Shown in pieces: positions 1-64,000 of a stretch of DNA of 64,000 bases. The notes beneath the pieces were generated by a model, which did not search any database, was not told where the DNA came from, and saw only the letters and a list, made by a program, of their open reading frames with translations. Source of the DNA: Chthonomonadales bacterium (lineage in GTDB: Bacteria; Armatimonadota; Chthonomonadetes; Chthonomonadales; CAJBBX01); contig JADLGO010000013.1 of the NCBI GenBank assembly GCA_020849275.1, positions 124,001 to 188,000 on the forward strand, given 5' to 3'. A program made the position numbers and the translations under genes. How positions within the stretch are numbered: the first letter of the stretch is position 1; every line of letters begins with the position of its first letter.

Positions 1-1
1 G

Positions 2-367
2 GCGATCCGGCCGGTCGCGCCGCTGAAGCCCGGACTCGACTACCTCTTCCGCGTGCAGCCGACGCCCCTTGCGGCCCCCGAGCCGAACGCACCGCCATCA
101 GGCCTGTCATTCCGCGCGCTGACCGTCGAGGAGCGAGAGCAGGTTCTCTGGGCCCGGGCCCATGCCGCCAGGGCGCCCCTGGCGAGCGTGCTGGTGCTGT
201 ACGGGGCCGGACGCTACGCCGAGGCGCTCGATGCGCTGCGCCACGCTCAGCCCGGCAAGCGGACCGACGCGTGGCGTGCCCGGATCCGGGCGTCGCTCAG
301 CGAGCGAACGCTGGCCGAGCCGCCCCCGGGCGCGCCGGCCCAGGCGGCGCCCCGGCCCTCCCGTTAG
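2..367 (+). CDS. C-terminal end of an unrecognised protein (cut by window edge)
   Basis: An open frame runs from the left edge to the TAG at 365-367 and has strong G/C third-position bias, so I take it as the tail of a gene that starts outside the window rather than a gene starting at the GTG at 53. The visible part reads LKPGLDYLFRVQPTP, then a helical stretch around YGAGRYAEALDALRHAQPG that looks like one TPR-like or tetratricopeptide-style hairpin, then a Pro/Ala-rich tail. The stop overlaps the stop of the convergent glycosyltransferase by 4 bases. Family and function are not recognisable from this piece. Confidence 0.6.
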   Translation, partial: AIRPVAPLKPGLDYLFRVQPTPLAAPEPNAPPSGLSFRALTVEEREQVLWARAHAARAPLASVLVLYGAGRYAEALDALRHAQPGKRTDAWRARIRASLSERTLAEPPPGAPAQAAPRPSR

Positions 368-2172
368 CCGCCCTCCGCCCCGCCCACTCGCAGAAGCACC
401 CACGGGCCCGCTCGGCGCTCCACGCGGACGTCCGGCCTGTCGGCGATTAACTCGGAGGCACGCCGCGAGTCGGTGAGTACGTAGGCCGGTCGATGCGCCG
501 CGAGGAAGCGCTCAACCGGGGCGCGCTCGCCGGTCTCCAGCCAGCCGCCGCCAGGCTCGGCCCCCGGCACCGGCTCGACCCCCGCCACGGGAAGCTCGAA
601 GAAGACGCTGGGGTGCCGGGGACGGCCGATGTAGATGGCGAGCGGCACGCCCTCCCGCGCGCGCCGCGCGGCCGCGCGCGCGACCGTGCGCAGCGGCCGG
701 CTCAACGACACCTCAAACGCAGTGAGCCCCTCGACGACGCTCAGCGCCGTCAGGGCGGTCATCGTGGCGACGAGCGCGCCGATCGCCCACCCACGTCGGC
801 CCAGCCAGGCCAGCGCGCACGCGCCCATCAGCCCCACCGCCACCAGGGCGAGTGCGTGCATGATGTAGGCCTCGACAGGCGGCGGGATCGCGCGGTGAAA
901 TGACTCGGCGCGCGGACCGGAGGCCTCGGCATGGCGGGCCACGTTCGCGCCGAACAGGCCCGCCGCCCCGACGACCGCGGCGAGCGTCGCGCCGGCCCGA
1001 ACCCCGCGGACGCGCCGCGACACCATCGCGGCCACGCCCCACTCGCCGACCAGCAGCGCGACCGCGGGGTACATGGGCAGGAGATAGCTGACGAGCTTGG
1101 ACTTCATGCCGGTGAAGAAGAGGAACACCACGGCCGCCCAAACCTGCGCCATGCGGCGGGCTGACGCTCGCTCCGGCGGGTCGACGGTGACAGGACGCCA
1201 TCGGATCGCCCAGGGCAGGAAGAGGCTCCAGGGAAAGAAGCCTGCCGCCAGGGCCGGGACGTAGTACCAGACCGGCGCGGCGTGGTCGAAGTCGGTGGCG
1301 TTGAGCAGCTTCACGTGGTGCAGCCAGAAGAACTCGTGCCAGAAGGAGGGGCCGTGGTCGCGCCAGGCCAGCAGAAACCAGGGGAGGATGATTGCCGCCA
1401 TCAGCAGCGCCCCGAGCAGGGGCCTCGTCTCGGCCAGGCGCCGCGCGATCGCCCGGGCACGGAGGCGTTCGTCCCAGGCGATGAAGACCGGCACGATCAG
1501 CAAGGGCAGCAGCCCCGGCACGCTCTTGGCGAGGAAGGCCAGCGCGCAGGATGCCCAGAACACCCAGTACCAGCGCTTGCCGCGGCCGGCGCCCGCGCGG
1601 TAGCCCTCGTAGAAGGCCAGCATCGCCGCGCCGACCCAGAGGCTCTGGTGGATGTCCATGGTCATCTGGCGCGCCGTGCCCAGATACATCGGGCTGAGTG
1701 CCAGCATCGCGCTCGCCAGCATCCCCGCCCATCGGCCGAAGTACCGGCGGCCGAACCACCAGATGATCATCACCAGGCCGGCGGCGGCCAGCGCGACCGG
1801 AATCCGGGCAGCGAACGGCGTCACGCCGAGCAGCCGGAACGCCATGACGTCGAGCCACAGCGCGAGCGGCGGCTTGTCGAAGAACGGCACCGTGTTCACG
1901 CGCGCCGTGACGTAGTCGTGGCGGGCCAGCATCTCGCGGGCGGCCTGCACGTAGAGGCCTTCGTTGAAGTCGAAGAGACCCACGGCGCCCAGGCGCGCCA
2001 GAAAGCACAGGGAGCATAGGGCGGCGATCGGGAGCCAGTCCAGCCGGCCGTCGCGCCACGCGGCGGCGATGCGGGCGGCTGGCGGAAGGGCTTCTGGCGT
2101 CGGCGGTGGAGCTCCGGAGCCCCCGGGTGGCTCCAACGAGGCGGCCCCGCTGGGCCGCCGGGGGTTGCGCAT
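364..2172 (-). CDS. GT39/ArnT-like membrane glycosyltransferase
   Basis: This 602-aa polytopic membrane protein belongs to the dolichyl-phosphate-mannose mannosyltransferase / ArnT (GT39, PMT_2) group, which moves a sugar from a polyprenyl-phosphate donor to a lipid or protein acceptor on the outer face of the inner membrane. After a Pro-rich cytoplasmic N-terminus comes the first extracytoplasmic loop with the acidic motif FDFNEGLY and then PFFDKPPLALW, both typical of the family, followed by about ten hydrophobic segments and a C-terminal soluble domain of roughly 130 residues. The ATG at 2172 is preferred over the upstream in-frame start at 2238 because AAGGA lies six bases before it. The acceptor cannot be told from sequence. 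Confidence 0.9.
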   Translation of the reverse strand: MRNPRRPSGAASLEPPGGSGAPPPTPEALPPAARIAAAWRDGRLDWLPIAALCSLCFLARLGAVGLFDFNEGLYVQAAREMLARHDYVTARVNTVPFFDKPPLALWLDVMAFRLLGVTPFAARIPVALAAAGLVMIIWWFGRRYFGRWAGMLASAMLALSPMYLGTARQMTMDIHQSLWVGAAMLAFYEGYRAGAGRGKRWYWVFWASCALAFLAKSVPGLLPLLIVPVFIAWDERLRARAIARRLAETRPLLGALLMAAIILPWFLLAWRDHGPSFWHEFFWLHHVKLLNATDFDHAAPVWYYVPALAAGFFPWSLFLPWAIRWRPVTVDPPERASARRMAQVWAAVVFLFFTGMKSKLVSYLLPMYPAVALLVGEWGVAAMVSRRVRGVRAGATLAAVVGAAGLFGANVARHAEASGPRAESFHRAIPPPVEAYIMHALALVAVGLMGACALAWLGRRGWAIGALVATMTALTALSVVEGLTAFEVSLSRPLRTVARAAARRAREGVPLAIYIGRPRHPSVFFELPVAGVEPVPGAEPGGGWLETGERAPVERFLAAHRPAYVLTDSRRASELIADRPDVRVERRAGPWVLLRVGGAEGG

Positions 2173-2231
2173 GGCGTATCCTTCTTGCCCGCCGGCAGGG
2201 CCGAGCGGCCGGCGCTCGATGCCGGCCCTCC

Positions 2232-2499
2232 GCCACATTCTACCTGTCCGGGCGCCTTTCGGTCGGCTGGCTCACGCGGCGCCCGACGCGCGAGGCCCTC
2301 CTGTTCGACCCCCAGTGGTCCGCGCCGAAGGGGGTGACGGAGGCGCCTGGGTACGCCGAGCCGATCGACGAGCGCTGCCTGGTCAGCTCGGACGGCGACC
2401 TTCTGGGGGCGGTTGGTGGACGAGGGCGGCCTCCCGGTCTTCGGCGCGCGCCTCTCGGACACGCACGTGCTGGGCTCGCCGACCGTCGGTACCCCTTGA
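2232..2499 (+). pseudogene. Decayed, frameshifted gene remnant
   Basis: Two adjacent frames together look like one former coding sequence. The first reads through WLTRRPTREALLFDPQW and DERCLVSSDGDLL with nearly every third codon base G or C. The same quality of coding then continues one frame over as LVDEGGLPVFGARLSDTHV and ends with TGA at 2497-2499. Removing one G from the run of five at 2405-2409 would join them. No start codon with a ribosome binding site is visible, so the 5' part also seems lost. I do not recognise the family. The remnant fills most of the gap between the glycosyltransferase start and the prepilin promoter. Confidence 0.4.
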
Positions 2500-2524
2500 C
2501 GAACTCGCACGCCCGTCCTATACT
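2496..2524 (+). promoter_or_regulatory. Near-consensus housekeeping promoter for prepilin module A
   Basis: TTGACG at 2496-2501 and TATACT at 2519-2524 are separated by exactly 17 bases, a textbook sigma-70-type promoter. Transcription would begin near 2531, leaving about 175 bases of untranslated leader before the prepilin start at 2708. Confidence 0.75.
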
Positions 2525-2707
2525 GTCCGTAAGGCGGCACAGGGCTCGTCGCGCCCGACCGCTTGGTTGCGTGGGGTGCGCGATGCTGGCGCGCGTGACC
2601 AGCCGCTGCCGGAATCGGGAGGAAAGGAGGGCATCAGGTCGAATCGGAGCCCGTGACGTAGGGATTTCGTTGTGGCCACACAGCGTCCGATGAAGGGAGC
2701 TAAGTGA

Positions 2708-3496
2708 ATGCGACGCATAGGCTTCACCCTGATCGAGTTACTCGTCGTCATCGCGATTATCGCCATTCTTGCCGCGATCCTGTTCCCGGTGTTCGCCCAG
2801 GCCCGGGAGAAGGCACGGCAGACTGCCTGCCTCTCCAACAACAAGCAGCTCGGCCTCGCCTTCCGGATGTACGCGCAGGACAACGACGAGCGCAACGTGA
2901 TGGCCTGGATCGGCCGCTTCGTGAACAAGTTCGGCCAGGGCCCCGGCCGGGCCTGGTGGCAGTATGGCATCCAGCCGTACACCAAGAACGTCGACATCTT
3001 CGCCTGTCCGGACGTCGGCAATCCCGCCTTCTGGGGTGAGAAGACCGAGTCCACCATCCCGACCGACTCGAGCTACCGCTATGAGAGCGGCATCGGCCTG
3101 AACTGGTACACGTTCCAGTGGACCGACGCCGGCGAGTGGGGCATGGCCCCTGGCAACGGTCCCGGCGCGAACGCGTTCGGCGGCCTGGCCGACGGCGAGG
3201 TGCAGCAGCCCGCAGAGCGCATTGTCCTGCTGGAGACGGGCAACGCCGTGGTGGGCGGCCCGAACCCGGGCCTGGCGGCCTGCTGCGGCATGGTCACCAC
3301 CTATGACGACTGGCGGACCGGCCGCGAGTACACGGCGTACGGCGGCTACTTCGGTCGCGCCCGCCACAGCGAGACGATGAATCTCGCGCTTTACGACGGG
3401 CACGCCAAGGCGTTCCGCATGAACCAGATCCCGGAGGCCTACTTCGACGTCGGCGACTGCGCGCAGCGCGCCGATCTCTGCTGGTCGTGGCGGTAG
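2708..3496 (+). CDS. DUF1559-type prepilin-like protein (module A)
   Basis: A 262-aa pseudopilin-like protein. Residues 3-20 carry the prepilin peptidase site and hydrophobic helix ([19 protein letters not shown]), so it should be cut after the Gly, N-methylated and anchored or assembled by a type II secretion or type IV pilus-like machine. The helix continues into [13 protein letters not shown] and [18 protein letters not shown], the signature of the large DUF1559 group known from Planctomycetes, Verrucomicrobia and Armatimonadota. The C-terminal H-x9-DG motif is intact (His then YDGH near residue 228). GGGAG lies upstream of the ATG. It heads a unit with two tiny membrane proteins. The role of this family is not established; a surface or glycan-related role is inference from context. 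Confidence 0.95.
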
Positions 3497-3616
3497 CCCT
3501 GTCGGCGCTCCTCGACGCCCCGGAGTCGCGCAACGGGTGACGCGGCGCGCCTTCGGGGAGCATCCTGACGTCGCCGGGGGCGGCCACCCGCTCCCCGGCG
3601 ACGCGGAGGTAACCGC

Positions 3617-3829
3617 ATGAAGGCCGAGGTGAACACTCCTCTGGCTGTCGCGCTCATCGTCGTCGTGGTCCTGGTCGCCGGCTTCTTCCTCTGGCGCTCA
3701 CAGCAGCAGCGAAACGTGGCGCCTGTCAGCGTGGGGGGCGTTCCTCTCGTGCCGACGGAGGCGAGGCCCGGCGCGGACGCGATGTCCAAGCTCTGGCAGA
3801 GCGGCGTGCAGCCGCCGAAGAAACAGTAG
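3617..3829 (+). CDS. 70-aa single-pass membrane protein, prepilin partner (module A)
   Basis: A very small protein with a short N-terminus (MKAEVNTP), one transmembrane helix at about residues 9-26 (rich in Val and Leu, ending in FFLW), and a hydrophilic tail. GGAGGTAA precedes the ATG at a good distance. It lies 120 bases after the prepilin and 12 bases before a second protein of the same design. The layout matches the small proteins at 14227-14430 and 42678-42977, also next to prepilins. It has no cleavable signal or lipobox, so the tail is probably outside the cytoplasmic membrane or in the cytoplasm depending on orientation. No known function. Confidence 0.75.
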   Translation: MKAEVNTPLAVALIVVVVLVAGFFLWRSQQQRNVAPVSVGGVPLVPTEARPGADAMSKLWQSGVQPPKKQ

Positions 3830-3841
3830 GGGCAGGGAACC

Positions 3842-4132
3842 GTGCAAAAGAACGTCAACCCCGTCGTGGCGGTCCTCGCGATCGTCGTGATCCTGGGCGT
3901 GGTGGCTTTCTGCTACACGTTCGTGTTCAGCGGGAAGATCACCGGGCAGGTAGGGCCGCCAGAGTCCGTTAAGGGCCTTCCCTTCACTGGAGGCAGCCCA
4001 ACGCCACCTCCCGGTGGTGGGATGGCCATGCCGCCGAAGGACGGCCCGCCGAAGGGCGGCCCCGCGACGTCCTCGACGCGTGGACCCGATGCGGCTGAGC
4101 CCGCGGCTCCCGCGAAGGTCGCCCCGAAGTAA
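3842..4132 (+). CDS. 96-aa single-pass membrane protein with Pro/Gly-rich tail (module A)
   Basis: A GTG-started small protein preceded by CAGGGA. The N-terminus VQKNVNPVVAV leads directly into one transmembrane helix (about residues 6-28, ending AFCYTFVF), followed by a roughly 65-residue tail rich in Pro, Gly and Lys with repeated PPKDGPPKGGP-like sequence. It resembles its upstream neighbour and the partner proteins of prepilin modules B and D, especially in the N-P/V-V-V helix start. Such a disordered tail could bind a partner or span the peptidoglycan. Function unknown. Confidence 0.75.
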   Translation: MQKNVNPVVAVLAIVVILGVVAFCYTFVFSGKITGQVGPPESVKGLPFTGGSPTPPPGGGMAMPPKDGPPKGGPATSSTRGPDAAEPAAPAKVAPK

Positions 4133-4135
4133 CGG

Positions 4136-4164
4136 CGGCGGCCGGGCCGTACACGCGGCCGCCG
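4136..4164. terminator. Hairpin between convergent units
   Basis: CGGCGGCCG at 4136-4144 pairs perfectly with CGGCCGCCG at 4156-4164 around an 11-base loop. It lies 3 bases after the plus-strand module A and about 50 bases beyond the stop of the convergent GH116 gene, so it could serve both. There is no T-run. Confidence 0.5.
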
Positions 4165-4215
4165 CTGCGCGGCCCGGGACCGCCCGGCCGTGACGTCGGG
4201 CGGCCGGTGCGTCAG

Positions 4216-7200
4216 TCAGGTCAACTCGACCTTGAGCGACTGGCCCCGGCCCAGCAGGATCGGTGTGTCGAAAGCCAGCACGAGCGTCTCGCCCTCCCGT
4301 GTGGCCGTCGCTGGCGCCGTCTTGCCTCCCACCGAGGCCCGCGCCTTCTCGGCCCCCGCCGGAGCCGAGAGCGCCAGCCGCCGGATGGTGATCTCTCCCT
4401 CCTCCACCGCGATCTCGTCTTGCTGCGCGGTGCCCTGGCGCTCCTGGCGGACGCTGCCCCAGGCCCGCGGGCCACAGAAGAAGGAGCGGAAGCTCTCCGG
4501 CGTGTAGCGCGGGCCGAGCCGGAGCTCGCCGGTTGGCGAGTCATAGAGCCAGCCGGAGAGCGCGAGCAGCAGCGACCACGAGGACATCGCGCGGGCGTAG
4601 TGTCCGCCGCACTCCACCTCGTTCCACGGATTGCGCGGGATCGGGGGACGCGGGATGCCGTCGTAGCGGTCGCGCGCGCCCTTGACGATGGCGAATCCCT
4701 CGTCCACGAGGCCCTCGTAGACCATATGTGCGGCCACCTGGTACTCGATGCCCGTCCAGACCTCGTCGGAGTAGAGCATCACATGTGGGGGGCGGCCACC
4801 CTTCGGCCAGGTGCAGATGATCAGGCCCTTGTCCCTGGCGCCGGCGAACGCGCGCGGCATATGGCGCCAGTCGGTCAGGTCGGGGATCCAGTTGTAGCGG
4901 AAGATGGAACGCAGCGACGAGACCACCATCTCGCGCGGGAAGAGATGGCCCAGGCCGAGCTGGTGCGCCCACCACTGCCCGATCATCTGGTCGCTCATGC
5001 AGCCCGGGCCCACCTCGCCGGGCAGCTTCTCGTAGCCCGGCAGGTGCTGCTGAAAGTACTCGCCGTTCCAGCAGAGCTCGATCAGCCGCTTCTGGCCCTT
5101 CTCAAAGATCCCGTGGTACCGGGCGGCCGTCGCGTCGTCGCCCATGCGGCGCGCCCATTCCTCGCCTGCGCGGAGCGCGGCCAGGTAGTAGCCGCTGATG
5201 AAGGTGGTCACCCCGTGGAGCGCCTCGTCGTAGGTGTTCCACTGGTCATCCTCGAGGACGCCGTTGGGCTCGCCGCCGGAGGTGGCCGCGTCGCGCTGCG
5301 CCAGGTAATCGACGGCCCGCTTCACGCTCGGCCAGTACTCCTTCAGGAAGCCGTCGTCCGGCGCCGTGAGCGCCTCGCGGTAGGCCTTGAGGACGCAGGA
5401 GGCATGGCCGTCGGCGAACGGCTGCTCGCCCGTCGGCCGGGGGGGCGAGGGAACCTCGGTCCGGTTGTTGATGCCGCCATCGGGGCGCTGCTGGTGCTTG
5501 TAGTCGATGCGTCGCATCTCGCGCTCCAGCCCCGGGAATAGGCGCGAGAGCGTCTGCTCGTAGCCCCACACGTGGGTGCACGTCGGCTGGCAGCACCCGT
5601 TTGACCCCTCCCAGCCGTAGATGTCGCCGTTCCCGATGCGGAAGACAACGCCGGCGTGGCGGATGATGGCGGCCTGTGAGCTCAGACAGTCGGTGAGCCA
5701 GTAGGGCAGCGTCGTGTCGTAGAGCGCCTTGCGGAAGCGCTCCGTCTTCTCGCGCATGGCGCCGAGGGATCCGACGGATTCGCGCACCACGGCGCGCACG
5801 TCGGGCCAGAGCCCGGCATAGTGCGTGTCCATCTTCACTCCGGCGCGGTTGTAGTAGTTCGGGTAGCGCCAGGCGAGTAGGAAGGGCACCTCGACCGTCT
5901 GGCCGGGCTCCACCTGCACGCGCGCGGCGACGGCCCCTCCCACGGTGGTTCCGGGCGGCGTGGGCCCCGGCGCGGCGGCCTGCTCCGCGAAAGCGCCGTT
6001 CTCGGCGAACTCGCGCCAGGCCTCCCCCAGGTCAGCCACGGCCGGGCGCGCCGTCGCGCCACGCTGCAGCGCCATCAGCGCGATCTCGCCGAAGCCCGGG
6101 GCGGCCCTCGGCACGCCGGCAGGCGGCGTGTAGCGCGCGCCCACCAGCGAGCACACGGCCGCGTAGGCGCGCTGGCGGGCCCCCACGAGCACGGCTTGCT
6201 CCGGGTGGAGCACCTGCCCGAGCGCGAGCACCACGCGCCCCTTGCCGAGCGGCCTGGTGACGAGCCGCAGCCCGCCGGGGCCCACGGACTCGGAGGCGCC
6301 CGGGACGGGCTTGAGGCCGATGTAGGGCGAGGCGGTGTCGCCCGCCGCGGCGGGCCGCACGTCAGTGAAGCGCGCGGCCAGCAACTCGTCGAGCAACTCG
6401 AGCACGGCGCGGTCGCCCGCAAGATCGCCGAACTCGATCTGGTCGACGTTGATGTGCCCCCAGCCGCCCTGGCGCTCGTCCACGATCTCGATGCGAGCCG
6501 TGCGCCCACGCAGGTCGCGCACGTCCCACTGCGCCGGCAGCAGGCGCTCCTCGTCGCGCCCGGACGTGGCCCGCACCGGCCGGCCGTCCACGATCAGCCG
6601 GATCTGTGTGCCGGCCGTGGAGCCACCGCCCACGAGGAAGCGGATATGGTTGCGCTCGATGGTGAAGGGCTTGCTGACCATGCGACCGGTGGCGTCGTCG
6701 CCGCCTCGGAAGGAGTTGACCAGCCCCTTGCCGCGGAAGCCGGACACGCTCTGCTGGCCGCTCAGCGTACCCGGGGCCGGTGAGTCGCCGAAGGCCGTGC
6801 CCTCCACGCTCCAGCCGGGGTAGCCGTTCTCGAAGTCCTCGAAGAGGATGTCCTCCGGCACCTGCGCGGCGCTGGCGTCGCCGCCGTGGGCCACGTTCGC
6901 GTAGCCGCGCAGCAACGGGACGCTGCGCCCGGCGAAGAGCAGCGTGGCGCCGGCCCGCACGGCGGCGCGGGCCGCCCGAAGCGTATCGGCGGTGAGGTCC
7001 GCCGCGGGGTCCTCAAGCCAGACGACCGTGTGCGCGGCGTCCTCAAGCTGCTCTGCGGCGGGCAGACTGGAGACCTGCTCGAGGGCGAGCAGGGCCGGCC
7101 GGTCGGGATAGGAGGCGTTCAGCGAGCCGACCGGGATACTCGTGAAGAGGCGCACGGGGCGGTCGAGCGCGGCGGGCTCGCCGGGCGTTGCGTCCATCAC

Positions 7201-7926
7201 GAGGCCGCGCGCGATGCCCTCGGCGTGGGGCTCGTTGCGGTTGCCGCCGAAGTTGGGGTGGCGATCCCCCTGGATATCGCCGAAGGCGTCGTAGCCCACG
7301 GGGTTCTGGAGGAACGCGGCCAGGGAGACCGCCTGCCGGCGGGCGGTGGGGTTGTGCACCTGGAAGGCAAAGACCGCGACCGGCATCGACGAGAGCCGCT
7401 CGTCGAGCGGCGCGAACGGGGAGAAGGCGGTCATCGACAGGTTCACGGGCAGGTCGGCGTCGGCGAATCGGAGGGTGGCGAGTGGGTACTCGCCGGTCAT
7501 CTCGATGCCGAGCACGCGCGGTGCGTCCGGCCCTCCGGCCGTCTGGAGTATCTTCGCCGTGTCGCCGACACGCACACCGAAGAAGCATGGCACCTCCCCG
7601 TCGCGCAGCGTGTTGAAGAGCTGCCATGTGGTGAGGCGGCCATCCGCGCCGATCTCGATGTTGCCCGTTCCAATCCCGCCGAGGTGCATCCGGGCGTCGG
7701 TGTGCAGGTCGGAGCGGTAGCGGCGCGGCGGCGCGGGCCTGTGCAGGTCGGCCTTCCACCGGGCCAGGCCCTCGGCGGGCGCCTGAGCGGCCACCCAGTC
7801 CGCCCAGGAGGGCGCGCCCAGCATCGCGCCGGCCGTGCCCGTTCCGACGAGCGTGATGAAGTGGCGGCGGCTCACGCCGTCTGGCTTCGGGGCGCATCCT
7901 CCGGCGCAATCGCAATCGCGGGGCAT
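4216..7926 (-). CDS. GH116-family beta-glycosidase (GBA2-like) with Tat signal and inserted sandwich domain
   Basis: A 1236-aa enzyme of the GBA2/GH116 family (retaining beta-glucosidase, beta-xylosidase or related). The start at 7926 has GGAGGTGA seven bases upstream. Residues 19-40 form a twin-arginine signal (SRRHF then a Gly/Ala-rich hydrophobic stretch), so it is exported folded. The N-terminal beta-sandwich has GGIGTGNIEIG near residue 84 as in GBA2_N. The (alpha/alpha)6 catalytic domain has GWEGSNGCCQPTCTHVWGYE at about 771-790 and the acid/base region NTYDEALHG near 897. Residues about 365-500 are an extra beta-sandwich (FENGYPGW to INVDQIEF) not present in the archetypal enzyme. It is the last gene of the LacI-led unit, 129 bases after its neighbour. 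Confidence 0.93.
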   Translation of the reverse strand: MPRDCDCAGGCAPKPDGVSRRHFITLVGTGTAGAMLGAPSWADWVAAQAPAEGLARWKADLHRPAPPRRYRSDLHTDARMHLGGIGTGNIEIGADGRLTTWQLFNTLRDGEVPCFFGVRVGDTAKILQTAGGPDAPRVLGIEMTGEYPLATLRFADADLPVNLSMTAFSPFAPLDERLSSMPVAVFAFQVHNPTARRQAVSLAAFLQNPVGYDAFGDIQGDRHPNFGGNRNEPHAEGIARGLVMDATPGEPAALDRPVRLFTSIPVGSLNASYPDRPALLALEQVSSLPAAEQLEDAAHTVVWLEDPAADLTADTLRAARAAVRAGATLLFAGRSVPLLRGYANVAHGGDASAAQVPEDILFEDFENGYPGWSVEGTAFGDSPAPGTLSGQQSVSGFRGKGLVNSFRGGDDATGRMVSKPFTIERNHIRFLVGGGSTAGTQIRLIVDGRPVRATSGRDEERLLPAQWDVRDLRGRTARIEIVDERQGGWGHINVDQIEFGDLAGDRAVLELLDELLAARFTDVRPAAAGDTASPYIGLKPVPGASESVGPGGLRLVTRPLGKGRVVLALGQVLHPEQAVLVGARQRAYAAVCSLVGARYTPPAGVPRAAPGFGEIALMALQRGATARPAVADLGEAWREFAENGAFAEQAAAPGPTPPGTTVGGAVAARVQVEPGQTVEVPFLLAWRYPNYYNRAGVKMDTHYAGLWPDVRAVVRESVGSLGAMREKTERFRKALYDTTLPYWLTDCLSSQAAIIRHAGVVFRIGNGDIYGWEGSNGCCQPTCTHVWGYEQTLSRLFPGLEREMRRIDYKHQQRPDGGINNRTEVPSPPRPTGEQPFADGHASCVLKAYREALTAPDDGFLKEYWPSVKRAVDYLAQRDAATSGGEPNGVLEDDQWNTYDEALHGVTTFISGYYLAALRAGEEWARRMGDDATAARYHGIFEKGQKRLIELCWNGEYFQQHLPGYEKLPGEVGPGCMSDQMIGQWWAHQLGLGHLFPREMVVSSLRSIFRYNWIPDLTDWRHMPRAFAGARDKGLIICTWPKGGRPPHVMLYSDEVWTGIEYQVAAHMVYEGLVDEGFAIVKGARDRYDGIPRPPIPRNPWNEVECGGHYARAMSSWSLLLALSGWLYDSPTGELRLGPRYTPESFRSFFCGPRAWGSVRQERQGTAQQDEIAVEEGEITIRRLALSAPAGAEKARASVGGKTAPATATREGETLVLAFDTPILLGRGQSLKVELT

Positions 7927-8055
7927 CGGGTCACCTCCGGGGCGGGGTACGGATCGCATCCGAGTTCGGCGGCCATGCGCGCTCATCCTGCCGCCGAGCG
8001 CGACGGCAGAGCGCGCGGCAAGCGCCGACCGGCGTGCTCGCCCTGGCCTGCCCGG

Positions 8056-10203
8056 CTACACCCCCCGGTCGGCCGGCCCGATGGCCACGCTCAGCACGCA
8101 CGCGCGGTGCGCGCCCAGGCCGACGGCCGCCCGCCCGCCCTGGAGCGACAACAGGCTGGGTGCGCCGATCGCGGTCGGCTGGAGGCACGCGATGTCGCGT
8201 GCCCCGCCCAGCTCACCGTGCACGCGGAACTGCGAGTTCCCCGTCACACCGGTCTCCAGGTTCGCCAGCAGGACGCCGAGCTCGCCGGAGGGGTAGCGCC
8301 AGAAGAGGAAGCAGACCGGCTTCTGCCAGTCGCGGTTGCGCCAGGTCAATCGCTCTGGCCCCCATCCGCCGGCTCCGAGCGCCATCGCCAGTGCGTGGTA
8401 GGTCTGCGGGCTCTGTATAGACTGGCAGGTCAGGTGGAGCTCGCCGGGCGTGCCCCACTCCGGCGTCTCCCACATCCAGCATGGCAGCGCTGCGTGGCGA
8501 GCGAGCACGGGGCCGCCCAGGCAGTCGATCAGCGGCTCGAAGGCGCCGCCGGGCGCCAGGGAGCGCGCGCGCTGGTTCAGGACCACGCCGGTCGTGCCGG
8601 CCGCGCGAGCTAGATCCGGTGCCAGTGTCGCCGGCGAGGGGAACGCCGCCGTCCGCGGTTCGTGCAGCGCCCGCAGGCCCAGGCGCTCGCGAAGTGCGGG
8701 GTCTACGGCGGAGGCCTGGCCCATCAGCAGCACGGGTCGGCCGGCCTCGAGCTCGCCGAGCAGGCGCTCGCTGGCGCCCGTTGGTAGCGTGGACGCCAGC
8801 GCGAAAAGGTAGCCGTCCGCGCGCACACCCGGCAGCCACTCTCCGCGCGTGATGGAGAGCACCGGCACGCCATACTTGAGCAGCATGGCGGCCCAGTCGT
8901 CCATCTCCTCGCCGCAGCTCCATTCGGCGGGCGCGCCCAGCGACGCCTCCAGCCCTTCGCGGTGGTACACCAGACAGGGGCCTCCCGGCGTAGGCTCCCG
9001 GCGCAGGTCCTCCGCGCAGGCGTCCAGCGTTCCGCGCAGGAAGGCTACCGTGTCGGCGGGCAGCAACTCGTCGCGCCGGTTCATCCACGACATGTAGAAG
9101 CCGGCCGACCGTGCGACCGCCGCGTCGGGCCCCAGTACGGCGGCATGGCTGTAGGCCCAGACCTCCCAGCTCACCTTGCCGGGGTACTGATGCACGCTGT
9201 CCCAGGGCTCCCAGGCGTCGAAGGTCTCGATCAGGAAGAGGTGACGGCAGGGTGTACGCGCCAGCATCGCCTGCTGCACGAGCGCGTTGGCAAGCTGGAA
9301 CGTGAATCCCATCGAGTGCGCGGGCCAGTAGTCGCCCCAGGCCGAGGCCCAGGTCTGTGTGATCCACAGGTCGAGCGAGCCCGCGCCGGCCACGCGCTCC
9401 AGGTCGAAGCCGTGGGAGCGCCACTCCTCCATCGCCGAGGTGCCGGAACTGTAGCCGATGGTCACCATCCTCGGTAGGTTGCGCTTGATGCGCGCCAGCA
9501 TCGCGATGAGCGCATCGTTCCAGGCGTCGCGCGACTCGGGGGCCATGTAGCGGCCCCGGGTGTGGCCTCGCACGTAGGCCGGCGAGAAGATGTGGTCGCG
9601 TAGCACCAAGGCGCCGAACCCGACGTACCGGCTCAGGTCGCACAGCTTGTCGGCGAAGTAGTCTCCCAGCGTCGGAAGAGCCTGCGTGCAGATCGTCTCG
9701 TCGGGCGGCACGCGCACCGGGGCGCCGAAGTAGAACACGTCGAAGCGCGGGTCGCGGACCTCCGGGTGCTCCGGGAACCATCGTCCCTCGATGTCGTAGC
9801 GCGCCCGCTCGTGGGCCTCCTCGGTCCTGCCGGCCCAACCCTCGCAGGCGGTCTCCGGGTACGACTGCGTGGCAGTGCCGATCAGCGGCAGCGCCACGTG
9901 GAAGCTGCCGATGCCGCGCCGTTCCGCCTCACGCCGGATCGCCGCGACGAGCCCGGCCAGACGCCCGTAGGTCCAGGGCTCGTAGGTGGGCGCCTGGCAG
10001 CAGGGGATCACGTCGTTGGGGCGGCCGTTCCAGCAGAGCACCGCGTCGAACAGCCACCCCACGCACAGCGATAGTCCCTTGCGCGCGCGTGGCTCCCGTT
10101 GCCAGAGCGGCTCCAAACGATCGAACAGGGCCGTCACCCTCTGGTCGACCGGCGCGCCCTGGAACCAGTAGAGGTCCATCTCCAGCCAGCACTCGTGGTT
10201 CAA
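8056..10203 (-). CDS. 715-aa protein of unrecognised family, glycosidase-like
   Basis: I do not recognise this family. The TTG at 10203 has GGAGG nine bases upstream, and the stop of the GH35/42-like gene is only 39 bases before it, so it is co-translated in the LacI-led unit. There is no signal peptide. The first 450 residues are rich in Trp, Tyr and Asp with segments such as GRPNDVIPCC, DVFYFGAPVRVPP, VLRDHIFSP and LFLIETFDAWEPW, spaced like the strands of a TIM barrel; the ends of these strands carry Asp and Glu that could be catalytic. Residues 480-600 resemble the Rossmann-like trimer domain that follows the barrel in GH42 enzymes, and the C-terminus (FLFWRYPSGELGVLLANLE) looks like a beta-sandwich. 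A divergent clan GH-A glycosidase is my best guess. Confidence 0.83.
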   Translation of the reverse strand: MNHECWLEMDLYWFQGAPVDQRVTALFDRLEPLWQREPRARKGLSLCVGWLFDAVLCWNGRPNDVIPCCQAPTYEPWTYGRLAGLVAAIRREAERRGIGSFHVALPLIGTATQSYPETACEGWAGRTEEAHERARYDIEGRWFPEHPEVRDPRFDVFYFGAPVRVPPDETICTQALPTLGDYFADKLCDLSRYVGFGALVLRDHIFSPAYVRGHTRGRYMAPESRDAWNDALIAMLARIKRNLPRMVTIGYSSGTSAMEEWRSHGFDLERVAGAGSLDLWITQTWASAWGDYWPAHSMGFTFQLANALVQQAMLARTPCRHLFLIETFDAWEPWDSVHQYPGKVSWEVWAYSHAAVLGPDAAVARSAGFYMSWMNRRDELLPADTVAFLRGTLDACAEDLRREPTPGGPCLVYHREGLEASLGAPAEWSCGEEMDDWAAMLLKYGVPVLSITRGEWLPGVRADGYLFALASTLPTGASERLLGELEAGRPVLLMGQASAVDPALRERLGLRALHEPRTAAFPSPATLAPDLARAAGTTGVVLNQRARSLAPGGAFEPLIDCLGGPVLARHAALPCWMWETPEWGTPGELHLTCQSIQSPQTYHALAMALGAGGWGPERLTWRNRDWQKPVCFLFWRYPSGELGVLLANLETGVTGNSQFRVHGELGGARDIACLQPTAIGAPSLLSLQGGRAAVGLGAHRACVLSVAIGPADRGV

Positions 10204-10242
10204 CGCCCGACACCTCCGTACCGCGCTCTCGCCGCCCGGCCC

Positions 10243-11913
10243 TCACGGGTCCGGCCGGTACTTCACCCGGATGACCGCCGGCTCCCGCACCTCGAAGACG
10301 ACCAGCGAGCCAACGCGCTGCACGGCGAACGGCCGCTCGGCCACCCACCGATCTGCCTCGAACCGGCCCTCCTCGGCCTGAACCGCGCCGACAGGGCCGA
10401 GCGTAACGCGGCCCCCGGGCACCGCGAGCACCAGCTCGCGAGGGCCGCGCCGAACCACGATGCCGGCCGCCGAGCCGCTCACCCCCACCGTCAGCTCCCC
10501 GAGCGATGCGGTCAACTCGTCCGACTCCACGGCGCGCGTCTGCTTGCCCTCGCGCACGAACGTGCGAGCCCTCGCAACCACCCTGTCCGACTTCCTCAGG
10601 GGCACGAAGTTGCCGAACACGTCGGTCGTCACCTCGGCGGCGACCTCACGCAGCACGTACCATGCGAGGAGGTTCCCGGTGCCGCGCGCCCGAGCGATCG
10701 GGACCTGCGCGTGCTTGATCGGGTAGAGCGCTGCGGCGTAGCGGCGCCTGGCGTCCGGGTCGTCGACCACGGTGTGCGGCGCGTGAGACTCCCACAGCAG
10801 GCTACCCAGACCCGGCCGCCCCACCACGGTGTAGTACGGCAGGACGTCCAGGTTCATGCGCACCTCGGGGTTCTCGGTGGGGTTCTCGGCTGCGAAAGGC
10901 ACGTTGCGCCCGACCTGCGAGAGGGAGAGCATGTTGGGCTCTCGCGGCGTGAGGACGCCATCGATGCCGACCAGGTCCAGGTTCGGACACCGATCGAGGA
11001 AATAGGGAATGATGTGCGGAGGCCACCACGGGCTGTTCACGTACATGGGCAGGCGGTAGATGGCGGCGATGGAGTCGGTCAGCACTCTCACGTAGTCCGC
11101 GAAGCTTCGAAACATGAACTCCTCGCCGCTGGCGTAGCCGCCGCTCGCCCACCGGGCCTCACAGTACGGGCAGTGGCATCGCACGGCCTTCTCCTCCGCG
11201 CTGCCACTGGCCGGTCGCTCGCCGTCCCACTGCTGATAGTAGAACTCGTTGTCGATCTGGAGCATGATGACGGTGCGGTGGGTGTCCGTGTCGCGCAGGT
11301 GCTCGGCAACGCGCGCCACCAGTCGGCGCTCGCGCTCCAGGGTGTCGGGGTCATTCGGGCACATAGGCGGGCCGCCGGACACGTAGCGCCACGCGCTCGG
11401 CAGCACCATGCGCGTGTACGTCGCCGGGTCCGAGAGGATGTAGGCTGGCGTGTAGGCGGGGTAGGCCGAGGAGCCGGAGGTTTCCTCCACCTTGCCGCAG
11501 ACGTTCGTGTTGAACAGGTTGACGACCAGCCTGAGCCCGCGGGCCCGGGCCTGTCGGACGAACCAGTCGAGGAATCGGAAGTCGTAGGCGTCCTTCGCCG
11601 GCTCGATCATCGACCAGGGAATGCCGACCGAGACGGCGGTCGCGTTCATCTGGCGGAAGCCGTCGAAGAAGGCGACGGTCTTCTCATCCTGGCGAGTGCT
11701 GCGCCATATGTCGCACTGCGCGCCCAAGAGGAGGAAGGGGTGGCCGTCCACGACGAGCGTGGCGATGCCGTTCATCCTCGCGATGCGGGCGTGCGGCGGC
11801 CGGGTTGCCATGCGTGAAGCCTCCGTCGGGGCGGGATGGGCGGCGGCGCCCGCCGGTATGCAGGCGCTCAGCAGCGCGATTGCGAACCGGGCGTGGCTAC
11901 GGTCGCCGGGCAT
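10243..11913 (-). CDS. Clan GH-A beta-galactosidase-like enzyme (GH35/GH42-like)
   Basis: A 556-aa secreted retaining glycosidase. The ATG at 11913 lies inside the end of the upstream gene (17-base overlap) with GAGGA nine bases before it; translation is probably coupled. A short signal peptide spans residues 8-25. The TIM barrel opens with TLVVDGHPFLLLGAQCDIW, a GH35-style start; the acid/base Glu is about E223 in QIDNEFYY and the nucleophile about E343 in FAAENPTEN. A Cys cluster CHCPYC at 247-251 may bind zinc as in GH42 enzymes. A small C-terminal beta domain follows. The family assignment between GH35, GH42 and a relative is uncertain; the catalytic class is much more certain. Confidence 0.87.
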   Translation of the reverse strand: MPGDRSHARFAIALLSACIPAGAAAHPAPTEASRMATRPPHARIARMNGIATLVVDGHPFLLLGAQCDIWRSTRQDEKTVAFFDGFRQMNATAVSVGIPWSMIEPAKDAYDFRFLDWFVRQARARGLRLVVNLFNTNVCGKVEETSGSSAYPAYTPAYILSDPATYTRMVLPSAWRYVSGGPPMCPNDPDTLERERRLVARVAEHLRDTDTHRTVIMLQIDNEFYYQQWDGERPASGSAEEKAVRCHCPYCEARWASGGYASGEEFMFRSFADYVRVLTDSIAAIYRLPMYVNSPWWPPHIIPYFLDRCPNLDLVGIDGVLTPREPNMLSLSQVGRNVPFAAENPTENPEVRMNLDVLPYYTVVGRPGLGSLLWESHAPHTVVDDPDARRRYAAALYPIKHAQVPIARARGTGNLLAWYVLREVAAEVTTDVFGNFVPLRKSDRVVARARTFVREGKQTRAVESDELTASLGELTVGVSGSAAGIVVRRGPRELVLAVPGGRVTLGPVGAVQAEEGRFEADRWVAERPFAVQRVGSLVVFEVREPAVIRVKYRPDP

Positions 11914-14230
11914 TGAGCAGTATCCTCGACCGGACGCTGAGCGCAACGATCGCCTCCCCGCGATCGGCGGCGCGCGCGAGCGTCTTCGGCCCCTCGGCGA
12001 GCACGAACGCCGCTCCGCGCAGGCGCCAGGTTCGGCACACCCAGTTGCCGCCCGACTGCCACACGGCGCATAGCTCGTCGGCGCCATCCAGGTCGGCATC
12101 CAGCGCCGTGAAGGCCAGGCCATGCGCGCCGGCGGGCAGACCCGGCAGCCGCGTCGTGACGGTGCGGCCGTCCATCCGTACGCTGGCCGAGGTGCCGGCC
12201 GCGGAGCGTGTCAGGACGGCCAGGCGGTCCGGCTGCCGCGTGCCGTCCGCGTAGAGGACCGGGGCCGCGCGGAGACCGACGATGCCCGCGAAGGCGTCGG
12301 CGCGAAGCGGCGCGACGCCGACGAACGGGCGCAGCGTCGCGCCGCACTCCGCGTCGTCGAGAGGCGCGAAGCCGATCGCGCCGGGCTGGCCGGAGACGCG
12401 GCGGTATACCCGCAGGCTCACGGCGCCGTCGGCCCGACGGCGCGCTACCACGATCTCGTCGGGATCGCCCGCCCCCACGGCCCGCGGCACCAGGTTGGCC
12501 GTCGTCAGCCCGGCGAATCGAGCACCGTCCACGCGGGCCGCTAGCGAGTGGTCGTCGGCCACCCGATCGCCGTAGGCGGCAAGCACCGAGGCGTGACCGT
12601 CGTTCCGCACGGCGAGCAACTCATCGACCCCGTCGCCGTCCACCTCGATGCGCTGCGCGCACGCCAGCGGCCGGGCGAGCAGGTAGTCCGGCAGGCGCGA
12701 GGCGTTCAGCCTGCGCCAGCGTGGGCCCGTCGAGTGGAACCGCAGGCAAGCGACGGCGCGCCGCGGCCCATAGGGCGGCCGCGGCAGCACGGCCAGCGTG
12801 CTGCTGGCGAACATCCGGGGCGGGCTGGCGGCGTCGTTCTCGTGGAAGCGCTGCTGGTCGCGGTCAAAGAGCGCGTCAAGCCGGTCGGGCGGCACGTCCG
12901 GGCCGTCGGGGGCCAGCAGCAGGTTCCGGAGATACCGGAGCGCCGGGCGCTCGGCGAGCTCGCCCTCGGGACGGGCAGGTCCGGACATCCAGGGGTAGGG
13001 GGGTGCCTCCGCAAAGAAGTACCAGCTCGGCTCGAACTGGAGCACGGACGCGCCTTCGCGCAGACCCTTGCGCACGTAGGCGCCGAGCACCTCCGGAGGG
13101 CAGGCCATCTCGCCGAGCGGGAAGTAGCGGCCGTTGACGGTGTTGGTCAGCTCGTGCCAGAACCAGCTCTGAATCGACATGCCCCAGCGGGCGCGCGGAC
13201 GGCCCCTCAGCGGGAACCGCCGATAGGGCATGTCGAAGAGCAGCCACGACGGCACGGGACGAGCCACGCCTGGACGGCTGGCGCGGATCTTCGCGCCTAT
13301 GAACTCCAGGTTCGGCGTGAAGTGGTAATTGTTGTTGGCCCACGCAAAGCACACACGCTCGCCGAGTCGCGCTTCCGCGTAGTGCTGCAGTGAGCGGTAG
13401 GGCTCGGCCTCGACGTACGGCCGGTGTCGCGCACTGTAGACGTAGGACGGCTCGCCCGTGGTGGGGGGCGACTTCATGAGCCAGCAGGAGTCGCTCCACA
13501 GCAGGCGCATGCCGGTGCGCCGGCAAAGGTCCACGCATCCGCGCACCACTTGCTCGTCCAGCGCGAAGCCGCGCACGGCGTCTGGCGGCGACACCCTGAA
13601 GACGATGTCCGAGCCGTAGACCTCGTGGAAGCGGATTCCGTCGAGCACATCGGGGTAGGCAGCCCTCAGCGCCGCCAGGGCCCTCAGGTCCATCGAGAGG
13701 CCGGGGCGCCCGCGGTCGGTCGGCCCGCCGGTGAGCGATGGCCGGGGGCGGCGGGCCAACTCGCCGCTCTGCTGCGTGGCGACTCCGGAGGAATACGCCT
13801 CCAGGTAGACGCCGACCCGCCCCTGCGCTCGGCGGGCGCGAAGGAAGGCCAGGGCGTGCCGCAGCGCCGGGTGGACGCGCTCGATGGGAGAGGCGCCGTC
13901 CGTGCTCCGGCCCTGCGGCTCGTACATGAACGTTGGGTAGATGAGGACGCCGACCTCGTAGCGTCGCGTCAGCGGGGCGAGGGCGCGATGTATGCTCGTC
14001 AGCCGGCGATCCAGGGCGGGCAGATCGTTCGCATGGCGCGCGAGCAGGCTCGTGGCGAAGCCCTCGTCGATCTCGAACAGAAGGAGCGGCCGGGCCGGAC
14101 CCATCGGGGCCCGGCCGGCCAGTCCGGGCGAGGCGATGGTCGGGAGTCCGAGCATCGACAGCGCGCCCAGAACGAGCGTCCGGCGCAGGAGGCGGGCGGC
14201 GGGGCAGCCCGCCTCTCCTGCGCGTCTCAC
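11897..14230 (-). CDS. Secreted GH98-like protein with C-terminal VCBS/FG-GAP-type repeats
   Basis: A 777-aa protein with a signal peptide (arginine-rich start, hydrophobic residues about 16-38). The GTG at 14230 overlaps the stop of the small membrane protein in a GTGA junction, so it is translated by coupling. The first 470 residues look like a TIM-barrel glycosidase: LLLFEIDEGFATS, VGVYLEAYSSG, DGIRFHEVYGSDIVFRV, MRLLWSDSCW and SVLQFEPSWYFF, the Glu and Asp at strand ends resembling GH98 proteins. The C-terminal 300 residues contain integrin-like blades with Asp-rich loops (VDGDGVDELLAV, LDADLDGADELCAVW) expected to bind calcium and form a beta-propeller. Substrate unknown; blood-group-like or other endo-galactosyl targets are only a family-based guess. 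Confidence 0.83.
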   Translation of the reverse strand: MRRAGEAGCPAARLLRRTLVLGALSMLGLPTIASPGLAGRAPMGPARPLLLFEIDEGFATSLLARHANDLPALDRRLTSIHRALAPLTRRYEVGVLIYPTFMYEPQGRSTDGASPIERVHPALRHALAFLRARRAQGRVGVYLEAYSSGVATQQSGELARRPRPSLTGGPTDRGRPGLSMDLRALAALRAAYPDVLDGIRFHEVYGSDIVFRVSPPDAVRGFALDEQVVRGCVDLCRRTGMRLLWSDSCWLMKSPPTTGEPSYVYSARHRPYVEAEPYRSLQHYAEARLGERVCFAWANNNYHFTPNLEFIGAKIRASRPGVARPVPSWLLFDMPYRRFPLRGRPRARWGMSIQSWFWHELTNTVNGRYFPLGEMACPPEVLGAYVRKGLREGASVLQFEPSWYFFAEAPPYPWMSGPARPEGELAERPALRYLRNLLLAPDGPDVPPDRLDALFDRDQQRFHENDAASPPRMFASSTLAVLPRPPYGPRRAVACLRFHSTGPRWRRLNASRLPDYLLARPLACAQRIEVDGDGVDELLAVRNDGHASVLAAYGDRVADDHSLAARVDGARFAGLTTANLVPRAVGAGDPDEIVVARRRADGAVSLRVYRRVSGQPGAIGFAPLDDAECGATLRPFVGVAPLRADAFAGIVGLRAAPVLYADGTRQPDRLAVLTRSAAGTSASVRMDGRTVTTRLPGLPAGAHGLAFTALDADLDGADELCAVWQSGGNWVCRTWRLRGAAFVLAEGPKTLARAADRGEAIVALSVRSRILLNARRP

Positions 14231-14430
14231 AGCCGGCCCGGGGACGGCCCCGGGGGAGGAGTGCCCCCGGCCTGGTAGGCGTTGCCCGATGGAGGCGGGC
14301 CGACCAGCTTACCTACGTCCACCGATCCCACCGTGCCTTCGTTGCCCTTCTTCCAGTACAGCACGCCCACGACCGCCAGTATGACGAGCACGACCACGAC
14401 GGCGGCCCAGGGTGGTATCTCGATCTTCAT
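14227..14430 (-). CDS. 67-aa single-pass membrane protein, prepilin partner (module B)
   Basis: A tiny protein with MKIEIPPW followed by one very hydrophobic helix (about residues 9-26, Val/Leu/Ile, ending VLYWKK) and a Gly/Pro-rich tail. It starts 15 bases after the prepilin stop and its TGA overlaps the GTG of the next gene by four bases, placing it firmly in the operon. The IPP..VV...VVL...G..YW pattern is shared with the partner of prepilin module D (42678-42977). No known domain and no signal cleavage site. Confidence 0.78.
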   Translation of the reverse strand: MKIEIPPWAAVVVVLVILAVVGVLYWKKGNEGTVGSVDVGKLVGPPPSGNAYQAGGTPPPGPSPGRL

Positions 14431-14445
14431 CGCGTCTGTCTCAGC

Positions 14446-15255
14446 CTATGGGTGCAGGTAGGGATCCACCGCCTCGTCGTCCTGGGTCGTCCACTCGTGC
14501 GGGAGGGTCTGCCCCCACCGCCGCGATTTGACGTGCCCGTCGAACCAGAGCACGTTGATCGACCCGTTGAAGACCCCGGTGGTGTCCGGGTTGGGGTCCG
14601 TGCCTCCTCGGCCGACCATGCTGGACCCGCACCAGCCACGGAACAGACCCATGTCCAGGTGGCAGCCGTTGTACGACTCCGGCGTGGCGCCGTTGGTGAC
14701 GAGGATGAACTGCGCGGGCACCACGACACTGCTCAGGGTGGGGTCATCCCACCAGCGCAGGCCGTCGTGGCGCTGCCCGTCCACGTTCCACGCCCAGCCG
14801 CCATAGGCCGAGGCGAAGGGCGCCGGTCCCCAGTTCTCAAGCGAGTTCATGATGTAGGAGACCTTCAGCTGATTCCGAGTCCAGTCGGCGTTGGCGACGT
14901 TGTCGCTGCAGTACCAGTCCCAGATCTGGCTGACGTTGGCGTAGCCGGGCGAGAGCAGCACGCCCTCGTTCCTGGTGTAGGGCAGCAGCTTGGAGGGCCA
15001 ATAGGTGAACTTGTTGGCGCAGGCTCCCCAGGTCTCTGGGTGCCAGCGGTAGGGCAGGACGAGCGTCTCGTCGTAATCCTGGGCGTACATCATGGCGGCC
15101 AGTCCAACCTGCTTGAGGTTGCTCAGGCAGCTTGCCTGGCGGGCCTTGCTGCGCGCCTGAGCGAACACCGGAAACAGGATGGCTGCAAGGATCGCGATGA
15201 TCGCGATCACGACGAGTAGCTCGATGAGCGTGAAGGCTCTGGACGATCGCCTCAT
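14446..15255 (-). CDS. DUF1559-type prepilin-like protein (module B)
   Basis: A 269-aa pseudopilin-like protein starting at 15255 with GGGAGG eight bases upstream; the longer open frame upstream is an overlap with the regulator gene and is not coding. The N-terminus [19 protein letters not shown] has Ala instead of Gly before the cleavage point, which prepilin peptidases tolerate. [13 protein letters not shown] and MYAQDYDE follow. The C-terminal DG motif is present ([12 protein letters not shown]) but the His of H-x9-DG is Phe. The tail TQDDEAVDP is shared with module D, so B and D form a subtype. It lies between a LacI regulator and a run of glycoside hydrolases on the same strand. Confidence 0.95.
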
Positions 15256-15346
15256 CTGGACAACCTCCCTTGGTAGCGAGTGGAACCTGACGACAGTCAC
15301 TTCGCGCGCACGGCGGGTCGGTGTGTCGCATCCCTCCCTTCCCGGG

Positions 15347-15362
15347 GCCGGCCCGGGCCGGC
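15347..15362. repeat. 16-bp perfect palindrome between regulator and prepilin
   Basis: GCCGGCCCGGGCCGGC is self-complementary and can fold as a 6-bp stem with a CCGG loop. It lies 12 bases after the regulator stop and about 90 bases before the prepilin start, where it could act as an attenuator or RNA-stability element between the regulator and the structural genes. No T-run follows. Confidence 0.4.
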
Positions 15363-15374
15363 GTTCGCCGCGGA

Positions 15375-16361
15375 CTATGAGCGGCGAGACGAATCGCGGA
15401 CGACCAGGCGCGGGGAGAGCAGCACCTGCTGCGCGTCGATCGCTGGATCGGCCATGCGCCGCTCCAGAAACTGCCAGGCCAGCGCGCACATGCGCTCGAC
15501 GGGCTGCTCGATGGTGGTGAGTGGGCAATCCAGGTACTCGGCGGCCTCGATTCCATCGCAGCCGACGAGAGCAACCTGCTCGGGGACCCGGATTCCCAGG
15601 TCGCGCAGGCCGCGGTAGACGCCGATGGCAAGGTCGTCGTTGTGACAGAACAGGCCGTCGGGGCAGCCGTATCGGGCCACATACTCGCGGATCGCCCCGC
15701 GGGCTTCGGCGCGCGCGGCGCCCGTCACGATGTGCTCGGGCGCCCGTGCCGCCCGCTCCATCGCGGCGTCGTAGGCGCTGGCGCGCGGCTCGATCTGGGA
15801 GACCGGCAGGGCGGGCCGCACCATGCCCAGCCGTCGGACGCCCAGCGCCAGGAGGTGCTCCACGGCCTCGCGGGCGCCCGCGTACAGGTCGACGCCCACG
15901 TGGTCGGCGTGGGCCAGGAAGTGCGCGCCGACGCTGACCAGGGGCGCACGCGACTCGGGATGGGTGGCAAGGTAGACGTCGGCTCTCTCCGGGTACTCGA
16001 TGGCGATGATGCCGTCCTGGGTCCCGGGGGAGGTGATGGACGACACCTCTTCGATGTCGGAGATCAGGATGCGAAAGCCGCGCGGCCGAGCCTGCGCGCG
16101 AATGTGCGTCACGACCGTCGCGTAGAATGGGGACAGGCAGCCGGCCCACACGGAGACGATGTGGGTGCTCCCGGTCGCCAGCGATCGGGCGGTGTGGTTG
16201 GGCCGGTAGCCGATCTTCTCGGCGGCGGCCAGCACGCGCGCCCGCGTGGTCTCCGCGATGGAGACGTTGGTGCGTCCGTTGAGGACCTGGGAGACGGTCC
16301 ATCCGGAGACGCCGGCCTGTCTGGCGACGTCATTTCGAGTTGGGCGTCTGGTGGCCGCCAT
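15375..16361 (-). CDS. LacI-family transcriptional regulator
   Basis: A 328-aa regulator. Residues about 8-30 form the LacI helix-turn-helix ([20 protein letters not shown]) followed by the hinge region ([13 protein letters not shown]), then a periplasmic-binding-protein-like sensor domain with [19 protein letters not shown] and [19 protein letters not shown], which should bind a sugar or oligosaccharide. The gene is first in a minus-strand unit with prepilin module B and four carbohydrate-active genes, and its promoter overlaps a double operator, so it almost certainly represses itself and the unit until an inducer binds. The hinge and helix sequence fit a palindromic operator with central CG, as seen upstream. 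Confidence 0.95.
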
Positions 16362-16426
16362 CAGTTGCGCCTGTACGGTAGCCGTCGCTGTATGGCGGCG
16401 GCGGGAATGTGGGCAAAGCTGCCTCG

Positions 16427-16465
16427 TTACTATCTACGCGTGTAGTCTACGCGTGTAGATAGTAA
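16427..16465. promoter_or_regulatory. Double LacI-type operator (direct repeat nested in inverted repeat)
   Basis: TCTACGCGTGTAG occurs twice without a gap (16433-16445 and 16446-16458). Each copy is an imperfect CTAC-CG-GTAG palindrome with a central CG, the usual LacI-family design. The pair is enclosed by a perfect inverted repeat, TTACTATCTAC (16427-16437) and GTAGATAGTAA (16455-16465). The right arm contains the -10 box of the minus-strand promoter, so binding would block initiation. The site also lies 236 bases upstream of the plus-strand glycosidase at 16701, which it might influence. Confidence 0.8.
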
Positions 16466-16487
16466 CACACAACCTTACGTCTGTCAA
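16459..16487 (-). promoter_or_regulatory. Promoter of the LacI-led operon
   Basis: Read on the minus strand, TTGACA (16487-16482) and TACTAT (16464-16459) are 17 bases apart. The -10 box lies in the outer arm of the operator and transcription would start inside the operator repeats, about 90 bases before the regulator ATG at 16361. This is the layout of an autorepressed promoter. Confidence 0.8.
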
Positions 16488-16700
16488 GCGCCTCTTCGCG
16501 GTCCCCTCCTCGCGGCCGTCCGAGTCGCACGGTCCGTCGGGTAGGGCAGGGGCGGGTCGGCCCACCGCGCCGTCACGGCGAACCGTGGCGGAGCACGCGC
16601 CGCGAGGGTGCTATGGGCCCCTGCCGAGCCTAGGAGGGCGCCCTGCCGGCGTCGAACGCGCAGATGCGCGGCGCGCGAGCCGCGCGGAGGGAGGCCCCGC

Positions 16701-18098
16701 ATGCTGTTCGTCGGACTGGTCGCGTGCGCCGTGCTCGCCGTCGGCGCGGCCGCCCGCCCGCCCGTTGCCCTGCACCCCGGCAACCCGCGCTACTTCCTGT
16801 TTCGCGGTCGCCCGACCGTGCTGATCACCTCCGGGGAGCACTACGGGGCGGTGCTCAACCGCGACTTCGACTACGTACGGTATCTGGACACGCTGAAGGC
16901 CGCGGGCTACAACCTGACGCGCACCTTCGCCGGCTCCTATGTAGAGGTGCCCGGCGCCTTCGCCATCGCCGGCAACACGCTCTCGCCGGCGGACGGGCGC
17001 TTCGTCTGTCCCTGGGCGCGTTCCGAGACACCCGGCTACGCGCGTGGCGGGGCCCGGTTCGACCTCTGGCGCTGGGATCCGGCCTACTTCGCCCGCCTCA
17101 CCGACTTCTGCCTGCAGGCCGGCCGCCGCGGCATCGTGGTCGAGATCGTGCCGTTCTGCCCGTTCTACGACGAGGGGCTCTGGCGCGTGAGCCCGATGAA
17201 CGCCGGCAACAACGTCAATGGCATCGGCGCAGTCCCGCGCGAGGAGGCGCTCACGCTGCAGCACTCCGACCTCGTGGAGGTACAGGAGCGGCTGCTGCGC
17301 AAGCTCTCGGAGGCGCTCGCGGGCTTCGACAACGTCTACTTCGAGGTGTGTAACGAGCCCTACGTCTGTGGTGTTCCGGAGGACTGGCAGGACCACATGG
17401 CCGCCGTGCTTGCCGAGGCAGAGCGCGCGCGGCCACGGCCGCACCTGATCGCGCGCAACTGGGCGAACGGCTCCGCGCTGATCGACCGGCCGCGGCCGCA
17501 CATCTCGATTCACAACTTCCACTACGCCTGGCCGCCCCGGGCGGTGGAGGAGAACGCCGCCCTGCGCCAGCCGATCGCGTTCGACGAAACGGGCTTTCGC
17601 GGTACGGCGGACCTCCCCTACCGCTCGGAGGCATGGGCGTTCCTGATGGCCGGGGGCGCGGTCTACAGCAACCTGGACTATTCGTTCACCGTGGGCCACG
17701 AGGACGGCAGCTTCGTGCCGCCTTCCACCCAGCCCGGCGGCGGCGGGCCCTCGCTGCGCGCCGGACTGAGCGCGCTGAAGCGCTTCGTCGAGCGCCTCGA
17801 CATCCTGAGGATGGCCCCGGTCCCGCCGCGCTCCGTGCCGGGCGCGGTGAGCGTCTGGGCCCTATCGGACCGCGAGCGCGCCTGGGCTCTCTACGCGCTC
17901 GGACGCGGCGAGGGCGCGATCGTGCTGGCCCTGCCGGCCGGGAGCTATGCGGTGGAGTGGGTCGACCCGTCGACGGGCGCCTTCGTTGAGACGGCGAGGC
18001 TGCGGCACCCGGGCGGCGAGGCGCGGTTGACTCCGCCCCCATATGCCGAGGACATCGCCGCGCACATCCGGCGCCAGGGAGGAAGCCCCGGCCGCTGA
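16701..18098 (+). CDS. Secreted clan GH-A glycoside hydrolase (GH5-like)
   Basis: A 465-aa secreted enzyme; residues 1-19 are a signal peptide ending in GAAARP. The ATG at 16701 has GGAGG upstream; earlier in-frame GTG starts lack this. TIM-barrel features run from YFLFRGRPTVLITSGEHYG through NLTRTFAG, with the acid/base Glu at about residue 219 (FEVCNEPY) and the nucleophile Glu at about 296 (IAFDETGF), followed by a C-terminal beta domain. The order NEP then DETGF fits cellulase-like or DUF4038/DUF6298-type enzymes rather than a specific GH5 subfamily. It is transcribed away from the LacI gene; 213 bases without another gene separate them (16488-16700). Substrate not predictable. Confidence 0.88.
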   Translation: MLFVGLVACAVLAVGAAARPPVALHPGNPRYFLFRGRPTVLITSGEHYGAVLNRDFDYVRYLDTLKAAGYNLTRTFAGSYVEVPGAFAIAGNTLSPADGRFVCPWARSETPGYARGGARFDLWRWDPAYFARLTDFCLQAGRRGIVVEIVPFCPFYDEGLWRVSPMNAGNNVNGIGAVPREEALTLQHSDLVEVQERLLRKLSEALAGFDNVYFEVCNEPYVCGVPEDWQDHMAAVLAEAERARPRPHLIARNWANGSALIDRPRPHISIHNFHYAWPPRAVEENAALRQPIAFDETGFRGTADLPYRSEAWAFLMAGGAVYSNLDYSFTVGHEDGSFVPPSTQPGGGGPSLRAGLSALKRFVERLDILRMAPVPPRSVPGAVSVWALSDRERAWALYALGRGEGAIVLALPAGSYAVEWVDPSTGAFVETARLRHPGGEARLTPPPYAEDIAAHIRRQGGSPGR

Positions 18099-18104
18099 GG
18101 CCGG
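18088..18104. terminator. Weak hairpin at convergent gene ends
   Basis: CCGGCC (18088-18093) pairs with GGCCGG (18099-18104) around a 5-base loop that contains the stop codon of the plus-strand glycosidase. It sits between two convergent genes. There is no T-run, so this is a candidate only. Confidence 0.3.
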
Positions 18105-18183
18105 AGCCATCTCCCGCGGAGCCGTTCGCCGAGGGCGCGAACGCGTTCCGGGCCGTCGCCCAGGGGCGAGGCCTGGCCGCGCG

Positions 18184-20154
18184 CTACCGCGAGCGCCGCG
18201 TGGGCGTCTGCGGGCCGGCCTGCATGGCCACCACCATCTCAGGCTCGAGCTGCAGCACGCGCCACTCCTCGAGCCGCTCCCACGCCTTCTGCGAGAAGAG
18301 ATCGCGGTGGACTGCGGCTAGCTGCTCGGGATCGACCCTGGGCTGACGGTCGTAGGTCAGCAGGCCATTTCGCTCCTGCTCAATGTCGGTGAGCTGTGTG
18401 TAGCAGAAGCCAGCCAGGAACGGCATCTCCGCCAGGGCCTGCATCAGGCCGCGGTAGAGCTGCGCGAGCTGCTCGGGCGTGTCGAAGGTGCCGTAGTGGG
18501 CATAGAGCACGTCCCACTGGTCCTTCGGGGCGTCCGGGTGCTGCAGGAAGCCGCCGACCTCGGTCAGCATGATGGGCTGGCCGTAGTAGGGGGCTTCGCG
18601 CGCCCAGACTCGATGTCCGGAGCCTCCGGCCTCGCGCGGCAGCGGCCCGCCGCGCAGCGCGCGCCGGTAGCGACGGCGCAGCTTCTCCGCGGTCGGCGTG
18701 TAGTCGTGAATCCCGATGATGTCGGTGACGCTTGCCTGCTCCCAGCCGTCGTTGCTCACGACGGGCCGGTCCGAGTCCAGTCGGCGCGTCAGGGCCACGA
18801 TTCGCTCGACGAACGAGTACTGGCCGGGGTGGCCCTCCCGGAGGCCCGGAACGCCCCAGCTCTCGTTGAGCGGAACCCAGGTCACAATGCACGGGTGGTT
18901 GTAGCTGCGGCGCACCGCGCGCTCCCACTCCGCCAGGAACCACTCCTCCGCGCGCGGCGACCATGCCCGCGCGTTGGCCATCTCGCCCCACACCATCAGG
19001 CCGAGGCGGTCGCACCAGTAGAGCCAGCGCGGGTCCTCCACCTTCTGGTGCTTGCGGACACCATTGAACCCGAACCGCTTCGCCCACTCCACGTCGGCGC
19101 GCAGGGCCTCGTCGGAGGGCGCCGTCATGCCGCCATCCGGCCAGTAACCCTGGTCGAGCACCATCTTCAGGAAGACTGGCTCGCCATTGAGGTGCACGCG
19201 GCCGTCACGAAGGCGCACGCCGCGTACCCCGGCGTACGATTCCACCTCATCGACGATACTGCCTCCCTTCAGCAGGCGCACGCGCACGTCGTAGAGGTGC
19301 GGCGACTCCGGCGACCAGCGGCGGGCGTACGGAATACGGAGCGAGACGCGGGCGGTGGCCGTCGTCGTGTACTTGTCGATGCTGGCGACGGCCCGGCCCT
19401 CGTCCAGCGCCTCGATCTGGAGGCGCCAGCCGGTGGCCGGGGCATGCAGGTAGACGGCCACTGCCAGGCCATCCTCGGCCGGATCGTCGCCGACGAGCGG
19501 CGTGATCCGCACCTCGTTAATGCGGACGGCGGGCACCGGCTCCATCCAGACCGTCTGCCATATGCCGGTGGTGCAGTAGTAGTCGCACCCGCGCGGGATC
19601 CCGCTCACCGACTGCTTGCCACGTGGCTGGTAGGGATCCTGGCGGTCCTCCACGCGCGCGACGAGCCGGTTGGCGCCACGCGGCTTCAGGAAGGGCGTGA
19701 TCTCGAGGCTGAACGGGACCTGGCCGCCCTGGTTGTGCCCGACCTCCTCACCGTTCACCCATACCGTGGTGCGGTAATCGACGGCTCCGAGGTGCAGCAG
19801 CACGCACTGGTCACGACCGCGCCAGCTCGCCGGCACGTCGAAGTCGCGAGCGTACCACACCACGTCGTAGAGATTGCGGTCGCTCTTGCAGGAGAGCTCG
19901 GTCTGCGGGGCGAACGGGACCACGATGAAGTCGGGCAACGGCCCCCGGTGCTGCCATCCCGCCTGAAGGCCCTGGTTGTAGGGGTCCAGCGCGAACTCCC
20001 ACGTCCCGTTGAGGTTGGCCCACTCCTGCCGCACCATCGTGGGGCGAGGGTATTCCGGCCGCGGCACACCGCCGGCGAACCGGGCCAACGTCTCCTTGAG
20101 CCGCGCGCGTCGCTCCTTGCTGGGTTTGTACGTCGAGATCCTGGACGGCTTCAC
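18184..20154 (-). CDS. GH2-family beta-glycosidase
   Basis: About 656 aa, with all three parts of the GH2 family (beta-galactosidase, beta-glucuronidase, beta-mannosidase): an N-terminal sugar-binding sandwich (NLNGTWEFALDP, then WYARDFDVP and VDYRTTVWVNGEEVGHNQGG), an immunoglobulin-like middle domain, and a TIM barrel with FNGVRKHQKVEDPRWLYWCD. The acid/base Glu is in VPLNESWG and the nucleophile Glu in LTEVGGF. No signal peptide, so it is cytoplasmic. The GTG at 20154 with GGAGAG upstream is preferred over the GTG at 20208, which has no ribosome site. It ends a minus-strand operon with a dioxygenase and two dehydrogenases, suggesting intracellular degradation of an imported, modified sugar. 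Confidence 0.93.
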   Translation of the reverse strand: MKPSRISTYKPSKERRARLKETLARFAGGVPRPEYPRPTMVRQEWANLNGTWEFALDPYNQGLQAGWQHRGPLPDFIVVPFAPQTELSCKSDRNLYDVVWYARDFDVPASWRGRDQCVLLHLGAVDYRTTVWVNGEEVGHNQGGQVPFSLEITPFLKPRGANRLVARVEDRQDPYQPRGKQSVSGIPRGCDYYCTTGIWQTVWMEPVPAVRINEVRITPLVGDDPAEDGLAVAVYLHAPATGWRLQIEALDEGRAVASIDKYTTTATARVSLRIPYARRWSPESPHLYDVRVRLLKGGSIVDEVESYAGVRGVRLRDGRVHLNGEPVFLKMVLDQGYWPDGGMTAPSDEALRADVEWAKRFGFNGVRKHQKVEDPRWLYWCDRLGLMVWGEMANARAWSPRAEEWFLAEWERAVRRSYNHPCIVTWVPLNESWGVPGLREGHPGQYSFVERIVALTRRLDSDRPVVSNDGWEQASVTDIIGIHDYTPTAEKLRRRYRRALRGGPLPREAGGSGHRVWAREAPYYGQPIMLTEVGGFLQHPDAPKDQWDVLYAHYGTFDTPEQLAQLYRGLMQALAEMPFLAGFCYTQLTDIEQERNGLLTYDRQPRVDPEQLAAVHRDLFSQKAWERLEEWRVLQLEPEMVVAMQAGPQTPTRRSR

Positions 20155-20274
20155 AGTTCGCTGTCTCTCCGGTCGAGAAGTCCCGTTGCACGAAATCGCC
20201 GACCGCACCAGGCGGTCGGCTGTAGTCGGTCTGACGCGCCGCTGCGAGGCGGCGTTCCGCCGGGCCCTGCCCGG

Positions 20275-21096
20275 CTATGGCGCTTCGACGGTCTCGCGCA
20301 TCTCCACGTCCGGCCCGGCGCCGCGGTCCACCCACACGCCGCACTGCCCCCCGCCGGTGCTGTTCCCGAGCTCCACCTCGGCCCCGTCCATGCGGAGCAC
20401 CGGATGGTAGTAGGAGGCGACGCGGTCGGCCTGACCTTCGATGTAGTGGCCGATCAGCGCGCGGCGAAAGCGGTCTGGCGTGGCGTTCGGGTAGCTCCCA
20501 TGCACCAGGGCGCCGTTGAAGAGCAGCGTGTCGCCCGGGGCGAGGGGCACGGGCCGGACCTCATGCTCGGGAAGCAGGGGTACGGTCACGTCGGTGAAGC
20601 TGACGGCCGTGTCGGCCTTCTCGGCGCAGAGCATGGGCCAGCGATGGCTGCCGGGCACCACGCGCATACATCCGTTCGCCTCGTCGCAGGCGTCGAGCGC
20701 CAGCCAGGCCGCCATGCAGGTTCCGGGCGCCGCGCGCAGGTAGTACTGGTCCTGGTGGAGGGCCTGCCCGCGCGCGCCAGGCGGCTTGAAATAGAGCATA
20801 GTCTGGACGGCGAAGGGCTCGCGCCCGAGCAGCGCGGTGAGCACGGCGCAGATGCGCGGGTCAAGGAGCCAGCGCAGGCTCGTCTCGTCCCATCGGTGCA
20901 TGTGGATCATGCGCGGGTAGCGCTTCAGCGGGTCGGACGCGAGGCTGTCGACGCCGGCCGAGTCGCCCGGGTAGGCGCCCGCCTCGCGGAGCAGCATGAA
21001 GTGGTCGCGGAGTCGGTCCGCCTCGTCGGCCGCGAAGAGGCCGCGCACCACGGCGTAGCCGTCGCGCTCGAACTGCCGTGCGTGCTCCTCATGCAT
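20275..21096 (-). CDS. Phytanoyl-CoA dioxygenase (PhyH) family protein
   Basis: A 273-aa Fe(II)/2-oxoglutarate-dependent oxygenase. The iron ligands are visible as HQD at residues 114-116 and His 200 in VHGSYPN; Arg 212 or 213 just after would bind 2-oxoglutarate. The N-terminus FERDGYAVVRGLFAADEADRL is typical of the PhyH fold. Bacterial relatives hydroxylate diverse small molecules, and in planctomycete- and armatimonad-type genomes they commonly sit beside sugar enzymes, as here between a GH2 glycosidase and two dehydrogenases. The natural substrate cannot be predicted. Confidence 0.9.
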   Translation of the reverse strand: MHEEHARQFERDGYAVVRGLFAADEADRLRDHFMLLREAGAYPGDSAGVDSLASDPLKRYPRMIHMHRWDETSLRWLLDPRICAVLTALLGREPFAVQTMLYFKPPGARGQALHQDQYYLRAAPGTCMAAWLALDACDEANGCMRVVPGSHRWPMLCAEKADTAVSFTDVTVPLLPEHEVRPVPLAPGDTLLFNGALVHGSYPNATPDRFRRALIGHYIEGQADRVASYYHPVLRMDGAEVELGNSTGGGQCGVWVDRGAGPDVEMRETVEAP

Positions 21097-21116
21097 GGCG
21101 CCAGCTCCTCACGCGG

Positions 21117-21144
21117 GCGGGCTCGCGCCACGGCGCGAGCCCGC
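21117..21144. repeat. 13-bp perfect hairpin in the operon gap
   Basis: GCGGGCTCGCGCC (21117-21129) pairs perfectly with GGCGCGAGCCCGC (21132-21144), leaving a 2-base gap. It lies between the first dehydrogenase stop (21208) and the dioxygenase start (21096) on the minus strand, so it is either an intraoperonic attenuator or an RNA processing site. A TATAGT box on the minus strand at 21167-21162 could be a weak internal promoter. Confidence 0.4.
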
Positions 21145-21207
21145 GCAGGACTCTACCCCCTACTATACGTCACGGGAACGCTCGAAACTCCCGGCCGGAT
21201 CGGCCGC

Positions 21208-22203
21208 TCAGGCTCGCGGTGCCCAGGGATCGAAGCAGACCTTGATCGCTTCCTGGCGCTCCAGCAGGTCGACGCCCTCGACGTAGCGCTCGAGTGGCAG
21301 GCGGTGCGTGACGAGGGACGCCAGGTCCAACCGGCCCTCCGTCACCAGGCGCACAGCGTACTCGGCGGCCTCGCTACTGTGGCCAGGATAGCCGCAGAGG
21401 CGCAACGACGCGTAGTGGCGCGGGGCGAAGGTGTAGTCCTCGCGCTGGACACCGAAAAGGGCGCAGACGTCGCGCGTCCGATCCATCAGAAACTCGACCG
21501 AGGCCTTTGTGCCGACGCAGTCCACGGCCGTGTCGATGACCGGCCGCGCGGGACGTGCAGGGACCTGGTCGGTGGGCGCCTCGCGCGGGTCGTAGACGGC
21601 GTCGACGCCCAACCGCGCGGCGAGGTCGCGGCGGCCCGGCGAGAGGTCGAACCCGACGACGTGGGAGGCGCCCTCCGCGCGGGCCATCTGGGCGGCCACA
21701 AGGCCGGCGGGGCCCAGGCCGCTCACGCCGAACCGCCGGCCGGCCAGGACCCCCATCTGGCGCAGAACAAGGAAGGTGGCGCCCACGCACATAGCGAGCT
21801 CTACGGGCGCCGTGGCCTCCAGCGGAATGTCCGGCACCGGGATCACGCCCTCGGCCTCCAGCAGGACGAACTGCGCGTAGCAGCCGGGTCGATCGTGCCC
21901 CGGGTCGCGCCAGGCGCTGACCCGCTCGCCGGGGCACAGGCCCTCGACGCCGGGGCCCACGGACTCGATGCGGCCCGTCGCCTCGTGGCCCGGCTGGCCG
22001 GGCGTGTACGGGTAAATGAAGCGATGGCCGATGAACATGGGCTCGCCATGGCGCAGGTGGAGGTCCCACTGCGGGCATGTGGTGACGGCCTCCACGCGCA
22101 TCAGCACCTGCCCCGGCCCCGGCTCCGGCACGGGCACGTCCAGCATCTCGCACCGGCCGCCACGGCCCACCTGGAGGATCCTCATCGTCGTCGCCGTTTC
22201 CAC
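21208..22203 (-). CDS. Medium-chain (zinc-type) alcohol/polyol dehydrogenase
   Basis: A 331-aa MDR-superfamily oxidoreductase. The GroES-like catalytic domain has the zinc-ligand Cys in VTTCPQWDLH and the conserved GHEATGRI; the Rossmann domain has GLGPAGLVAAQMARAEG for NAD(P). The four-Cys structural zinc lobe of classical enzymes is missing. The GTG at 22203 is chosen because GGGAG in the end of the preceding gene lies at the right distance; the next ATG (22185) lacks one. It starts four bases after the stop of a second MDR gene, so the two are co-translated. Sugar or cyclitol oxidation is a reasonable guess. Confidence 0.9.
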   Translation of the reverse strand: METATTMRILQVGRGGRCEMLDVPVPEPGPGQVLMRVEAVTTCPQWDLHLRHGEPMFIGHRFIYPYTPGQPGHEATGRIESVGPGVEGLCPGERVSAWRDPGHDRPGCYAQFVLLEAEGVIPVPDIPLEATAPVELAMCVGATFLVLRQMGVLAGRRFGVSGLGPAGLVAAQMARAEGASHVVGFDLSPGRRDLAARLGVDAVYDPREAPTDQVPARPARPVIDTAVDCVGTKASVEFLMDRTRDVCALFGVQREDYTFAPRHYASLRLCGYPGHSSEAAEYAVRLVTEGRLDLASLVTHRLPLERYVEGVDLLERQEAIKVCFDPWAPRA

Positions 22204-22207
22204 GCAA

Positions 22208-23206
22208 TCACTCCCAGTCGAGGAGCACTCCCAGCACGCCCTCACGGCGCGAAAGGACCCGATCGAAGGCCTCCGCGGCGCTCGCGGCCGGGAAGCGGTG
22301 GGTTACCAGCGGCAGGGTTCGGATCTCGCCACGCGCCAGCATATCGAGCGTTGCGTCCATGCGGGATCGCGACCAGCCGGACGGGGCGTGCAGCGTGATC
22401 TCGCGCTCCCGCAGCCACTGAATGTCGATCTGACCGTGGGGTCCGTAGAACCCGGCCGACGAAATGTGCCCGTCGTGACGCATCAGCGGCAACAGGGCCT
22501 CGACCGCGGGGATGCTGCCGACGGTGTCGGCAACGACCTGCACGCCCTCGGGCGCCCAGTTGCGCACCGCGGCGCGCACTTCGTCGCGGCGCTCGTTCGT
22601 CGTGGCGCTGCCGGGTGCGGCGGAGAAGCGCGCCAGGCGGTCGTCGTGGCGTCCCACGAGCATCACCCGCGCGCCCCGGACCTGGAAGGTCTGCGCGGCC
22701 CAGTGGCCCACCATGCCGTCGCCGATCACCACGACGGCGTCGCCGGGCGCCACTCGCGGCCGCATCGCCACGTTGTAGCCAACCTGTGTGAGGACCAGGC
22801 CGCTGGCGGCCTCGGGCTCCAGGCGCTCGGGAAGCCGCCACACCTGCTCGAAGTGCGTTACTGCCGGCGAGACGTGGCCGCCAGCGGGATAGAACATGCC
22901 CTCGACGCGCGAGACCGTGGCGAAGACCAGCGCCCCCGACTGGAGTGCGGGCACGGAGGAGCCGACCCATTCCACAACGCCGACCTTCTGGTAACCGGGC
23001 ACGTGCGGGAAGGGCAGAGGGTCGGCGTCGCCGCGCGGCGTGTCGCCGGCGATGCGCTCGCCGCGTATGAACGAGCCCTCCGTTCCGTTGCTGATCCAGG
23101 AGTGGAGGACGCGAACCACCACCTCCTCCGGCCCAGGCTCGGGCACGGTGACCGGTCGGAACTCGACGCAGCGGGGCCGCGTCGCGACGACGGCGTGAGC
23201 CTGCAT
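22208..23206 (-). CDS. MDR-family zinc-binding dehydrogenase, atypical
   Basis: A 332-aa MDR-fold protein. PHVPGYQKVGVVEWVG replaces the usual GHE segment, and the catalytic Cys of the classical zinc site is not obvious (HSWISNGTEGSFIRG at the expected place), as in the BchC-like and threonine-dehydrogenase-like subgroup. The cofactor motif is VVIGDGMVGHWAAQ followed by VMLVGRHDDR, whose Arg suggests NADP. It directly precedes another MDR gene with a 4-base gap and follows a small hypothetical gene by 51 bases. Together they may carry out an oxidation-reduction pair on a sugar (oxidise, modify or cleave, reduce). Confidence 0.88.
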   Translation of the reverse strand: MQAHAVVATRPRCVEFRPVTVPEPGPEEVVVRVLHSWISNGTEGSFIRGERIAGDTPRGDADPLPFPHVPGYQKVGVVEWVGSSVPALQSGALVFATVSRVEGMFYPAGGHVSPAVTHFEQVWRLPERLEPEAASGLVLTQVGYNVAMRPRVAPGDAVVVIGDGMVGHWAAQTFQVRGARVMLVGRHDDRLARFSAAPGSATTNERRDEVRAAVRNWAPEGVQVVADTVGSIPAVEALLPLMRHDGHISSAGFYGPHGQIDIQWLREREITLHAPSGWSRSRMDATLDMLARGEIRTLPLVTHRFPAASAAEAFDRVLSRREGVLGVLLDWE

Positions 23207-23257
23207 GGCGCGCTCCTGCTCCGGGGCGAGCGACCAGCCAACGCGGGAATCCCGGCG

Positions 23258-23683
23258 TCAGGCGCCCGAGAAGCTCGGAAGGTCGTAGCCGATGTGGTAG
23301 CCCTCGCCCGCGTAGGGGTGCGGATGGACCAGGCAGTAGATGAAGTCCTCTCCGCTGAGCAGGCAGAGGGTCTCGCCGGTGATCCCGAGCAAGTGGTTGC
23401 GGGCCGTGAAGTCGACCTTGGGGTGGACCATGACGCTGGGCAGACGCCGGTCGCGCCGGAGCACGGCCGCAGCCTCCGGCGTTACGGGCTCCAGGAACTT
23501 GCTGACAAAGACGATGTAGGGCTTCTCGGGATAGGGACGCGCGATCCTGCCCAGGTGCGTGTGTCCGTGCCAGGCGAAGAGCGCGATCTCCTCGCTCTCG
23601 CAGCGGCGCGGCCCCTCCTCCAGCCGCCGCAACATCTCCGTCGTCGCGCCGTCGAGGCGCCTCTTCGCGAGCCTGCTTCCCAC
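23258..23683 (-). CDS. Hypothetical protein, first gene of the GH2 operon
   Basis: A 141-aa soluble protein of unknown family. The second of two close GTG codons (23683) is preferred because GGAGG lies five bases upstream of it; the first GTG overlaps that site. Conserved-looking stretches are FAWHGHTHLGRIARPYP, KPYIVFVSKFLEPVTPE and YCLVHPHPYAGEGYHIGYD; the His-rich patches could bind a metal. It sits directly behind a good promoter at 23751-23723 and is followed by the two MDR genes. Confidence 0.78.
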   Translation of the reverse strand: MGSRLAKRRLDGATTEMLRRLEEGPRRCESEEIALFAWHGHTHLGRIARPYPEKPYIVFVSKFLEPVTPEAAAVLRRDRRLPSVMVHPKVDFTARNHLLGITGETLCLLSGEDFIYCLVHPHPYAGEGYHIGYDLPSFSGA

Positions 23684-23722
23684 CGACACCTCCGGGTTCC
23701 GCCCACATGGGGCCGCTGACCC

Positions 23723-23751
23723 ATTCTACTGGCGCCGGGCCGCCGAGTCAA
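23723..23751 (-). promoter_or_regulatory. Promoter of the MDR-PhyH-GH2 operon
   Basis: On the minus strand TTGACT (23751-23746) and TAGAAT (23728-23723) are separated by exactly 17 bases. Transcription would begin about 35 bases before the GTG at 23683, fitting a short leader with its ribosome site. Confidence 0.68.
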
Positions 23752-24106
23752 TGGCGTCGCGGCAATCGGGTGCGCCGGGCGCACGTGAGGCCGCGGCCGG
23801 CGGCGCGCCGCCAAGAGGAGAGCGGAGCCAGGGCGACGGGTCGTGTCGGTTCCGCAACCCGCCGCGCGGCGTGCCGCGCCTCGACCGGCAGGGTGCTGGC
23901 GCCCCAGCGGCCCGCTGCAGAACAGCATCCGCGCCGGCAGCCCGCTCGGCGAACCCGTGCGCATGCAGCCGCGCACGCTTTGGGCGCTGGCCGGTCTGGG
24001 CCTCCGGCGCCCTGACACGAGACGCGCGCCAACGGACGAGGGACGCCGGGCGTGGGCGCGTTGCCCTCCGTCATTGTTGGTGCCGCCCTTCCACTGGCAC
24101 AGGGCA
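23752..24106. other. Intergenic stretch without a convincing gene
   Basis: This 355-base stretch separates the promoter of the GH2 operon from the 3' end of the ABC exporter. A plus-strand frame around 23920-24030 has G/C-rich third positions (QNSIRAGSPLG, then RTLWALAGLGLRRPD) and might be a decayed coding fragment, but it has no usable start and I cannot assign it. I see no RNA gene. Confidence 0.3.
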
Positions 24107-25858
24107 TCACGGGACGGTCTCGCCCATTTGCTGGCGGTACATGGCCGCGTAGAGGCCGCCCGCCGCGATCAGCGCGCGGTGCGGCCCCTCCTCCACGATC
24201 TCGCCCTGGTCGAACACCAGGATGCGGTCGGCGCCCCGCGCGAGCGAGAACCGGTGCGAGGTGACGAACGTGGTGCGCCCGCGCATCAGCCGCTCGAGCG
24301 CCTGGGTGATGATGGCCTCCGACTCGGGCTCGACGCTGGAGGTCGGCTCGTCCAGGATGAGTATCCGGGGGTTGGCGAGGAACGCGCGCGCGATGGACAG
24401 GCGCTGACGCTGCCCGCCGCTGAGCTTGACGCCACGCTCGCCAATCTCGGTGTCGAAGCCGCGCGGCATCTCGGCAATGAAGTCGGTGGCGTTGGCGGCG
24501 CGGACGGCGGCCTCGACGTCGGCCATGTCGGCGTCCTGGTTGCCATAACGGATGTTCTCGAGCACGGTTCCGTTGAACAAGAAGGTATCCTGCAGCACCA
24601 TCGCCAGGTGCCGGCGTAGATCGCGCTGCCGAAGACCGGCGATGTCGCGCCCATCCACCAGGATGCGGCCTTGCGTGGGGTCGTAGAAGCGCGGGATCAG
24701 GTTGAGCACGGTGGTCTTGCCGGCGCCGCTTGGGCCCACCAGCGCGACCATCTCGCCGGGCGCCACCTCGAAGTCCACGTCGCGCAGCACCGGCCGCCGC
24801 CCGTAGGAGAAGGAGACGCCGCGGAAGGTCACGCTGCCCTCGATGTGCTCGACTGGCGCGGCGTCGGGCGCGTCGCGCACCGTCTCCTCGGCGTCAAGCA
24901 CCTCGAACACGCGACTGCCGGCGGCCTCGGCGCGCTGGAGCATCTCGTTGATGGTGGCAAGCTGGTTGATGGGCATGAAGAGCGGCCACCAGTAGCCCCG
25001 ATAGGCAACTAGGCCGCCCACCGTGAACGTACCCTGCAGCACGAGCCAGGCGCCATAGCCCACGGAGAGGACGTTCGAAAGGAATCCCACGAGCCGCACC
25101 GTTGGGAAGAACGTTGTGCGCGCGTTGATGGCGCGGAAGTTGGTGGCCAGGTACTCGCGCGTCACGGCGCGGAAGCGCTCCTCCTCGCGCGCCTCCCCGG
25201 CGAAGGCCTTGATGACGACCATGCCGGTCAGGTTCTCCTGGAGGCGCGCGCCGACCGCGCCGAGCCGGTCGCGCGCCTCGCGGTAGAGGCGCTTAACGCG
25301 CACGTTGAACCGGCGGGTGAGGAGGAAGACGAGACCGATCGGCAGAAGCGTCGCCAGGCCCAGCCGCCAGTTGAGCCAGATCAGGATGCCGGCGACGTAA
25401 GCAAAGCTGAGCACGTTCGCGATGATGGAGTCGGTGCCCTGGACCGCGACCTCCTGGAGCACGTCGATGTCGTTCATCGTGCGCGCCACCAGGTCACCAG
25501 TGCGGCTCTCGTGCAGGTAGGCGAGCGACTGGCCCTGAAGCTTTGCGTACACCTCGTTGCGCAGGTCGAACACGAGCCGCTGGCCAACTTTCTCGAGCAG
25601 GTTGCTTCGGTAGGCCTCAAGCAGGGTGCCGATCGCCTGCACCGCCAGCATCACGCCGATCGCCGGTAGCAGAAGGCCCACGCGGCGGTGGCCGATCACG
25701 TCGTCGACAATGAAGGCCCACACGAGCGGATGGAACGCACCGGCCGGGATGGCGAGGAGCAGGAGAAAGAGGCCGAGGGCGATCCTCCGCCAGTGCGGGC
25801 GCAGATAGGGAAGCAGGCGGCGGAAGACGCCGCGGCGCGGCGAGGGTTGCGGGGTCAC
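24107..25858 (-). CDS. ABC exporter, fused membrane and ATPase domains
   Basis: A 583-aa half-transporter of the MsbA/LmrA type that works as a homodimer to push lipid, peptide or drug substrates out of the cytoplasm. Residues 1-320 hold six transmembrane helices (starting PHWRRIALGLFLLLLAIPA); the ATPase domain has Walker A GPSGAGKT, signature LSGGQRQR, Walker B ILILDEPTSS and the switch His in TSHRFS. The D-loop reads SSVEPESE where most members have SALD. The GTG at 25858 with AGGAG seven bases upstream is preferred; about 65 residues of upstream open frame look non-coding. It stands alone and its substrate cannot be inferred. Confidence 0.94.
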   Translation of the reverse strand: MTPQPSPRRGVFRRLLPYLRPHWRRIALGLFLLLLAIPAGAFHPLVWAFIVDDVIGHRRVGLLLPAIGVMLAVQAIGTLLEAYRSNLLEKVGQRLVFDLRNEVYAKLQGQSLAYLHESRTGDLVARTMNDIDVLQEVAVQGTDSIIANVLSFAYVAGILIWLNWRLGLATLLPIGLVFLLTRRFNVRVKRLYREARDRLGAVGARLQENLTGMVVIKAFAGEAREEERFRAVTREYLATNFRAINARTTFFPTVRLVGFLSNVLSVGYGAWLVLQGTFTVGGLVAYRGYWWPLFMPINQLATINEMLQRAEAAGSRVFEVLDAEETVRDAPDAAPVEHIEGSVTFRGVSFSYGRRPVLRDVDFEVAPGEMVALVGPSGAGKTTVLNLIPRFYDPTQGRILVDGRDIAGLRQRDLRRHLAMVLQDTFLFNGTVLENIRYGNQDADMADVEAAVRAANATDFIAEMPRGFDTEIGERGVKLSGGQRQRLSIARAFLANPRILILDEPTSSVEPESEAIITQALERLMRGRTTFVTSHRFSLARGADRILVFDQGEIVEEGPHRALIAAGGLYAAMYRQQMGETVP

Positions 25859-26068
25859 GTCGGATCTCCTGGGCCCGCGCGGGCGGCCGGACCCGGCGGC
25901 GATCGGGTGTTCGGCGCGCCGCGCCCCGGCACCTCCGCTCGCTCGCACGCGGCACGGCGGGCCGGCCCGCCGTGCTGGGAGCGGCCACGACCTGAACCTC
26001 GGCCATGCCGAAGGAACTCCTGCGAGACCGCCGCGCCGCGACCGTTCAGCCAACAGGGTGTCGCGGGC

Positions 26069-26285
26069 CTATCGGCCCTTGCCGGTCTGCTCGTCCGCCT
26101 CCTCGGCGGCATCGTGAGCCGCGTGCTTCGCCTTGCCCCAGCCCTCCTGGATCTTGCCCTCGGCCTGCTTGGCCTTGCCGCGAACATCGTCCGAGCGGTT
26201 GTCGGTTAGGTCGCCCTGCGCGCCCCGGACCCTCCCCTCGACCTGCTTGCTTGACTTCGCCCTTGACCGTGTCCTTGCCCATCAT
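26069..26285 (-). pseudogene. Frameshifted CsbD-family stress protein gene
   Basis: The start MGKDTVKGEVKQ and the end (VRGKAKQAEGKIQEGWGKAK, then HAAHDAAEEADEQTGKGR, TAG at 26071-26069) match the small, Lys-rich CsbD family of general-stress proteins, but they lie in different frames. On the plus strand GCTT is tandemly duplicated at 26245-26252. Taking out one copy joins the frames into a smooth 68-69-residue CsbD protein. The lesion thus looks like a recent 4-base slippage duplication, or a sequencing or assembly error. AAGAAGG precedes the start. If real, the present gene makes an altered product truncated in function. Confidence 0.75.
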
Positions 26286-26311
26286 CCTTCTTCTTCAGGC
26301 GCGCGTGCTCG

Positions 26312-27037
26312 CTACACCATGAGCGCCTGGCGCTCCGGTGTGCTGGCGAGCCCGATGTGTGCCGCGGTGTGCAGCGCGAACCAGTGCTCCGCGGCCGGTG
26401 GCCGCGGCGCAATGACCTGCATTGCGAGCGTGGCGATTCTCCTTTCGGTCTCCATGCGGTCCGCCCAGTCCTCCTCCTCCACGATGCGGCCCAGGTAGTT
26501 CTCCAGCAGACGCCCATCGCGGTCCGCGGCGCCGGCGCGCAGCGGATAGCCGTCCATGCGGACCGCGCTGAAGAGCACGCCGGCCCCGGCCCCCTGCCGG
26601 CGCCAGTTGCGCTCGACGTGCCGGGCCAGCCGCTCCGGAAGGCTCGTGGAGCCGTCTCGCGCGCCGTGCACCAGATGGACCAGATGTCCGTCCCCGCGGG
26701 CCGCCAGGTGGTGGATGGCGCCGAGCGACCACGCCATCGTCTGGCGCGGCGGCGCGAGACCCACCGTCTGCAGGACGATGTCCAGCCGTCCCAGGAGCTT
26801 CTCGGAGCGCGCGAGGGCCGCTCGCGCTTCGGCGAGCGTGCCGACTGGCAACTCGGTCAGCGAGGCGTCGCGGCGGAACTGGTAGAGGAGCGCGCGGATC
26901 GCCGCGTCGACGGAGGCGCCGGGCCCGGTGATGGCGATGCGCGCTCCGGCGTTCGCCAGGTGCCGCGCAAGCGCCACCGCCGAGCGGCTTGCGGGGCAGG
27001 TCAGCAATACTCCCTTTCCAGACATCGTAGCGTCCAT
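26312..27037 (-). CDS. SDR-like Rossmann protein, degenerate
   Basis: A 241-aa protein that looks like a short-chain dehydrogenase/reductase that has lost parts of the active site. GKGVLLTCPASRSAVALARHLANAGARIAITG replaces the usual TGxxxGxG nucleotide-binding turn (no Gly-rich loop), and no Tyr-x3-Lys catalytic pair is apparent; LLGRLDIVLQTVGLAPP corresponds to the NNAG region. It may still bind a nucleotide or be a structural relative. The ATG at 27037 follows GGGAG by seven bases. It is divergent from the GH76 gene. Confidence 0.72.
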   Translation of the reverse strand: MDATMSGKGVLLTCPASRSAVALARHLANAGARIAITGPGASVDAAIRALLYQFRRDASLTELPVGTLAEARAALARSEKLLGRLDIVLQTVGLAPPRQTMAWSLGAIHHLAARGDGHLVHLVHGARDGSTSLPERLARHVERNWRRQGAGAGVLFSAVRMDGYPLRAGAADRDGRLLENYLGRIVEEEDWADRMETERRIATLAMQVIAPRPPAAEHWFALHTAAHIGLASTPERQALMV

Positions 27038-27161
27038 CGTGGGCTCCCATAGAGTGCGGATGCCTGGCAAGACGAGGCCGCGCCCCCGGATGTTCCTGAT
27101 GGCGAATCGGACCTCCCGGGGGCAGGGAGGCTACCCCGAACGAACGCGTCGCGCGGGCGCA

Positions 27162-27191
27162 TTGACGGCCGGAGCGGCGCCCCGGTACCAT
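27162..27191 (+). promoter_or_regulatory. Promoter placed for a leaderless GH76 transcript
   Basis: TTGACG (27162-27167) and TACCAT (27186-27191) are 18 bases apart. Transcription should start about 7 bases downstream, at the ATG at 27198. The ATG has no properly spaced ribosome binding site (GAGGG ends one base before it), which agrees with a leaderless message. Confidence 0.5.
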
Positions 27192-27197
27192 GAGGGC

Positions 27198-28307
27198 ATG
27201 GTGACCATCGCCTGTGTGCTCGCTCTCGCGCTGCCGGCCCTGGTCGGGGTCTCCCCGGGCGCCGCGCGTGCCGACCAGCGCTGCGCCGAGTGGGGCCGGG
27301 AGACGCTCGAGCAGATCCGCTCCGACCTCTACATGCCGGAGCGCGGACTGTATGCCGAGGAGGCCGCGCTCTCCGGCGACAGACCGCGCCAACCGGCGTT
27401 CATGTGGGGCTGTGGCGTACAGCTTGCCGCGCTAGCCGCGGCGGCGCGCCTCGACCGCGCCTACCGCGAGCCGCTGCGCGGCTATGCCGAGGCCCTCCAG
27501 AGCTACTGGTCGGAGGCGCGCGGGATCGGCGGCTACGACGTGTTGCCGGTGCCCAAGCCCTCGGACCGCTACTACGACGACAACGCCTGGGTCGTGCTCG
27601 CGATGCTCGATGCCCGCGAGGCCACGGGCGAGGAGCGCTACCGGGAGCTCGCCGAGCGTGCGATGGCGTTCGTGCTGAGCGGTGAGGACGAGCGACTGGG
27701 CGGCGGCATCTGGTGGCGCGAGGAGGAGCGTCGCTCCAAGAACACCTGCTCCAGCGCGCCGGCCATCGTCGGAGCGCTGCGGCTCTTCCGGCTCACCGGC
27801 AAGCGCCGATACCGCGACGCGGCCGATCGTCTCCACCGCTGGACGAAGGCGCATCTGCAGGACACGGATGGGCTCTATTTCGACAACGTGCGGCTCGACG
27901 GCACCGTGGAGCCCACCAAGTGGTCGTACAACACGGCGGTCATGATCGACGCGGAGTGCATGCTCTACGCGATCACCCGGGAGCGCCGCTACCGCGACGA
28001 GGCCCTCCGCGTGGCGCGCGCCGCCCGCGCGCGCTGGGTGCGTGAGACGGGCGCCGTGGCGGACGAAGGGCGCTTCGCGCGCCTCCTACTGGAGGCGCTG
28101 CTGGACGTTGACGCGCTGGATCGGCGCGGTGGGTGGCGCGCGACCGTGCAGCGGTGCCTGGCCCATCTGCACACCGAGGTCCGCGACGCGCGCGGCCGCT
28201 ACGGCGGCCGGTGGGACCGGACCGCCGGCGAGCCAGTGCAGCGTTTCTCTCTGCTTGACCAGGCCAGCGCCGCGCGCGCCTACTGGGCCGCCGCGAAGGC
28301 GCCCTGA
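27198..28307 (+). CDS. GH76-family alpha-1,6-mannanase-like enzyme
   Basis: A 369-aa secreted (alpha/alpha)6-barrel protein; residues 1-25 are a signal peptide ending ARADQ. The Asp-Asp pair that gives GH76 enzymes their nucleophile and acid is present at about residues 127-128 (RYYDDNAWVVLAMLD). Repeated helix pairs such as TGEERYRELAERAMAF, TGKRRYRDAADRLHRW and RERRYRDEALRVARAA are typical of the fold. GH76 enzymes cut alpha-1,6-linked mannan such as the fungal wall backbone or, in related proteins, act on GPI-like or mycobacterial mannans. It stands alone between an SDR-like gene and the NfeD operon. Confidence 0.88.
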   Translation: MVTIACVLALALPALVGVSPGAARADQRCAEWGRETLEQIRSDLYMPERGLYAEEAALSGDRPRQPAFMWGCGVQLAALAAAARLDRAYREPLRGYAEALQSYWSEARGIGGYDVLPVPKPSDRYYDDNAWVVLAMLDAREATGEERYRELAERAMAFVLSGEDERLGGGIWWREEERRSKNTCSSAPAIVGALRLFRLTGKRRYRDAADRLHRWTKAHLQDTDGLYFDNVRLDGTVEPTKWSYNTAVMIDAECMLYAITRERRYRDEALRVARAARARWVRETGAVADEGRFARLLLEALLDVDALDRRGGWRATVQRCLAHLHTEVRDARGRYGGRWDRTAGEPVQRFSLLDQASAARAYWAAAKAP

Positions 28308-28423
28308 GCGCGCGCCGTGGCACCTACGCGCTCGTCCTGACGTAGTTAAGATGAGGGCTCCGTCAGTTGAGTTTGCCATTCGGCGAACAGAGCACCACCA
28401 TCGGTTCGGAAGGGAAGAGCGAG

Positions 28424-29782
28424 ATGCTTCGGAGAGGCGGACGATGGCGACCGGCGGCGGCCGCCGCGATCGCGCTGTTCGTCTGCGCGGGGGCCGCGGT
28501 GGCGAAACGCGATCGCGCCGCGCCGGTGGTGGTGGCCGACATGCGGATGGCCATCACGCCGCCCGCGCGCGACTACTTCGCCCGCGCGATGGCGCGCGCC
28601 GAGGCCGAGGGAGCCGCCTGCCTGCTGATCGAGATGGACACGCCCGGCGGCGACACCGAGTCGATGCGCAAGATCGCGAGCGCCATCCTGGGCTCGCCGA
28701 TCCCCGTCGTGGTGTGGGTGTCGCCGGCCGGAGCGCGCGCGGCCTCGGCCGGGGCGGTGATCGCGCTGGCGGCCAACGTACTCGCGATGGCGCCCGGAAC
28801 CAACATCGGCGCGGCGCACCCGGTTACCGGGGGTGGGGGCGACATCCCGGGCGACATGCGCGGGAAGGTTGTCAACGACATGGCGGCCTTCGCCCGCGCG
28901 GTCGCCGCGCGGCGCGAGCGCAGCGCGCAGTGGGCCGAGGCCATCGTGCGCAAAAGCGTGGCGAGCACCGACGAGGAGGCGCTGCGTCTCGGCGTGGCCG
29001 ATCTGGTGGCCGGCTCGCGGCGTGAGCTCTTGCGCGCGCTCGACGGGCGCACGGTGCGGACAGCGCGCGGCGAGGTAGTGCTGCACACAGCCTCGGCGCC
29101 GGTGGAGGAGATGCCGCTCTCCCCCATCGAGTCACTTCTGCTGGTGCTCTTCACCCCGAACGCCGCGCTGATCCTCGGCGCGGTGGCCTTCTACGGCATT
29201 GTCGCGGAGGTCCAGAACCCCGGCGCGATCGTGCCCGGCGTGGCGGGCAGCATCGCCCTCGTGCTCAGCCTGTACTCGCTCTCCGTGCTTTCGGTGAACG
29301 CAACCGGCGTCGCGCTGTTGCTGCTGGCGGGCGTGCTGTTCGTGGTCGACGTCTACGCCCCGACGCACGGCGTACTGACGGTTGGGGGCGTTGCGGCCTT
29401 CGTGTTCGGCGCAATGATGCTGTTTCGCGACACGGGTACGGGCATGCAGGTATCGCTGGGTGTGGTGCTGGGCCTGGCGCTCACCACGGCGGCGTTTTCG
29501 GTGTTCGTGGTCGGCAGCGCCTGGCGCTCGCGCCTTAGCCCGCCCGGGAGCGGGCCCGAGACCCTGATCGGGGCGACCGCCGAGGCCCGTACCGACGTGG
29601 CGACCTCCGGCAAGGTGTTCGCGGCCGGGGCGTTCTGGAGCGCGGTCAACGTCGGCGCCGACCCCATCGTGGCCGGCGACGCCGTCCTGGTGGAAGGGCG
29701 CACCGGGCTGACGCTGCGGGTTCGGCGCGCCGCGCCGGCGGCGGCGGGCCCCGTGTATGAGCGGCCGGAGAGGCCGGCATAG
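28424..29782 (+). CDS. nfeD: NfeD-type membrane serine protease
   Basis: A 452-aa protein of the long NfeD (NfeD1b) class. A signal peptide (1-27) leads to a ClpP-like protease domain with the catalytic Ser at about 108 (RAASAGAVIALAA) and Lys at about 177 (AIVRKSVASTDEEA), then four to five transmembrane helices, then a C-terminal OB-fold domain (GATAEARTDVATSGKVF). Such proteases cleave a hydrophobic segment of the slipin encoded by the next gene and are thought to control membrane-domain quality. The ATG at 28424 follows GGAAG. CTGACG and CGTCAG at 28337-28342 and 28361-28366 form an inverted repeat upstream. Confidence 0.93.
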   Translation: MLRRGGRWRPAAAAAIALFVCAGAAVAKRDRAAPVVVADMRMAITPPARDYFARAMARAEAEGAACLLIEMDTPGGDTESMRKIASAILGSPIPVVVWVSPAGARAASAGAVIALAANVLAMAPGTNIGAAHPVTGGGGDIPGDMRGKVVNDMAAFARAVAARRERSAQWAEAIVRKSVASTDEEALRLGVADLVAGSRRELLRALDGRTVRTARGEVVLHTASAPVEEMPLSPIESLLLVLFTPNAALILGAVAFYGIVAEVQNPGAIVPGVAGSIALVLSLYSLSVLSVNATGVALLLLAGVLFVVDVYAPTHGVLTVGGVAAFVFGAMMLFRDTGTGMQVSLGVVLGLALTTAAFSVFVVGSAWRSRLSPPGSGPETLIGATAEARTDVATSGKVFAAGAFWSAVNVGADPIVAGDAVLVEGRTGLTLRVRRAAPAAAGPVYERPERPA

Positions 29783-29839
29783 CGGGGAGGGTGCCCCGTT
29801 CGCGTCCGGGCCAATCGGGGGTACGAAGGGAGCGGGTCC

Positions 29840-30643
29840 GTGGAGATCCTGCGGCAGTTGTTCGACTTTCTGGGGCCGGCGGTCGTGGTTGTGATCGTCG
29901 TGGCCATACTGGTTCTGCCGGCGCTCGTACGCATCCTGCCAGACTGGGAGCGAGCGGTGATCCTGCGTCTGGGCAAGTTCAGCCGCGTCGCCGGGCCCGG
30001 CATCATCTTTCTGGTGCCCTACGTGGAGCGCGCCCTGCGTGTGGACACGCGCATCGTGACGATGGACGTGCCACGTCAGGAGATGATGACTCGCGACAAC
30101 GTGCCCGTTACGGTGGATGCCATCGTCCTGTTCCGGGTGATCGATCCGCGCTTCGCCATCCTCAACATCGAGAACTACATCCGCACCACCTCGCTGATCG
30201 CGCAGACCACGCTGCGCAGCACGATCGGGCAGGTGGAGTTGGACGAGCTGCTCGCACAGCGCGACCAGGTGAACCAGCGGCTCCAGACCGTGATCGACGA
30301 GCAGACCGAGCCGTTCGGCGTCAAGGTGACCACGGTGGAGGTGCGCGACGTCTCGCTGCCCGACACGATGAAGCGTGCGATGGCGGCCCAGGCGGAGAGC
30401 GAGCGCGAGCGGCGCGCCAAGATCATCAACGCCGAGGGCGAGTTCCAGGCCGCCGAGAAACTGGCGCAGGCCGCGGCGCTCATCTCGCGGGAGCCGGCCG
30501 CGCTTCAGCTCCGCTTCCTCCAGAGCGTGCGCGAAATCGCCTCGGAGCGATCGTCGATCACGATTCTGCCGCTCCCCATGGACATCATCAAGCCGTTCCT
30601 GAGCCTGGCGGAGCGCGCGGCGCTCGACACGAAGCACGAGTAG
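29840..30643 (+). CDS. Slipin (SPFH/band 7 membrane scaffold protein)
   Basis: A 267-aa member of the bacterial stomatin/slipin family. An N-terminal membrane helix (residues 12-33) is followed by the SPFH domain (WERAVILRLGKFSRVAGPGIIFLVP, then TMDVPRQEMMTRDNVPVTVDA) and a C-terminal coiled-coil rich in Ala, Glu and Arg (MAAQAESERERRAKIINAEG). Slipins assemble into ring-like or raft-like scaffolds in the inner membrane. The gene follows nfeD by 57 bases, the classical nfeD-slipin pair, and abuts a zinc-ribbon membrane protein gene. Confidence 0.95.
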   Translation: MEILRQLFDFLGPAVVVVIVVAILVLPALVRILPDWERAVILRLGKFSRVAGPGIIFLVPYVERALRVDTRIVTMDVPRQEMMTRDNVPVTVDAIVLFRVIDPRFAILNIENYIRTTSLIAQTTLRSTIGQVELDELLAQRDQVNQRLQTVIDEQTEPFGVKVTTVEVRDVSLPDTMKRAMAAQAESERERRAKIINAEGEFQAAEKLAQAAALISREPAALQLRFLQSVREIASERSSITILPLPMDIIKPFLSLAERAALDTKHE

Positions 30644-31180
30644 ATGCGCTGCCCAAGCTGCGGTACCGCCAACACCGAGGGCGCGGCCGTGTGCGCCAAC
30701 TGCGCCGTGCCGCTCACCGCCTACGCGGGGAACGAGTCCGGCGGCCTGAGCGTCGAAACCCTGGCCCGCCTGCGGCGAGTCGTCGCGCGGCCGCGAGTCG
30801 TGGGCGCGATGGCGGCCGCCGACCTGCTGGCCGCGCTCATCGGGCCGCTGCGCTCGGCCGTGGCCGGATTTCGGGCGCAGCCGAAGCTGGCCGAGGACGC
30901 CACGAACTACCTGGGCACGGCTTTCGGGGCGGTGAGCGCGGTGTTGAACGCGGCGATGACGCTGCCGATCGCCCTGGCGCTTGGCGTGCTGGCCTGGGGC
31001 GCGTGGACCCAGCGCTCCTGGGCGTGGCCGGCAAATCTTGCCGTGCTGGGGCTCTCGGCGATCCTGGCGCTGATCGCCCTTCCCGTCAGCCCCTTCGTCG
31101 CCCTGATTCGCCTCGGCGTGACCGGGGCGCTCGCGTACTTCTGGACCCGCGGCGAGGCGAGGGAGTGGTTCGGGGCCTGA
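30644..31180 (+). CDS. Zinc-ribbon membrane protein attached to the NfeD-slipin operon
   Basis: A 178-aa protein whose ATG directly follows the slipin TAG. Residues 3-20 are a zinc ribbon with two Cys pairs (CPSCGTANTEGAAVCANC). A linker leads to a C-terminal half with about three hydrophobic helices (VLNAAMTLPIALALGVLAWG, then LAVLGLSAILALIALPVS). No enzyme motifs are visible. Direct joining to slipin suggests it works on the same membrane platform, but I know of no established function. Confidence 0.8.
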   Translation: MRCPSCGTANTEGAAVCANCAVPLTAYAGNESGGLSVETLARLRRVVARPRVVGAMAAADLLAALIGPLRSAVAGFRAQPKLAEDATNYLGTAFGAVSAVLNAAMTLPIALALGVLAWGAWTQRSWAWPANLAVLGLSAILALIALPVSPFVALIRLGVTGALAYFWTRGEAREWFGA

Positions 31181-31223
31181 GTGGCGGCCGTCAGGCGGCG
31201 CCGCGCGCCCGAAAGGAGACAGT

Positions 31224-32480
31224 ATGAGCAGCATGACACGCACGCGAATCGCGGACGAGCTTCGGGCCGTCGCAGAGGACGCGCTGGCCGGCCGGGCTCC
31301 GGGGCAGGCGCAGAGCGACCCGGCGATGGCGCGCCTGCGCGAGCTCGGAACGGACCTGTGGCTCGACACGGGCGACCTGGAGGAGGCCGCGGCGCTCTGG
31401 CGAAGCGAGTTCAGCGCGCTGACCACCAACAACACGCTGGCCAACCAGGTCGTGCAGACGGGCATTCTGGATGACGTCGTCCGCCAGGCTGTCGCTACCC
31501 TGCGCGAGGACAAGCCGGGCATCCAGCCGGACGAGCTCGTGATGGAGCTCGGCTTCGTGGTGAACTGCCGCATCGCGCTGCGCCTGGTGAAGGCTCTCGG
31601 CGCACGCGTGAGCGTGGAGCTGCATCCGGCCGTCGCGGAGGACGTCGAGCGCAGCGTCGACTACGCCGTGCGCTACCACGCCGTCTGCCCGGAGCGCTTC
31701 ACCATCAAGATCCCGCTCACTCCCGAGGGCTACTGCGCCGTCGCGCGGGTGCGCGCCAGGGGCATCCCGGTGAACTACACGCTTGGCTTCTCTGCGCGCC
31801 AGAACTACCTGGCGGCCCTGGTGTCCAAGCCGGTCTACTGCAACGTGTTCCTGGGTCGTCTGAACTCGGTGGTCGCGGACAACCGCCTCGGCAGCGGGGA
31901 GCACGTCGGCGAGAAGGCGGCCATGGCCACGCAGAACGCCATCTGCGACCTGCGCGGGCAAGGTCGCACCGAGACGCGCCTGATCGCCGCCTCGATGCGC
32001 GCCGCCTCGCAGGTGACGGAGTTGGCGGGCATCGACGTGTTCACGATGCCGCCGAAGGTCGCCCGCGCCTTCATGGAGTCCCACCCCGATCCGGCGAGCC
32101 TGAAGTCGCGGGTCGGCACCGACTTCCAGGTCGCGTTCGACCCCACGGTCGACGCGCGGCGCCTCGAGGTGCTGTGGAGCGTGGACGAGCGGGTGCGAGC
32201 GCTGGCGGAGGACCTCGGCCGGCGCAACCCGCTGGAGCTCACCGGCGATGACCTGCGCGAGGCCGACGCCGACCACGACGCGGGACTTTTCCATCGCTAC
32301 ACGTCGCTCGAGGTGGTGGACATCCGCGAGCACGGGAAGATCCCGAAGTGGGCGCGATGGGAGCACGAGCGCGGCGTGCCGCTCGATGACCTGATGACCC
32401 AGTCGGCGCTTCAGTCGTTCGCGACGGATCAGGCCGCGCTGGACGAGCGCCTGCGCCAGCTGGCCCTGGAAACGGCCTGA
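31224..32480 (+). CDS. Transaldolase-family protein
   Basis: A 418-aa (beta/alpha)8 barrel related to transaldolase, the class I aldolase of the pentose phosphate pathway. LWLDTGDLEEAAALW and TTNNTLANQ match the first barrel strands, the Schiff-base Lys is in RFTIKIPLTPEG, and CNVFLGRLNSVVADN and AGIDVFTMPP follow in the right order. It is longer than the 220-330 residues of the main transaldolases and has extra C-terminal sequence, so a specialised member is likely. AAAGGAGA precedes the ATG. The next gene starts 4 bases after its stop. Confidence 0.87.
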   Translation: MSSMTRTRIADELRAVAEDALAGRAPGQAQSDPAMARLRELGTDLWLDTGDLEEAAALWRSEFSALTTNNTLANQVVQTGILDDVVRQAVATLREDKPGIQPDELVMELGFVVNCRIALRLVKALGARVSVELHPAVAEDVERSVDYAVRYHAVCPERFTIKIPLTPEGYCAVARVRARGIPVNYTLGFSARQNYLAALVSKPVYCNVFLGRLNSVVADNRLGSGEHVGEKAAMATQNAICDLRGQGRTETRLIAASMRAASQVTELAGIDVFTMPPKVARAFMESHPDPASLKSRVGTDFQVAFDPTVDARRLEVLWSVDERVRALAEDLGRRNPLELTGDDLREADADHDAGLFHRYTSLEVVDIREHGKIPKWARWEHERGVPLDDLMTQSALQSFATDQAALDERLRQLALETA

Positions 32481-32484
32481 CGCC

Positions 32485-33318
32485 GTGGCACACACCAGCG
32501 AGACGGAGATCCTGTTCTGCGGCACGGCGGCGGCCGAGGCCTGGCCGGCGCTCTTCTGCACTTGCGAGGCCTGCGCCAGGGCGCGCGAGCGGGGCGGCAA
32601 GGATGTGCGAGCCCGTGCGGCCTACATGCTCGGTGACCGGGCTCGCATCGACTTCGGACCGGACTCGTGCGCCCAGATGCACCGCTTCGGGCTCGCCTAC
32701 GAGCGGCTCGAGCACCTGCTGGTGACGCACAGCCATGACGATCACTGGTTTCCGCGCGACCTGACCTACCGTCGGAAGGGCTTCTCGGTGGCGCCCTCGG
32801 AGCCCCTGCACGTCTGGGGCAACGCGAAGGTCGCGGGGAAGTTCGAGGCCACGGGCCATGGGTGGGAGGAGTGCGGCCTGGCGTTCCACCGGATCGCGCC
32901 CTGGGAGCGCATCGACCTGGGCGGCGGCCTCGGGGCGACCCCGGTGCTCGCCGCGCACGATCGATCGGAGGAGTGCGTCAACTACGTTCTTGACCTGGCA
33001 GGGCGGGCGGCGCTCGTGGGGCACGACACCGGCTGGTACGACGAAGCGGCCTGGACGTTCCTCGGGCGGCGTCCGCTCTCGCTGGCGATCCTCGACTGCA
33101 CCTACGGGTCGATGGACGAGAGCCGGGGGCACCTGGGCTCTCCATCGGTGGTTCGCGCCCGTGACGAGTTGGCGAAGCGCGGCGCCCTGGCGGACGGGGC
33201 GCGCGTGGTGGCGACGCACTTCTCACACAACGGCGGATGGCTGCACGAGGAGTTGGAGCGCTACTTCGCGCCCCATGGCATCGAGGTCGGCTACGACGGC
33301 CTGCGCCTGCCGCTGTAG
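32485..33318 (+). CDS. Metallo-beta-lactamase-fold hydrolase (PhnP-like)
   Basis: A 277-aa zinc hydrolase. The metal site is HSHDDHW near residue 81, with later ligands in GHDTGWYDE and ATHFSHNGG. The early Cys cluster CTCEACARARE at about 29-39 resembles the extra zinc site of PhnP phosphodiesterases, which cleave phosphoribosyl 1,2-cyclic phosphate. The gene starts with GTG 4 bases after the transaldolase stop, so the two are coupled. A role in sugar-phosphate metabolism together with transaldolase fits, but the substrate is not proven and there are no phn genes nearby. Confidence 0.88.
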   Translation: MAHTSETEILFCGTAAAEAWPALFCTCEACARARERGGKDVRARAAYMLGDRARIDFGPDSCAQMHRFGLAYERLEHLLVTHSHDDHWFPRDLTYRRKGFSVAPSEPLHVWGNAKVAGKFEATGHGWEECGLAFHRIAPWERIDLGGGLGATPVLAAHDRSEECVNYVLDLAGRAALVGHDTGWYDEAAWTFLGRRPLSLAILDCTYGSMDESRGHLGSPSVVRARDELAKRGALADGARVVATHFSHNGGWLHEELERYFAPHGIEVGYDGLRLPL

Positions 33319-33340
33319 GCGGCGGGCACGGGCCGGCGCG

Positions 33341-34438
33341 TCAGCGCGGGGAGGCGTTTCGGGCACGCGCGATGGCGCACCCGAAGGCGATCACCTCGGG
33401 CCGGGCGGGCGACCGCCCGGCCACGAGGAAGTCCAGCGCGTTACGGAGGTCGTGGCGGGTGACCGTCGCCGGGTCCCTGCTGTCATCGATGCGTCCGTGA
33501 TAGCGAAGGACGCCCTGCGCGTCGAGGGCGAACGCCTCCGGCGTCACCTGGGCCCGCAGGCGGTCCGCCACCACGTTGCCCTCGTCGCGCAGCACGGGGA
33601 AGGGATAGCCGGCCTGGTGCGCGTGGGCGCGGATCTCGTCGAGCGTCTCGCCGTCGCTGGAGTTGACGGCCAGGAACCGCACGCCGCGGCGTCGGTAGCG
33701 CTCCGCCAGGTCTCGGAGCCGTGCGTCGTAGTGGCCGGAGCAGGGGCAGCGGGCCGAGACGAAGACGACGACGGTGGCGAGCGAACCCGCGCCGTCGCGC
33801 AGGGCCACCATCTTACCGTTGGCGACCGAGGGCAGGCGAAAGTCCGCCACGGGCTGGCCGAGCAGCTCGGAGGAGGGCCGGCCCTTCCGGTCCAGGCAGC
33901 ACTCGGTGAGCTCGACGATCTGGCGCCCGTGGTCCGGCGCCTGCACCTGGCGGATCGGGAGGAGCACGCGTCCGTTCGGCCCGATGACCACGGAGAAGGG
34001 CTCCGGTGCTCCGCGCCGCGCCCCGTAGGCGGCGGCCACGCGCCCGCCCTCGTCCACCAGCACGGGGTACTGGAGGCCCTCGCGCTCGTGGGCCTCTTGC
34101 GCGGCGTCGCGTCGCGTCGTCACCGCGAAGACCTTCATGCCGAGAGTGTCGAACTCGCGGATCGCCGCGTTGAGGCCGCGCACCTCCTCGCGGAAGCGCG
34201 CGTCGGAGGCGGAGCAGAAGGCCAGCGCCACCGGGCGGCCTCGGTAGTCGGCCAGGCGGTGCGCGCGGCCATCCTGGTCGGGCAGTGAGAAGAGGGGCGC
34301 AGGTCGGCCCACCTGGAGCGCGAGGCTCCGGTCTCGCTCCCGCCACCAGGCCACGCCAAGGCCGGCTCCCACGAGCGCCCAGAGTATTGCCACGGCGACC
34401 AGCGCCGTCCGCAGGGGGTTCCTCGGTTTCCGTTGCAT
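33341..34438 (-). CDS. Membrane-anchored protein with two thioredoxin-fold (redoxin) domains
   Basis: A 365-aa protein with one N-terminal membrane helix (residues 10-30) and two AhpC/TSA-type domains facing outward. Domain 1 (about 40-185) begins VGRPAPLFSLPDQDG and has the position of the peroxidatic Cys in ALAFCSASD. Domain 2 (about 195-340) begins LGQPVADFRLPSVANG and carries SARCPCSGHY, a CPC pair as in thiol-disulfide or metal-delivery proteins, and ends with a nonpolar CDPs-like C-terminus. An ECC pair lies between the domains. Start chosen by GAGGA upstream. It is divergent from the molybdate genes. Peroxide removal or cytochrome/copper maturation are both possible. Confidence 0.85.
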   Translation of the reverse strand: MQRKPRNPLRTALVAVAILWALVGAGLGVAWWRERDRSLALQVGRPAPLFSLPDQDGRAHRLADYRGRPVALAFCSASDARFREEVRGLNAAIREFDTLGMKVFAVTTRRDAAQEAHEREGLQYPVLVDEGGRVAAAYGARRGAPEPFSVVIGPNGRVLLPIRQVQAPDHGRQIVELTECCLDRKGRPSSELLGQPVADFRLPSVANGKMVALRDGAGSLATVVVFVSARCPCSGHYDARLRDLAERYRRRGVRFLAVNSSDGETLDEIRAHAHQAGYPFPVLRDEGNVVADRLRAQVTPEAFALDAQGVLRYHGRIDDSRDPATVTRHDLRNALDFLVAGRSPARPEVIAFGCAIARARNASPR

Positions 34439-34503
34439 CCCGTCCTCTTTCGCGAGATCGCGTCGGCGCGCCGGCCCGGGAGGCCGGGCGGCCGCGCCGC
34501 GCG

Positions 34504-34533
34504 TTGACAGGCCCGTTCGGCTAGAGATACGAT
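34504..34533 (+). promoter_or_regulatory. Promoter of the modAB genes
   Basis: TTGACA (34504-34509) and TACGAT (34528-34533) are 18 bases apart, with modA starting about 45 bases downstream. I see no clear ModE-type site or molybdenum-cofactor riboswitch in the 140-base divergent region. Confidence 0.6.
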
Positions 34534-34578
34534 GAAGCGCGTGCCGGCGTTCACCTCGGCGCGGCGAAGGGAGTGATC

Positions 34579-35400
34579 TTGAGCTTGCGATGGTTGTGGT
34601 GCGCCCTGGGCCTCCTTCTGCTGGCTCCGGCCGGGACGCCGGCCCGCGGCGACGAGATCCTGGTCTCCGCGGCCGCGTCGCTCACCGACGCGATGGCCGA
34701 GATCGGGCGCGCGTTCACGAAGGCGCAGGGCGGTTCGGTGCGCCTGAACGTCGGGGCCTCCGGCACGCTGCAGCGGCAGATCGAGCAGGGCGCTCCGGTG
34801 GACGTGTTCGTGTCAGCCTCGCCGCGCGAGATGGACGCGCTCGCCAGGGCCGGCCGGATTGAGCGCGCGACGCGCGTGAACGTGGCGAGCAACCGGTTGG
34901 TGCTGGTGGCGCCGCGGCGGCCCGGGCGGGCGAGCGTGACGGGATGGGCAGACCTGGCGCGGCCCGCCGTGCGGCGCGTGGCGGTCTCGAACCCGGAGGC
35001 GGTGCCCTCGGGCCGCTACGCGGAGGAGACGCTGCGGCGCCGGCGTCTGTGGGACGCAGTGCTCGCGAAGGCGGTCCTCGGCGAGAACGTGCGGCAGACT
35101 CTGGCCTACGTGGCAACCGGCGACGTGGACGCGGGCGTGGTGTTCGGGACGGACGCCCGGGTGGAGGCCCGCCGGGTGCGCGTGGTGGCGCGGGCCGTGC
35201 CTGGCGTCGACCACTCTCCGGTTCTTTACCCGGCGGCAGTCGTTGCCGGGTCGGCTCGCGCCGTGGCCGCGCGCCGGTTTGTTCGGTTCCTGGCGGGCCC
35301 GGCGGCCCGCGCGATCCTGCGGCGCTACGGGTTCGATGGGCCGGCGGAGGGCGCTCCGGCGAAGCCGGCCGCCCGACGCGGGCCGACCCGAAAGCGCTGA
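34579..35400 (+). CDS. modA: Molybdate ABC transporter, periplasmic binding protein
   Basis: A 273-aa solute-binding protein. After a signal peptide (residues 1-22, ending PARGDE) it reads ILVSAAASLTDAMAEIGRAF, the ModA start that places Ser and Ala around the oxyanion, then VRLNVGASGTLQRQIEQGAPVDVFVSA and ALARAGRIE, all family hallmarks. The TTG at 34579 is preferred because GGGAG lies five bases upstream; the GTG at 34573 is too close to it. The C-terminus is extended by a Lys/Arg/Pro-rich tail. The permease gene follows after 3 bases. Confidence 0.92.
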   Translation: MSLRWLWCALGLLLLAPAGTPARGDEILVSAAASLTDAMAEIGRAFTKAQGGSVRLNVGASGTLQRQIEQGAPVDVFVSASPREMDALARAGRIERATRVNVASNRLVLVAPRRPGRASVTGWADLARPAVRRVAVSNPEAVPSGRYAEETLRRRRLWDAVLAKAVLGENVRQTLAYVATGDVDAGVVFGTDARVEARRVRVVARAVPGVDHSPVLYPAAVVAGSARAVAARRFVRFLAGPAARAILRRYGFDGPAEGAPAKPAARRGPTRKR

Positions 35401-35403
35401 GCG

Positions 35404-36096
35404 ATGGGAGAGGGCGCGCCCGATCTGTCGGCGTTCTGGCTTTCGCTGCGGGTCGCCGGCACGGCCGTGTTGCTGGTCGCGCCTCTGGGGGCGCTTGCCG
35501 CCTGGTGGCTGGCGCACGGCCGGCCCTTCCGCGGGCGGCTTCTGGTGGAGGTTGTGCTGACTCTGCCGCTCGTGCTGCCGCCTACGGCGGTGGGCTTCGG
35601 CCTGTTGCTGCTGCTGGGCCACGGCACGGCCGTGGGGCGGTGGGTGAACGAGACGGTGGGGCTACGGCTGCTCTTCACGTGGCAGGGGGCGGCCCTGGCG
35701 GCGGCGGTGATGGCGCTTCCTCTCTTTGTGCGGACCGCCGAGGCGGCCTTCGCATCGGTGGACGAGGAGCTGTTGGAGGCGGGGCGGACGCTGGGAGTGC
35801 CGGAGCGCGCGCTGCTGCTGCACGTGATCGTGCCGCTCTCCTACCGGGGCCTGCTGGCCGGCCTGGCGCTGGCGTTCGCGCGGGCGCTGGGCGAGTTCGG
35901 CGCCACGCTGATGGTGGCCGGCTCCATCCCGGGGCGCACGCAGACGATGCCGCTGGCGCTCTACGCGGCCGTGCAGGCCGGCCGCGACCGCGACGCGCTG
36001 CTCTACGCGGCGCTCCTGACGTGCACGGCCTTCGTGCTGCTGGGCGCGGTATCCCTCTATCAGAGCCGGCTGGCGCGCGGCCGCGGCGAGCGCTAG
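35404..36096 (+). CDS. modB: Molybdate ABC transporter, permease
   Basis: A 230-aa inner-membrane permease with about five to six transmembrane helices. VVLTLPLVLPPTAVGFGLLL is the diagnostic ModB sequence, and the ATPase-docking EAA loop reads EELLEAGRTLGVPERALLLH, followed by FARALGEFGATLMVAG. It brings molybdate or tungstate across the membrane together with ModA. The ATPase gene modC is not here: the next gene is imuB behind its own promoter. ModC must be elsewhere or be replaced by another ATPase. Confidence 0.93.
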   Translation: MGEGAPDLSAFWLSLRVAGTAVLLVAPLGALAAWWLAHGRPFRGRLLVEVVLTLPLVLPPTAVGFGLLLLLGHGTAVGRWVNETVGLRLLFTWQGAALAAAVMALPLFVRTAEAAFASVDEELLEAGRTLGVPERALLLHVIVPLSYRGLLAGLALAFARALGEFGATLMVAGSIPGRTQTMPLALYAAVQAGRDRDALLYAALLTCTAFVLLGAVSLYQSRLARGRGER

Positions 36097-36128
36097 TCTC
36101 CGCCGTTTGCCAGCCTCGGCCGCTCGCT

Positions 36129-36145
36129 GGGGGCGTGCCGCCCCC
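36129..36145 (+). terminator. Terminator-like hairpin after modB
   Basis: GGGGGCG pairs perfectly with CGCCCCC around a TGC loop, 32 bases after the modB stop. A pyrimidine-rich stretch (cttcttttctcttctt) begins about 20 bases later, just ahead of the imuB promoter. Confidence 0.55.
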
Positions 36146-36174
36146 GCGGAAGTGCGCGCTCTTCTTTTCTCTTC

Positions 36175-36204
36175 TTGACAGAACCCCCCCGCCCGTTTTA
36201 TAGT
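36175..36204 (+). promoter_or_regulatory. Strong promoter of the imuB-dnaE2 operon
   Basis: TTGACA (36175-36180) and TATAGT (36199-36204) are 18 bases apart. Transcription would begin near 36211, about 43 bases before the imuB start. Downstream, AGTCCACATGTTCG at 36224-36237 is a degenerate match to the Gram-positive-type LexA box (one good half ATGTTCG). An SOS operator would be expected here but this one is not convincing. Confidence 0.72.
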
Positions 36205-36253
36205 ATATATGTCTACGCTATTCAGTCCACATGTTCGAAGAGGAGAGGCCGCC

Positions 36254-37681
36254 ATGGTGGTCTGCTTCATCCTGCCGCAGTTCGGAATCGCGTGCGAGCG
36301 GGCCCGACTGCCCCATCTGTGGGGGGTGCCGCTGGCCCTCGCGGGGTTCGATGGGACGGTGCGGGTGGTTTCGGACGAGGCGTCCGCATTCGGGGTCCAG
36401 CCCGGGCAGTCCGTCACCGCCGCGCGCTCCCTCTGCGGGGCGCTCACGCTCATCCCCTACGATCGCCCCGCCTACGATTCCTCCGCCCGGCTCCTGTGGG
36501 ACCTGCTCGCCATCGAGAGTTCCGTGGTGGAGCCCGTGTCGCCCGAGGTGAGCTTCGCCGACCTCGACGGCGCGGACGTGCTGGAGCGCGTGCGGGCGCT
36601 CGCCTCGGCCATCGCCTCGCGCGTGCGGATCCCGGTGCTGGCGGGCATGGCGGGCTCGCGGTTCGTGGCGCGGCAGGCCGCCGAGCATGACCTGGACGCG
36701 AAGGTGGTGGCGGTGCCCCTGGGAGAGGAGGCCGCCTTCCTGGCCCCGCTCCCCATCGACCGGGTGCCCGGCCTCGACTACAAGCTCCGGCAGCGCCTGG
36801 AGCGGCTGGGGGTGCGGCACTTCGGCGACGTGCTGTGCCTTCCGCCCCGGCTGCTGCAGCGCCGGTTCGCCGACGTGGGGTTGCTGCTCTACCGGATGGC
36901 CGTGGGCAAGGACGGCGAGCGTGTGCGGGCGCTGTGGCCGCCGCGCAGCTTGGCGGAGCGAGTGGAGTTCGAGGAGGAGACGGGCGACGAGGCGGCGGTG
37001 CGCGAGGCGCTGCGGCGCTGCGCGGAGGGGATCGCGCGCGGCCTGGCGCCGGGGCGCGATTACTGCCGCCTGCTGGAGCTGACGGTGGGGCTGCAAGACG
37101 GCGGCTGGCTGCGCGAGTCCGAGAAGCTGGCGGTGCCGGAGTGCGCGGCCGGCCCGCTCCAGCGCGCCGCTCTCCGGCTGCTGAGCCGCCTCACCATCGA
37201 CCGGCCGATCGTGGAGGTGTCGCTGCGCGCGTGCGACCTGGGGACGGGATCGGGGCTGCAGCTCGCCCTGCTGGACGAGGGGGGCAACCTGCACGGGCTG
37301 CCGCACGAGCGCCGGTCGCGGCTGGAGGCCACGCTGGCCTTCCTGCGCAAACGATTTCCGGGGAGCGCGCCGGTGCTGGCGAGCCTGCTGCGCCAGAGCC
37401 GGCGCGTCGGGCTGTGGACTTATCCGCTGGGAAGCCTGCCGAACCAGCCGGTGCAGGTGGCCACGGACGGCGAGGGGACTCCATTGCGCTACTGGGGCCG
37501 GCGGCATCGCCGTCTCTACGCCGCGGAGGTGCGGCGGGTCTGCACGCGCTGGAAGGAGACGGACTGGTTCTGGGACTCCACCTCGGACCGAACGGTGTGG
37601 CGCGTGGAGACCGACCAGTCCGGCATGTGCGAGCTGCACGAGTTGGGGATGCGCTGGCACCTGGGAGCGGTGGCCGACTGA
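36254..37681 (+). CDS. imuB: ImuB-type inactive Y-family polymerase, mutagenesis accessory protein
   Basis: A 475-aa Y-family polymerase relative. The start at 36254 has AGGAGAGG upstream; the ATG at 36209 would lie at or before the expected transcript start. The N-terminus VVCFILPQFGIACERARLP lacks the first catalytic Asp, and the SIDE motif is replaced by SPEVSFADLDG, so it is probably catalytically dead, as ImuB is. The fold parts follow: helix-hairpin-helix PIDRVPGLDYKLRQRLERLGV and the little-finger region. ImuB acts as a hub that links the beta clamp and DnaE2 during translesion synthesis. dnaE2 follows after 39 bases; the usual imuA is absent. Confidence 0.9.
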   Translation: MVVCFILPQFGIACERARLPHLWGVPLALAGFDGTVRVVSDEASAFGVQPGQSVTAARSLCGALTLIPYDRPAYDSSARLLWDLLAIESSVVEPVSPEVSFADLDGADVLERVRALASAIASRVRIPVLAGMAGSRFVARQAAEHDLDAKVVAVPLGEEAAFLAPLPIDRVPGLDYKLRQRLERLGVRHFGDVLCLPPRLLQRRFADVGLLLYRMAVGKDGERVRALWPPRSLAERVEFEEETGDEAAVREALRRCAEGIARGLAPGRDYCRLLELTVGLQDGGWLRESEKLAVPECAAGPLQRAALRLLSRLTIDRPIVEVSLRACDLGTGSGLQLALLDEGGNLHGLPHERRSRLEATLAFLRKRFPGSAPVLASLLRQSRRVGLWTYPLGSLPNQPVQVATDGEGTPLRYWGRRHRRLYAAEVRRVCTRWKETDWFWDSTSDRTVWRVETDQSGMCELHELGMRWHLGAVAD

Positions 37682-37720
37682 GGCCGGAGGCCGCGCGCCG
37701 GCCCCGGCGGGAGCGACGCC

Positions 37721-40700
37721 GTGTTCGTTCATCTGCACGTGCATTCGCCCTACAGCTTTCTGGACGGCGCCAGCGACATCGAGGCGCTTGTGCGGCGCGC
37801 CGCCGGCCTGGGTATGCCGGCGCTCGCCCTGACCGACCACGGCAGCGTGTGCGCGGCGGTGAAGTTCACCGCGCTCTGCCGGGGCTACGGGATTAAGCCG
37901 ATCCTGGGCGCCGAGCTCACGATGGAGGACGAGACGCACCTGGTGCTTCTCGCCCGCGACCGGGGCGGCTACGCGAACCTCTGCCGGCTGCTGACCCGGG
38001 CGCATGAGCACGGCGGCCGCCTGACGCCGAGTCTGCCCTGGGGCGCGCTGGAGGGGCACGCGGAGGGGCTGTTTTGCCTGTCCGGCTGCCGCCGCGGGCT
38101 CGTGCCCCTGCTCGTGCGCGCGCACCAGCGCGAGGCGGCGCGCGAGGCGGCCGAGCGTCTGTGCGGCTGGTTCGGGCGCGATCGGTTCTTCGTGGAGCTT
38201 CAGCAGGACCTCACCCCCTACGCCGATATGATCTCCCGCGAGCTTGCCTCGCTGGCCCGCGCCGTCGGCGTGGGGGTCGTCGCCACCAACAACGTGCACT
38301 ACGCGGAGCGCTCGGGCTTTCCGGCCCACGACATCCTGCGCTGCATCGCCACGAAGACCACGAGGGAGCAGGCGCATCCTGGCCGCCCCTTCAACGACGA
38401 GCAGTATCTCAAGTCGGAGGCCGAGATGCTGGGCCCGTTCCTCTGGTGCCCGGAGGCGATCGCGGCGGCCGGGCGCATCGCGGAGCAGTGCGAGGACCCG
38501 CTGCCGCGCGACGAGGACCTGACTCCCCGCTATCCCGTACCGGAGATCCACGCCGGCGCCGCGGGCTACCTGAGGCATCTGGCCTACAAGGGGGCGGCGG
38601 CCCGCTACCGAAAGGTGTCGCCACCGGTGCGCGCGCGACTGGAGCACGAGCTGCAGGTGATCGGTGGAATGGGCTACGCCGACTACTTTCTGATGGTCTG
38701 GGAGATCGTGCGGTGGGCGCGTCGGCAGGGAATCCGGGCCACGGGGCGGGGGTCCGCAGCCGATAGCTGCGTGGCCTACTGCCTCTGCCTGACCGATGTC
38801 GACGTCATCGCGCGCAACCTGCCGTTCGCGCGCTTCCTCGCGCCCGGCAAGACGCCCGACATCGACATGGACTTTCCGGCGGAGCGGCGCGATGACGTGT
38901 TCCGCTACATCGTCGAGAAGTATGGCGAGGAGCGCGTCGGGATGGTCTGCATGTACAGCACCTTCTGGGCGCGCTCCGCCCTGCGCGACGTGGGGAAGGC
39001 GCTCGGCATCCCGGAGGAGGCGCTCAAGCCCGTCGCCGGCCGTATCCACCACTTCGTGCGCGCCGACCACATCCTGGAGGCGTTCGACCGCTACGCCGAG
39101 TTGAGGCCCCACCGCGATCTCATCGACCGTTTCCGCCTGCTGTTCGACCTGTGCGGGCGCATCGCCGGCTTCCCGCGCCACATCGGAACGCACTCTTCCG
39201 GCGTCGTTATCTCCCGCGAGCCCCTGGCCACCATCGCCCCGCTGCAGCCCTCCGCGCGCGGCATCACGCGGATCTGGACGCTGGACAAGGACGACGCCGA
39301 GGCCATCGGGGCCATCAAGTTCGACGTGCTCTCGCTGCGCGCGCTCTCCGCCGTGGGCGACGCGGAGCGTGACATCGCCCGGCGCGACCCGTCCTTCCAC
39401 TACGACCGCATCCCGATGGAGGACGAGGAGACCTATCGCATGTTCCGGGCGGGGGCGGCCATCGGGGCGTTCCAGTTCGAGAGCGCCGCGCAGATGTCGC
39501 TGGCGGCCACGCTGCACCCGCGGCATTTCGAGGACCTGGTGGCCGCCGTGGCGCTCATCCGGCCCGGCCCCATTCGCGGCAACGTCGTCGCGCGCTTCGT
39601 GGCATGCCGCAACGGCTGGATGCGCGCCGACTTCGCCCATCCCTGTCTCGTTCCCGTGCTCGCCAAGACCTACGGCTGCATCGTTTTTCAGGAGCAGGTG
39701 AACGACGTGGTGGCGGCGATGACCGGCTGCTCCGACGCGGATGCCGACCGCTTCCGCAAGAGCCTGACCAGGCACGGAAAGATGGGCACCATGGATCGCG
39801 TGCGCGAAGAGTTCGTCCGCAAGTCGCGCGCGAGGCACTCCGACATGGACCCGGAGGCAGTCCATCGGCTTTTCGACCAGATCGAGGGGTGGGGAGGCTA
39901 TGGTTTCACGGAGGGGCATGCCGCCAGCTTCGCGCTGACCGGCTACAAGACGGCCTACCTCTCGGTTCATCATCCCGCCGAGCACTTCGCCGGCATGATG
40001 AACCACCAGCCGATGGGCTTTTTCAGCAACAACACGCTCGCCGCGGAGGCCCGCAGGCGCGGGGTGCGGATCCAGCCGGTGGACATCAACCGCAGCGAGG
40101 ACAAGTGCTTTGCCGAGGAGCCGGACGCCATCCGTCTGGGGCTGCGGCTGGTGGCGGAGATGCGCGAAGAGGACATCCTGGCCATCGTGGAGGCACGGCG
40201 GCAGGAGCCCTTCGTCTCGCTGCTGGACTTCTGCGCGCGCGTGCCGATGCACCGCGACCGGCTGGAGAACCTGATCCTGTGCGGGGCCTTCGACGACCTG
40301 CACGACCACCGCCGCGGGTTGCTCTGGGCGCTGGACGAGACCCTGGCGCTGGCGGCCTCCTACCGGACCGGGATGGCGGAGGGCGACGGAGAGCCCGCGC
40401 TGGCCCTCGGCTCCCCACGCTTCATGCAGACCCCCATCGCGCGCGACCTGGACGACTTCGGGCCGTGGGAGAACTACCTCTGGAGCTGGCGCATCACGGG
40501 CGTGTGCGCCGGAAGCCACGTGTTCGCCTATCTGCGCGACACCCTGGCTTGCTGGAACATCCAGACCGCCTACGAGGCGAACCGCCAGCGGCACGGGACG
40601 CGCGTGACCGTGGCCGGGCTCAACATCCGGCCGCACCGGCCGCCCACGCGCAGCGGCGAGCCCGTCATCTTCACGCTGATCGAGGACGAGACGGAGATGC

Positions 40701-40972
40701 TGCAGGCCACCTGCGCCGGAGCCGCCATCGAGACCTGCACGCCGGTGTTTCTCACCGCGCCGGCGGTCGTGGTGCGGGGTGTCATCGCGCGACGCGGCTC
40801 CGGCGCCACCCTTCAGGTGGAGAAGGCGCGTCCGCTGCGAATGCGGGAGCTGGCCCGACGCACCGACCTGCTGGCCGAGTACGTGGCGCGCCACGAGGCG
40901 GCGCACGTCGCCGAGGAGCCGGCGCTGCCGGTGCACGTGCGCTTCGGGGTGGCGGCTGGCCGCCGCCGTTGA
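37721..40972 (+). CDS. dnaE2: Error-prone DNA polymerase DnaE2 (ImuC)
   Basis: A 1083-aa C-family replicative-type polymerase of the error-prone DnaE2 class, which performs translesion synthesis after DNA damage. The PHP domain starts at once (FVHLHVHSPYSFLDG, LTDHGSVCAAV). The palm has GRGSAADSCVAYCL and the catalytic Asp pair in PDIDMDFP at about 380-387. GYGFTEGHAASFALTGYKTA and RRRGVRIQPVDINRS are highly typical. The OB domain (RVTVAGLNIRPHRPPTRSG) is present; the C-terminal tau-binding extension of DnaE1 is missing, as expected. GTG start. It is the second gene of an imuB-dnaE2 operon. Confidence 0.97.
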   Translation: MFVHLHVHSPYSFLDGASDIEALVRRAAGLGMPALALTDHGSVCAAVKFTALCRGYGIKPILGAELTMEDETHLVLLARDRGGYANLCRLLTRAHEHGGRLTPSLPWGALEGHAEGLFCLSGCRRGLVPLLVRAHQREAAREAAERLCGWFGRDRFFVELQQDLTPYADMISRELASLARAVGVGVVATNNVHYAERSGFPAHDILRCIATKTTREQAHPGRPFNDEQYLKSEAEMLGPFLWCPEAIAAAGRIAEQCEDPLPRDEDLTPRYPVPEIHAGAAGYLRHLAYKGAAARYRKVSPPVRARLEHELQVIGGMGYADYFLMVWEIVRWARRQGIRATGRGSAADSCVAYCLCLTDVDVIARNLPFARFLAPGKTPDIDMDFPAERRDDVFRYIVEKYGEERVGMVCMYSTFWARSALRDVGKALGIPEEALKPVAGRIHHFVRADHILEAFDRYAELRPHRDLIDRFRLLFDLCGRIAGFPRHIGTHSSGVVISREPLATIAPLQPSARGITRIWTLDKDDAEAIGAIKFDVLSLRALSAVGDAERDIARRDPSFHYDRIPMEDEETYRMFRAGAAIGAFQFESAAQMSLAATLHPRHFEDLVAAVALIRPGPIRGNVVARFVACRNGWMRADFAHPCLVPVLAKTYGCIVFQEQVNDVVAAMTGCSDADADRFRKSLTRHGKMGTMDRVREEFVRKSRARHSDMDPEAVHRLFDQIEGWGGYGFTEGHAASFALTGYKTAYLSVHHPAEHFAGMMNHQPMGFFSNNTLAAEARRRGVRIQPVDINRSEDKCFAEEPDAIRLGLRLVAEMREEDILAIVEARRQEPFVSLLDFCARVPMHRDRLENLILCGAFDDLHDHRRGLLWALDETLALAASYRTGMAEGDGEPALALGSPRFMQTPIARDLDDFGPWENYLWSWRITGVCAGSHVFAYLRDTLACWNIQTAYEANRQRHGTRVTVAGLNIRPHRPPTRSGEPVIFTLIEDETEMLQATCAGAAIETCTPVFLTAPAVVVRGVIARRGSGATLQVEKARPLRMRELARRTDLLAEYVARHEAAHVAEEPALPVHVRFGVAAGRRR

Positions 40973-41470
40973 TTCCCCCGAGTCGGGAAGGAATCCGGGC
41001 GCGGCCCGGCGAAAGGCTTGCTCGAATCCGGTCGCTATGCCGATTCCATCGTCTCCACCGGCACCCGGGAAGGCGCCCGGCGGGCGGCGACCCGCCGTTC
41101 GCGCGCACCTTCCCACGGAGCACGGCGTCTCTGGCTTGCGGTCGCGCTCGTTCCCCCTGGCGAGCGCCGCGAGCGGGATCATGCTACCGCCATGACCGAT
41201 GCGCCCTACGGCGTCCGGACCTGTGCGCTCCATTCCTTCACCGAGAGCGACCGCCCGCGCGCCCGTCTTCCGGCCACGCGTCGTGCTCGGCCGACGCGCC
41301 ACGGCAGGCCGCCTCCATCCCCCGTGAACCCGACGTTGCCCTGATGCCCTGTGAGCGAGCGCCGCTCACCACACGGGACCCGCGCCGCGCAGCCGGGATC
41401 CCGCCGCGTCGGCAGTTACTGTTGCGGCCGACGCTTCATGCGCAGTCCACATTCACCAGAGGAGACTACG
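40973..41470. other. Intergenic region, 498 bases, no gene seen
   Basis: No frame has a ribosome site and coding-like third-position use throughout. A 7-bp hairpin (CGGCGGG 41078-41084 with CCCGCCG 41091-41097) lies about 100 bases beyond dnaE2 and might be its terminator. The last bases before 41471 carry the ribosome site AGAGGAGA of prepilin module C. I found no convincing promoter by eye. Confidence 0.45.
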
Positions 41471-42304
41471 ATGTCGACCTATCGGCGTTCGACGCCGGCC
41501 TTCACGCTGATCGAGCTTCTCGTCGTGATCGCGATCATCGCGATTCTGGCCGCCATTCTCTTCCCGGTTTTCGCCCAGGCGCGCGAGGCAGCCCGGCGCA
41601 CCACCTGTGTGAGCAACACCAAGAACTTCGGCCTGGCGTTCCTGATGTATGCGCAGGACTACGACGAGACCTTCCTCACCCAGAACAACTCCAACGACCT
41701 CAACGATCGCGGCGAGTTCCAGTACCTGCTCCAGCCCTACATCAAGAACCGCCAGATCGTCTACTGCCCTTCGCGCAGTCTGCGCGGCTGCGATCCGCAG
41801 CTTGACCCGTCGGCGCGCTGCATCGGCTACGCCCCGAACTTCGGCATCTACTCCTACCACAACGGCAACGGCATCTTCCATCAGTCCATGGCCGATCCGC
41901 GCACCGACCTCAGCGACCCGGGCACCATGTGGATCGGCCGGGCCCTGGCCGACTTCGCGCATCCCGCGGCCACCATCCTGATGGGCGACACCAACGACAC
42001 GAACATGTACACGCTGGCCTTCTACTTCCAGACCGGCGACGGCACGACGCCGGCAGCCATTCGCCACGGCGGCCAGTACCAGTTCTGCCTGGTGGACGGC
42101 CACGCCAAGAACGTCCGAATGGCGGCTTACTCGTTCCTGGCGGACGGCGACAGCTTCGACCTGATGCCAGAGAACGGCGACAACATCAAGCTCTACTGTT
42201 ATAACGTGGACGCGGTGCAGGAGCGGCAGGGCGGCTACGGCTTCCCGAACCCCTGCGGCGTGGTCGCGCAGATGCTTGCCGCCAACCGCGTCCGGCTGTT
42301 CTAG
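41471..42304 (+). CDS. DUF1559-type prepilin-like protein (module C)
   Basis: A 277-aa pseudopilin-like protein; AGAGGAGA precedes the ATG at 41471. The N-terminus [19 protein letters not shown] has Ala before the cut site; [13 protein letters not shown] and [12 protein letters not shown] follow. It keeps the intact C-terminal H-x9-DG ([16 protein letters not shown]), grouping it with module A. Six or more Cys occur in the globular part ([16 protein letters not shown]), suggesting disulfides outside the membrane. A 50-residue lipoprotein gene starts 3 bases after its stop, and module D lies convergent to it. Confidence 0.95.
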
Positions 42305-42307
42305 GCG

Positions 42308-42460
42308 ATGACCATGCGCTCCATCGCCCGCCGCCTCCAGGGCGGCTTGCTGCTCACTCTCGCCGCGGTCGTCGCGCTCTCCGCACTGGCCGGCTGCGGC
42401 GGCAAGCAGACCGTCTCGCGCGAGCAGATCCAGGTGAAGCGGGAGAAGGCCGACAAGTGA
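42308..42460 (+). CDS. 50-aa lipoprotein, prepilin partner (module C)
   Basis: A very short gene starting 3 bases after the prepilin stop. The product has a basic N-terminus (MTMRSIARRLQGG), a hydrophobic stretch and a lipobox LAGC at residues 27-30, so the mature part is only about 21 residues, mostly charged (KQTVSREQIQVKREKADK). It takes the place held by single-pass membrane proteins in modules A, B and D and is the only lipid-anchored one. A 16-bp terminator follows 13 bases later, so the unit is prepilin plus lipoprotein. Confidence 0.68.
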   Translation: MTMRSIARRLQGGLLLTLAAVVALSALAGCGGKQTVSREQIQVKREKADK

Positions 42461-42472
42461 CCGTCCGCTAGC

Positions 42473-42509
42473 GCGAACGGGGAGGGCCGCCCTGGCCCTC
42501 CCCGTTCGC
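42473..42509 (+). terminator. 16-bp perfect hairpin after module C
   Basis: GCGAACGGGGAGGGCC (42473-42488) pairs perfectly with GGCCCTCCCCGTTCGC (42494-42509) around GCCCT. It lies 13 bases after the lipoprotein stop. No T-run follows, which is common for terminators in such high-GC genomes. Confidence 0.8.
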
Positions 42510-42610
42510 CGCGCTCCCGGTGACGAGGCCGTGCTTACCTTCCCCGTGTCCGACCGCGCCGCGCCAGTCGCTACGGCCCCCGCATCCATTGACGCCCATG
42601 GATAAACAAC

Positions 42611-42644
42611 GCGGGGACCGTCGCCTGAAGACGACGGTCCCCGC
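42611..42644 (-). terminator. 13-bp perfect hairpin after module D
   Basis: GCGGGGACCGTCG (42611-42623) pairs perfectly with CGACGGTCCCCGC (42632-42644) around an 8-base loop. It lies 33 bases beyond the stop of the module D small protein, so it most likely ends that unit, as the hairpin at 42473 ends module C. Confidence 0.75.
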
Positions 42645-42677
42645 GCTCCGCACCCTGTGGGTCCGTACCGGAACGGC

Positions 42678-42977
42678 TCAGCGAGGGGCCGGTGTTCCGG
42701 GGTTGGCGGCGCCACCCGTCGAACCGCCCATCCACCGACGGTTCAGCTCGCTAGCGGGAGGGGGCGTGGTCGGCGCGGCCGCACCGCCGGGTGGGCGGTA
42801 GGGCTCCTGCTTCGTTCTCGCGTCCCACATCTGCTGGTAGCGTCGGTTGAACTCCGCCGGCGGCAGGCCGGTCGGGGGGCGCAGTCGCCACCAGTATGTG
42901 AACCCGATGACGCCAAGAACGACCACTACGATGGCGACCACCAACGCGGGCGGTATCGTCGGTCCTTTGCCGCGCAT
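42678..42977 (-). CDS. 99-aa single-pass membrane protein, prepilin partner (module D)
   Basis: A small protein starting 8 bases after the prepilin stop. MRGKGPTIPPA leads into one Val/Ile-rich helix (about residues 12-29, ending FTYWW), then a roughly 65-residue tail with RPPTGLPPAEFNRRYQQMW and a Pro/Ala/Gly-rich end. IPP..V....VVVL...G..YW is shared with the partner of module B, whose prepilin is also the closest to this one. The N-terminal part of the tail is charged and could be helical. Function unknown. Confidence 0.78.
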   Translation of the reverse strand: MRGKGPTIPPALVVAIVVVVLGVIGFTYWWRLRPPTGLPPAEFNRRYQQMWDARTKQEPYRPPGGAAAPTTPPPASELNRRWMGGSTGGAANPGTPAPR

Positions 42978-42985
42978 GGTTCCCG

Positions 42986-43816
42986 CTACCGCGTCTGGCA
43001 GCTGACGATCGGGTCGAGGGCCTTGTCGTCCTGAACGGTATACTCGTTGGCGCAGACCGTGCCGAAGCGCCGCGACTTCACGTGCCCGTCCACGAAGGCG
43101 TAGTTGTTCTGGCCGCTGAACCAGCCTTGCTTGTTGGCGTCCGACGACTGCGGCCAGCCAACCGTGAGCGCCTCGCGACCCGTGGCCGAGTAGTTGTTGA
43201 TCAGCTCGCCGTTGTCGTCGCGGATCACGCCGTACTCGCCGATCCAGATCAGGATGGGCCGGAAACCGCCGAACACGTTGACCGTCGCGGCAGGCAGCTC
43301 GCAGGAAGCCATCGCGACGGACCCGCCGTAGAGGTTGGCGCCGACGCCGTAGTGGCGCGAATCGCCATCAGGCCACGTGAATCCCGCTCCGACGTCGAAG
43401 AAGAAGGCCGACATCGCGTAGGACTGCTTGACGGTCCGGTTCGGGGCCGTGCCAACGACGTTGATGGCGTCGTTCACGTCGTCCCAACCATTGCTCTCCG
43501 GGTAGTTGTAGTGCAATTCGGGCGAGAGGTAGAGCTGCTCGCTCTTAACGTACGGGAGCGTCTTGCGAAGCCAGAACTGGTTGCCAGTGGGAGGCTGCGT
43601 GATGCCCAGAACCCAGTTCTCGTCGTAGTCCTGCGCATACATCAGGCAGGCGAGCCCGATCTGCTTGAGGTTGCTGAGGTCGCTGACCTGGCGCGCCTTG
43701 CTGCGGGCCTGGGCAAAGACCGGGAAGAGGATCGCCGCCAGGATGGCGATGATCGCGATTACGACGAGCAGCTCGATCAGCGTGAAGCCGGTCCGCTCGT
43801 GGCGGGAAACGCCCAT
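42986..43816 (-). CDS. DUF1559-type prepilin-like protein (module D)
   Basis: A 276-aa pseudopilin-like protein with AAAGGAA upstream of the ATG at 43816. [19 protein letters not shown] is the cleavage and assembly helix; [13 protein letters not shown] and [12 protein letters not shown] follow. The C-terminal motif is [12 protein letters not shown] with Phe in place of the His of H-x9-DG, and the tail has VQDDKALDP, both matching module B. Convergent to module C and divergent from the nitric oxide reductase gene. Confidence 0.95.
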
Positions 43817-43936
43817 GACTCTGGTTCCTTTCGCTCGGCATGGGTGTGCGCTGACAGGTAGTCAGGCGGATGCCCGTCAGGGGGCTGGGACTGCGCGGTG
43901 ACGGGACGAACGGTCTGGTAGAGTGCCCCTACACCA

Positions 43937-43965
43937 AGTGTACCATCGCACGGAGCGCAGCGCAA
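43937..43965 (-). promoter_or_regulatory. Possible promoter and palindrome upstream of module D
   Basis: On the minus strand TTGCGC (43965-43960) and TACACT (43942-43937) are 17 bases apart, a moderate promoter match. TACACCAAGTGTA at 43930-43942 is a perfect 5+5 palindrome with a 3-base centre that covers the -10 box, so a repressor could bind there. The rest of the 43817-44189 gap holds no gene. Confidence 0.35.
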
Positions 43966-44111
43966 GGGGCTGGACGTGCGAAAGCCGCCAGAGCCTGGGC
44001 GGTGAGATCATGGTCGCGCGCGTTCCGGGGCCGAGCGTGCGGTAGACTGTGGCAGACAGCGGGCGGATCGGCGGGCCCGCGCCATCCTGGCGCTGCCCGA
44101 GGGTCGTCCGG

Positions 44112-44132
44112 CGTCGCAACCGACGTCGCAAC
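44112..44132. repeat. Direct repeat upstream of nitric oxide reductase
   Basis: CGTCGCAAC occurs at 44112-44120 and again at 44124-44132, 12 bases apart and about 60 bases before the norZ start. Spacing near one helical turn would suit a dimeric activator, but no known NO-responsive site (NorR, NsrR, DNR/FNR) matches. Confidence 0.3.
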
Positions 44133-44189
44133 TACCGACCGGCGTTGCCGGACCCTGGGGTTCTCTGCCCGCGGCAGGGGGATACGGCC

Positions 44190-46517
44190 ATGGAGTACCG
44201 GCGCCTGTGGGGCGCACTGTCTGTGGTGATCGTCGTCTCGTTCGCCGTGCTCGGCTACTATGGTGGTGAGATCTACCGCCAGGCGCCTCCGGTGCCCGAG
44301 CGCGTCGCGAGCGCGTCGGGATCGGTGCTGTTCACGGGCGAGGACATTCGCACGGGCCAGAGCGTGTGGCTGTCGATGGGCGGCCAGGAGGTAGGGAGCG
44401 TCTGGGGCCACGGCGCGTACGTGGCGCCGGACTGGTCGGCCGACTGGCTGCACCGTGAGGCCGTGGCGCTGCTGAACCGCTGGTCGATCGCTGCGGCCGG
44501 CGCCGCCTACGACCAGCTAGCTCCGGAAGCGCGGGCGGCCCTACGCGAGCGGCTCGCCCTGGAGATGCGTGCCAACACCTATGACGCGGCCACCCGGACC
44601 GTCAGCGTGTCGGAGCCACGCGCCTCGGCCATCCTGGCCGTGGCGGATCACTACGAGCGTCTGTTTGGCGCCGACCCTGGCCTGGCGCGCTTGCGCGACG
44701 CGTACGCCATTCGCGCCGACAGCGTCCCGGACCCGGCGCGCAGGCGCGCGCTCGGCGCCTTCATCTTCTGGACCGCCTGGGCATGCGTGACGAACCGCCC
44801 GGCCTCCGACATCACCTACACGAACAACTGGCCGCCCGAGGGGCTCGTGGGCAACGTGCCGACGGGCCAGACCATCGTGTCCTCGGTGATCAGCTTCGTG
44901 CTGCTGCTGGCCGGCGTGGGCGCTCTGGCCTGGTACTTCGCCGTGCAGCGAAAGCGGGAGGCCGGAGGCGAGATGGAGTTCCCGGCGCGCGACCCGTTGC
45001 TGGCGCTGGACCCGACTCCGTCGATGCGCGCCACGCTGAAGTACTTCTGGGTGGTGGCGGCGCTCATCGTGGCGCAGGTGGGGCTCGGGGCGATCACGGC
45101 GCACTACGGAGTGGAGGGGTCCGGTTTCTACGGAATCCCGCTTGACCGGTGGTTCCCCTACAGCGTGGCGCGCACGTGGCATACGCAGCTCGGCATCCTC
45201 TGGATCGCCACGGCGTGGCTGGCCACGGGGCTCTTCGTTGCGCCGGCCGTGTCGGGCCACGAGCCGCGGGGCCAGCGGCTCGGCGTGAACCTGTTGTTCG
45301 TGTGCCTGATCGTGATCGTGGCGGGCGCCCTGACGGGGCAGTGGCTCGGGCCGATGCAGCGATTGAGCCTGCCCGTCAACTTCTGGTTCGGCCACCAGGG
45401 CTACGAGTACGTGGACCTGGGGCGCTTCTGGCAGACCTTCCTGTTCGTCGGGCTCTTCCTGTGGCTCTGGCTGATGGGCCGCGCGCTCTGGCCGGCCTTC
45501 CGCGCTCCCGGCGACAGTAAGCACCTGCTCGGGCTCTTCTTCGTCGCGTCGACGGCGATCGCCCTCTTCTATGGCGCCGGCCTGATGTATGGGCCCCGGA
45601 CCAACCTGGCCATCGCGGAGTACTGGCGATGGTGGGTGGTGCACCTGTGGGTGGAGGGCTTCTTCGAGGTCTTCGCCACCGTGGTGGTCGCCTTCCTGTT
45701 CACGCGGATGGGGCTGCTCCGCGTGCGAACGGCGACCGCCTCGGTGCTGTTCTCGACCACGGTGTTCCTGCTGGGCGGGATCATCGGCACCTTCCACCAC
45801 CTCTACTTCACGGGAACACCGACGGGCGTGCTGGCCCTCGGCGCGGTGTTCAGCGCACTGGAGGTGGTGCCGCTCGTCCTGATCGGCTTCGAGGCGTACG
45901 AGAACCTGACGCTCAGCCGCGCGCGGCCGTGGGTGAGCGCCTACCGGTTGCCGATCCTGTTCTTCGTGTCGGTGGCCTTCTGGAACCTGGTGGGCGCCGG
46001 GCTGTTCGGCTTCTTCATCAACCCCCCGATCGCGCTCTACTACATGCAGGGGCTCAACACCACCCCCGTTCACGGGCACACCGCCCTCTTTGGCGTGTAC
46101 GGGAACCTGGGCATCGGGCTGATGCTCTTCTGCCTGAAGGGCCTGACGGTGCACCGCGTTTGGCGCCCGCGCGTCCTCGTCTTCGCCTTCTGGGCGATGA
46201 ACATAGGGTTGGCGCTCATGGTGCTGCTGAGCGTGCTGCCGGTGGGGCTCCTCCAGGCGTGGGCCAGCGTCGAACGCGGCCTCTGGTACGCTCGTTCGGC
46301 GGAGTTCATGCAGACGCCACTGCTGGACACGCTTCGCTGGATGCGCGTGATCGGCGACACGATCTTCGCGCTCGGCGCGCTGGCGCTGGGCTGGTTCGTG
46401 CTCGGGCTGAAAACCGGGTGGTCGGTGACGGCGGAGCCGGAGCCGTCAGTCTCGCCGCGCGGCACGGCGGAGCCGGCGATGGAGGGCGGCCTGAGCCGCG
46501 AGGCGAGGGTGGGCTAG
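44190..46517 (+). CDS. norZ: Quinol-dependent nitric oxide reductase (qNOR)
   Basis: A 775-aa single-subunit reductase that converts two NO to N2O with electrons from quinol. Residues 1-260 form the periplasmic cytochrome-c-like domain without any CXXCH heme site, the mark of qNOR over cNOR; about 12-14 transmembrane helices follow. Heme and non-heme iron ligands are visible: WHTQLG (45177), VVHLWVEG (45637, His and Glu), FHHLYF (45791) and VHGHTALFG (46069). The ATG at 44190 has GGGGGA upstream. It stands first in a plus-strand run with four exporter genes. NO detoxification is more likely than full denitrification since no other nitrogen-oxide genes are in view. Confidence 0.95.
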   Translation: MEYRRLWGALSVVIVVSFAVLGYYGGEIYRQAPPVPERVASASGSVLFTGEDIRTGQSVWLSMGGQEVGSVWGHGAYVAPDWSADWLHREAVALLNRWSIAAAGAAYDQLAPEARAALRERLALEMRANTYDAATRTVSVSEPRASAILAVADHYERLFGADPGLARLRDAYAIRADSVPDPARRRALGAFIFWTAWACVTNRPASDITYTNNWPPEGLVGNVPTGQTIVSSVISFVLLLAGVGALAWYFAVQRKREAGGEMEFPARDPLLALDPTPSMRATLKYFWVVAALIVAQVGLGAITAHYGVEGSGFYGIPLDRWFPYSVARTWHTQLGILWIATAWLATGLFVAPAVSGHEPRGQRLGVNLLFVCLIVIVAGALTGQWLGPMQRLSLPVNFWFGHQGYEYVDLGRFWQTFLFVGLFLWLWLMGRALWPAFRAPGDSKHLLGLFFVASTAIALFYGAGLMYGPRTNLAIAEYWRWWVVHLWVEGFFEVFATVVVAFLFTRMGLLRVRTATASVLFSTTVFLLGGIIGTFHHLYFTGTPTGVLALGAVFSALEVVPLVLIGFEAYENLTLSRARPWVSAYRLPILFFVSVAFWNLVGAGLFGFFINPPIALYYMQGLNTTPVHGHTALFGVYGNLGIGLMLFCLKGLTVHRVWRPRVLVFAFWAMNIGLALMVLLSVLPVGLLQAWASVERGLWYARSAEFMQTPLLDTLRWMRVIGDTIFALGALALGWFVLGLKTGWSVTAEPEPSVSPRGTAEPAMEGGLSREARVG

Positions 46518-46539
46518 GGGGGGACCGGATGGCGCGCAC

Positions 46540-47964
46540 TTGAGCGCTGGCAGGCAAGAGGAGGCCGGGGCGGCCGCGGGCCACGCCGTGCGGCCCAACT
46601 GGTGGGTCCTCGCCGCGGTGGCGATCGGCGGGTTCATGTCGGCGCTCGACGCCAGCGTGGTCAACACGGTGCTGCCGGTGCTGGCGCACGCCTTCGGAGC
46701 CGGCGTCGACGCCATCGAGTGGGTGGTGACAGTCTACCTGCTGGTGGTGAGCGGCCTGCTGCTGAGCATGGGCCGCCTGGGCGACATCGGTGGCCACCGG
46801 CGCGTGTTCCTGCTCGGGTTCGTCATCTTCGGCGTGGGATCCGGGCTGTGCGGTCTGGCGCCGGCCGAGTGGTGTCTGGTTGCCGCGCGCGGGGTGCAGG
46901 CGGTTGGCGCGGCGATGCTCTTCGCCGGCGGCCCGGCGTTGCTGACCCGCAGCTTCCCCGCGCGCATGCGCGGGCAGGCGCTCGGCCTCCTGGCGGGCGC
47001 CGTCTACCTGGGGTTGAGCGCCGGGCCCTCGCTCGGCGGCTGGATCGCCGTGCATCTCGGCTGGCGGTGGGTGTTCTACGTCAACGTGCCGGTCGGCGTG
47101 GCGGCGATCATGGTCACCATGCGCTTCGTGCCGCCCGAGCGCGTGGAGGGGCGGCGTGAGCCGTTCGATCTGGGCGGCGCGGCGCTCTTCCTGCTCGGGC
47201 TCGTGGCGCTGCTGCTGGCGCTCAACCAGGGGCATGCCTGGGGTTGGGGGTCCGCGGAGGTCGTGGGTCTCTTCGCGCTCGGCGGCGCGTTGCTGGTGGG
47301 GTTCGTCGCGCTGGAGTTGCGCGCCCGCCATCCCGTGATGGACCTGCGGCTGTTCCGCAGCGTGACGTTCTCCGCGGCGTCGGCAAGCGCGCTCCTCAAC
47401 TACGTGGCCGGCTACTGCATCGTCTTTCTGCTCCCGTTCTACCTGATGCGGGGCCGGGGCCTGCCGCCGGACCGCGCCGGGCTCGTCCTGAGCGCCCAGC
47501 CGCTCGTGATGGCCGTTGCCGCGCCGCTCAGCGGACGGCTATCGGATCGGATCGGCACGCGCATTCCGGCGACGATCGGGATGGTGGTGCTGGCCGGTGG
47601 CCTCGCGATGCTCTCGCGTATCGGCGCCGGGACGCCGATGGGGCAGGTGGCCGCGTGGCTGGGCGTGGCCGGGTTGGGCGCCGGGCTGTTCAGCTCCCCC
47701 AACAACAGCGCGATCATGGGCGCGGCTCCCCGTGAGCGCCAGGGCATCGCCGCCGGCGTTCTGGCGACGGTGCGCAATGTCGGGATGGTCCTCGGTGTGG
47801 GAATGGCCGGCGCCATCCTCACCAGCGGCCTCGCTGGCGCCTCGCCCGGCGAGGGAACCGCGCTCTTCGATGCCGTTCGGACCAGTCTGCTCGCGGCGGC
47901 CGGCGTGGCGCTGGTTGGCGCGGCCACCTCCGCCATACGCGAGAGCGGGCCTCTGCAAGGCTGA
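46540..47964 (+). CDS. MFS drug exporter, DHA2 (EmrB/QacA) family
   Basis: A 474-aa major facilitator with 14 predicted helices. GGFMSALDASVVNTVLPVLA is the motif D2 region of DHA2 exporters, GRLGDIGGHRRVFLLG is motif A, and GLLAGAVYLGLSAGPSLGGW is motif C of antiporters. Such proteins expel drugs or toxic organic compounds with proton exchange. The likely start is a TTG overlapping the stop of a 4-codon frame ATG at 46529 (GGGGGGACCGG before it) in a TTGA junction, 22 bases after norZ. A membrane fusion protein gene follows. Confidence 0.91.
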   Translation: MSAGRQEEAGAAAGHAVRPNWWVLAAVAIGGFMSALDASVVNTVLPVLAHAFGAGVDAIEWVVTVYLLVVSGLLLSMGRLGDIGGHRRVFLLGFVIFGVGSGLCGLAPAEWCLVAARGVQAVGAAMLFAGGPALLTRSFPARMRGQALGLLAGAVYLGLSAGPSLGGWIAVHLGWRWVFYVNVPVGVAAIMVTMRFVPPERVEGRREPFDLGGAALFLLGLVALLLALNQGHAWGWGSAEVVGLFALGGALLVGFVALELRARHPVMDLRLFRSVTFSAASASALLNYVAGYCIVFLLPFYLMRGRGLPPDRAGLVLSAQPLVMAVAAPLSGRLSDRIGTRIPATIGMVVLAGGLAMLSRIGAGTPMGQVAAWLGVAGLGAGLFSSPNNSAIMGAAPRERQGIAAGVLATVRNVGMVLGVGMAGAILTSGLAGASPGEGTALFDAVRTSLLAAAGVALVGAATSAIRESGPLQG

Positions 47965-48001
47965 CCTCGCTCCGCGGCGCATGAACAAGAGGAAGGCTAC
48001 G

Positions 48002-48043
48002 ATGCGGTGGCAGGCGGCCGAGCCTGCGGAGCGGGCGGAGTGA
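48002..48043 (+). CDS. Possible 13-aa leader peptide coupled to the fusion protein
   Basis: ATG at 48002 has AGAGGAAGG seven bases upstream, better than any other start in this gap. The frame MRWQAAEPAERAE ends in TGA that overlaps the GTG of the next gene as GTGA. A translated leader that hands ribosomes to the GTG would explain both signals. It could also be accidental; nothing shows the peptide itself has a role. Confidence 0.3.
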   Translation: MRWQAAEPAERAE

Positions 48044-49671
48044 ACGCCAGGCGCGCGGCGTGGATCGGCGCCGCTCTCGTGGCGTGCGTGGCCACGGGCT
48101 GGGCGATCTGGCGCGCGAGGACCGCGCCGCCGGAGGTCGAGGTTGCGCGGGCTCGCCTCGGCCCGCTGGCCATGGACTGGTCCGCGACGGGCTACGTCGA
48201 GTGCCGCACCGCGCGGGTGACGGCGCCCGACGTGGGCCGGGTCGTGGCGGTCGCGGTGCGCGAGGGAGACGCGGTGGAGCCGGGCGCGCTGCTCGCGAGG
48301 CTCACGACCGCCGCCAACTCCGCGGCGGTGGCCGCGGCCGTCGACTCGCGCCGCGCCGTCGAGGCGCAAGCCCGGGCTGCGCTCGCCGCCTACGCGGAGG
48401 CTGGCCCGGCCCAGCGTGCTCAGGAGCGTGCCGCGGCCGCCGAGACGGCGGCCGCGGGGGCGCGGCTGGCGCAGGCCCGCGCGGCCGCGGCGAGCGAGGC
48501 GCGAATGGCCGCGGCGGGCCTGCAGGCCGCCCGGGCGGAGGCGGAGGCCACGGCGGCCGTGCTCCGCGAACTGGAGGCAGGCACCCGCCCCGAGCAGGTG
48601 GCGCAGGCCGCCGCCCGCGTCGACTCGGCGCGCGCGGCGCTGACACAGGCCGCAGCGGAGCACGGACGGGCGAGCACCCTCTACCGCGAGGGGGCTATCG
48701 CGCTTCAGGCGCTCCAGCGCTCAGCGGAGGCGCGCGACCAGGCCCGTGCCGCGCTGGCCGCCGGCCTGGCGGCTCACGAGGAGCTGCGGCGCGGGCCTCG
48801 GCCCGAGCAGATCGCGGCGGCGCGCGCCAAACGCGAGGCCGCGCGCCGCCAGGTGGAGGCGGCCGAGGGGCGGCTGGCCGGCATTGAGGCCGCGCGGCTC
48901 CGCGTGACGGAGGCCGGGGCGGCTCTGCGCGCCGCCCGGGCCACGCAGGCGCGGGTCGAGGCGGGCATCCGCCACGTGGCCGGGCTGCGCAGCCAGTGGC
49001 ACGCCGCCCGGGCCCGCGTGGCGCAGGATGCCGCGCTCGTGCGCCAGGCCGATGCCGCCTTGCGCGAGCGCACGCTGCGCGCCCCCTTCGGCGGCCACGT
49101 CGGGCGGCGCTTCGTGGATCCCGGTGACCTCGCCTCGCCCGGCCAGCCCCTCCTCACCGTCGTTGAGGACGGCCGTAACTGGGTTACCGCCGAGGTCGAT
49201 GAGCAGGACCTGGCGCCCGTGACGCCCGGCGCGAGGATCGGGATCCACCTTCCCGCCTACGTGGGGCGCGAGTTCCCGGGCGAGGTCGAGCGCCTGGCGC
49301 CTCAGGCGGTCCCGCAGACCGAGGTGCGAACCGGCGCGCGCATCGTGCGCGTGCGCGTCTCGCTGCGACGCATGGCGCCCGCCGACCGGCGCCGGCTTCG
49401 GCCGGGCATGGAGGTCTACGTCACGGGGCGCGCCGTGCTGGCGCGGGCCGTCGTCCTGGTGCAGAACGAGGCGGTCATGACCGACCGCGGGGGGTCCTTC
49501 GTCTACGTTGTGGCCAACGGGAGGGCGCGCCGGCGACCTGTCGCCGCCGGCTACGTCTCTGGCCCCGACACGGAGATCCGGGGGGGATTGCGCGCGGGCG
49601 AGCGCGTGGCGGTAGCGGGTGCCGAGGGCCTCGCGGATGGCGCGCGCGTCACGGTGCGGAGCGGTCGGTGA
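48040..49671 (+). CDS. Periplasmic membrane fusion protein (HlyD/MacA type)
   Basis: A 543-aa adaptor of a tripartite exporter. A membrane anchor (residues 5-25) is followed by the split lipoyl domain (GYVECRTARVTAPDVGRVVAV and later LRAPFGGHVGRRFVDPGDLA), between which lies an unusually long Ala/Arg/Glu coiled coil of about 270 residues with two similar turns, GTRPEQVAQAAARVD and GPRPEQIAAARAKRE. A beta-barrel and membrane-proximal domain end the protein. The GTG at 48040 overlaps a mini-frame stop, and the stop overlaps the next gene by 4 bases. It connects the permease below to an outer-membrane or envelope channel not encoded here. Confidence 0.9.
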   Translation: MNARRAAWIGAALVACVATGWAIWRARTAPPEVEVARARLGPLAMDWSATGYVECRTARVTAPDVGRVVAVAVREGDAVEPGALLARLTTAANSAAVAAAVDSRRAVEAQARAALAAYAEAGPAQRAQERAAAAETAAAGARLAQARAAAASEARMAAAGLQAARAEAEATAAVLRELEAGTRPEQVAQAAARVDSARAALTQAAAEHGRASTLYREGAIALQALQRSAEARDQARAALAAGLAAHEELRRGPRPEQIAAARAKREAARRQVEAAEGRLAGIEAARLRVTEAGAALRAARATQARVEAGIRHVAGLRSQWHAARARVAQDAALVRQADAALRERTLRAPFGGHVGRRFVDPGDLASPGQPLLTVVEDGRNWVTAEVDEQDLAPVTPGARIGIHLPAYVGREFPGEVERLAPQAVPQTEVRTGARIVRVRVSLRRMAPADRRRLRPGMEVYVTGRAVLARAVVLVQNEAVMTDRGGSFVYVVANGRARRRPVAAGYVSGPDTEIRGGLRAGERVAVAGAEGLADGARVTVRSGR

Positions 49672-50378
49672 GCGCGGATCCGCTCGTCGTGCTGGAGCAC
49701 GTCTACCGCACGTACGGCGAGGGGGCGACCGCCGTGCACGCGCTGCGCGACGTCTGCCTGGAGCTGCCGCGCGGCGAGTTCGTGGTGCTGGTGGGCCCCA
49801 GCGGATCGGGCAAGACGACGCTTCTGAACCTCATCGGTGGGCTCGACAGGCTCACGTCGGGCCGGCTCGTCGTCGCCGGCCGGGACCTCTCGCGGGCGTC
49901 GGAGGGCGAGCTGACCGCCTACCGGCGCGACACGGTCGGCTTTGTGTTCCAGTTCTTCAACCTGGTGCCGACGCTCACGGCCCGCGAGAACGTGGACCTG
50001 GTGGCCGACCTGGTGGGCGAGCCCCTGGACAGCCTGGAGGTGCTCGCGTCGGTGGGCCTGGCCGAGCGCGCCGACCACTTCCCTGCCGCCCTGAGCGGCG
50101 GCGAGCAGCAGCGCGTGGCGATCGCGCGGGCGCTCGTTAAGCGCCCGGCGCTCGTGCTGGCCGACGAGCCGACGGGCAACCTGGACTACGAGAGCGGGGT
50201 CCGCGCGCTCCAGGTGATGTATGACGCCACGCGGACCGTGGCGCGGGGCGTTCTTCTGGTCACGCACAACCAGGAGATCACCCGGATGGCCGACCGCGTC
50301 GTGCGGCTGCGCGGCGGGCATATCGACGATGTCCGATCCAACCCACGTCCGGCGCCCGCCTCCGAGCTCCGCTGGTGA
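49668..50378 (+). CDS. ABC exporter ATPase (MacB/LolD type)
   Basis: A 236-aa ATPase of the MacB/LolD/FtsE group. Walker [10 protein letters not shown]-loop [16 protein letters not shown], signature LSGGEQQR, Walker [13 protein letters not shown] and the switch His in VTHNQEI are all intact; [12 protein letters not shown] and DEPTGNLD are specific to this group. Both ends overlap the neighbouring genes by 4 bases (GTGA), so fusion protein, ATPase and permease are made in step and should form one complex with FtsX-type mechanotransmission. Confidence 0.95.
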
Positions 50379-52747
50379 GCCGGCTGCACCTGAAGCTGCT
50401 GCGCGATCTGCGCGCCGCCATCTGGCAGTTCGCGGCCATCGGGCTCGTCGCCTCGCTGGGCGTCGCGGTCTTCCAGGGCTCCCTCATCGCCTACCTCAAC
50501 CAGAGCGCCTCCTACCGCCTGAGCTACGCGCGCATGCGGTTCGCCGATGTGACGGTCGCGATGCGGCGCGCGCCGCGCTCGGTGGTCCAGTCGATCGCGC
50601 GAATGCCCGGCGTGCGCGCCGTGGAGGGGCGCATCGTGCAGGACGTGGTGGTCCAGCAGGACCCGTGGCGCCGGGCGCGCGTCGTCGGCCGGCTCATCAC
50701 GGTGCCGACGGGCCGCGATCCGGCGGTCAACCGCGTGCTCTTGCTCCAGGGCCGCCGGCTGTCGGCCACTCCTCGGCGCGAGGTGCTGCTGGAGGCCAGC
50801 TTCGCGCGCGCCAACGGCTACCGGCCTGGCGACCGGATCTGCCCGGAGTTCGGCGGGCGCAGGGTCGCGTTTCGCGTTGTGGGCATCGTCGCGAGCCCGG
50901 AGTATATCTATCCGGTGCCCAGCAAGCAGGCGCTTGTGCCGCTGCCCGACACGTTCGGCGTCATGTTTGTTCACCAGGCGCAGGTGGAGTCGCTGCTCGG
51001 GCTGGCCGGCTCCATCAACGAGGTGGTGGTGCTCGCGACTCCGGGCCGCGCGGAGGAGGTCGGCCGGGCCATCGATCGGCGGCTGCGTCCGTGGGGATCG
51101 CAGGAGCCGGTCACGCGGGCCGAGCAGCCGTCGAACAAGCTGCTCCAGAGCGACCTTAAGGGCTTCCAACCGTTCATCGTCACAATGCCGTGCCTGTTCC
51201 TCGGCACCGCCGGCCTCGCCGTCAGCCTGGTGCTGGCGCGCTGGGTGCAGGCGCAGCGCGGCCAGATCGGCTTTCTGCGCGCCTCGGGCTATTCGGCGCG
51301 CGCGGTGCTCCTTCACTACGTGGAGGCCGGCCTGCTGGTCGGCCTGGCCGGCGGCGCGCTCGGCGCGCTCGAGGGGCTCGCGCTGACGAGCTGGATGAAC
51401 GCGCTGTACGAGAGTCTGCTGCACATGCCGTACGTCGCCCGCGAGGCGCATCCGGCCGTCGCGCTGGGCGCTTTCGCGCTGTCGCTGGCGGTGTGCGCCG
51501 CCGGCGCGTTCGGGCCGGCGCGGCAGGCCGCCTCGGTGCCGCCGGCCGAGGCCATGCGCGGCACGCTGCCCGCCGCCGGCTCGCTCCTTCCCAGGCTGCG
51601 GCTGCCGCTCATGCTCGCCCTGCCCGCGCGCAACGTCCTGCGCCGTCCTCTGCGCGCGCTGGGCACGGCGCTGGGAGTCGCCTCCGCCACGGTGCTGCTC
51701 GTGGTTGCCGGCTCGTTCATGGACAGCCTGGACGAGATGCTGCGCGTCTTTCTGCACGACATCACGCGCTACGACCTGCTCGTCGCGTTCGTGCCGGAGC
51801 GAAGCCAGAGCACGGTCGCCTACATCGCGACCTGGGCTGGGGTGCTGCGGGCCGAGCCCTCGCTGGACGTGGCGGTGATCGCCGACCACGATGGCACGAC
51901 CGAGGAGACGGTGCTTACCGGGGTTCCGGAGGCGAGCCGGCTGCGCCGGCTGGTCACGGAGTCCGGCAGTCCGCTACCGCTCGTCCCGGGCACGCTGGCG
52001 CTGGCACACGGCAGCGCCTCGCGCCTGGGGGCGCGCCCTGGCAGCGTGCTCGACGTGCGCTACGTGCAGAACACGCACGCATACCACGCCTCCGCGAAGC
52101 TGCGTGTCGGCCCGCTCGTCAACCAGCCGGTGGGGTCACCGCTCTACGTGCGTCTCGACGAGGTTCAACGGCGGTTCGCGGCTCCGCTCGGGCTGCCGCC
52201 CGACGCGGTGAGCGGCGCCCTTCTGGCGACCGACCCTCTGCGCCGCGCCGCTATCCAGCGCCGGCTGCAGCGCATGGAGGGTGTGGCGATGGTGCAGGCG
52301 CGCGAGGACCTGACCGGGCAGATCGAGGAGTTGACGGCCGTGTCGCGCAGCATCATCTGGGCGATGTGGCTGTTCGGCCTGGCGATGGCCTTCGCGGTGG
52401 TCTTCGCCGCCACGGACGCGGCGCTGTGGGAGCGGACGCGCGAGCTGGCGACGCTGCGCACGCTCGGGTTCGGCATGGGCCGCCTGGCGGCGCTCGTGAC
52501 GACGGAGAACCTGGGCGTCGCGCTGGCGGGAACGCTGGGCGGCATGTGGGCCGGCACGCAGCTCGCGCGGGCCATGATGGCGATGCAGCAGACGGACGCG
52601 TTCAGCATGCAGCTCACCGTCTCCGTACGCACCTACCTTCTGGCGGCGCTCGGGGCCCTGGGCGTCGTCTTCGTGGCGCAGTGGCCCGGCCTGCGGCGGA
52701 TCGGGCGGCTCAACCTGGCCTCGGCCACGCGCACGCGCGAGGAGTAG
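50375..52747 (+). CDS. FtsX-family ABC permease (DevC/YbjZ-like, duplicated)
   Basis: A 790-aa permease with two FtsX-type units. An N-terminal helix (about residues 18-42) and a large extracytoplasmic domain precede three helices, then a second helix near residue 420, a second extracytoplasmic domain, and three C-terminal helices (from about 650). LRDLRAAIWQFAAIGLVASLGVAVFQGS is the start expected for the large 8-10-helix class as in LolCE-like or BceB-like exporters, larger than MacB itself. It works with the preceding ATPase and fusion protein. Substrate unknown; macrolide-like, lipid or peptide are all possible. GTG start overlapping the ATPase gene. Confidence 0.92.
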   Translation: MSRLHLKLLRDLRAAIWQFAAIGLVASLGVAVFQGSLIAYLNQSASYRLSYARMRFADVTVAMRRAPRSVVQSIARMPGVRAVEGRIVQDVVVQQDPWRRARVVGRLITVPTGRDPAVNRVLLLQGRRLSATPRREVLLEASFARANGYRPGDRICPEFGGRRVAFRVVGIVASPEYIYPVPSKQALVPLPDTFGVMFVHQAQVESLLGLAGSINEVVVLATPGRAEEVGRAIDRRLRPWGSQEPVTRAEQPSNKLLQSDLKGFQPFIVTMPCLFLGTAGLAVSLVLARWVQAQRGQIGFLRASGYSARAVLLHYVEAGLLVGLAGGALGALEGLALTSWMNALYESLLHMPYVAREAHPAVALGAFALSLAVCAAGAFGPARQAASVPPAEAMRGTLPAAGSLLPRLRLPLMLALPARNVLRRPLRALGTALGVASATVLLVVAGSFMDSLDEMLRVFLHDITRYDLLVAFVPERSQSTVAYIATWAGVLRAEPSLDVAVIADHDGTTEETVLTGVPEASRLRRLVTESGSPLPLVPGTLALAHGSASRLGARPGSVLDVRYVQNTHAYHASAKLRVGPLVNQPVGSPLYVRLDEVQRRFAAPLGLPPDAVSGALLATDPLRRAAIQRRLQRMEGVAMVQAREDLTGQIEELTAVSRSIIWAMWLFGLAMAFAVVFAATDAALWERTRELATLRTLGFGMGRLAALVTTENLGVALAGTLGGMWAGTQLARAMMAMQQTDAFSMQLTVSVRTYLLAALGALGVVFVAQWPGLRRIGRLNLASATRTREE

Positions 52748-52759
52748 GGAGCGTCGCGC

Positions 52760-55700
52760 TCACTCGCCCCCGGCGGGCCGGTCCTGCGCCGCCCAGAGGT
52801 CCACCTCCGCGGCGCCGCGCAGCGCGGCGCGCAGGCCCTCGAGCAGCCGTGCGGGGTCGGAGGGCGTCTCGCCGACGTAGATCACGAACCGCGCCGCCGG
52901 CCGGCCGCCCTCCACCACGACGCCGCCCATGCCGGAGCCCGGGCCCACGACATGGCGCGTCGGCATATCCGGTGTCAGAAGCGCCAGCATCGGGCCGCCG
53001 GGGCGGCACTTCGCTCCCCACCAGGCGTCGGACGCCGCGGCCTGGCACTCGTTCGTCTGGCCGAGCGGGCGCAGTGGGCCCGTCTGGCCGTCCGAGAGCA
53101 GGTAGACCCCGGGCGTGGCGCTGGCGGCGCCCATCAGGTCGATGTCGTCGTAGCAGGAGAGGAAGCTGGTGGCCGGCTCCACCGCGCAGGTCACCCAGGG
53201 CACGCCGGCGCGAAATGTGAAGGTCTTGCGCAGCCCGGTCGGGTCGCTGCAGCGAACGCGGGCCAGCGCCGGGCCGGACGCCAGCACCTCGATGCGGTTC
53301 GGAGCGGCGCGGTGGGGGCCGGTGACGTCGGCGAAGCCGGCCCAGCCGGTCTCGCCCGGCTCGGTGACGTCACGGCCGGCCGCAGCTCGCGCCTCCCAGC
53401 GGTAGAGATGACCACCCTCGGGGCCGAGCAAGATACGGTAGTCGGCGTTGGCGATCCAGCGCCCCCCGTGAGCGGCCGGCGCGAGCGTGACGCGGTCCGC
53501 CGGCGGCGCCGGGTCGCGCGCGCCCAGGTAGAGCAGGAACCGACGCTCGGCCCCGGCCGGCGTGACGCCGGGGGCCACGAAGGCCAGGGCGCGCCGGCGG
53601 CCGGAGCGCACCCATTGGCACACAACGGCGGTCTGTGCGCCTGTGCGCGGGTCGATCTCCCGCAGCGCGCAGGCGTCGCCGGTCGCCGCGAGCGCGAGCT
53701 CGACGGGCGCCTCCATGCGGTCGGCATCGGCGGCGGCCAGAGCGAGCCCCATGCGCCGGCGCGCACCGGGAACGACCCAGGCCATCTCCGGCGCGAGCGG
53801 CCCGGCGTGCAGGGCGCGGGGCGCAGCGGATCCGCCGTCCGGTTGGCCGGGCAGCCCCACGTCGCCGGAGCGCGGGGGCGCCTCGCCGGCACGCACGCCC
53901 TCGGCGGCCGTCCGCAGGTCGGCCAGCAGGCGACTCCACGTGGCGGCCTGGGAGTCGTAGCGCGCCAGGATCCGGTCGAGCCCGTGGGGCTTCTTCTCGC
54001 TCTGCCATAGCCGCGCGTACTCGGCGCGCAGGGCGGCAAGCTCCGTTGCGAAGGGCCTCAGCAGCGCCTCCGCCGCGAGCAGCGCCTCGACCGCGGCCCC
54101 GGCGCGGTCCGCTCCCGGCCTGGCCTCCTGCCAGCGTTCGCGTGCCGCTTGCACGAGCGCGCCGGCCCGCGCGAGCGCGATCTCGCGGCGGGCCATGTGG
54201 CGCATCCGCTCCGCGCCGAACAGATAGTGATCCACGATGCCCGCGTTCACGCGCGCGCCGCGCCGGCACGCGCGCAGGTGCGCGATGGCGGGCTCGACGG
54301 CGGCCAGCAGCTTGCGCGCGCGGCCCTCGTCGGCATCGCCGGGCTCCAGCCGCCAGAAGCGCGCGTCCATCATGCCATCGTAGCCGGGCATGGCGTGCGT
54401 GCGGGCCAGCAGCGCGAGCGCCCTGCCGAACCGCTCGCCAGGATCGCCGAAGAGCACGCCGCCCAGTCGCCGCCGGAAGTCGTCCGGCGCCGTCGCCGAA
54501 CCGGTCCACGCGCACTCAGCACCCCAGGCGACCCCGGCCCAGTTGGTGGCAAAGAGGGTTTCGCCATCATCGTTCCAGATCGTGTTGAGCGTGCCGAGCG
54601 CGCCGTGCTTCACTCCGTCGCGCACGTAGTTGCGGATGTTGACCTCGGCGGTGGCGAAGTCCGGCAGGATGCGGCTCCAGTTGCTGGTGCCAGGGCAGAC
54701 AAGGAACTCGAAGCCGGCTCGCACGAAGGGCACGATCGCGTCGTCGAACGACTCGCCGGCATGGTAACCCCAAGAGAGGAGGACGGTGTCGCGCGGAACG
54801 TCGGGGATGCGCTCGGGATGCTGGAGGATGATGTCGCCCCACATCATCATGCGCTTGCCGTAGTGATCGCGGAGGATGTCGTGCACGCGCTGGATGTGGC
54901 GCACGTAGACGCCGCCCACGCCGATGCGGTCGGCGAGCGCCTTCGACGGGCCCGTACCGAGGCCGTAGGTCTCGTCGCAGCACACGTTGAACAGCCGCGA
55001 GCGCAACAGTGGAGCCTGCTCGGAGTAGAGGTCATCGAGCAGTCGATAGCTCGCCTCGTTCATCGGGTTCAGGATGTCGGGCGTCTCGCGCAGGGGCTCC
55101 ATGTCCGGGTGGCGGAGGATGTTCCCGAAGTGGCCGAACGACTGCTGGCATCCGATGATCTCGACGCCGCGCTCCGCCGCCGAGTCGACCAGCGCGCGAA
55201 GCTCGGCGGGCTCCAGCGAGCCGTCCGGCGGGCCGATCTCGGGGTGTTTGGCGAACCGGAACTGGTGCTCCAGGTAGTAGGTGAGGAAGTTCAGGCCCAG
55301 GTAGGCGGCCACGGCGGCCTCGCGCTCGAGCGTGCCCAGCCGCGGGCTGGGGCCGCGCGTGATGTCGTCTTGCGTGCCGCGCAGCCTCAGCGCGGGGAAG
55401 TCGCGCACGCGCAGACATGGAAGGGCGCCGCGCCGCAGGTTGGCGCGAAACAACTGGCGCAGCAGGCGCGCGGCGTGCAGCAGCCCAGCCTCGCCGTCGG
55501 CTCGCGCCGCGATACCGTTCGGCGTCACGGCGAGGGCGTAGGCCTCGGGCTTCGGAGGCACGGCGCCGACGTCCGGTGCGGCGGCGCCCGGCGGGCCGAG
55601 GAGCAGCTCCCAGGGCGCCGCGGCCGCGCAGGGCGCGCCGGGCTCCACGGAGCAGTCGACGCCCATCGCGGCGCGGATCTCCCCGGCCAGATCGTCCGCA

Positions 55701-55903
55701 GCGCGCCGCGCCGCCGGGCTAGCCGGCGCCGCGATGCGCCAGCCCGCCCGCACTCGCGACCAGCCGCTCACCGAGGCTACCTCGCGCGGGAACGGCACCA
55801 GGCGCAGGCGCGAGACCTCCACGCCGGCGCCGTCCGCGCCGGCCATTGAGCTCGCCATCGACAGAGCCAGCATCGCGATCGTCGCCTTTCCCGCGCTCGT
55901 CAT
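52760..55903 (-). CDS. GH20-family beta-hexosaminidase-like enzyme with large C-terminal extension
   Basis: A 1047-aa secreted enzyme (signal peptide 1-23). Residues 30-165 are the non-catalytic GH20b-type domain; the TIM barrel follows with DFPALRLRGTQDD, LGLNFLTYYLEHQF, IIGCQQSFGHFGN and the Asp-Glu pair at about 310-311 (NVCCDETYG), where the Asp orients the substrate acetamido group and the Glu is the acid/base. About 400 residues beyond the barrel form an alpha-helical part and then a beta-sandwich (from about 690) that I cannot name. Its start overlaps the stop of the upstream gene (ATGA), so both are co-made. Release of GlcNAc or GalNAc from glycans is likely. Confidence 0.91.
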   Translation of the reverse strand: MTSAGKATIAMLALSMASSMAGADGAGVEVSRLRLVPFPREVASVSGWSRVRAGWRIAAPASPAARRAADDLAGEIRAAMGVDCSVEPGAPCAAAAPWELLLGPPGAAAPDVGAVPPKPEAYALAVTPNGIAARADGEAGLLHAARLLRQLFRANLRRGALPCLRVRDFPALRLRGTQDDITRGPSPRLGTLEREAAVAAYLGLNFLTYYLEHQFRFAKHPEIGPPDGSLEPAELRALVDSAAERGVEIIGCQQSFGHFGNILRHPDMEPLRETPDILNPMNEASYRLLDDLYSEQAPLLRSRLFNVCCDETYGLGTGPSKALADRIGVGGVYVRHIQRVHDILRDHYGKRMMMWGDIILQHPERIPDVPRDTVLLSWGYHAGESFDDAIVPFVRAGFEFLVCPGTSNWSRILPDFATAEVNIRNYVRDGVKHGALGTLNTIWNDDGETLFATNWAGVAWGAECAWTGSATAPDDFRRRLGGVLFGDPGERFGRALALLARTHAMPGYDGMMDARFWRLEPGDADEGRARKLLAAVEPAIAHLRACRRGARVNAGIVDHYLFGAERMRHMARREIALARAGALVQAARERWQEARPGADRAGAAVEALLAAEALLRPFATELAALRAEYARLWQSEKKPHGLDRILARYDSQAATWSRLLADLRTAAEGVRAGEAPPRSGDVGLPGQPDGGSAAPRALHAGPLAPEMAWVVPGARRRMGLALAAADADRMEAPVELALAATGDACALREIDPRTGAQTAVVCQWVRSGRRRALAFVAPGVTPAGAERRFLLYLGARDPAPPADRVTLAPAAHGGRWIANADYRILLGPEGGHLYRWEARAAAGRDVTEPGETGWAGFADVTGPHRAAPNRIEVLASGPALARVRCSDPTGLRKTFTFRAGVPWVTCAVEPATSFLSCYDDIDLMGAASATPGVYLLSDGQTGPLRPLGQTNECQAAASDAWWGAKCRPGGPMLALLTPDMPTRHVVGPGSGMGGVVVEGGRPAARFVIYVGETPSDPARLLEGLRAALRGAAEVDLWAAQDRPAGGE

Positions 55904-57756
55904 GGAACCACCGGCACCGCTTGCCGGCCGCGTTTGCCGCCGGACACCACCTCGACCTCGATCTCGGCCTCCTGCGCCGCCTCCACGTCGAGCGTGAAGG
56001 CGCCGTCATCGGCCGCGACCACGGCGCGACCGGAGCAGGTTACCGTGGAGCCCGGCGCGGTGAACCCGGCGAGGGCGAAGCCTCCGGCGGTCCGGCGCGC
56101 GGCGACGGCCAGCGGCAGGGCATCGCGCAGGCCGACGATGGCGCGGGCAATGGCATCGCGCGCCGCGTAGAGCTGGGGGCCGGCGCGGTCGTAGTCCTCG
56201 TAGCCGCGTACTGCGAGGTGAGCGAACTGAGTCGCGAGGCGCTGGCCCGCGCCCGGCGCCGACACGCGAAGCCGGCGCGCGGCCGCGTCGCCGGCCCTCT
56301 CCAGCAGCCGCAGGTAGGCGTAATCCTCGATGCCCTCGCGCATGGCCTCGTACCGCAGGCTGGAGCGCGGCGCCCGCTTCCCCGGCCACACGATGAAGTT
56401 GTCGCCCGGGGCGAACTGGTCGAACGGCACGTCCCAGTAGTTGAAGCCCCAGTGCAGGTAGCCCGTGGTGCCCGTCAGGTAGTTGAGCCAGTGCAGCACG
56501 CGCGTCTTCGCGAGGGCGTAGTCCATCAAGCGGTTGGGGAAGTGACCCTGCGGCAACCAGGCCGTGTAGTACCAGAGCTCGGCGCCGGCCTGCTGCGCCG
56601 CGCGGAAGCGGTCCTCCCAGTCCTTGAGGAAGTTGAGCTGGGGGACCCACACCTCCAGGTCACCGCTCAGGTCCGGGACGTGAACGGCGTCGATGCGGCG
56701 CAGTGAGGGCGCCGCGCGGCGCACCCGGCGCGACAACTCGCGCCAGGAGTCGACGTTGACCGGGATGGGCTCGTCGGCGACGTGCAACATCGAGCGGGCC
56801 AGCCAGCCCCGCTCGCGCAGGTGCGTCTCCAGCGCCGGCAGCCACTCCTCCGGAGGAAGCCGCTCATCCTTGCCGGTGGCGGGATCGTCGCAGGGCATCG
56901 GCGTCGCCACGAAGGTGCGGTCCTCCCACTGCCCGTGCTCACGGCCCCCGACGTGGGCGATCTCGATGCGTTCGAAGCCTTCGTCGAGGAACGTGCGCAC
57001 CCAGCGGTCGAAGCGGGCGAAGTCGAAGCGCACGCGGCCCCCCTCCCGCCGCGCGGCGATCAGGTTCCAGGGAGTCAGGATGACGTTCTGGTGGTGCGCG
57101 CGCATCAGCCGGGCCGTGCGGCGCACCAGCTCCCAGTAGGCGTCCGAGCCGGGCGCGACGCGCTGATGCTTCGCGAGCGATTCCGTGTTCACCCAGATGG
57201 TGACGAGCAGGTCGGGGCGCGGCAGGGCGAAGTCGTAGACCGTCAGGCGCACGGGCACCGTCGAATCGCCCTTCGACGTGGCAACGCGCACCTCGCCAAG
57301 GTAGTCGCCTGCGGGCGCATTGCGGGGGATGCGCCACGCGACCCAGGCCGGTTGGTTCGCTCCGGGGACCAGGTCGACGCCAGGGGCCTCGAGGAAGGCA
57401 TCCGGGAAGTCGGCCGGCGCCTTGCGGAGCAGCTCGTCCGGCGGCGTGGCGGTGGAGTTCTTCGCCACGTGGTAGTACTCGACGAAGGCGCAGGTGAAGG
57501 CGCGCGGCCCGATGGCGCCGGGCCCGCCCGCCCGGCGCAGCGTGCCGGCCGCCAACCGCTCGACTCGCACACCCTCCGCGGTCGCGCGGAGGACGATCTG
57601 TGCCCCCACGGTTTGCCCGCGCGCGCCCGCCGCGCGCACCTCGCGCGCGGCGCCCGGCGGCGAGTCACGGAACACGTTGTCGAGCCCGTGGGTGCACCAG
57701 TGGTCGATGGGCGCGGCCGAGGCGGCGACAGACAGGGCGAGGCTGGCAAGCAGCAT
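55900..57756 (-). CDS. GH123-like / DUF4091 glycoside hydrolase
   Basis: A 618-aa secreted protein (signal peptide 1-15). It has an N-terminal beta-sandwich (residues 20-175), a TIM barrel with LTPWNLIAARREGGR and a candidate catalytic Asp-Glu pair at about 328-329 (LHVADEPIPVN), and the DUF4091 region WGFNYWDVPFDQFAPGDNF, FIVWPG, SLRYEAMREGIEDYAYL, all hallmarks of GH123 and its relatives (N-acetylgalactosaminidase for the characterised members, with substrate-assisted catalysis). GGAGGA precedes the start. It overlaps the GH20 gene by 4 bases, pairing two N-acetylhexosamine-type enzymes. Confidence 0.9.
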   Translation of the reverse strand: MLLASLALSVAASAAPIDHWCTHGLDNVFRDSPPGAAREVRAAGARGQTVGAQIVLRATAEGVRVERLAAGTLRRAGGPGAIGPRAFTCAFVEYYHVAKNSTATPPDELLRKAPADFPDAFLEAPGVDLVPGANQPAWVAWRIPRNAPAGDYLGEVRVATSKGDSTVPVRLTVYDFALPRPDLLVTIWVNTESLAKHQRVAPGSDAYWELVRRTARLMRAHHQNVILTPWNLIAARREGGRVRFDFARFDRWVRTFLDEGFERIEIAHVGGREHGQWEDRTFVATPMPCDDPATGKDERLPPEEWLPALETHLRERGWLARSMLHVADEPIPVNVDSWRELSRRVRRAAPSLRRIDAVHVPDLSGDLEVWVPQLNFLKDWEDRFRAAQQAGAELWYYTAWLPQGHFPNRLMDYALAKTRVLHWLNYLTGTTGYLHWGFNYWDVPFDQFAPGDNFIVWPGKRAPRSSLRYEAMREGIEDYAYLRLLERAGDAAARRLRVSAPGAGQRLATQFAHLAVRGYEDYDRAGPQLYAARDAIARAIVGLRDALPLAVAARRTAGGFALAGFTAPGSTVTCSGRAVVAADDGAFTLDVEAAQEAEIEVEVVSGGKRGRQAVPVVP

Positions 57757-57867
57757 GGGCGGGTCCTCCAGAGGGGCGCGTTCGCGGCGACCCGCCCCTG
57801 CCCCGCTATTCGCGGTGGCGCGCGTGCGCTCCTGCGGTCGGCGCGGTCAGGCGCAGGCGGAAGAAGG

Positions 57868-57908
57868 CCCCCGCGGAATGCGGAGCGGGGCGCTCCGAGC
57901 CACGGGGG
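57868..57908. terminator. Imperfect nested hairpin after the PEP-CTERM gene
   Basis: CCCCC at 57868-57872 pairs with GGGGG at 57904-57908, with an inner GGAGC/GCTCC stem and small bulges. It lies 50 bases after the minus-strand PEP-CTERM stop and before the GH123-like start at 57756, so it may reduce read-through within the cluster. Confidence 0.4.
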
Positions 57909-57957
57909 CTGGAACGGGGCCGGGGTCCCACGGGGGTGGGCCGCGCGGTTTGTCAGC

Positions 57958-58671
57958 CTATGCGCGCTTGCGGGCCCGCCACGCCAGGCCCACGCCGCCG
58001 GCCAGCAGGCCGCCGAAGCCAAGCAGCGTGCTGGCCTCGGGTACCGGCGTCGCCGTGGCGGTGGTGAACTCCACGCGCAGGCCCGACGGATTGCCCGACG
58101 CGTAACCACCCGGGTTCCAGACCTTGAACAGGATCTCGTTGGCCCCGGCGTGGAATGAGCCCGGGCTGTCCGGGACCCCGAACAGGCTGAAGGAATGGTA
58201 CCCGGCGAACGCCACCTCCTCGACCTGCTTCGTGCCGTTCAGCCACAGCTCGGCGTTGTTGTCGGCCGTCCACTTGCCATTGACGGCGACGGTGCCCGGC
58301 ACGTAGCCGGTCAGGTCGACATCCAGGTAGTAGAAGTACCATCCAGGCGTCGCGCTCTCGAGGCCGGCGTTCTGCTGCGGACCGATCCACTTGGAGTCCG
58401 ACGAGTTCGCCAGCCAGTTCGGGTGCGGCGTCGTCAGGTACGCCGTGGCGTTGACAAGGCCGGCGTCGCCGCGCGCGCGGTACAGCGCCTTCGCGTCGGC
58501 CTCGTTGCTGGTGGCCAGGAGCTTCAGGAGATACTTCTGGTCCACGTTGCCGCTCGCGACCTCGCCGGTGTTGTACAGCAGACCGGAGATGTCGTCCGCG
58601 CGAGCGCCCGCCCCGCCCGCAAGGACGAGGAGTGTGGCGAGCAAACGAACCGCCCGATGAAGGTGCGGCAT
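57958..58671 (-). CDS. PEP-CTERM sorted surface protein
   Basis: A 237-aa exported protein. The ATG at 58671 has AAAGGAGG five bases upstream; the GTG at 58677 lies within that site. A signal peptide (about 1-26, ending GARADD) is followed by a beta-sandwich of about 175 residues (GWYFYYLDVDLTGYVPGTVA, NAELWLNG) and the C-terminal tripartite sorting signal VPEASTLLG, a hydrophobic helix and RARKR. Such signals are cut by exosortase and the proteins become surface- or matrix-linked, often with glycosylation. No exosortase gene is in this window. It lies upstream of the GH123-like and GH20 genes, with which it may be transcribed. Confidence 0.92.
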   Translation of the reverse strand: MPHLHRAVRLLATLLVLAGGAGARADDISGLLYNTGEVASGNVDQKYLLKLLATSNEADAKALYRARGDAGLVNATAYLTTPHPNWLANSSDSKWIGPQQNAGLESATPGWYFYYLDVDLTGYVPGTVAVNGKWTADNNAELWLNGTKQVEEVAFAGYHSFSLFGVPDSPGSFHAGANEILFKVWNPGGYASGNPSGLRVEFTTATATPVPEASTLLGFGGLLAGGVGLAWRARKRA

Positions 58672-58733
58672 CGGCACCTCCTTTCAGCGCCCCGCAAGCC
58701 GCCGCGTGGTGCGTGCTGGCAAGACAGGGCGCA

Positions 58734-58761
58734 TTGACATACCAGATGCCTATTGCACGAT
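58734..58761 (+). promoter_or_regulatory. Possible promoter of the GH110-like gene
   Basis: TTGACA at 58734-58739 is a perfect -35 box; the best -10 match, CACGAT at 58756-58761, is 16 bases away and weak. The gene starts 110 bases later. Confidence 0.3.
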
Positions 58762-58871
58762 CCATGCCAGAACGGGCCTCGTGGCTCGGTTCGCTCGGCG
58801 GGGCGAGGCGGCAGGTCTCCCATGGCCCGCGCGGCGAATGGAGGGCCAACTCGCCCCGAGGAGGCAACCGG

Positions 58872-60617
58872 ATGAGCTCGGTCACCCTTGCCCTTGCGGC
58901 GCTGGCGTGCGTCGCTCTCGCCGGCAGCGTCCCCGCCGAAGCCGCGCCGCGGCAGGCGGTGCGCGTCACTGACTTCGGCGCCCTGCCCGACGACGAGGCC
59001 GACGACACGGCCGGAGTGCTTGCCGCGCTGGACCGCTGCGCCGAGTCCGGCGCCCGCCGCCTCGTGTTCCCGCCCGGCCGCTACCGCTTTCGAGCCGGCG
59101 CCAACCCGCGGAGCCAGAGCGTCCTCTTCCCGGTCACGCGTCTCGACGGCCTGACGATCGAGGGAGTGGGCGCAGAGCTGGTCTGCAGCGGCATCACCGG
59201 TGTTTTCGCCTTCGACCACTGCCGGAGCCTCCGCGTGCGCGGTCTCTCCATCGATTGGGATCGCCCACCCTTCTCCATCGGCCGCGTGGTGGCCGCCGCG
59301 CCGCGCCACTTTGACGTGGAGATGGAGGAGGGCTACCCGGTGGAGGGTGGTGAGCCGGTGCAAGCCTTCATGTCCTACGACCCCAAGACGCGGCTGCCGG
59401 CGCGCCGGGGGCTCGACGTATACGGCGCGGTCACCTCGACGGAGCTGGTGCGCCCGGGCGTCCTGCGCGTGCGCCTGTCGCGCGACATCGCGGTGCCCGT
59501 CGGCGTCCTGATGGCCCTGCGGCACCAGGTCTACGCCTACAACGCCTTCGAGCTCCATCGCTGCCGCGACGTGGTCGTGGAGGACTGCACCGTCTACACC
59601 TGCCCGGGCATGGGTCTGGCGGCCCTCGTGTGCGAGGATGTGACGCTGCGCCGATTCCGCGTGCTTCTGCGGCCGGGCACCAACCGGGTGCTCTCGGCGA
59701 CGGCGGACGGATCGCACTTCGGGGGCTGCAAGGGCACCGTGCGGCTGGAGGGGTGCGTGTTCGAGGGCATGGGCGACGACGGGGCAAACATCAAGTCGGG
59801 CCTCTATCTCACGGTCCGCCGGATCGCCGACGAGCGCGTCGTGTTGGCGCAACACAGCCTGAAGATGGCCGACGTTCCGGACCCTGGCGACCGGCTGGAG
59901 GTCAGCCACCCGGAGGACCTGCTGCCGTACGCCACGCTGCGCGTGCGCAAGGCCGAGCTCCTGCCCGAGGACGGGATGCATCGAGTGGAGCTCGAGAACC
60001 CGTTGCCGGCGGACCTGCGCGAGGGCGACGTCCTGGGCAACGCGAGCCGCGCGCCGAAGGTGCGGATCAGCGACTGCGTCGTGCGCCGCAACCGCGCGCG
60101 CGGGATGCTCCTGCAGACGCGCGACGTGCGCGTGGAGCGCTGCCGATTTGAGGATTGCACCTCGGGCGCGGTCTATGTGATGACCGAGATCGTTCACTTC
60201 AACGAGAGCATCGGCACGCGCGACGTGGTGGTGCGCGACTGCGTGGCGGAGAACTGCAACTACGGGGCGGCGATGGGCGATGGGGCGCTGATGGTCTTCG
60301 CCTGGCTGCGCGACTTCGCGGCGCCGCCACGCCCGGGCGTGCACCGCAACGTGCGACTGGAGCGCAACACCGTTCGCGGTACCGACAACTGCGCAATCTT
60401 CGTGTCCGGCACGCAGGGCATCACGCTCAAGGGCAACGTCATCGAGCAGGCATGCCGCAAGCCGACCGGCGACCAGGGCCGCAGCGCCGTCGCCATCCGC
60501 AGCAGCAGCGGGATTCTGTTGGAGGGGAATCGCATCGACCCTGGCCGCCAGGGAGCGGGCTTTGAGAGCGCCGTGACGCTGGCCGAGGACTGCGTGGTGG
60601 TGGAGCCGGCGCGCTGA
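58872..60617 (+). CDS. Secreted right-handed beta-helix enzyme, GH110-like
   Basis: A 581-aa secreted protein (signal peptide 1-24); GAGGAGG precedes the ATG. It begins like pectate-lyase-superfamily proteins (VRVTDFGALPDDEADDTAGV) and runs in short helical-coil repeats such as DVVVEDCTVYTCPGMGLAAL and VRISDCVVRRNRARGMLL. The acidic cluster SATADGSHF (Asp 279) and EGMGDDGANIKSG (Asp 302-303) matches the catalytic region of GH110 alpha-1,3-galactosidases, which remove alpha-linked galactose from B-antigen-like glycans. I call it GH110-like because outer parts are divergent. Divergent from the PEP-CTERM gene and followed by a strong hairpin. Confidence 0.86.
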   Translation: MSSVTLALAALACVALAGSVPAEAAPRQAVRVTDFGALPDDEADDTAGVLAALDRCAESGARRLVFPPGRYRFRAGANPRSQSVLFPVTRLDGLTIEGVGAELVCSGITGVFAFDHCRSLRVRGLSIDWDRPPFSIGRVVAAAPRHFDVEMEEGYPVEGGEPVQAFMSYDPKTRLPARRGLDVYGAVTSTELVRPGVLRVRLSRDIAVPVGVLMALRHQVYAYNAFELHRCRDVVVEDCTVYTCPGMGLAALVCEDVTLRRFRVLLRPGTNRVLSATADGSHFGGCKGTVRLEGCVFEGMGDDGANIKSGLYLTVRRIADERVVLAQHSLKMADVPDPGDRLEVSHPEDLLPYATLRVRKAELLPEDGMHRVELENPLPADLREGDVLGNASRAPKVRISDCVVRRNRARGMLLQTRDVRVERCRFEDCTSGAVYVMTEIVHFNESIGTRDVVVRDCVAENCNYGAAMGDGALMVFAWLRDFAAPPRPGVHRNVRLERNTVRGTDNCAIFVSGTQGITLKGNVIEQACRKPTGDQGRSAVAIRSSSGILLEGNRIDPGRQGAGFESAVTLAEDCVVVEPAR

Positions 60618-60646
60618 CGGCGGGTGCGCGCGGTAGCGCAAGATGA

Positions 60647-60680
60647 AGAGCGGGCCGCGCCATGAGGCGCGGCCCGCTCT
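60647..60680. terminator. 15-bp perfect hairpin between convergent genes
   Basis: AGAGCGGGCCGCGCC (60647-60661) pairs perfectly with GGCGCGGCCCGCTCT (60666-60680) around ATGA. It lies between the GH110-like gene and the convergent Ig-repeat lipoprotein gene, and can serve both strands. No T-run. Confidence 0.8.
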
Positions 60681-60728
60681 GCGCTCGTTGGACGCCGGGT
60701 GGCTCGCCTCCCGCCTCCGGCAGGTGGT

Positions 60729-62534
60729 CTACGGACGCACAACCAGCTCGACGCTCTTGATCGCCCCGGCGCGATTGGCGGTTATCGTGACGGTCTCCTC
60801 GGCCGCCACGGTGGTCGTCTGCACCGTGATGGCGGCTGTGGAGGCGCCCTGCGGCACCGCGACCGACGCGGGCACAGTCGCCGTCGCGCCGCTGCTCGTC
60901 AGGTTGACCACCGCGCCGCCGGCCGGCGCCGGGCCGTTAAGCTGCACCGTGCCGGTGGCGGAAGCGCCCCCCTTGACCGAGTTGACGTTCAGGTTGATGG
61001 ACGCCAGGAGCGGGTCCACGGTGACTTTGGCGGTGACGGTCGCGCCCTCCAGCTTCGCCGAGACCGTGACGTCGGTGCTCTCGCCCACATCGCCGGCCGT
61101 CAGGGTGAACGTGGCGGACGTCTGGCCCTGCGGCACGTGGACGATGTTCGGCACCTGCGCCGCGCGCGTATCGGACGAGGTGAGGTCGACGCCCGTGCCG
61201 CCGGCCGGCGCCGCCGTATTCAGCGTGACGGTCCCGGTCGCGGTCCCCGTGGAGGGGATCGTGCTCCGGTTGAGCGCAACGCTCGCCAGTAGCGGCTTGA
61301 CCGTCACGATGGCCGTCTTCGTCTCGCCGACGAGCTTCGCGGAGATCGTCACCTGGATCAGCGCGCTCACGGGCTTCGCCGTCGCGTCGAACGTGGCGCT
61401 GGTGTCGCCCTCAGCGACGGTGACGAGCGCCGGGACCGGGAGCACCAGGTTGTCGCTCTCCAGAGCGACGGTGACGCCGCCGGCCGGCGCCGGGCCGGTG
61501 AGCGTGACGGTGCCGGTGATCGCGCCGCCGCTAGCCACCGAGGTGGGGCTGAGCGATAGGCCGCCAAGTTTTGCGGGCGTCACGGTGAGCGTGGCGGTCT
61601 TCTCCTCGCCGCCGAGCCTGGCCTTGATGGTGGCATTCGCCGTTGCGCCGACGGCTCGGGCCGTCACGGCGAAGCCTCGCGACCTCTGGCCCGCGGGTAC
61701 CGTGACGCTGTCCGGCACGGTGGCTACGGCCGTGTCGCTGCTGCTCAGCGCGACCTCCAGCCCGCCGGCGGGTGCGGCGACCTCGAGCGTGACGGTGCCG
61801 GTGGAGGTGCCCCCGCCGCCCACGGTGTCCGGGTTGAGCGCAAGCGAGAGGTTCGACACCACCGTTACGTCCACCGCGGGGCTTACCTTGCCGTCCACCG
61901 TGGCAGTCACCTTCGCGGTGCCGGGTGCGACACCTTCGAGCAACCCATCCGTCACCTTCAGGATACTGCCGCCCGCCGTCACCTTGACGATGGCCGATCC
62001 GGAGGAGACGGCCAGGGTCTCGCCGGCGGCGTTGCGCGCGGTGAACGCGAGCGCCCTCTTTTCGGCGACGTGGACCGTCTGGCCGGCATCGACCTCGACC
62101 GAGGCGACCTTGCCGACCGTCGAGATGGCGCCAATGCCGGACCCATCCGGCTGGATGGTGACGCTGGCGGACGCGGTGCCGACGACGTCGCCGGTCCCGC
62201 TGGATCCTGCATGGAAGGTGGCCTCGAGGTTCCAGGTGCCGGGCACCACCGTCGCGTTCGTGGTGTAGACGCGTGTATGGTCCGCAGCGTTGGCGTCACG
62301 GTCGACGGTGGCCGAGAGGTCGGATCCGTCCGGCCGTGCCCTCCTGATGACCACGACGGCCGACAGGGCCGACGCCGGCGGCTCGAGGGCTCGGCCGCGC
62401 TCCGCCCAGTGGATCGGGATCTGGACCGAGGTCGTTCGGGGGACCTGGCCGCCGCCGTTGCCGCCTCCGCCGCATCCGTAGATGGTGAAGAGGGCCGCCA
62501 CGGCCACCAGGGCAACGCGCATGTGCCTGACCAT
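60729..62534 (-). CDS. Surface lipoprotein with four tandem Ig-like repeats
   Basis: A 601-aa protein. The start at 62534 has AAAGGG upstream; residues 8-20 are hydrophobic and end with the lipid-anchored Cys 21 (TIYGC) followed by a Gly-rich spacer. Residues 30-225 form an N-terminal beta domain including a BIG2-like part (AGETLAVSSGSAIVKV). Residues 228-601 are four Ig-like repeats of about 92 residues, each with TGTVxL...APAGG and VPxxVxVPxG. Such proteins act as adhesins or as spacers that hold something away from the cell. There is no enzyme motif. It is convergent to the GH110-like gene. Confidence 0.86.
   Translation of the reverse strand: MVRHMRVALVAVAALFTIYGCGGGGNGGGQVPRTTSVQIPIHWAERGRALEPPASALSAVVVIRRARPDGSDLSATVDRDANAADHTRVYTTNATVVPGTWNLEATFHAGSSGTGDVVGTASASVTIQPDGSGIGAISTVGKVASVEVDAGQTVHVAEKRALAFTARNAAGETLAVSSGSAIVKVTAGGSILKVTDGLLEGVAPGTAKVTATVDGKVSPAVDVTVVSNLSLALNPDTVGGGGTSTGTVTLEVAAPAGGLEVALSSSDTAVATVPDSVTVPAGQRSRGFAVTARAVGATANATIKARLGGEEKTATLTVTPAKLGGLSLSPTSVASGGAITGTVTLTGPAPAGGVTVALESDNLVLPVPALVTVAEGDTSATFDATAKPVSALIQVTISAKLVGETKTAIVTVKPLLASVALNRSTIPSTGTATGTVTLNTAAPAGGTGVDLTSSDTRAAQVPNIVHVPQGQTSATFTLTAGDVGESTDVTVSAKLEGATVTAKVTVDPLLASINLNVNSVKGGASATGTVQLNGPAPAGGAVVNLTSSGATATVPASVAVPQGASTAAITVQTTTVAAEETVTITANRAGAIKSVELVVRP
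60732..61853. repeat. Four tandem repeats of about 276 bases (Ig-like domains)
   Basis: The DNA encoding residues 228-601 of the lipoprotein consists of four units. The clearest conserved part of each encodes TGTV(T/Q)L and then (P/A)APAGG. The units differ substantially at the DNA level, so the duplications are not recent. Confidence 0.7.
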
Positions 62535-62618
62535 CCTGGGGTACCCTTTCGTGGTGCTCGGTTCGCTCGAGGTCCGGCCGGGACCGTCCGAGACGCCGGG
62601 AACGGAGCGGACCCTCCT

Positions 62619-62644
62619 ATGGCACGCTGCACGATCCGTGCCAT
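62619..62644. promoter_or_regulatory. Inverted repeat in a divergent promoter region
   Basis: ATGGCACG (62619-62626) and CGTGCCAT (62637-62644) are perfect complements separated by 10 bases. The site lies between the divergent lipoprotein (start 62534) and esterase (start 62766) genes, where an operator for a dimeric regulator would be expected. It could also form an RNA hairpin. The rest of this 230-base gap shows no gene. Confidence 0.45.
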
Positions 62645-62765
62645 GCGGCCGGGGCCTCTCCGCGCACCAATTGCACGGCCTGCTCGCGGATTCCTCTGAG
62701 ACGCCGTCGGCAATAGGGCCGCGGCGGCGCGGCGGGCGCTCGGGTGCCCGCCAGGGAGAGAGACG

Positions 62766-63539
62766 ATGGCCTTCTGCGAACTTCGCTACTTCAGCCCTGC
62801 TCTCGAGAAGCAGACGGCTGCGAGCATTATCCTGCCCGACGACGGCCAGTCGATGGCGCGCTTCCCGGTGCTCTACTTGCTGCACGGCCTCTCCGACGAC
62901 CACACCATCTGGGGGCGGCGCACGAGCGTCGAGCGCTACGTGGCGGGGCTTCCTCTGATCGTCGTGATGCCCGACGGCGGCCGCGGCTTCTACACCGACG
63001 CGGAGCTGGGGTACGCCTACGAGACGGCCATCGTGCGCGATCTCGTCGGGTACGTGGAACGCATGTTCGCCGCCCTGCCCGGGCGCTCGGGCCGGTGCGT
63101 GGCCGGCCTCTCCATGGGCGGGTACGGAGCCGTGCGCCTGGCTCTACGGCATCCAGACATGTTCTGCGCGGCGGTCAGCCACTCCGGCGCGCTCCATTTC
63201 GGCCACCATCCGATGCACGGCGACGACGCCTGGGCCGCCGAAATGCGCCGCATCGTGGGTGCCGACCCGATGGGCGGCAAAGACGACCTGTACGCCCTCG
63301 CCGAGCGCACCGACCCGGCATGGCGCCCGGCCCTGCGCATCGATTGCGGAGCGGACGACTTCCTGATCGAGGCCAACCGCGCCTTCCACGCGCACCTGGA
63401 CGCCATCGCATACGCGCATGAGTATGCCGAGTCTCCCGGCGCGCACGATTGGTCGTACTGGGACGTGCACGTGCGGGAAGCCATCGCGTTTCTGGCGCGG
63501 CACCTGGGCATCGCGGAGCGCGCTCCCGAGGGCGCGTAG
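62766..63539 (+). CDS. Esterase D / S-formylglutathione hydrolase-like alpha/beta hydrolase
   Basis: A 257-aa serine esterase of the putative-esterase (esterase D, antigen 85-like) family. The catalytic triad is visible: Ser 116 in GLSMGGYGA, Asp 197 or 198 in DCGADDFL and His 227 in PGAHDWSYW. The oxyanion region is YLLHGLSDDHTIW. No signal peptide, so it is cytoplasmic. GGAGAGAGACG precedes the ATG. Members release acyl groups, from S-formylglutathione to acetylated or feruloylated sugars; among so many glycoside hydrolases, de-esterification of a sugar is plausible but not shown. Confidence 0.92.
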   Translation: MAFCELRYFSPALEKQTAASIILPDDGQSMARFPVLYLLHGLSDDHTIWGRRTSVERYVAGLPLIVVMPDGGRGFYTDAELGYAYETAIVRDLVGYVERMFAALPGRSGRCVAGLSMGGYGAVRLALRHPDMFCAAVSHSGALHFGHHPMHGDDAWAAEMRRIVGADPMGGKDDLYALAERTDPAWRPALRIDCGADDFLIEANRAFHAHLDAIAYAHEYAESPGAHDWSYWDVHVREAIAFLARHLGIAERAPEGA

Positions 63540-63702
63540 CCGGGGCGCGGCACCACGCCGGCGATGGGGCCTGATGGCCGGGTGTCGTCGTGTCGGGTCG
63601 CCTGACCCCGCGGAGGCGGGCCCGGCAGGGTCCCTGGCGTACCGTTGCGAAAAGATACGCGTCAAACTCTGCGTAACGCGCGGCGCAATGAAAGCAACCT
63701 TT

Positions 63703-63716
63703 CGTTGGAGCCAACG
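63703..63716. promoter_or_regulatory. 14-bp palindrome upstream of the Fic gene
   Basis: CGTTGGAGCCAACG is a perfect 6+6 inverted repeat with a 2-base centre, 24 bases before the GTG at 63740 in a locally more A/T-rich stretch. Fic genes often autoregulate or are controlled by a partner; this could be the operator. No gene lies in 63540-63739. Confidence 0.3.
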
Positions 63717-63739
63717 TCGCACGGAGGGGGGTAACGCCG

Positions 63740-64000
63740 GTGGAACGCGGCCCGCAGGGGCGCTACGAGGTGAGTCGCATCAGCGCGGAGCCGTTCCGAG
63801 CGTTCATCCCCCACGGCCTACCTCCAGATCCGCCCTTGGCTCTGGACGCTGCGCTGCAGGATGCCCTCGAGCAGGCGAACCGCGCCCTTGGGCGCCTGGA
63901 CGGCATTGGGCTCCTTCTGCCCGACCTCCCCCTGTTTCTGTACTTCTATGTCCGCAAGGAGGCCGTGCTCTCCTCCCAGATCGAGGGCACGCAGTCCTCC
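63740..64000 (+). CDS. Fic-family protein, N-terminal part (cut by window edge)
   Basis: The first 87 residues of a Fic/DOC-family protein; GGAGGGGG precedes the GTG. LEQANRALGRLDGIG and FLYFYVRKEAVLSSQIEGTQ are the N-terminal domain of standalone Fic proteins; the last segment contains the (S/T)xxxE(G/N) inhibitory motif (here SSQIEGT) whose Glu blocks ATP binding until relieved. The catalytic HPFxxGNGR lies beyond the window. Such proteins move AMP from ATP onto target proteins. Confidence 0.88.
   Translation, partial: MERGPQGRYEVSRISAEPFRAFIPHGLPPDPPLALDAALQDALEQANRALGRLDGIGLLLPDLPLFLYFYVRKEAVLSSQIEGTQSS

Follow-up and report, generated by a model that had tools for sequence, protein, structure and literature searches.

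The locus and its gene content

The window, the whole 64,000-nucleotide stretch of DNA that was analyzed, carries at 8056..10203 on the minus strand a single ORF with a TTG start, which encodes a 715-aa protein of an unnamed family (the target). A ribosome-binding site, GGAGGTG, can be read from the sequence at 10211..10217 (minus), 7 bases ahead of the TTG, and this start is backed by two relatives that start at the same place, L012 with TTG and L013 with ATG. The gene is single-copy in its 4.8-Mb, 73-contig source assembly, where it lies at G000:C13:132059-134203. It is a real gene with full-length homologues in other genomes: two, at 68% and 63% identity, come from other genomes of the same phylum, which the named relatives Chthonomonas and Fimbriimonas suggest to be the Armatimonadota, and further homologues in Cohnella, a Bacillota MAG and Sumerlaeota share 55-58% identity with the target.

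A first, sequence-only reading of this DNA had placed the gene in a glycan operon with exported neighbours, and the Pfam matches and translations agree with it. Downstream, 69 bases from the target, a GH116 gene (PF04685 and PF12215) occupies 4216..7986 (minus); its translation begins with a Tat-like signal. Upstream, 39 bases away, lies a gene for a GH42/GH35-like barrel enzyme at 10243..12123 (minus; PF02449, E 3.1e-08), and then, at 11897..14230 (minus), a gene for a 777-aa protein that matches neither Pfam nor NCBIfam. Both of these products have hydrophobic N-terminal stretches when read from their translations. Proteins similar to the 777-aa protein adjoin the L012 and L013 relatives of the target, and these two copies are 47% identical to each other. 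A LacI regulator, a GH2 gene and two proteins without Pfam match also lie near the target.

Elsewhere in the window, we noticed a protein of 496 aa at 16608-18098 (plus) that is barrel-like and contains an NE motif (DNVYFEVCNEPY), and two ORFs, putative genes, of 365 aa at 26295-27392 (minus) and 813 aa at 29132-31573 (minus), none of the three with a Pfam or NCBIfam match.

Searches of sequence libraries and the literature

We compared the target with Pfam, NCBIfam and the PDB sequences and obtained zero matches up to E 10, in keeping with its earlier description as an unrecognised protein. The same was asked of 42 family members, namely the target and 41 relatives, and zero relevant family matches were found in Pfam (2025) or NCBIfam (June 2026). 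NCBIfam returned signal-sequence and chance-level matches only. The sole strong Pfam match was an F5/8 type C domain, which occurs as an insert in 2 of the 42 members, exported homologues of genomes G032 and G033; these two members, at L010:8546-11320 and L011:8882-11659, combine a Tat-like signal with the inserted domain. A Melibiase_C match was considered as evidence for the nature of the C-terminal part and was rejected as too weak: its best E is 0.0036, and it is present in 5 of the 42 members, the target not among them. When the 42-row family profile was searched against the PDB sequences, the best match was a membrane protein at E 0.32, and no link to solved structures emerged. The sensitive profile search that the sequence-only reading had suggested as a check turned up no characterised family as a strong match in Pfam, NCBIfam or the PDB sequences. 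Among viral contigs, 20 pattern matches were obtained and 0 were confirmed as relatives, and a plasmid search with the target and with a Flavobacterium member as queries found zero relatives.

Some CAZy families have no Pfam model, and the family could already be named in CAZy while missing from Pfam and NCBIfam. We consider this unlikely: the 42 members lack relevant matches in both libraries, the profile search of the PDB reached E 0.32 at best, and a literature text search found no description of the family. These results make the target family a candidate new family, as judged against Pfam, NCBIfam and the PDB sequences.

Predicted fold and domain order

The AlphaFold model of the target (pLDDT 90.1, pTM 0.93) is divided into three parts. 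Residues 1 to about 405 (8989..10203, minus) form a (beta/alpha)8 barrel, seen in the model and in structural matches, with strands at residues 4-10, 41-47, 101-108, 198-202, 247-251, 279-282, 320-326 and 368-372. Residues about 406-560 (8524..8988, minus) form an alpha/beta domain at the place of the GH42/GH164 trimerisation domain, as judged from the model and from full-length matches to GH42 and GH164. In the model, residues about 561-715 (8056..8523, minus, with the stop) make up a C-terminal helical and beta-rich part. Thus the predicted fold does contain a barrel, and the model, Foldseek and VIA all reproduce the GH42-like order of barrel, trimerisation domain and C-terminal beta domain that had been suspected from the sequence.

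The best 20 Foldseek rows for the target were three-domain glycosidases of the GH42, GH151 or GH35-like type. First was 3tts (GH42, E 6.7e-17), followed by 6tvk (GH151, E 8.1e-16) and then by GH42 and GH35-like enzymes. In VIA, the full-length matches were GH164 (Z 16.5, rmsd 5.7, 544 aligned), GH42 (Z about 15-16, 517-547 aligned; for 6y2k, Z 16.4, rmsd 5.4, 525 aligned) and GH151 (6tvk, Z 14.0, rmsd 5.6, 536 aligned). The highest barrel Z, 17.2, belonged to Cwp19 of Clostridium difficile (PDB 5oq3; rmsd 4.2, 300 aligned, 14% identity), but this match is confined to the barrel, and a sequence relation to Cwp19 was undetected in the PDB profile search. Further barrel matches, at Z about 14, were beta-amylase, PgaB, chitinase B and GH156. 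GH139, the subject of PMC12282258, has a different fold from the target. Taken together, the barrel fold and the family of the target are well supported.

Distribution of the family

Within the phylum, 5 of 291 genomes contain a match to the target at an E value of 0.001 or below. A single scan across 84,980 species genomes yielded 46 loci, at 25-68% identity, from about ten phyla: Armatimonadota, Bacillota (Cohnella), Sumerlaeota, Chloroflexota, Actinomycetota, Bacteroidota (Flavobacterium), Acidobacteriota, Pseudomonadota (Roseateles, Pelomonas), Verrucomicrobiota and Planctomycetota. The scan returns only loci with ETFDAWE or [ED][CR]WLE[IM]DL and misses members without both, so that 46 is an undercount. 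Many of the 46 loci adjoin genes of glycan degradation or sugar transport. The candidate family is therefore spread over some ten bacterial phyla, including named strains of Flavobacterium, Cohnella, Roseateles and Phytohabitans, and the annotation libraries that we tried leave it unnamed.

We aligned the target with 41 of the 46 loci (alignment A2), leaving out five partial ones (L036, L049, L051, L052 and L054). The median pairwise identity in A2 is 36%, and the lowest identity to the target is 27%. In the tree, the target groups with seven proteins of Armatimonadota, Sumerlaeota and Bacillota (support 100/100), none of which has an N-terminal extension. A second short clade consists of Chloroflexota and one actinobacterium. 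In the third and largest clade, the N-terminus of most members is signal-like or Tat-like and 27-67 residues long, by a crude hydrophobicity count that calls L030, L033 and L053 cytoplasmic though their N-termini look signal-like by eye, and that gives no verdict for L022, L024 and L044 because of their uncertain starts. Because such signals occur in most of the largest clade and in none of the target's clade, location is a clade trait. The target itself has only 5 residues before its first barrel motif and no N-terminal signal. Its proposed cytoplasmic location beside exported neighbours accordingly holds for this protein, but not for the family as a whole.

Conserved residues of the barrel

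We next looked for invariant residues in A2. All 42 rows carry E8, D10, R202, D203, D278, Q283, E326, D329 and E332, and the family signature, which the target matches throughout, reads WxExDxxWF on strand 1, RD on strand 4, QTW on strand 6 and ETxDxWExWD on strand 7. Because the scan selected on two of these motifs, we assessed the conservation of each in rows that the other had retrieved. The strand-1 acids E8 and D10 (WLEMD; 10174..10182, minus) are present in 18 of 18 rows not picked by the strand-1 motif, and the acids E326, D329 and E332 of the strand-7 motif ETFDAWE (9208..9228, minus) in 7 of 7 rows without that motif. Strand 4 ends in R202-D203 (9595..9600, minus; 42/42 rows), which replaces the usual Asn-Glu, and D203 directly follows strand 198-202 in the model. 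Strand 6 ends in Q283 (9355..9357, minus; 42/42 rows). These data confirm two features read earlier from the sequence, Asp or Glu residues at strand ends and the want of a clear NE pair; NE is absent anywhere in the target.

Several strand-end residues, polar or acidic, do not vary across the 42 rows, which come from many phyla. A catalyst would show such invariance, and it argues, as do the degradative neighbours, against a non-hydrolase on the same scaffold, be it a binding protein, transglycosidase, phosphorylase or lyase. A beta-1,2-glucosyltransferase, 7vkz, does match the target over its full length in VIA (Z 14.9, rmsd 5.3, 549 aligned), and yet we regard a non-hydrolase as improbable.

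Comparison with known glycosidase families

E326 on strand 7 and D203 on strand 4 correspond, in position only, to the catalytic positions of clan GH-A, with D203 standing after Arg and not Asn. In the comparison with clan GH-A that the sequence-only reading had recommended, the three-domain folds of GH42 and GH164 are the closest at full length. Membership of the clan in its usual form is unsupported because strand 4 has Arg-Asp in place of Asn-Glu.

The GH42 beta-galactosidase 3tts (PF02449) resembles the target in its three domains and in a Glu at the end of strand 7, at 11% identity, and differs in having Asn-Glu on strand 4. We rejected the target as a GH42 enzyme: PF02449 was found in 0 of 42 members, hhalign against 13 GH42 rows gave 0.1%, and Arg-Asp occurs in 42/42. 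Those 13 rows (alignment A4) were kept from 23 fetched loci, 10 having been dropped, and Q-x-D-N-E is invariant in them. The GH164 beta-mannosidase Bs164 (PDB 6t6g) has three domains, including a trimerisation domain, at 9% identity. Its catalytic residues are Glu-160 and Glu-297 (PMC7105311), and Glu-160 lies on strand 4, where the target has Asp. The target was rejected as GH164 as well, since it has Asp, not Glu, on strand 4 and the 42-row profile matches zero GH164 chains up to E 10. The GH151 alpha-L-fucosidase 6tvk (PF14871) also has the three-domain architecture, with an Asp at the end of strand 4 that corresponds to D203 in position only; its acid/base Glu is on strand 6, whereas the target has Gln there and a Glu on strand 7. 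No PF14871 (GHL6) match was found in the target or in the 42 members and the profile relation was 3.6%, so GH151 was rejected too. The active-site pattern of the target family thus departs from those of GH42, GH164 and GH151 despite a common architecture.

A sister family with a different strand-6 residue

A weak profile match in genome G288 (E 9.6e-4) led to a 757-aa protein, the first-found member of a sister family; the first profile also gave weak matches in G216 and G256 (E 0.003-0.004). The sister family is present in 30 of the 291 genomes of the phylum (loci L089-L118, for example L090:1489-3507 and L103), and no match was found in Pfam (1 member searched), NCBIfam (4 members) or the PDB sequences. 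Alignment A5 holds 21 of these 30 loci; the 9 that were dropped are partial or mispicked frames and L091. A comparison of A5 with A2 by hhalign gave 99.2%, E 9.6e-20 over 612 columns, which indicates that the two families are clearly related, the homology extending over nearly the full length. The model of the sister family (pLDDT 79.7) shows a barrel and further domains, with 6tvk as the top Foldseek match; its first 89 residues are of very low confidence and are missing from most relatives.

The two families have in common the strand-1 acid (D10, as E in the sister family), the strand-4 Asp, an Asp before strand 6 and, following strand 7, D329, E332, W334 and D335. Asp is found on strand 4 in 21 of 21 sister rows. 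At the end of strand 6, the sister family has Glu (20/21; the first-found member, with Cys, is the exception), in contrast to the Gln of the target, and at the position of E326 it has Asn, Gly, Ser or Ala, with an acid in 0 of 21. Trp replaces E8. The nucleophile of GH151 is D154 at the end of strand 4 and the acid/base is E235 at the end of strand 6 (PMC10154630). The strand-4 Asp and strand-6 Glu of the sister family therefore make up the GH151 arrangement, an alternative to the pattern of the target family.

We also asked how close the sister family is to GH151 itself. Profile comparison gave 75% (E 2.5e-05), and the GH42 control gave 48% (E 1.8e-04). Because the former is only slightly above the control, homology with GH151 is not claimed. 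One PF14871 protein of the phylum, L132, resembles GH151 (E 2.8e-162 to 6tvk), and in two genomes (G272:C471 and G270:C48) a PF14871 gene and a sister-family gene lie no more than about 3 kb apart. In alignment A6, 12 of 30 rows were left out. With its GH42/GH151-type architecture, strand-4 Asp and strand-6 Glu, the sister family is another candidate glycosidase family.

Proposed function and catalytic residues

The gene, its family, the domain order, the conserved residues, the homology with the sister family and the glycan context were all computed directly. We think it probable that the target is a glycosidase of an unnamed family. The sequence-only reading had named it a candidate new glycoside hydrolase family, and it retains that standing as an unrecognised family with a barrel, a GH42-type domain order, no NE pair and a place in a glycan operon. 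It would be an intracellular, exo-acting glycoside hydrolase with its active site in the (beta/alpha)8 barrel, and its GH42-type second domain probably forms a trimer. Counting against this reading are the zero sequence matches to any characterised enzyme, the barrel-only VIA matches, which include enzymes of other mechanisms (Cwp19, GH14, GH153 and GH156), and the weakness of the homology tie to GH151.

The reaction may be a retaining one. D203, at the end of strand 4, would be its nucleophile, in line with GH151 and with the homologous sister family. The acid/base would be E326, at the end of strand 7, standing in for the Glu that the sister family and GH151 have on strand 6. D203 is favoured as the nucleophile because of the homology to the sister family. 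If the target is a glycosidase, we give this assignment somewhat less than an even chance, and the reversed roles, as in clan GH-A, a smaller one.

In the reversed scheme, the target would be a clan GH-A-like retaining enzyme with E326 as nucleophile and D203 as an unusual Asp acid/base. The catalytic positions of GH-A are on strands 4 and 7, as with Glu-160 and Glu-297 of GH164 (PMC7105311), the nearest full-length folds (GH42 and GH164) belong to GH-A, and Q283 leaves strand 6 without an acid. But the Asn-Glu of GH42 is replaced by Arg-Asp in every row of A2, the profile comparison with GH42 finds nothing, and, because the sister family lacks a strand-7 acid, the scheme needs a change of nucleophile between related families. 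Taken over all possibilities, we hold it to be rather unlikely.

The enzyme could also be inverting, or acids of strand 1 and the loops (E8, D10, D329 and E332) could act with D203. These four are as conserved as D203 and E326, at 42/42, and could be catalytic; D10 (as E), D203, D329 and E332 are common to the sister family and E326 is not, and the inverting folds GH14 and GH156 are among the barrel matches. Against this, the best three-domain folds are retaining (GH42 and GH164, and probably GH151), and we judge the explanation improbable.

The target and sister families might be a related pair of unnamed glycosidase families that keep the strand-4 Asp but differ in the place of the second catalytic acid, which would have moved from strand 6, its place in the sister family and GH151, to strand 7 in the target family, where strand 6 retains a Gln. 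We put this forward tentatively, as having well under an even chance. If true, the shift would be a natural migration of a catalytic residue round one barrel, possibly bridging GH151-type and clan GH-A-type active sites, and the family pair, if confirmed, would make the relocation of a catalytic acid in a conserved barrel testable.

Genomic context of the family

The likely substrates of the target are small glycosides or oligosaccharides, freed by the other operon enzymes and then imported, from which it would remove a terminal sugar. We analyzed the neighbours of the other family members with an operon rule (same strand, gaps of at most 250 bases, longest-ORF picking) that is crude in high-GC DNA and leaves some ORFs doubtful, for example in L017. 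There were 89 same-strand neighbours at 30 of 41 loci, among them GH28 (9), GH42 (4), GH35 (3), GH92 (2), GH2 (2) and PfkB (4); these are raw counts without a control, taken from the 25 commonest of 102 families, and three Flavobacterium loci account for most of the GH28.

In Flavobacterium aquidurense (L033), the order is SusC, a GH63/MGH1-like gene, the family member, GH28, GH88, a gene for a 703-aa protein and GH28, and a SusD-like 488-aa gene was recognized by eye. The 703-aa protein (L033:13000-15111) has a weak kojibiose hydrolase match (E 3.7e-10; 38.8 bits, where the cut-off is 800), with counterparts of the same size and start in L050 and L030. A 511-aa protein without Pfam match (L033:4733-6268) likewise recurs with the same size and start in L050. 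GH35 adjoins the family member in Cohnella (L014), where an ABC binding protein and permeases were seen by eye, and two GH92 genes lie beside it in Acidobacteria (L043). The context of the family points to plant-type glycans, with no single substrate prominent.

In Anaerolineae L056, genes for an RbsB-type binding protein, a SIS-domain protein and a PfkB kinase precede the family member. An operon conserved among L055, L056 and L021 runs from a regulator with a sugar-binding domain through an RbsB-type ABC transporter, SIS and PfkB to the family member, and its content hints at an amino- or keto-sugar pathway.
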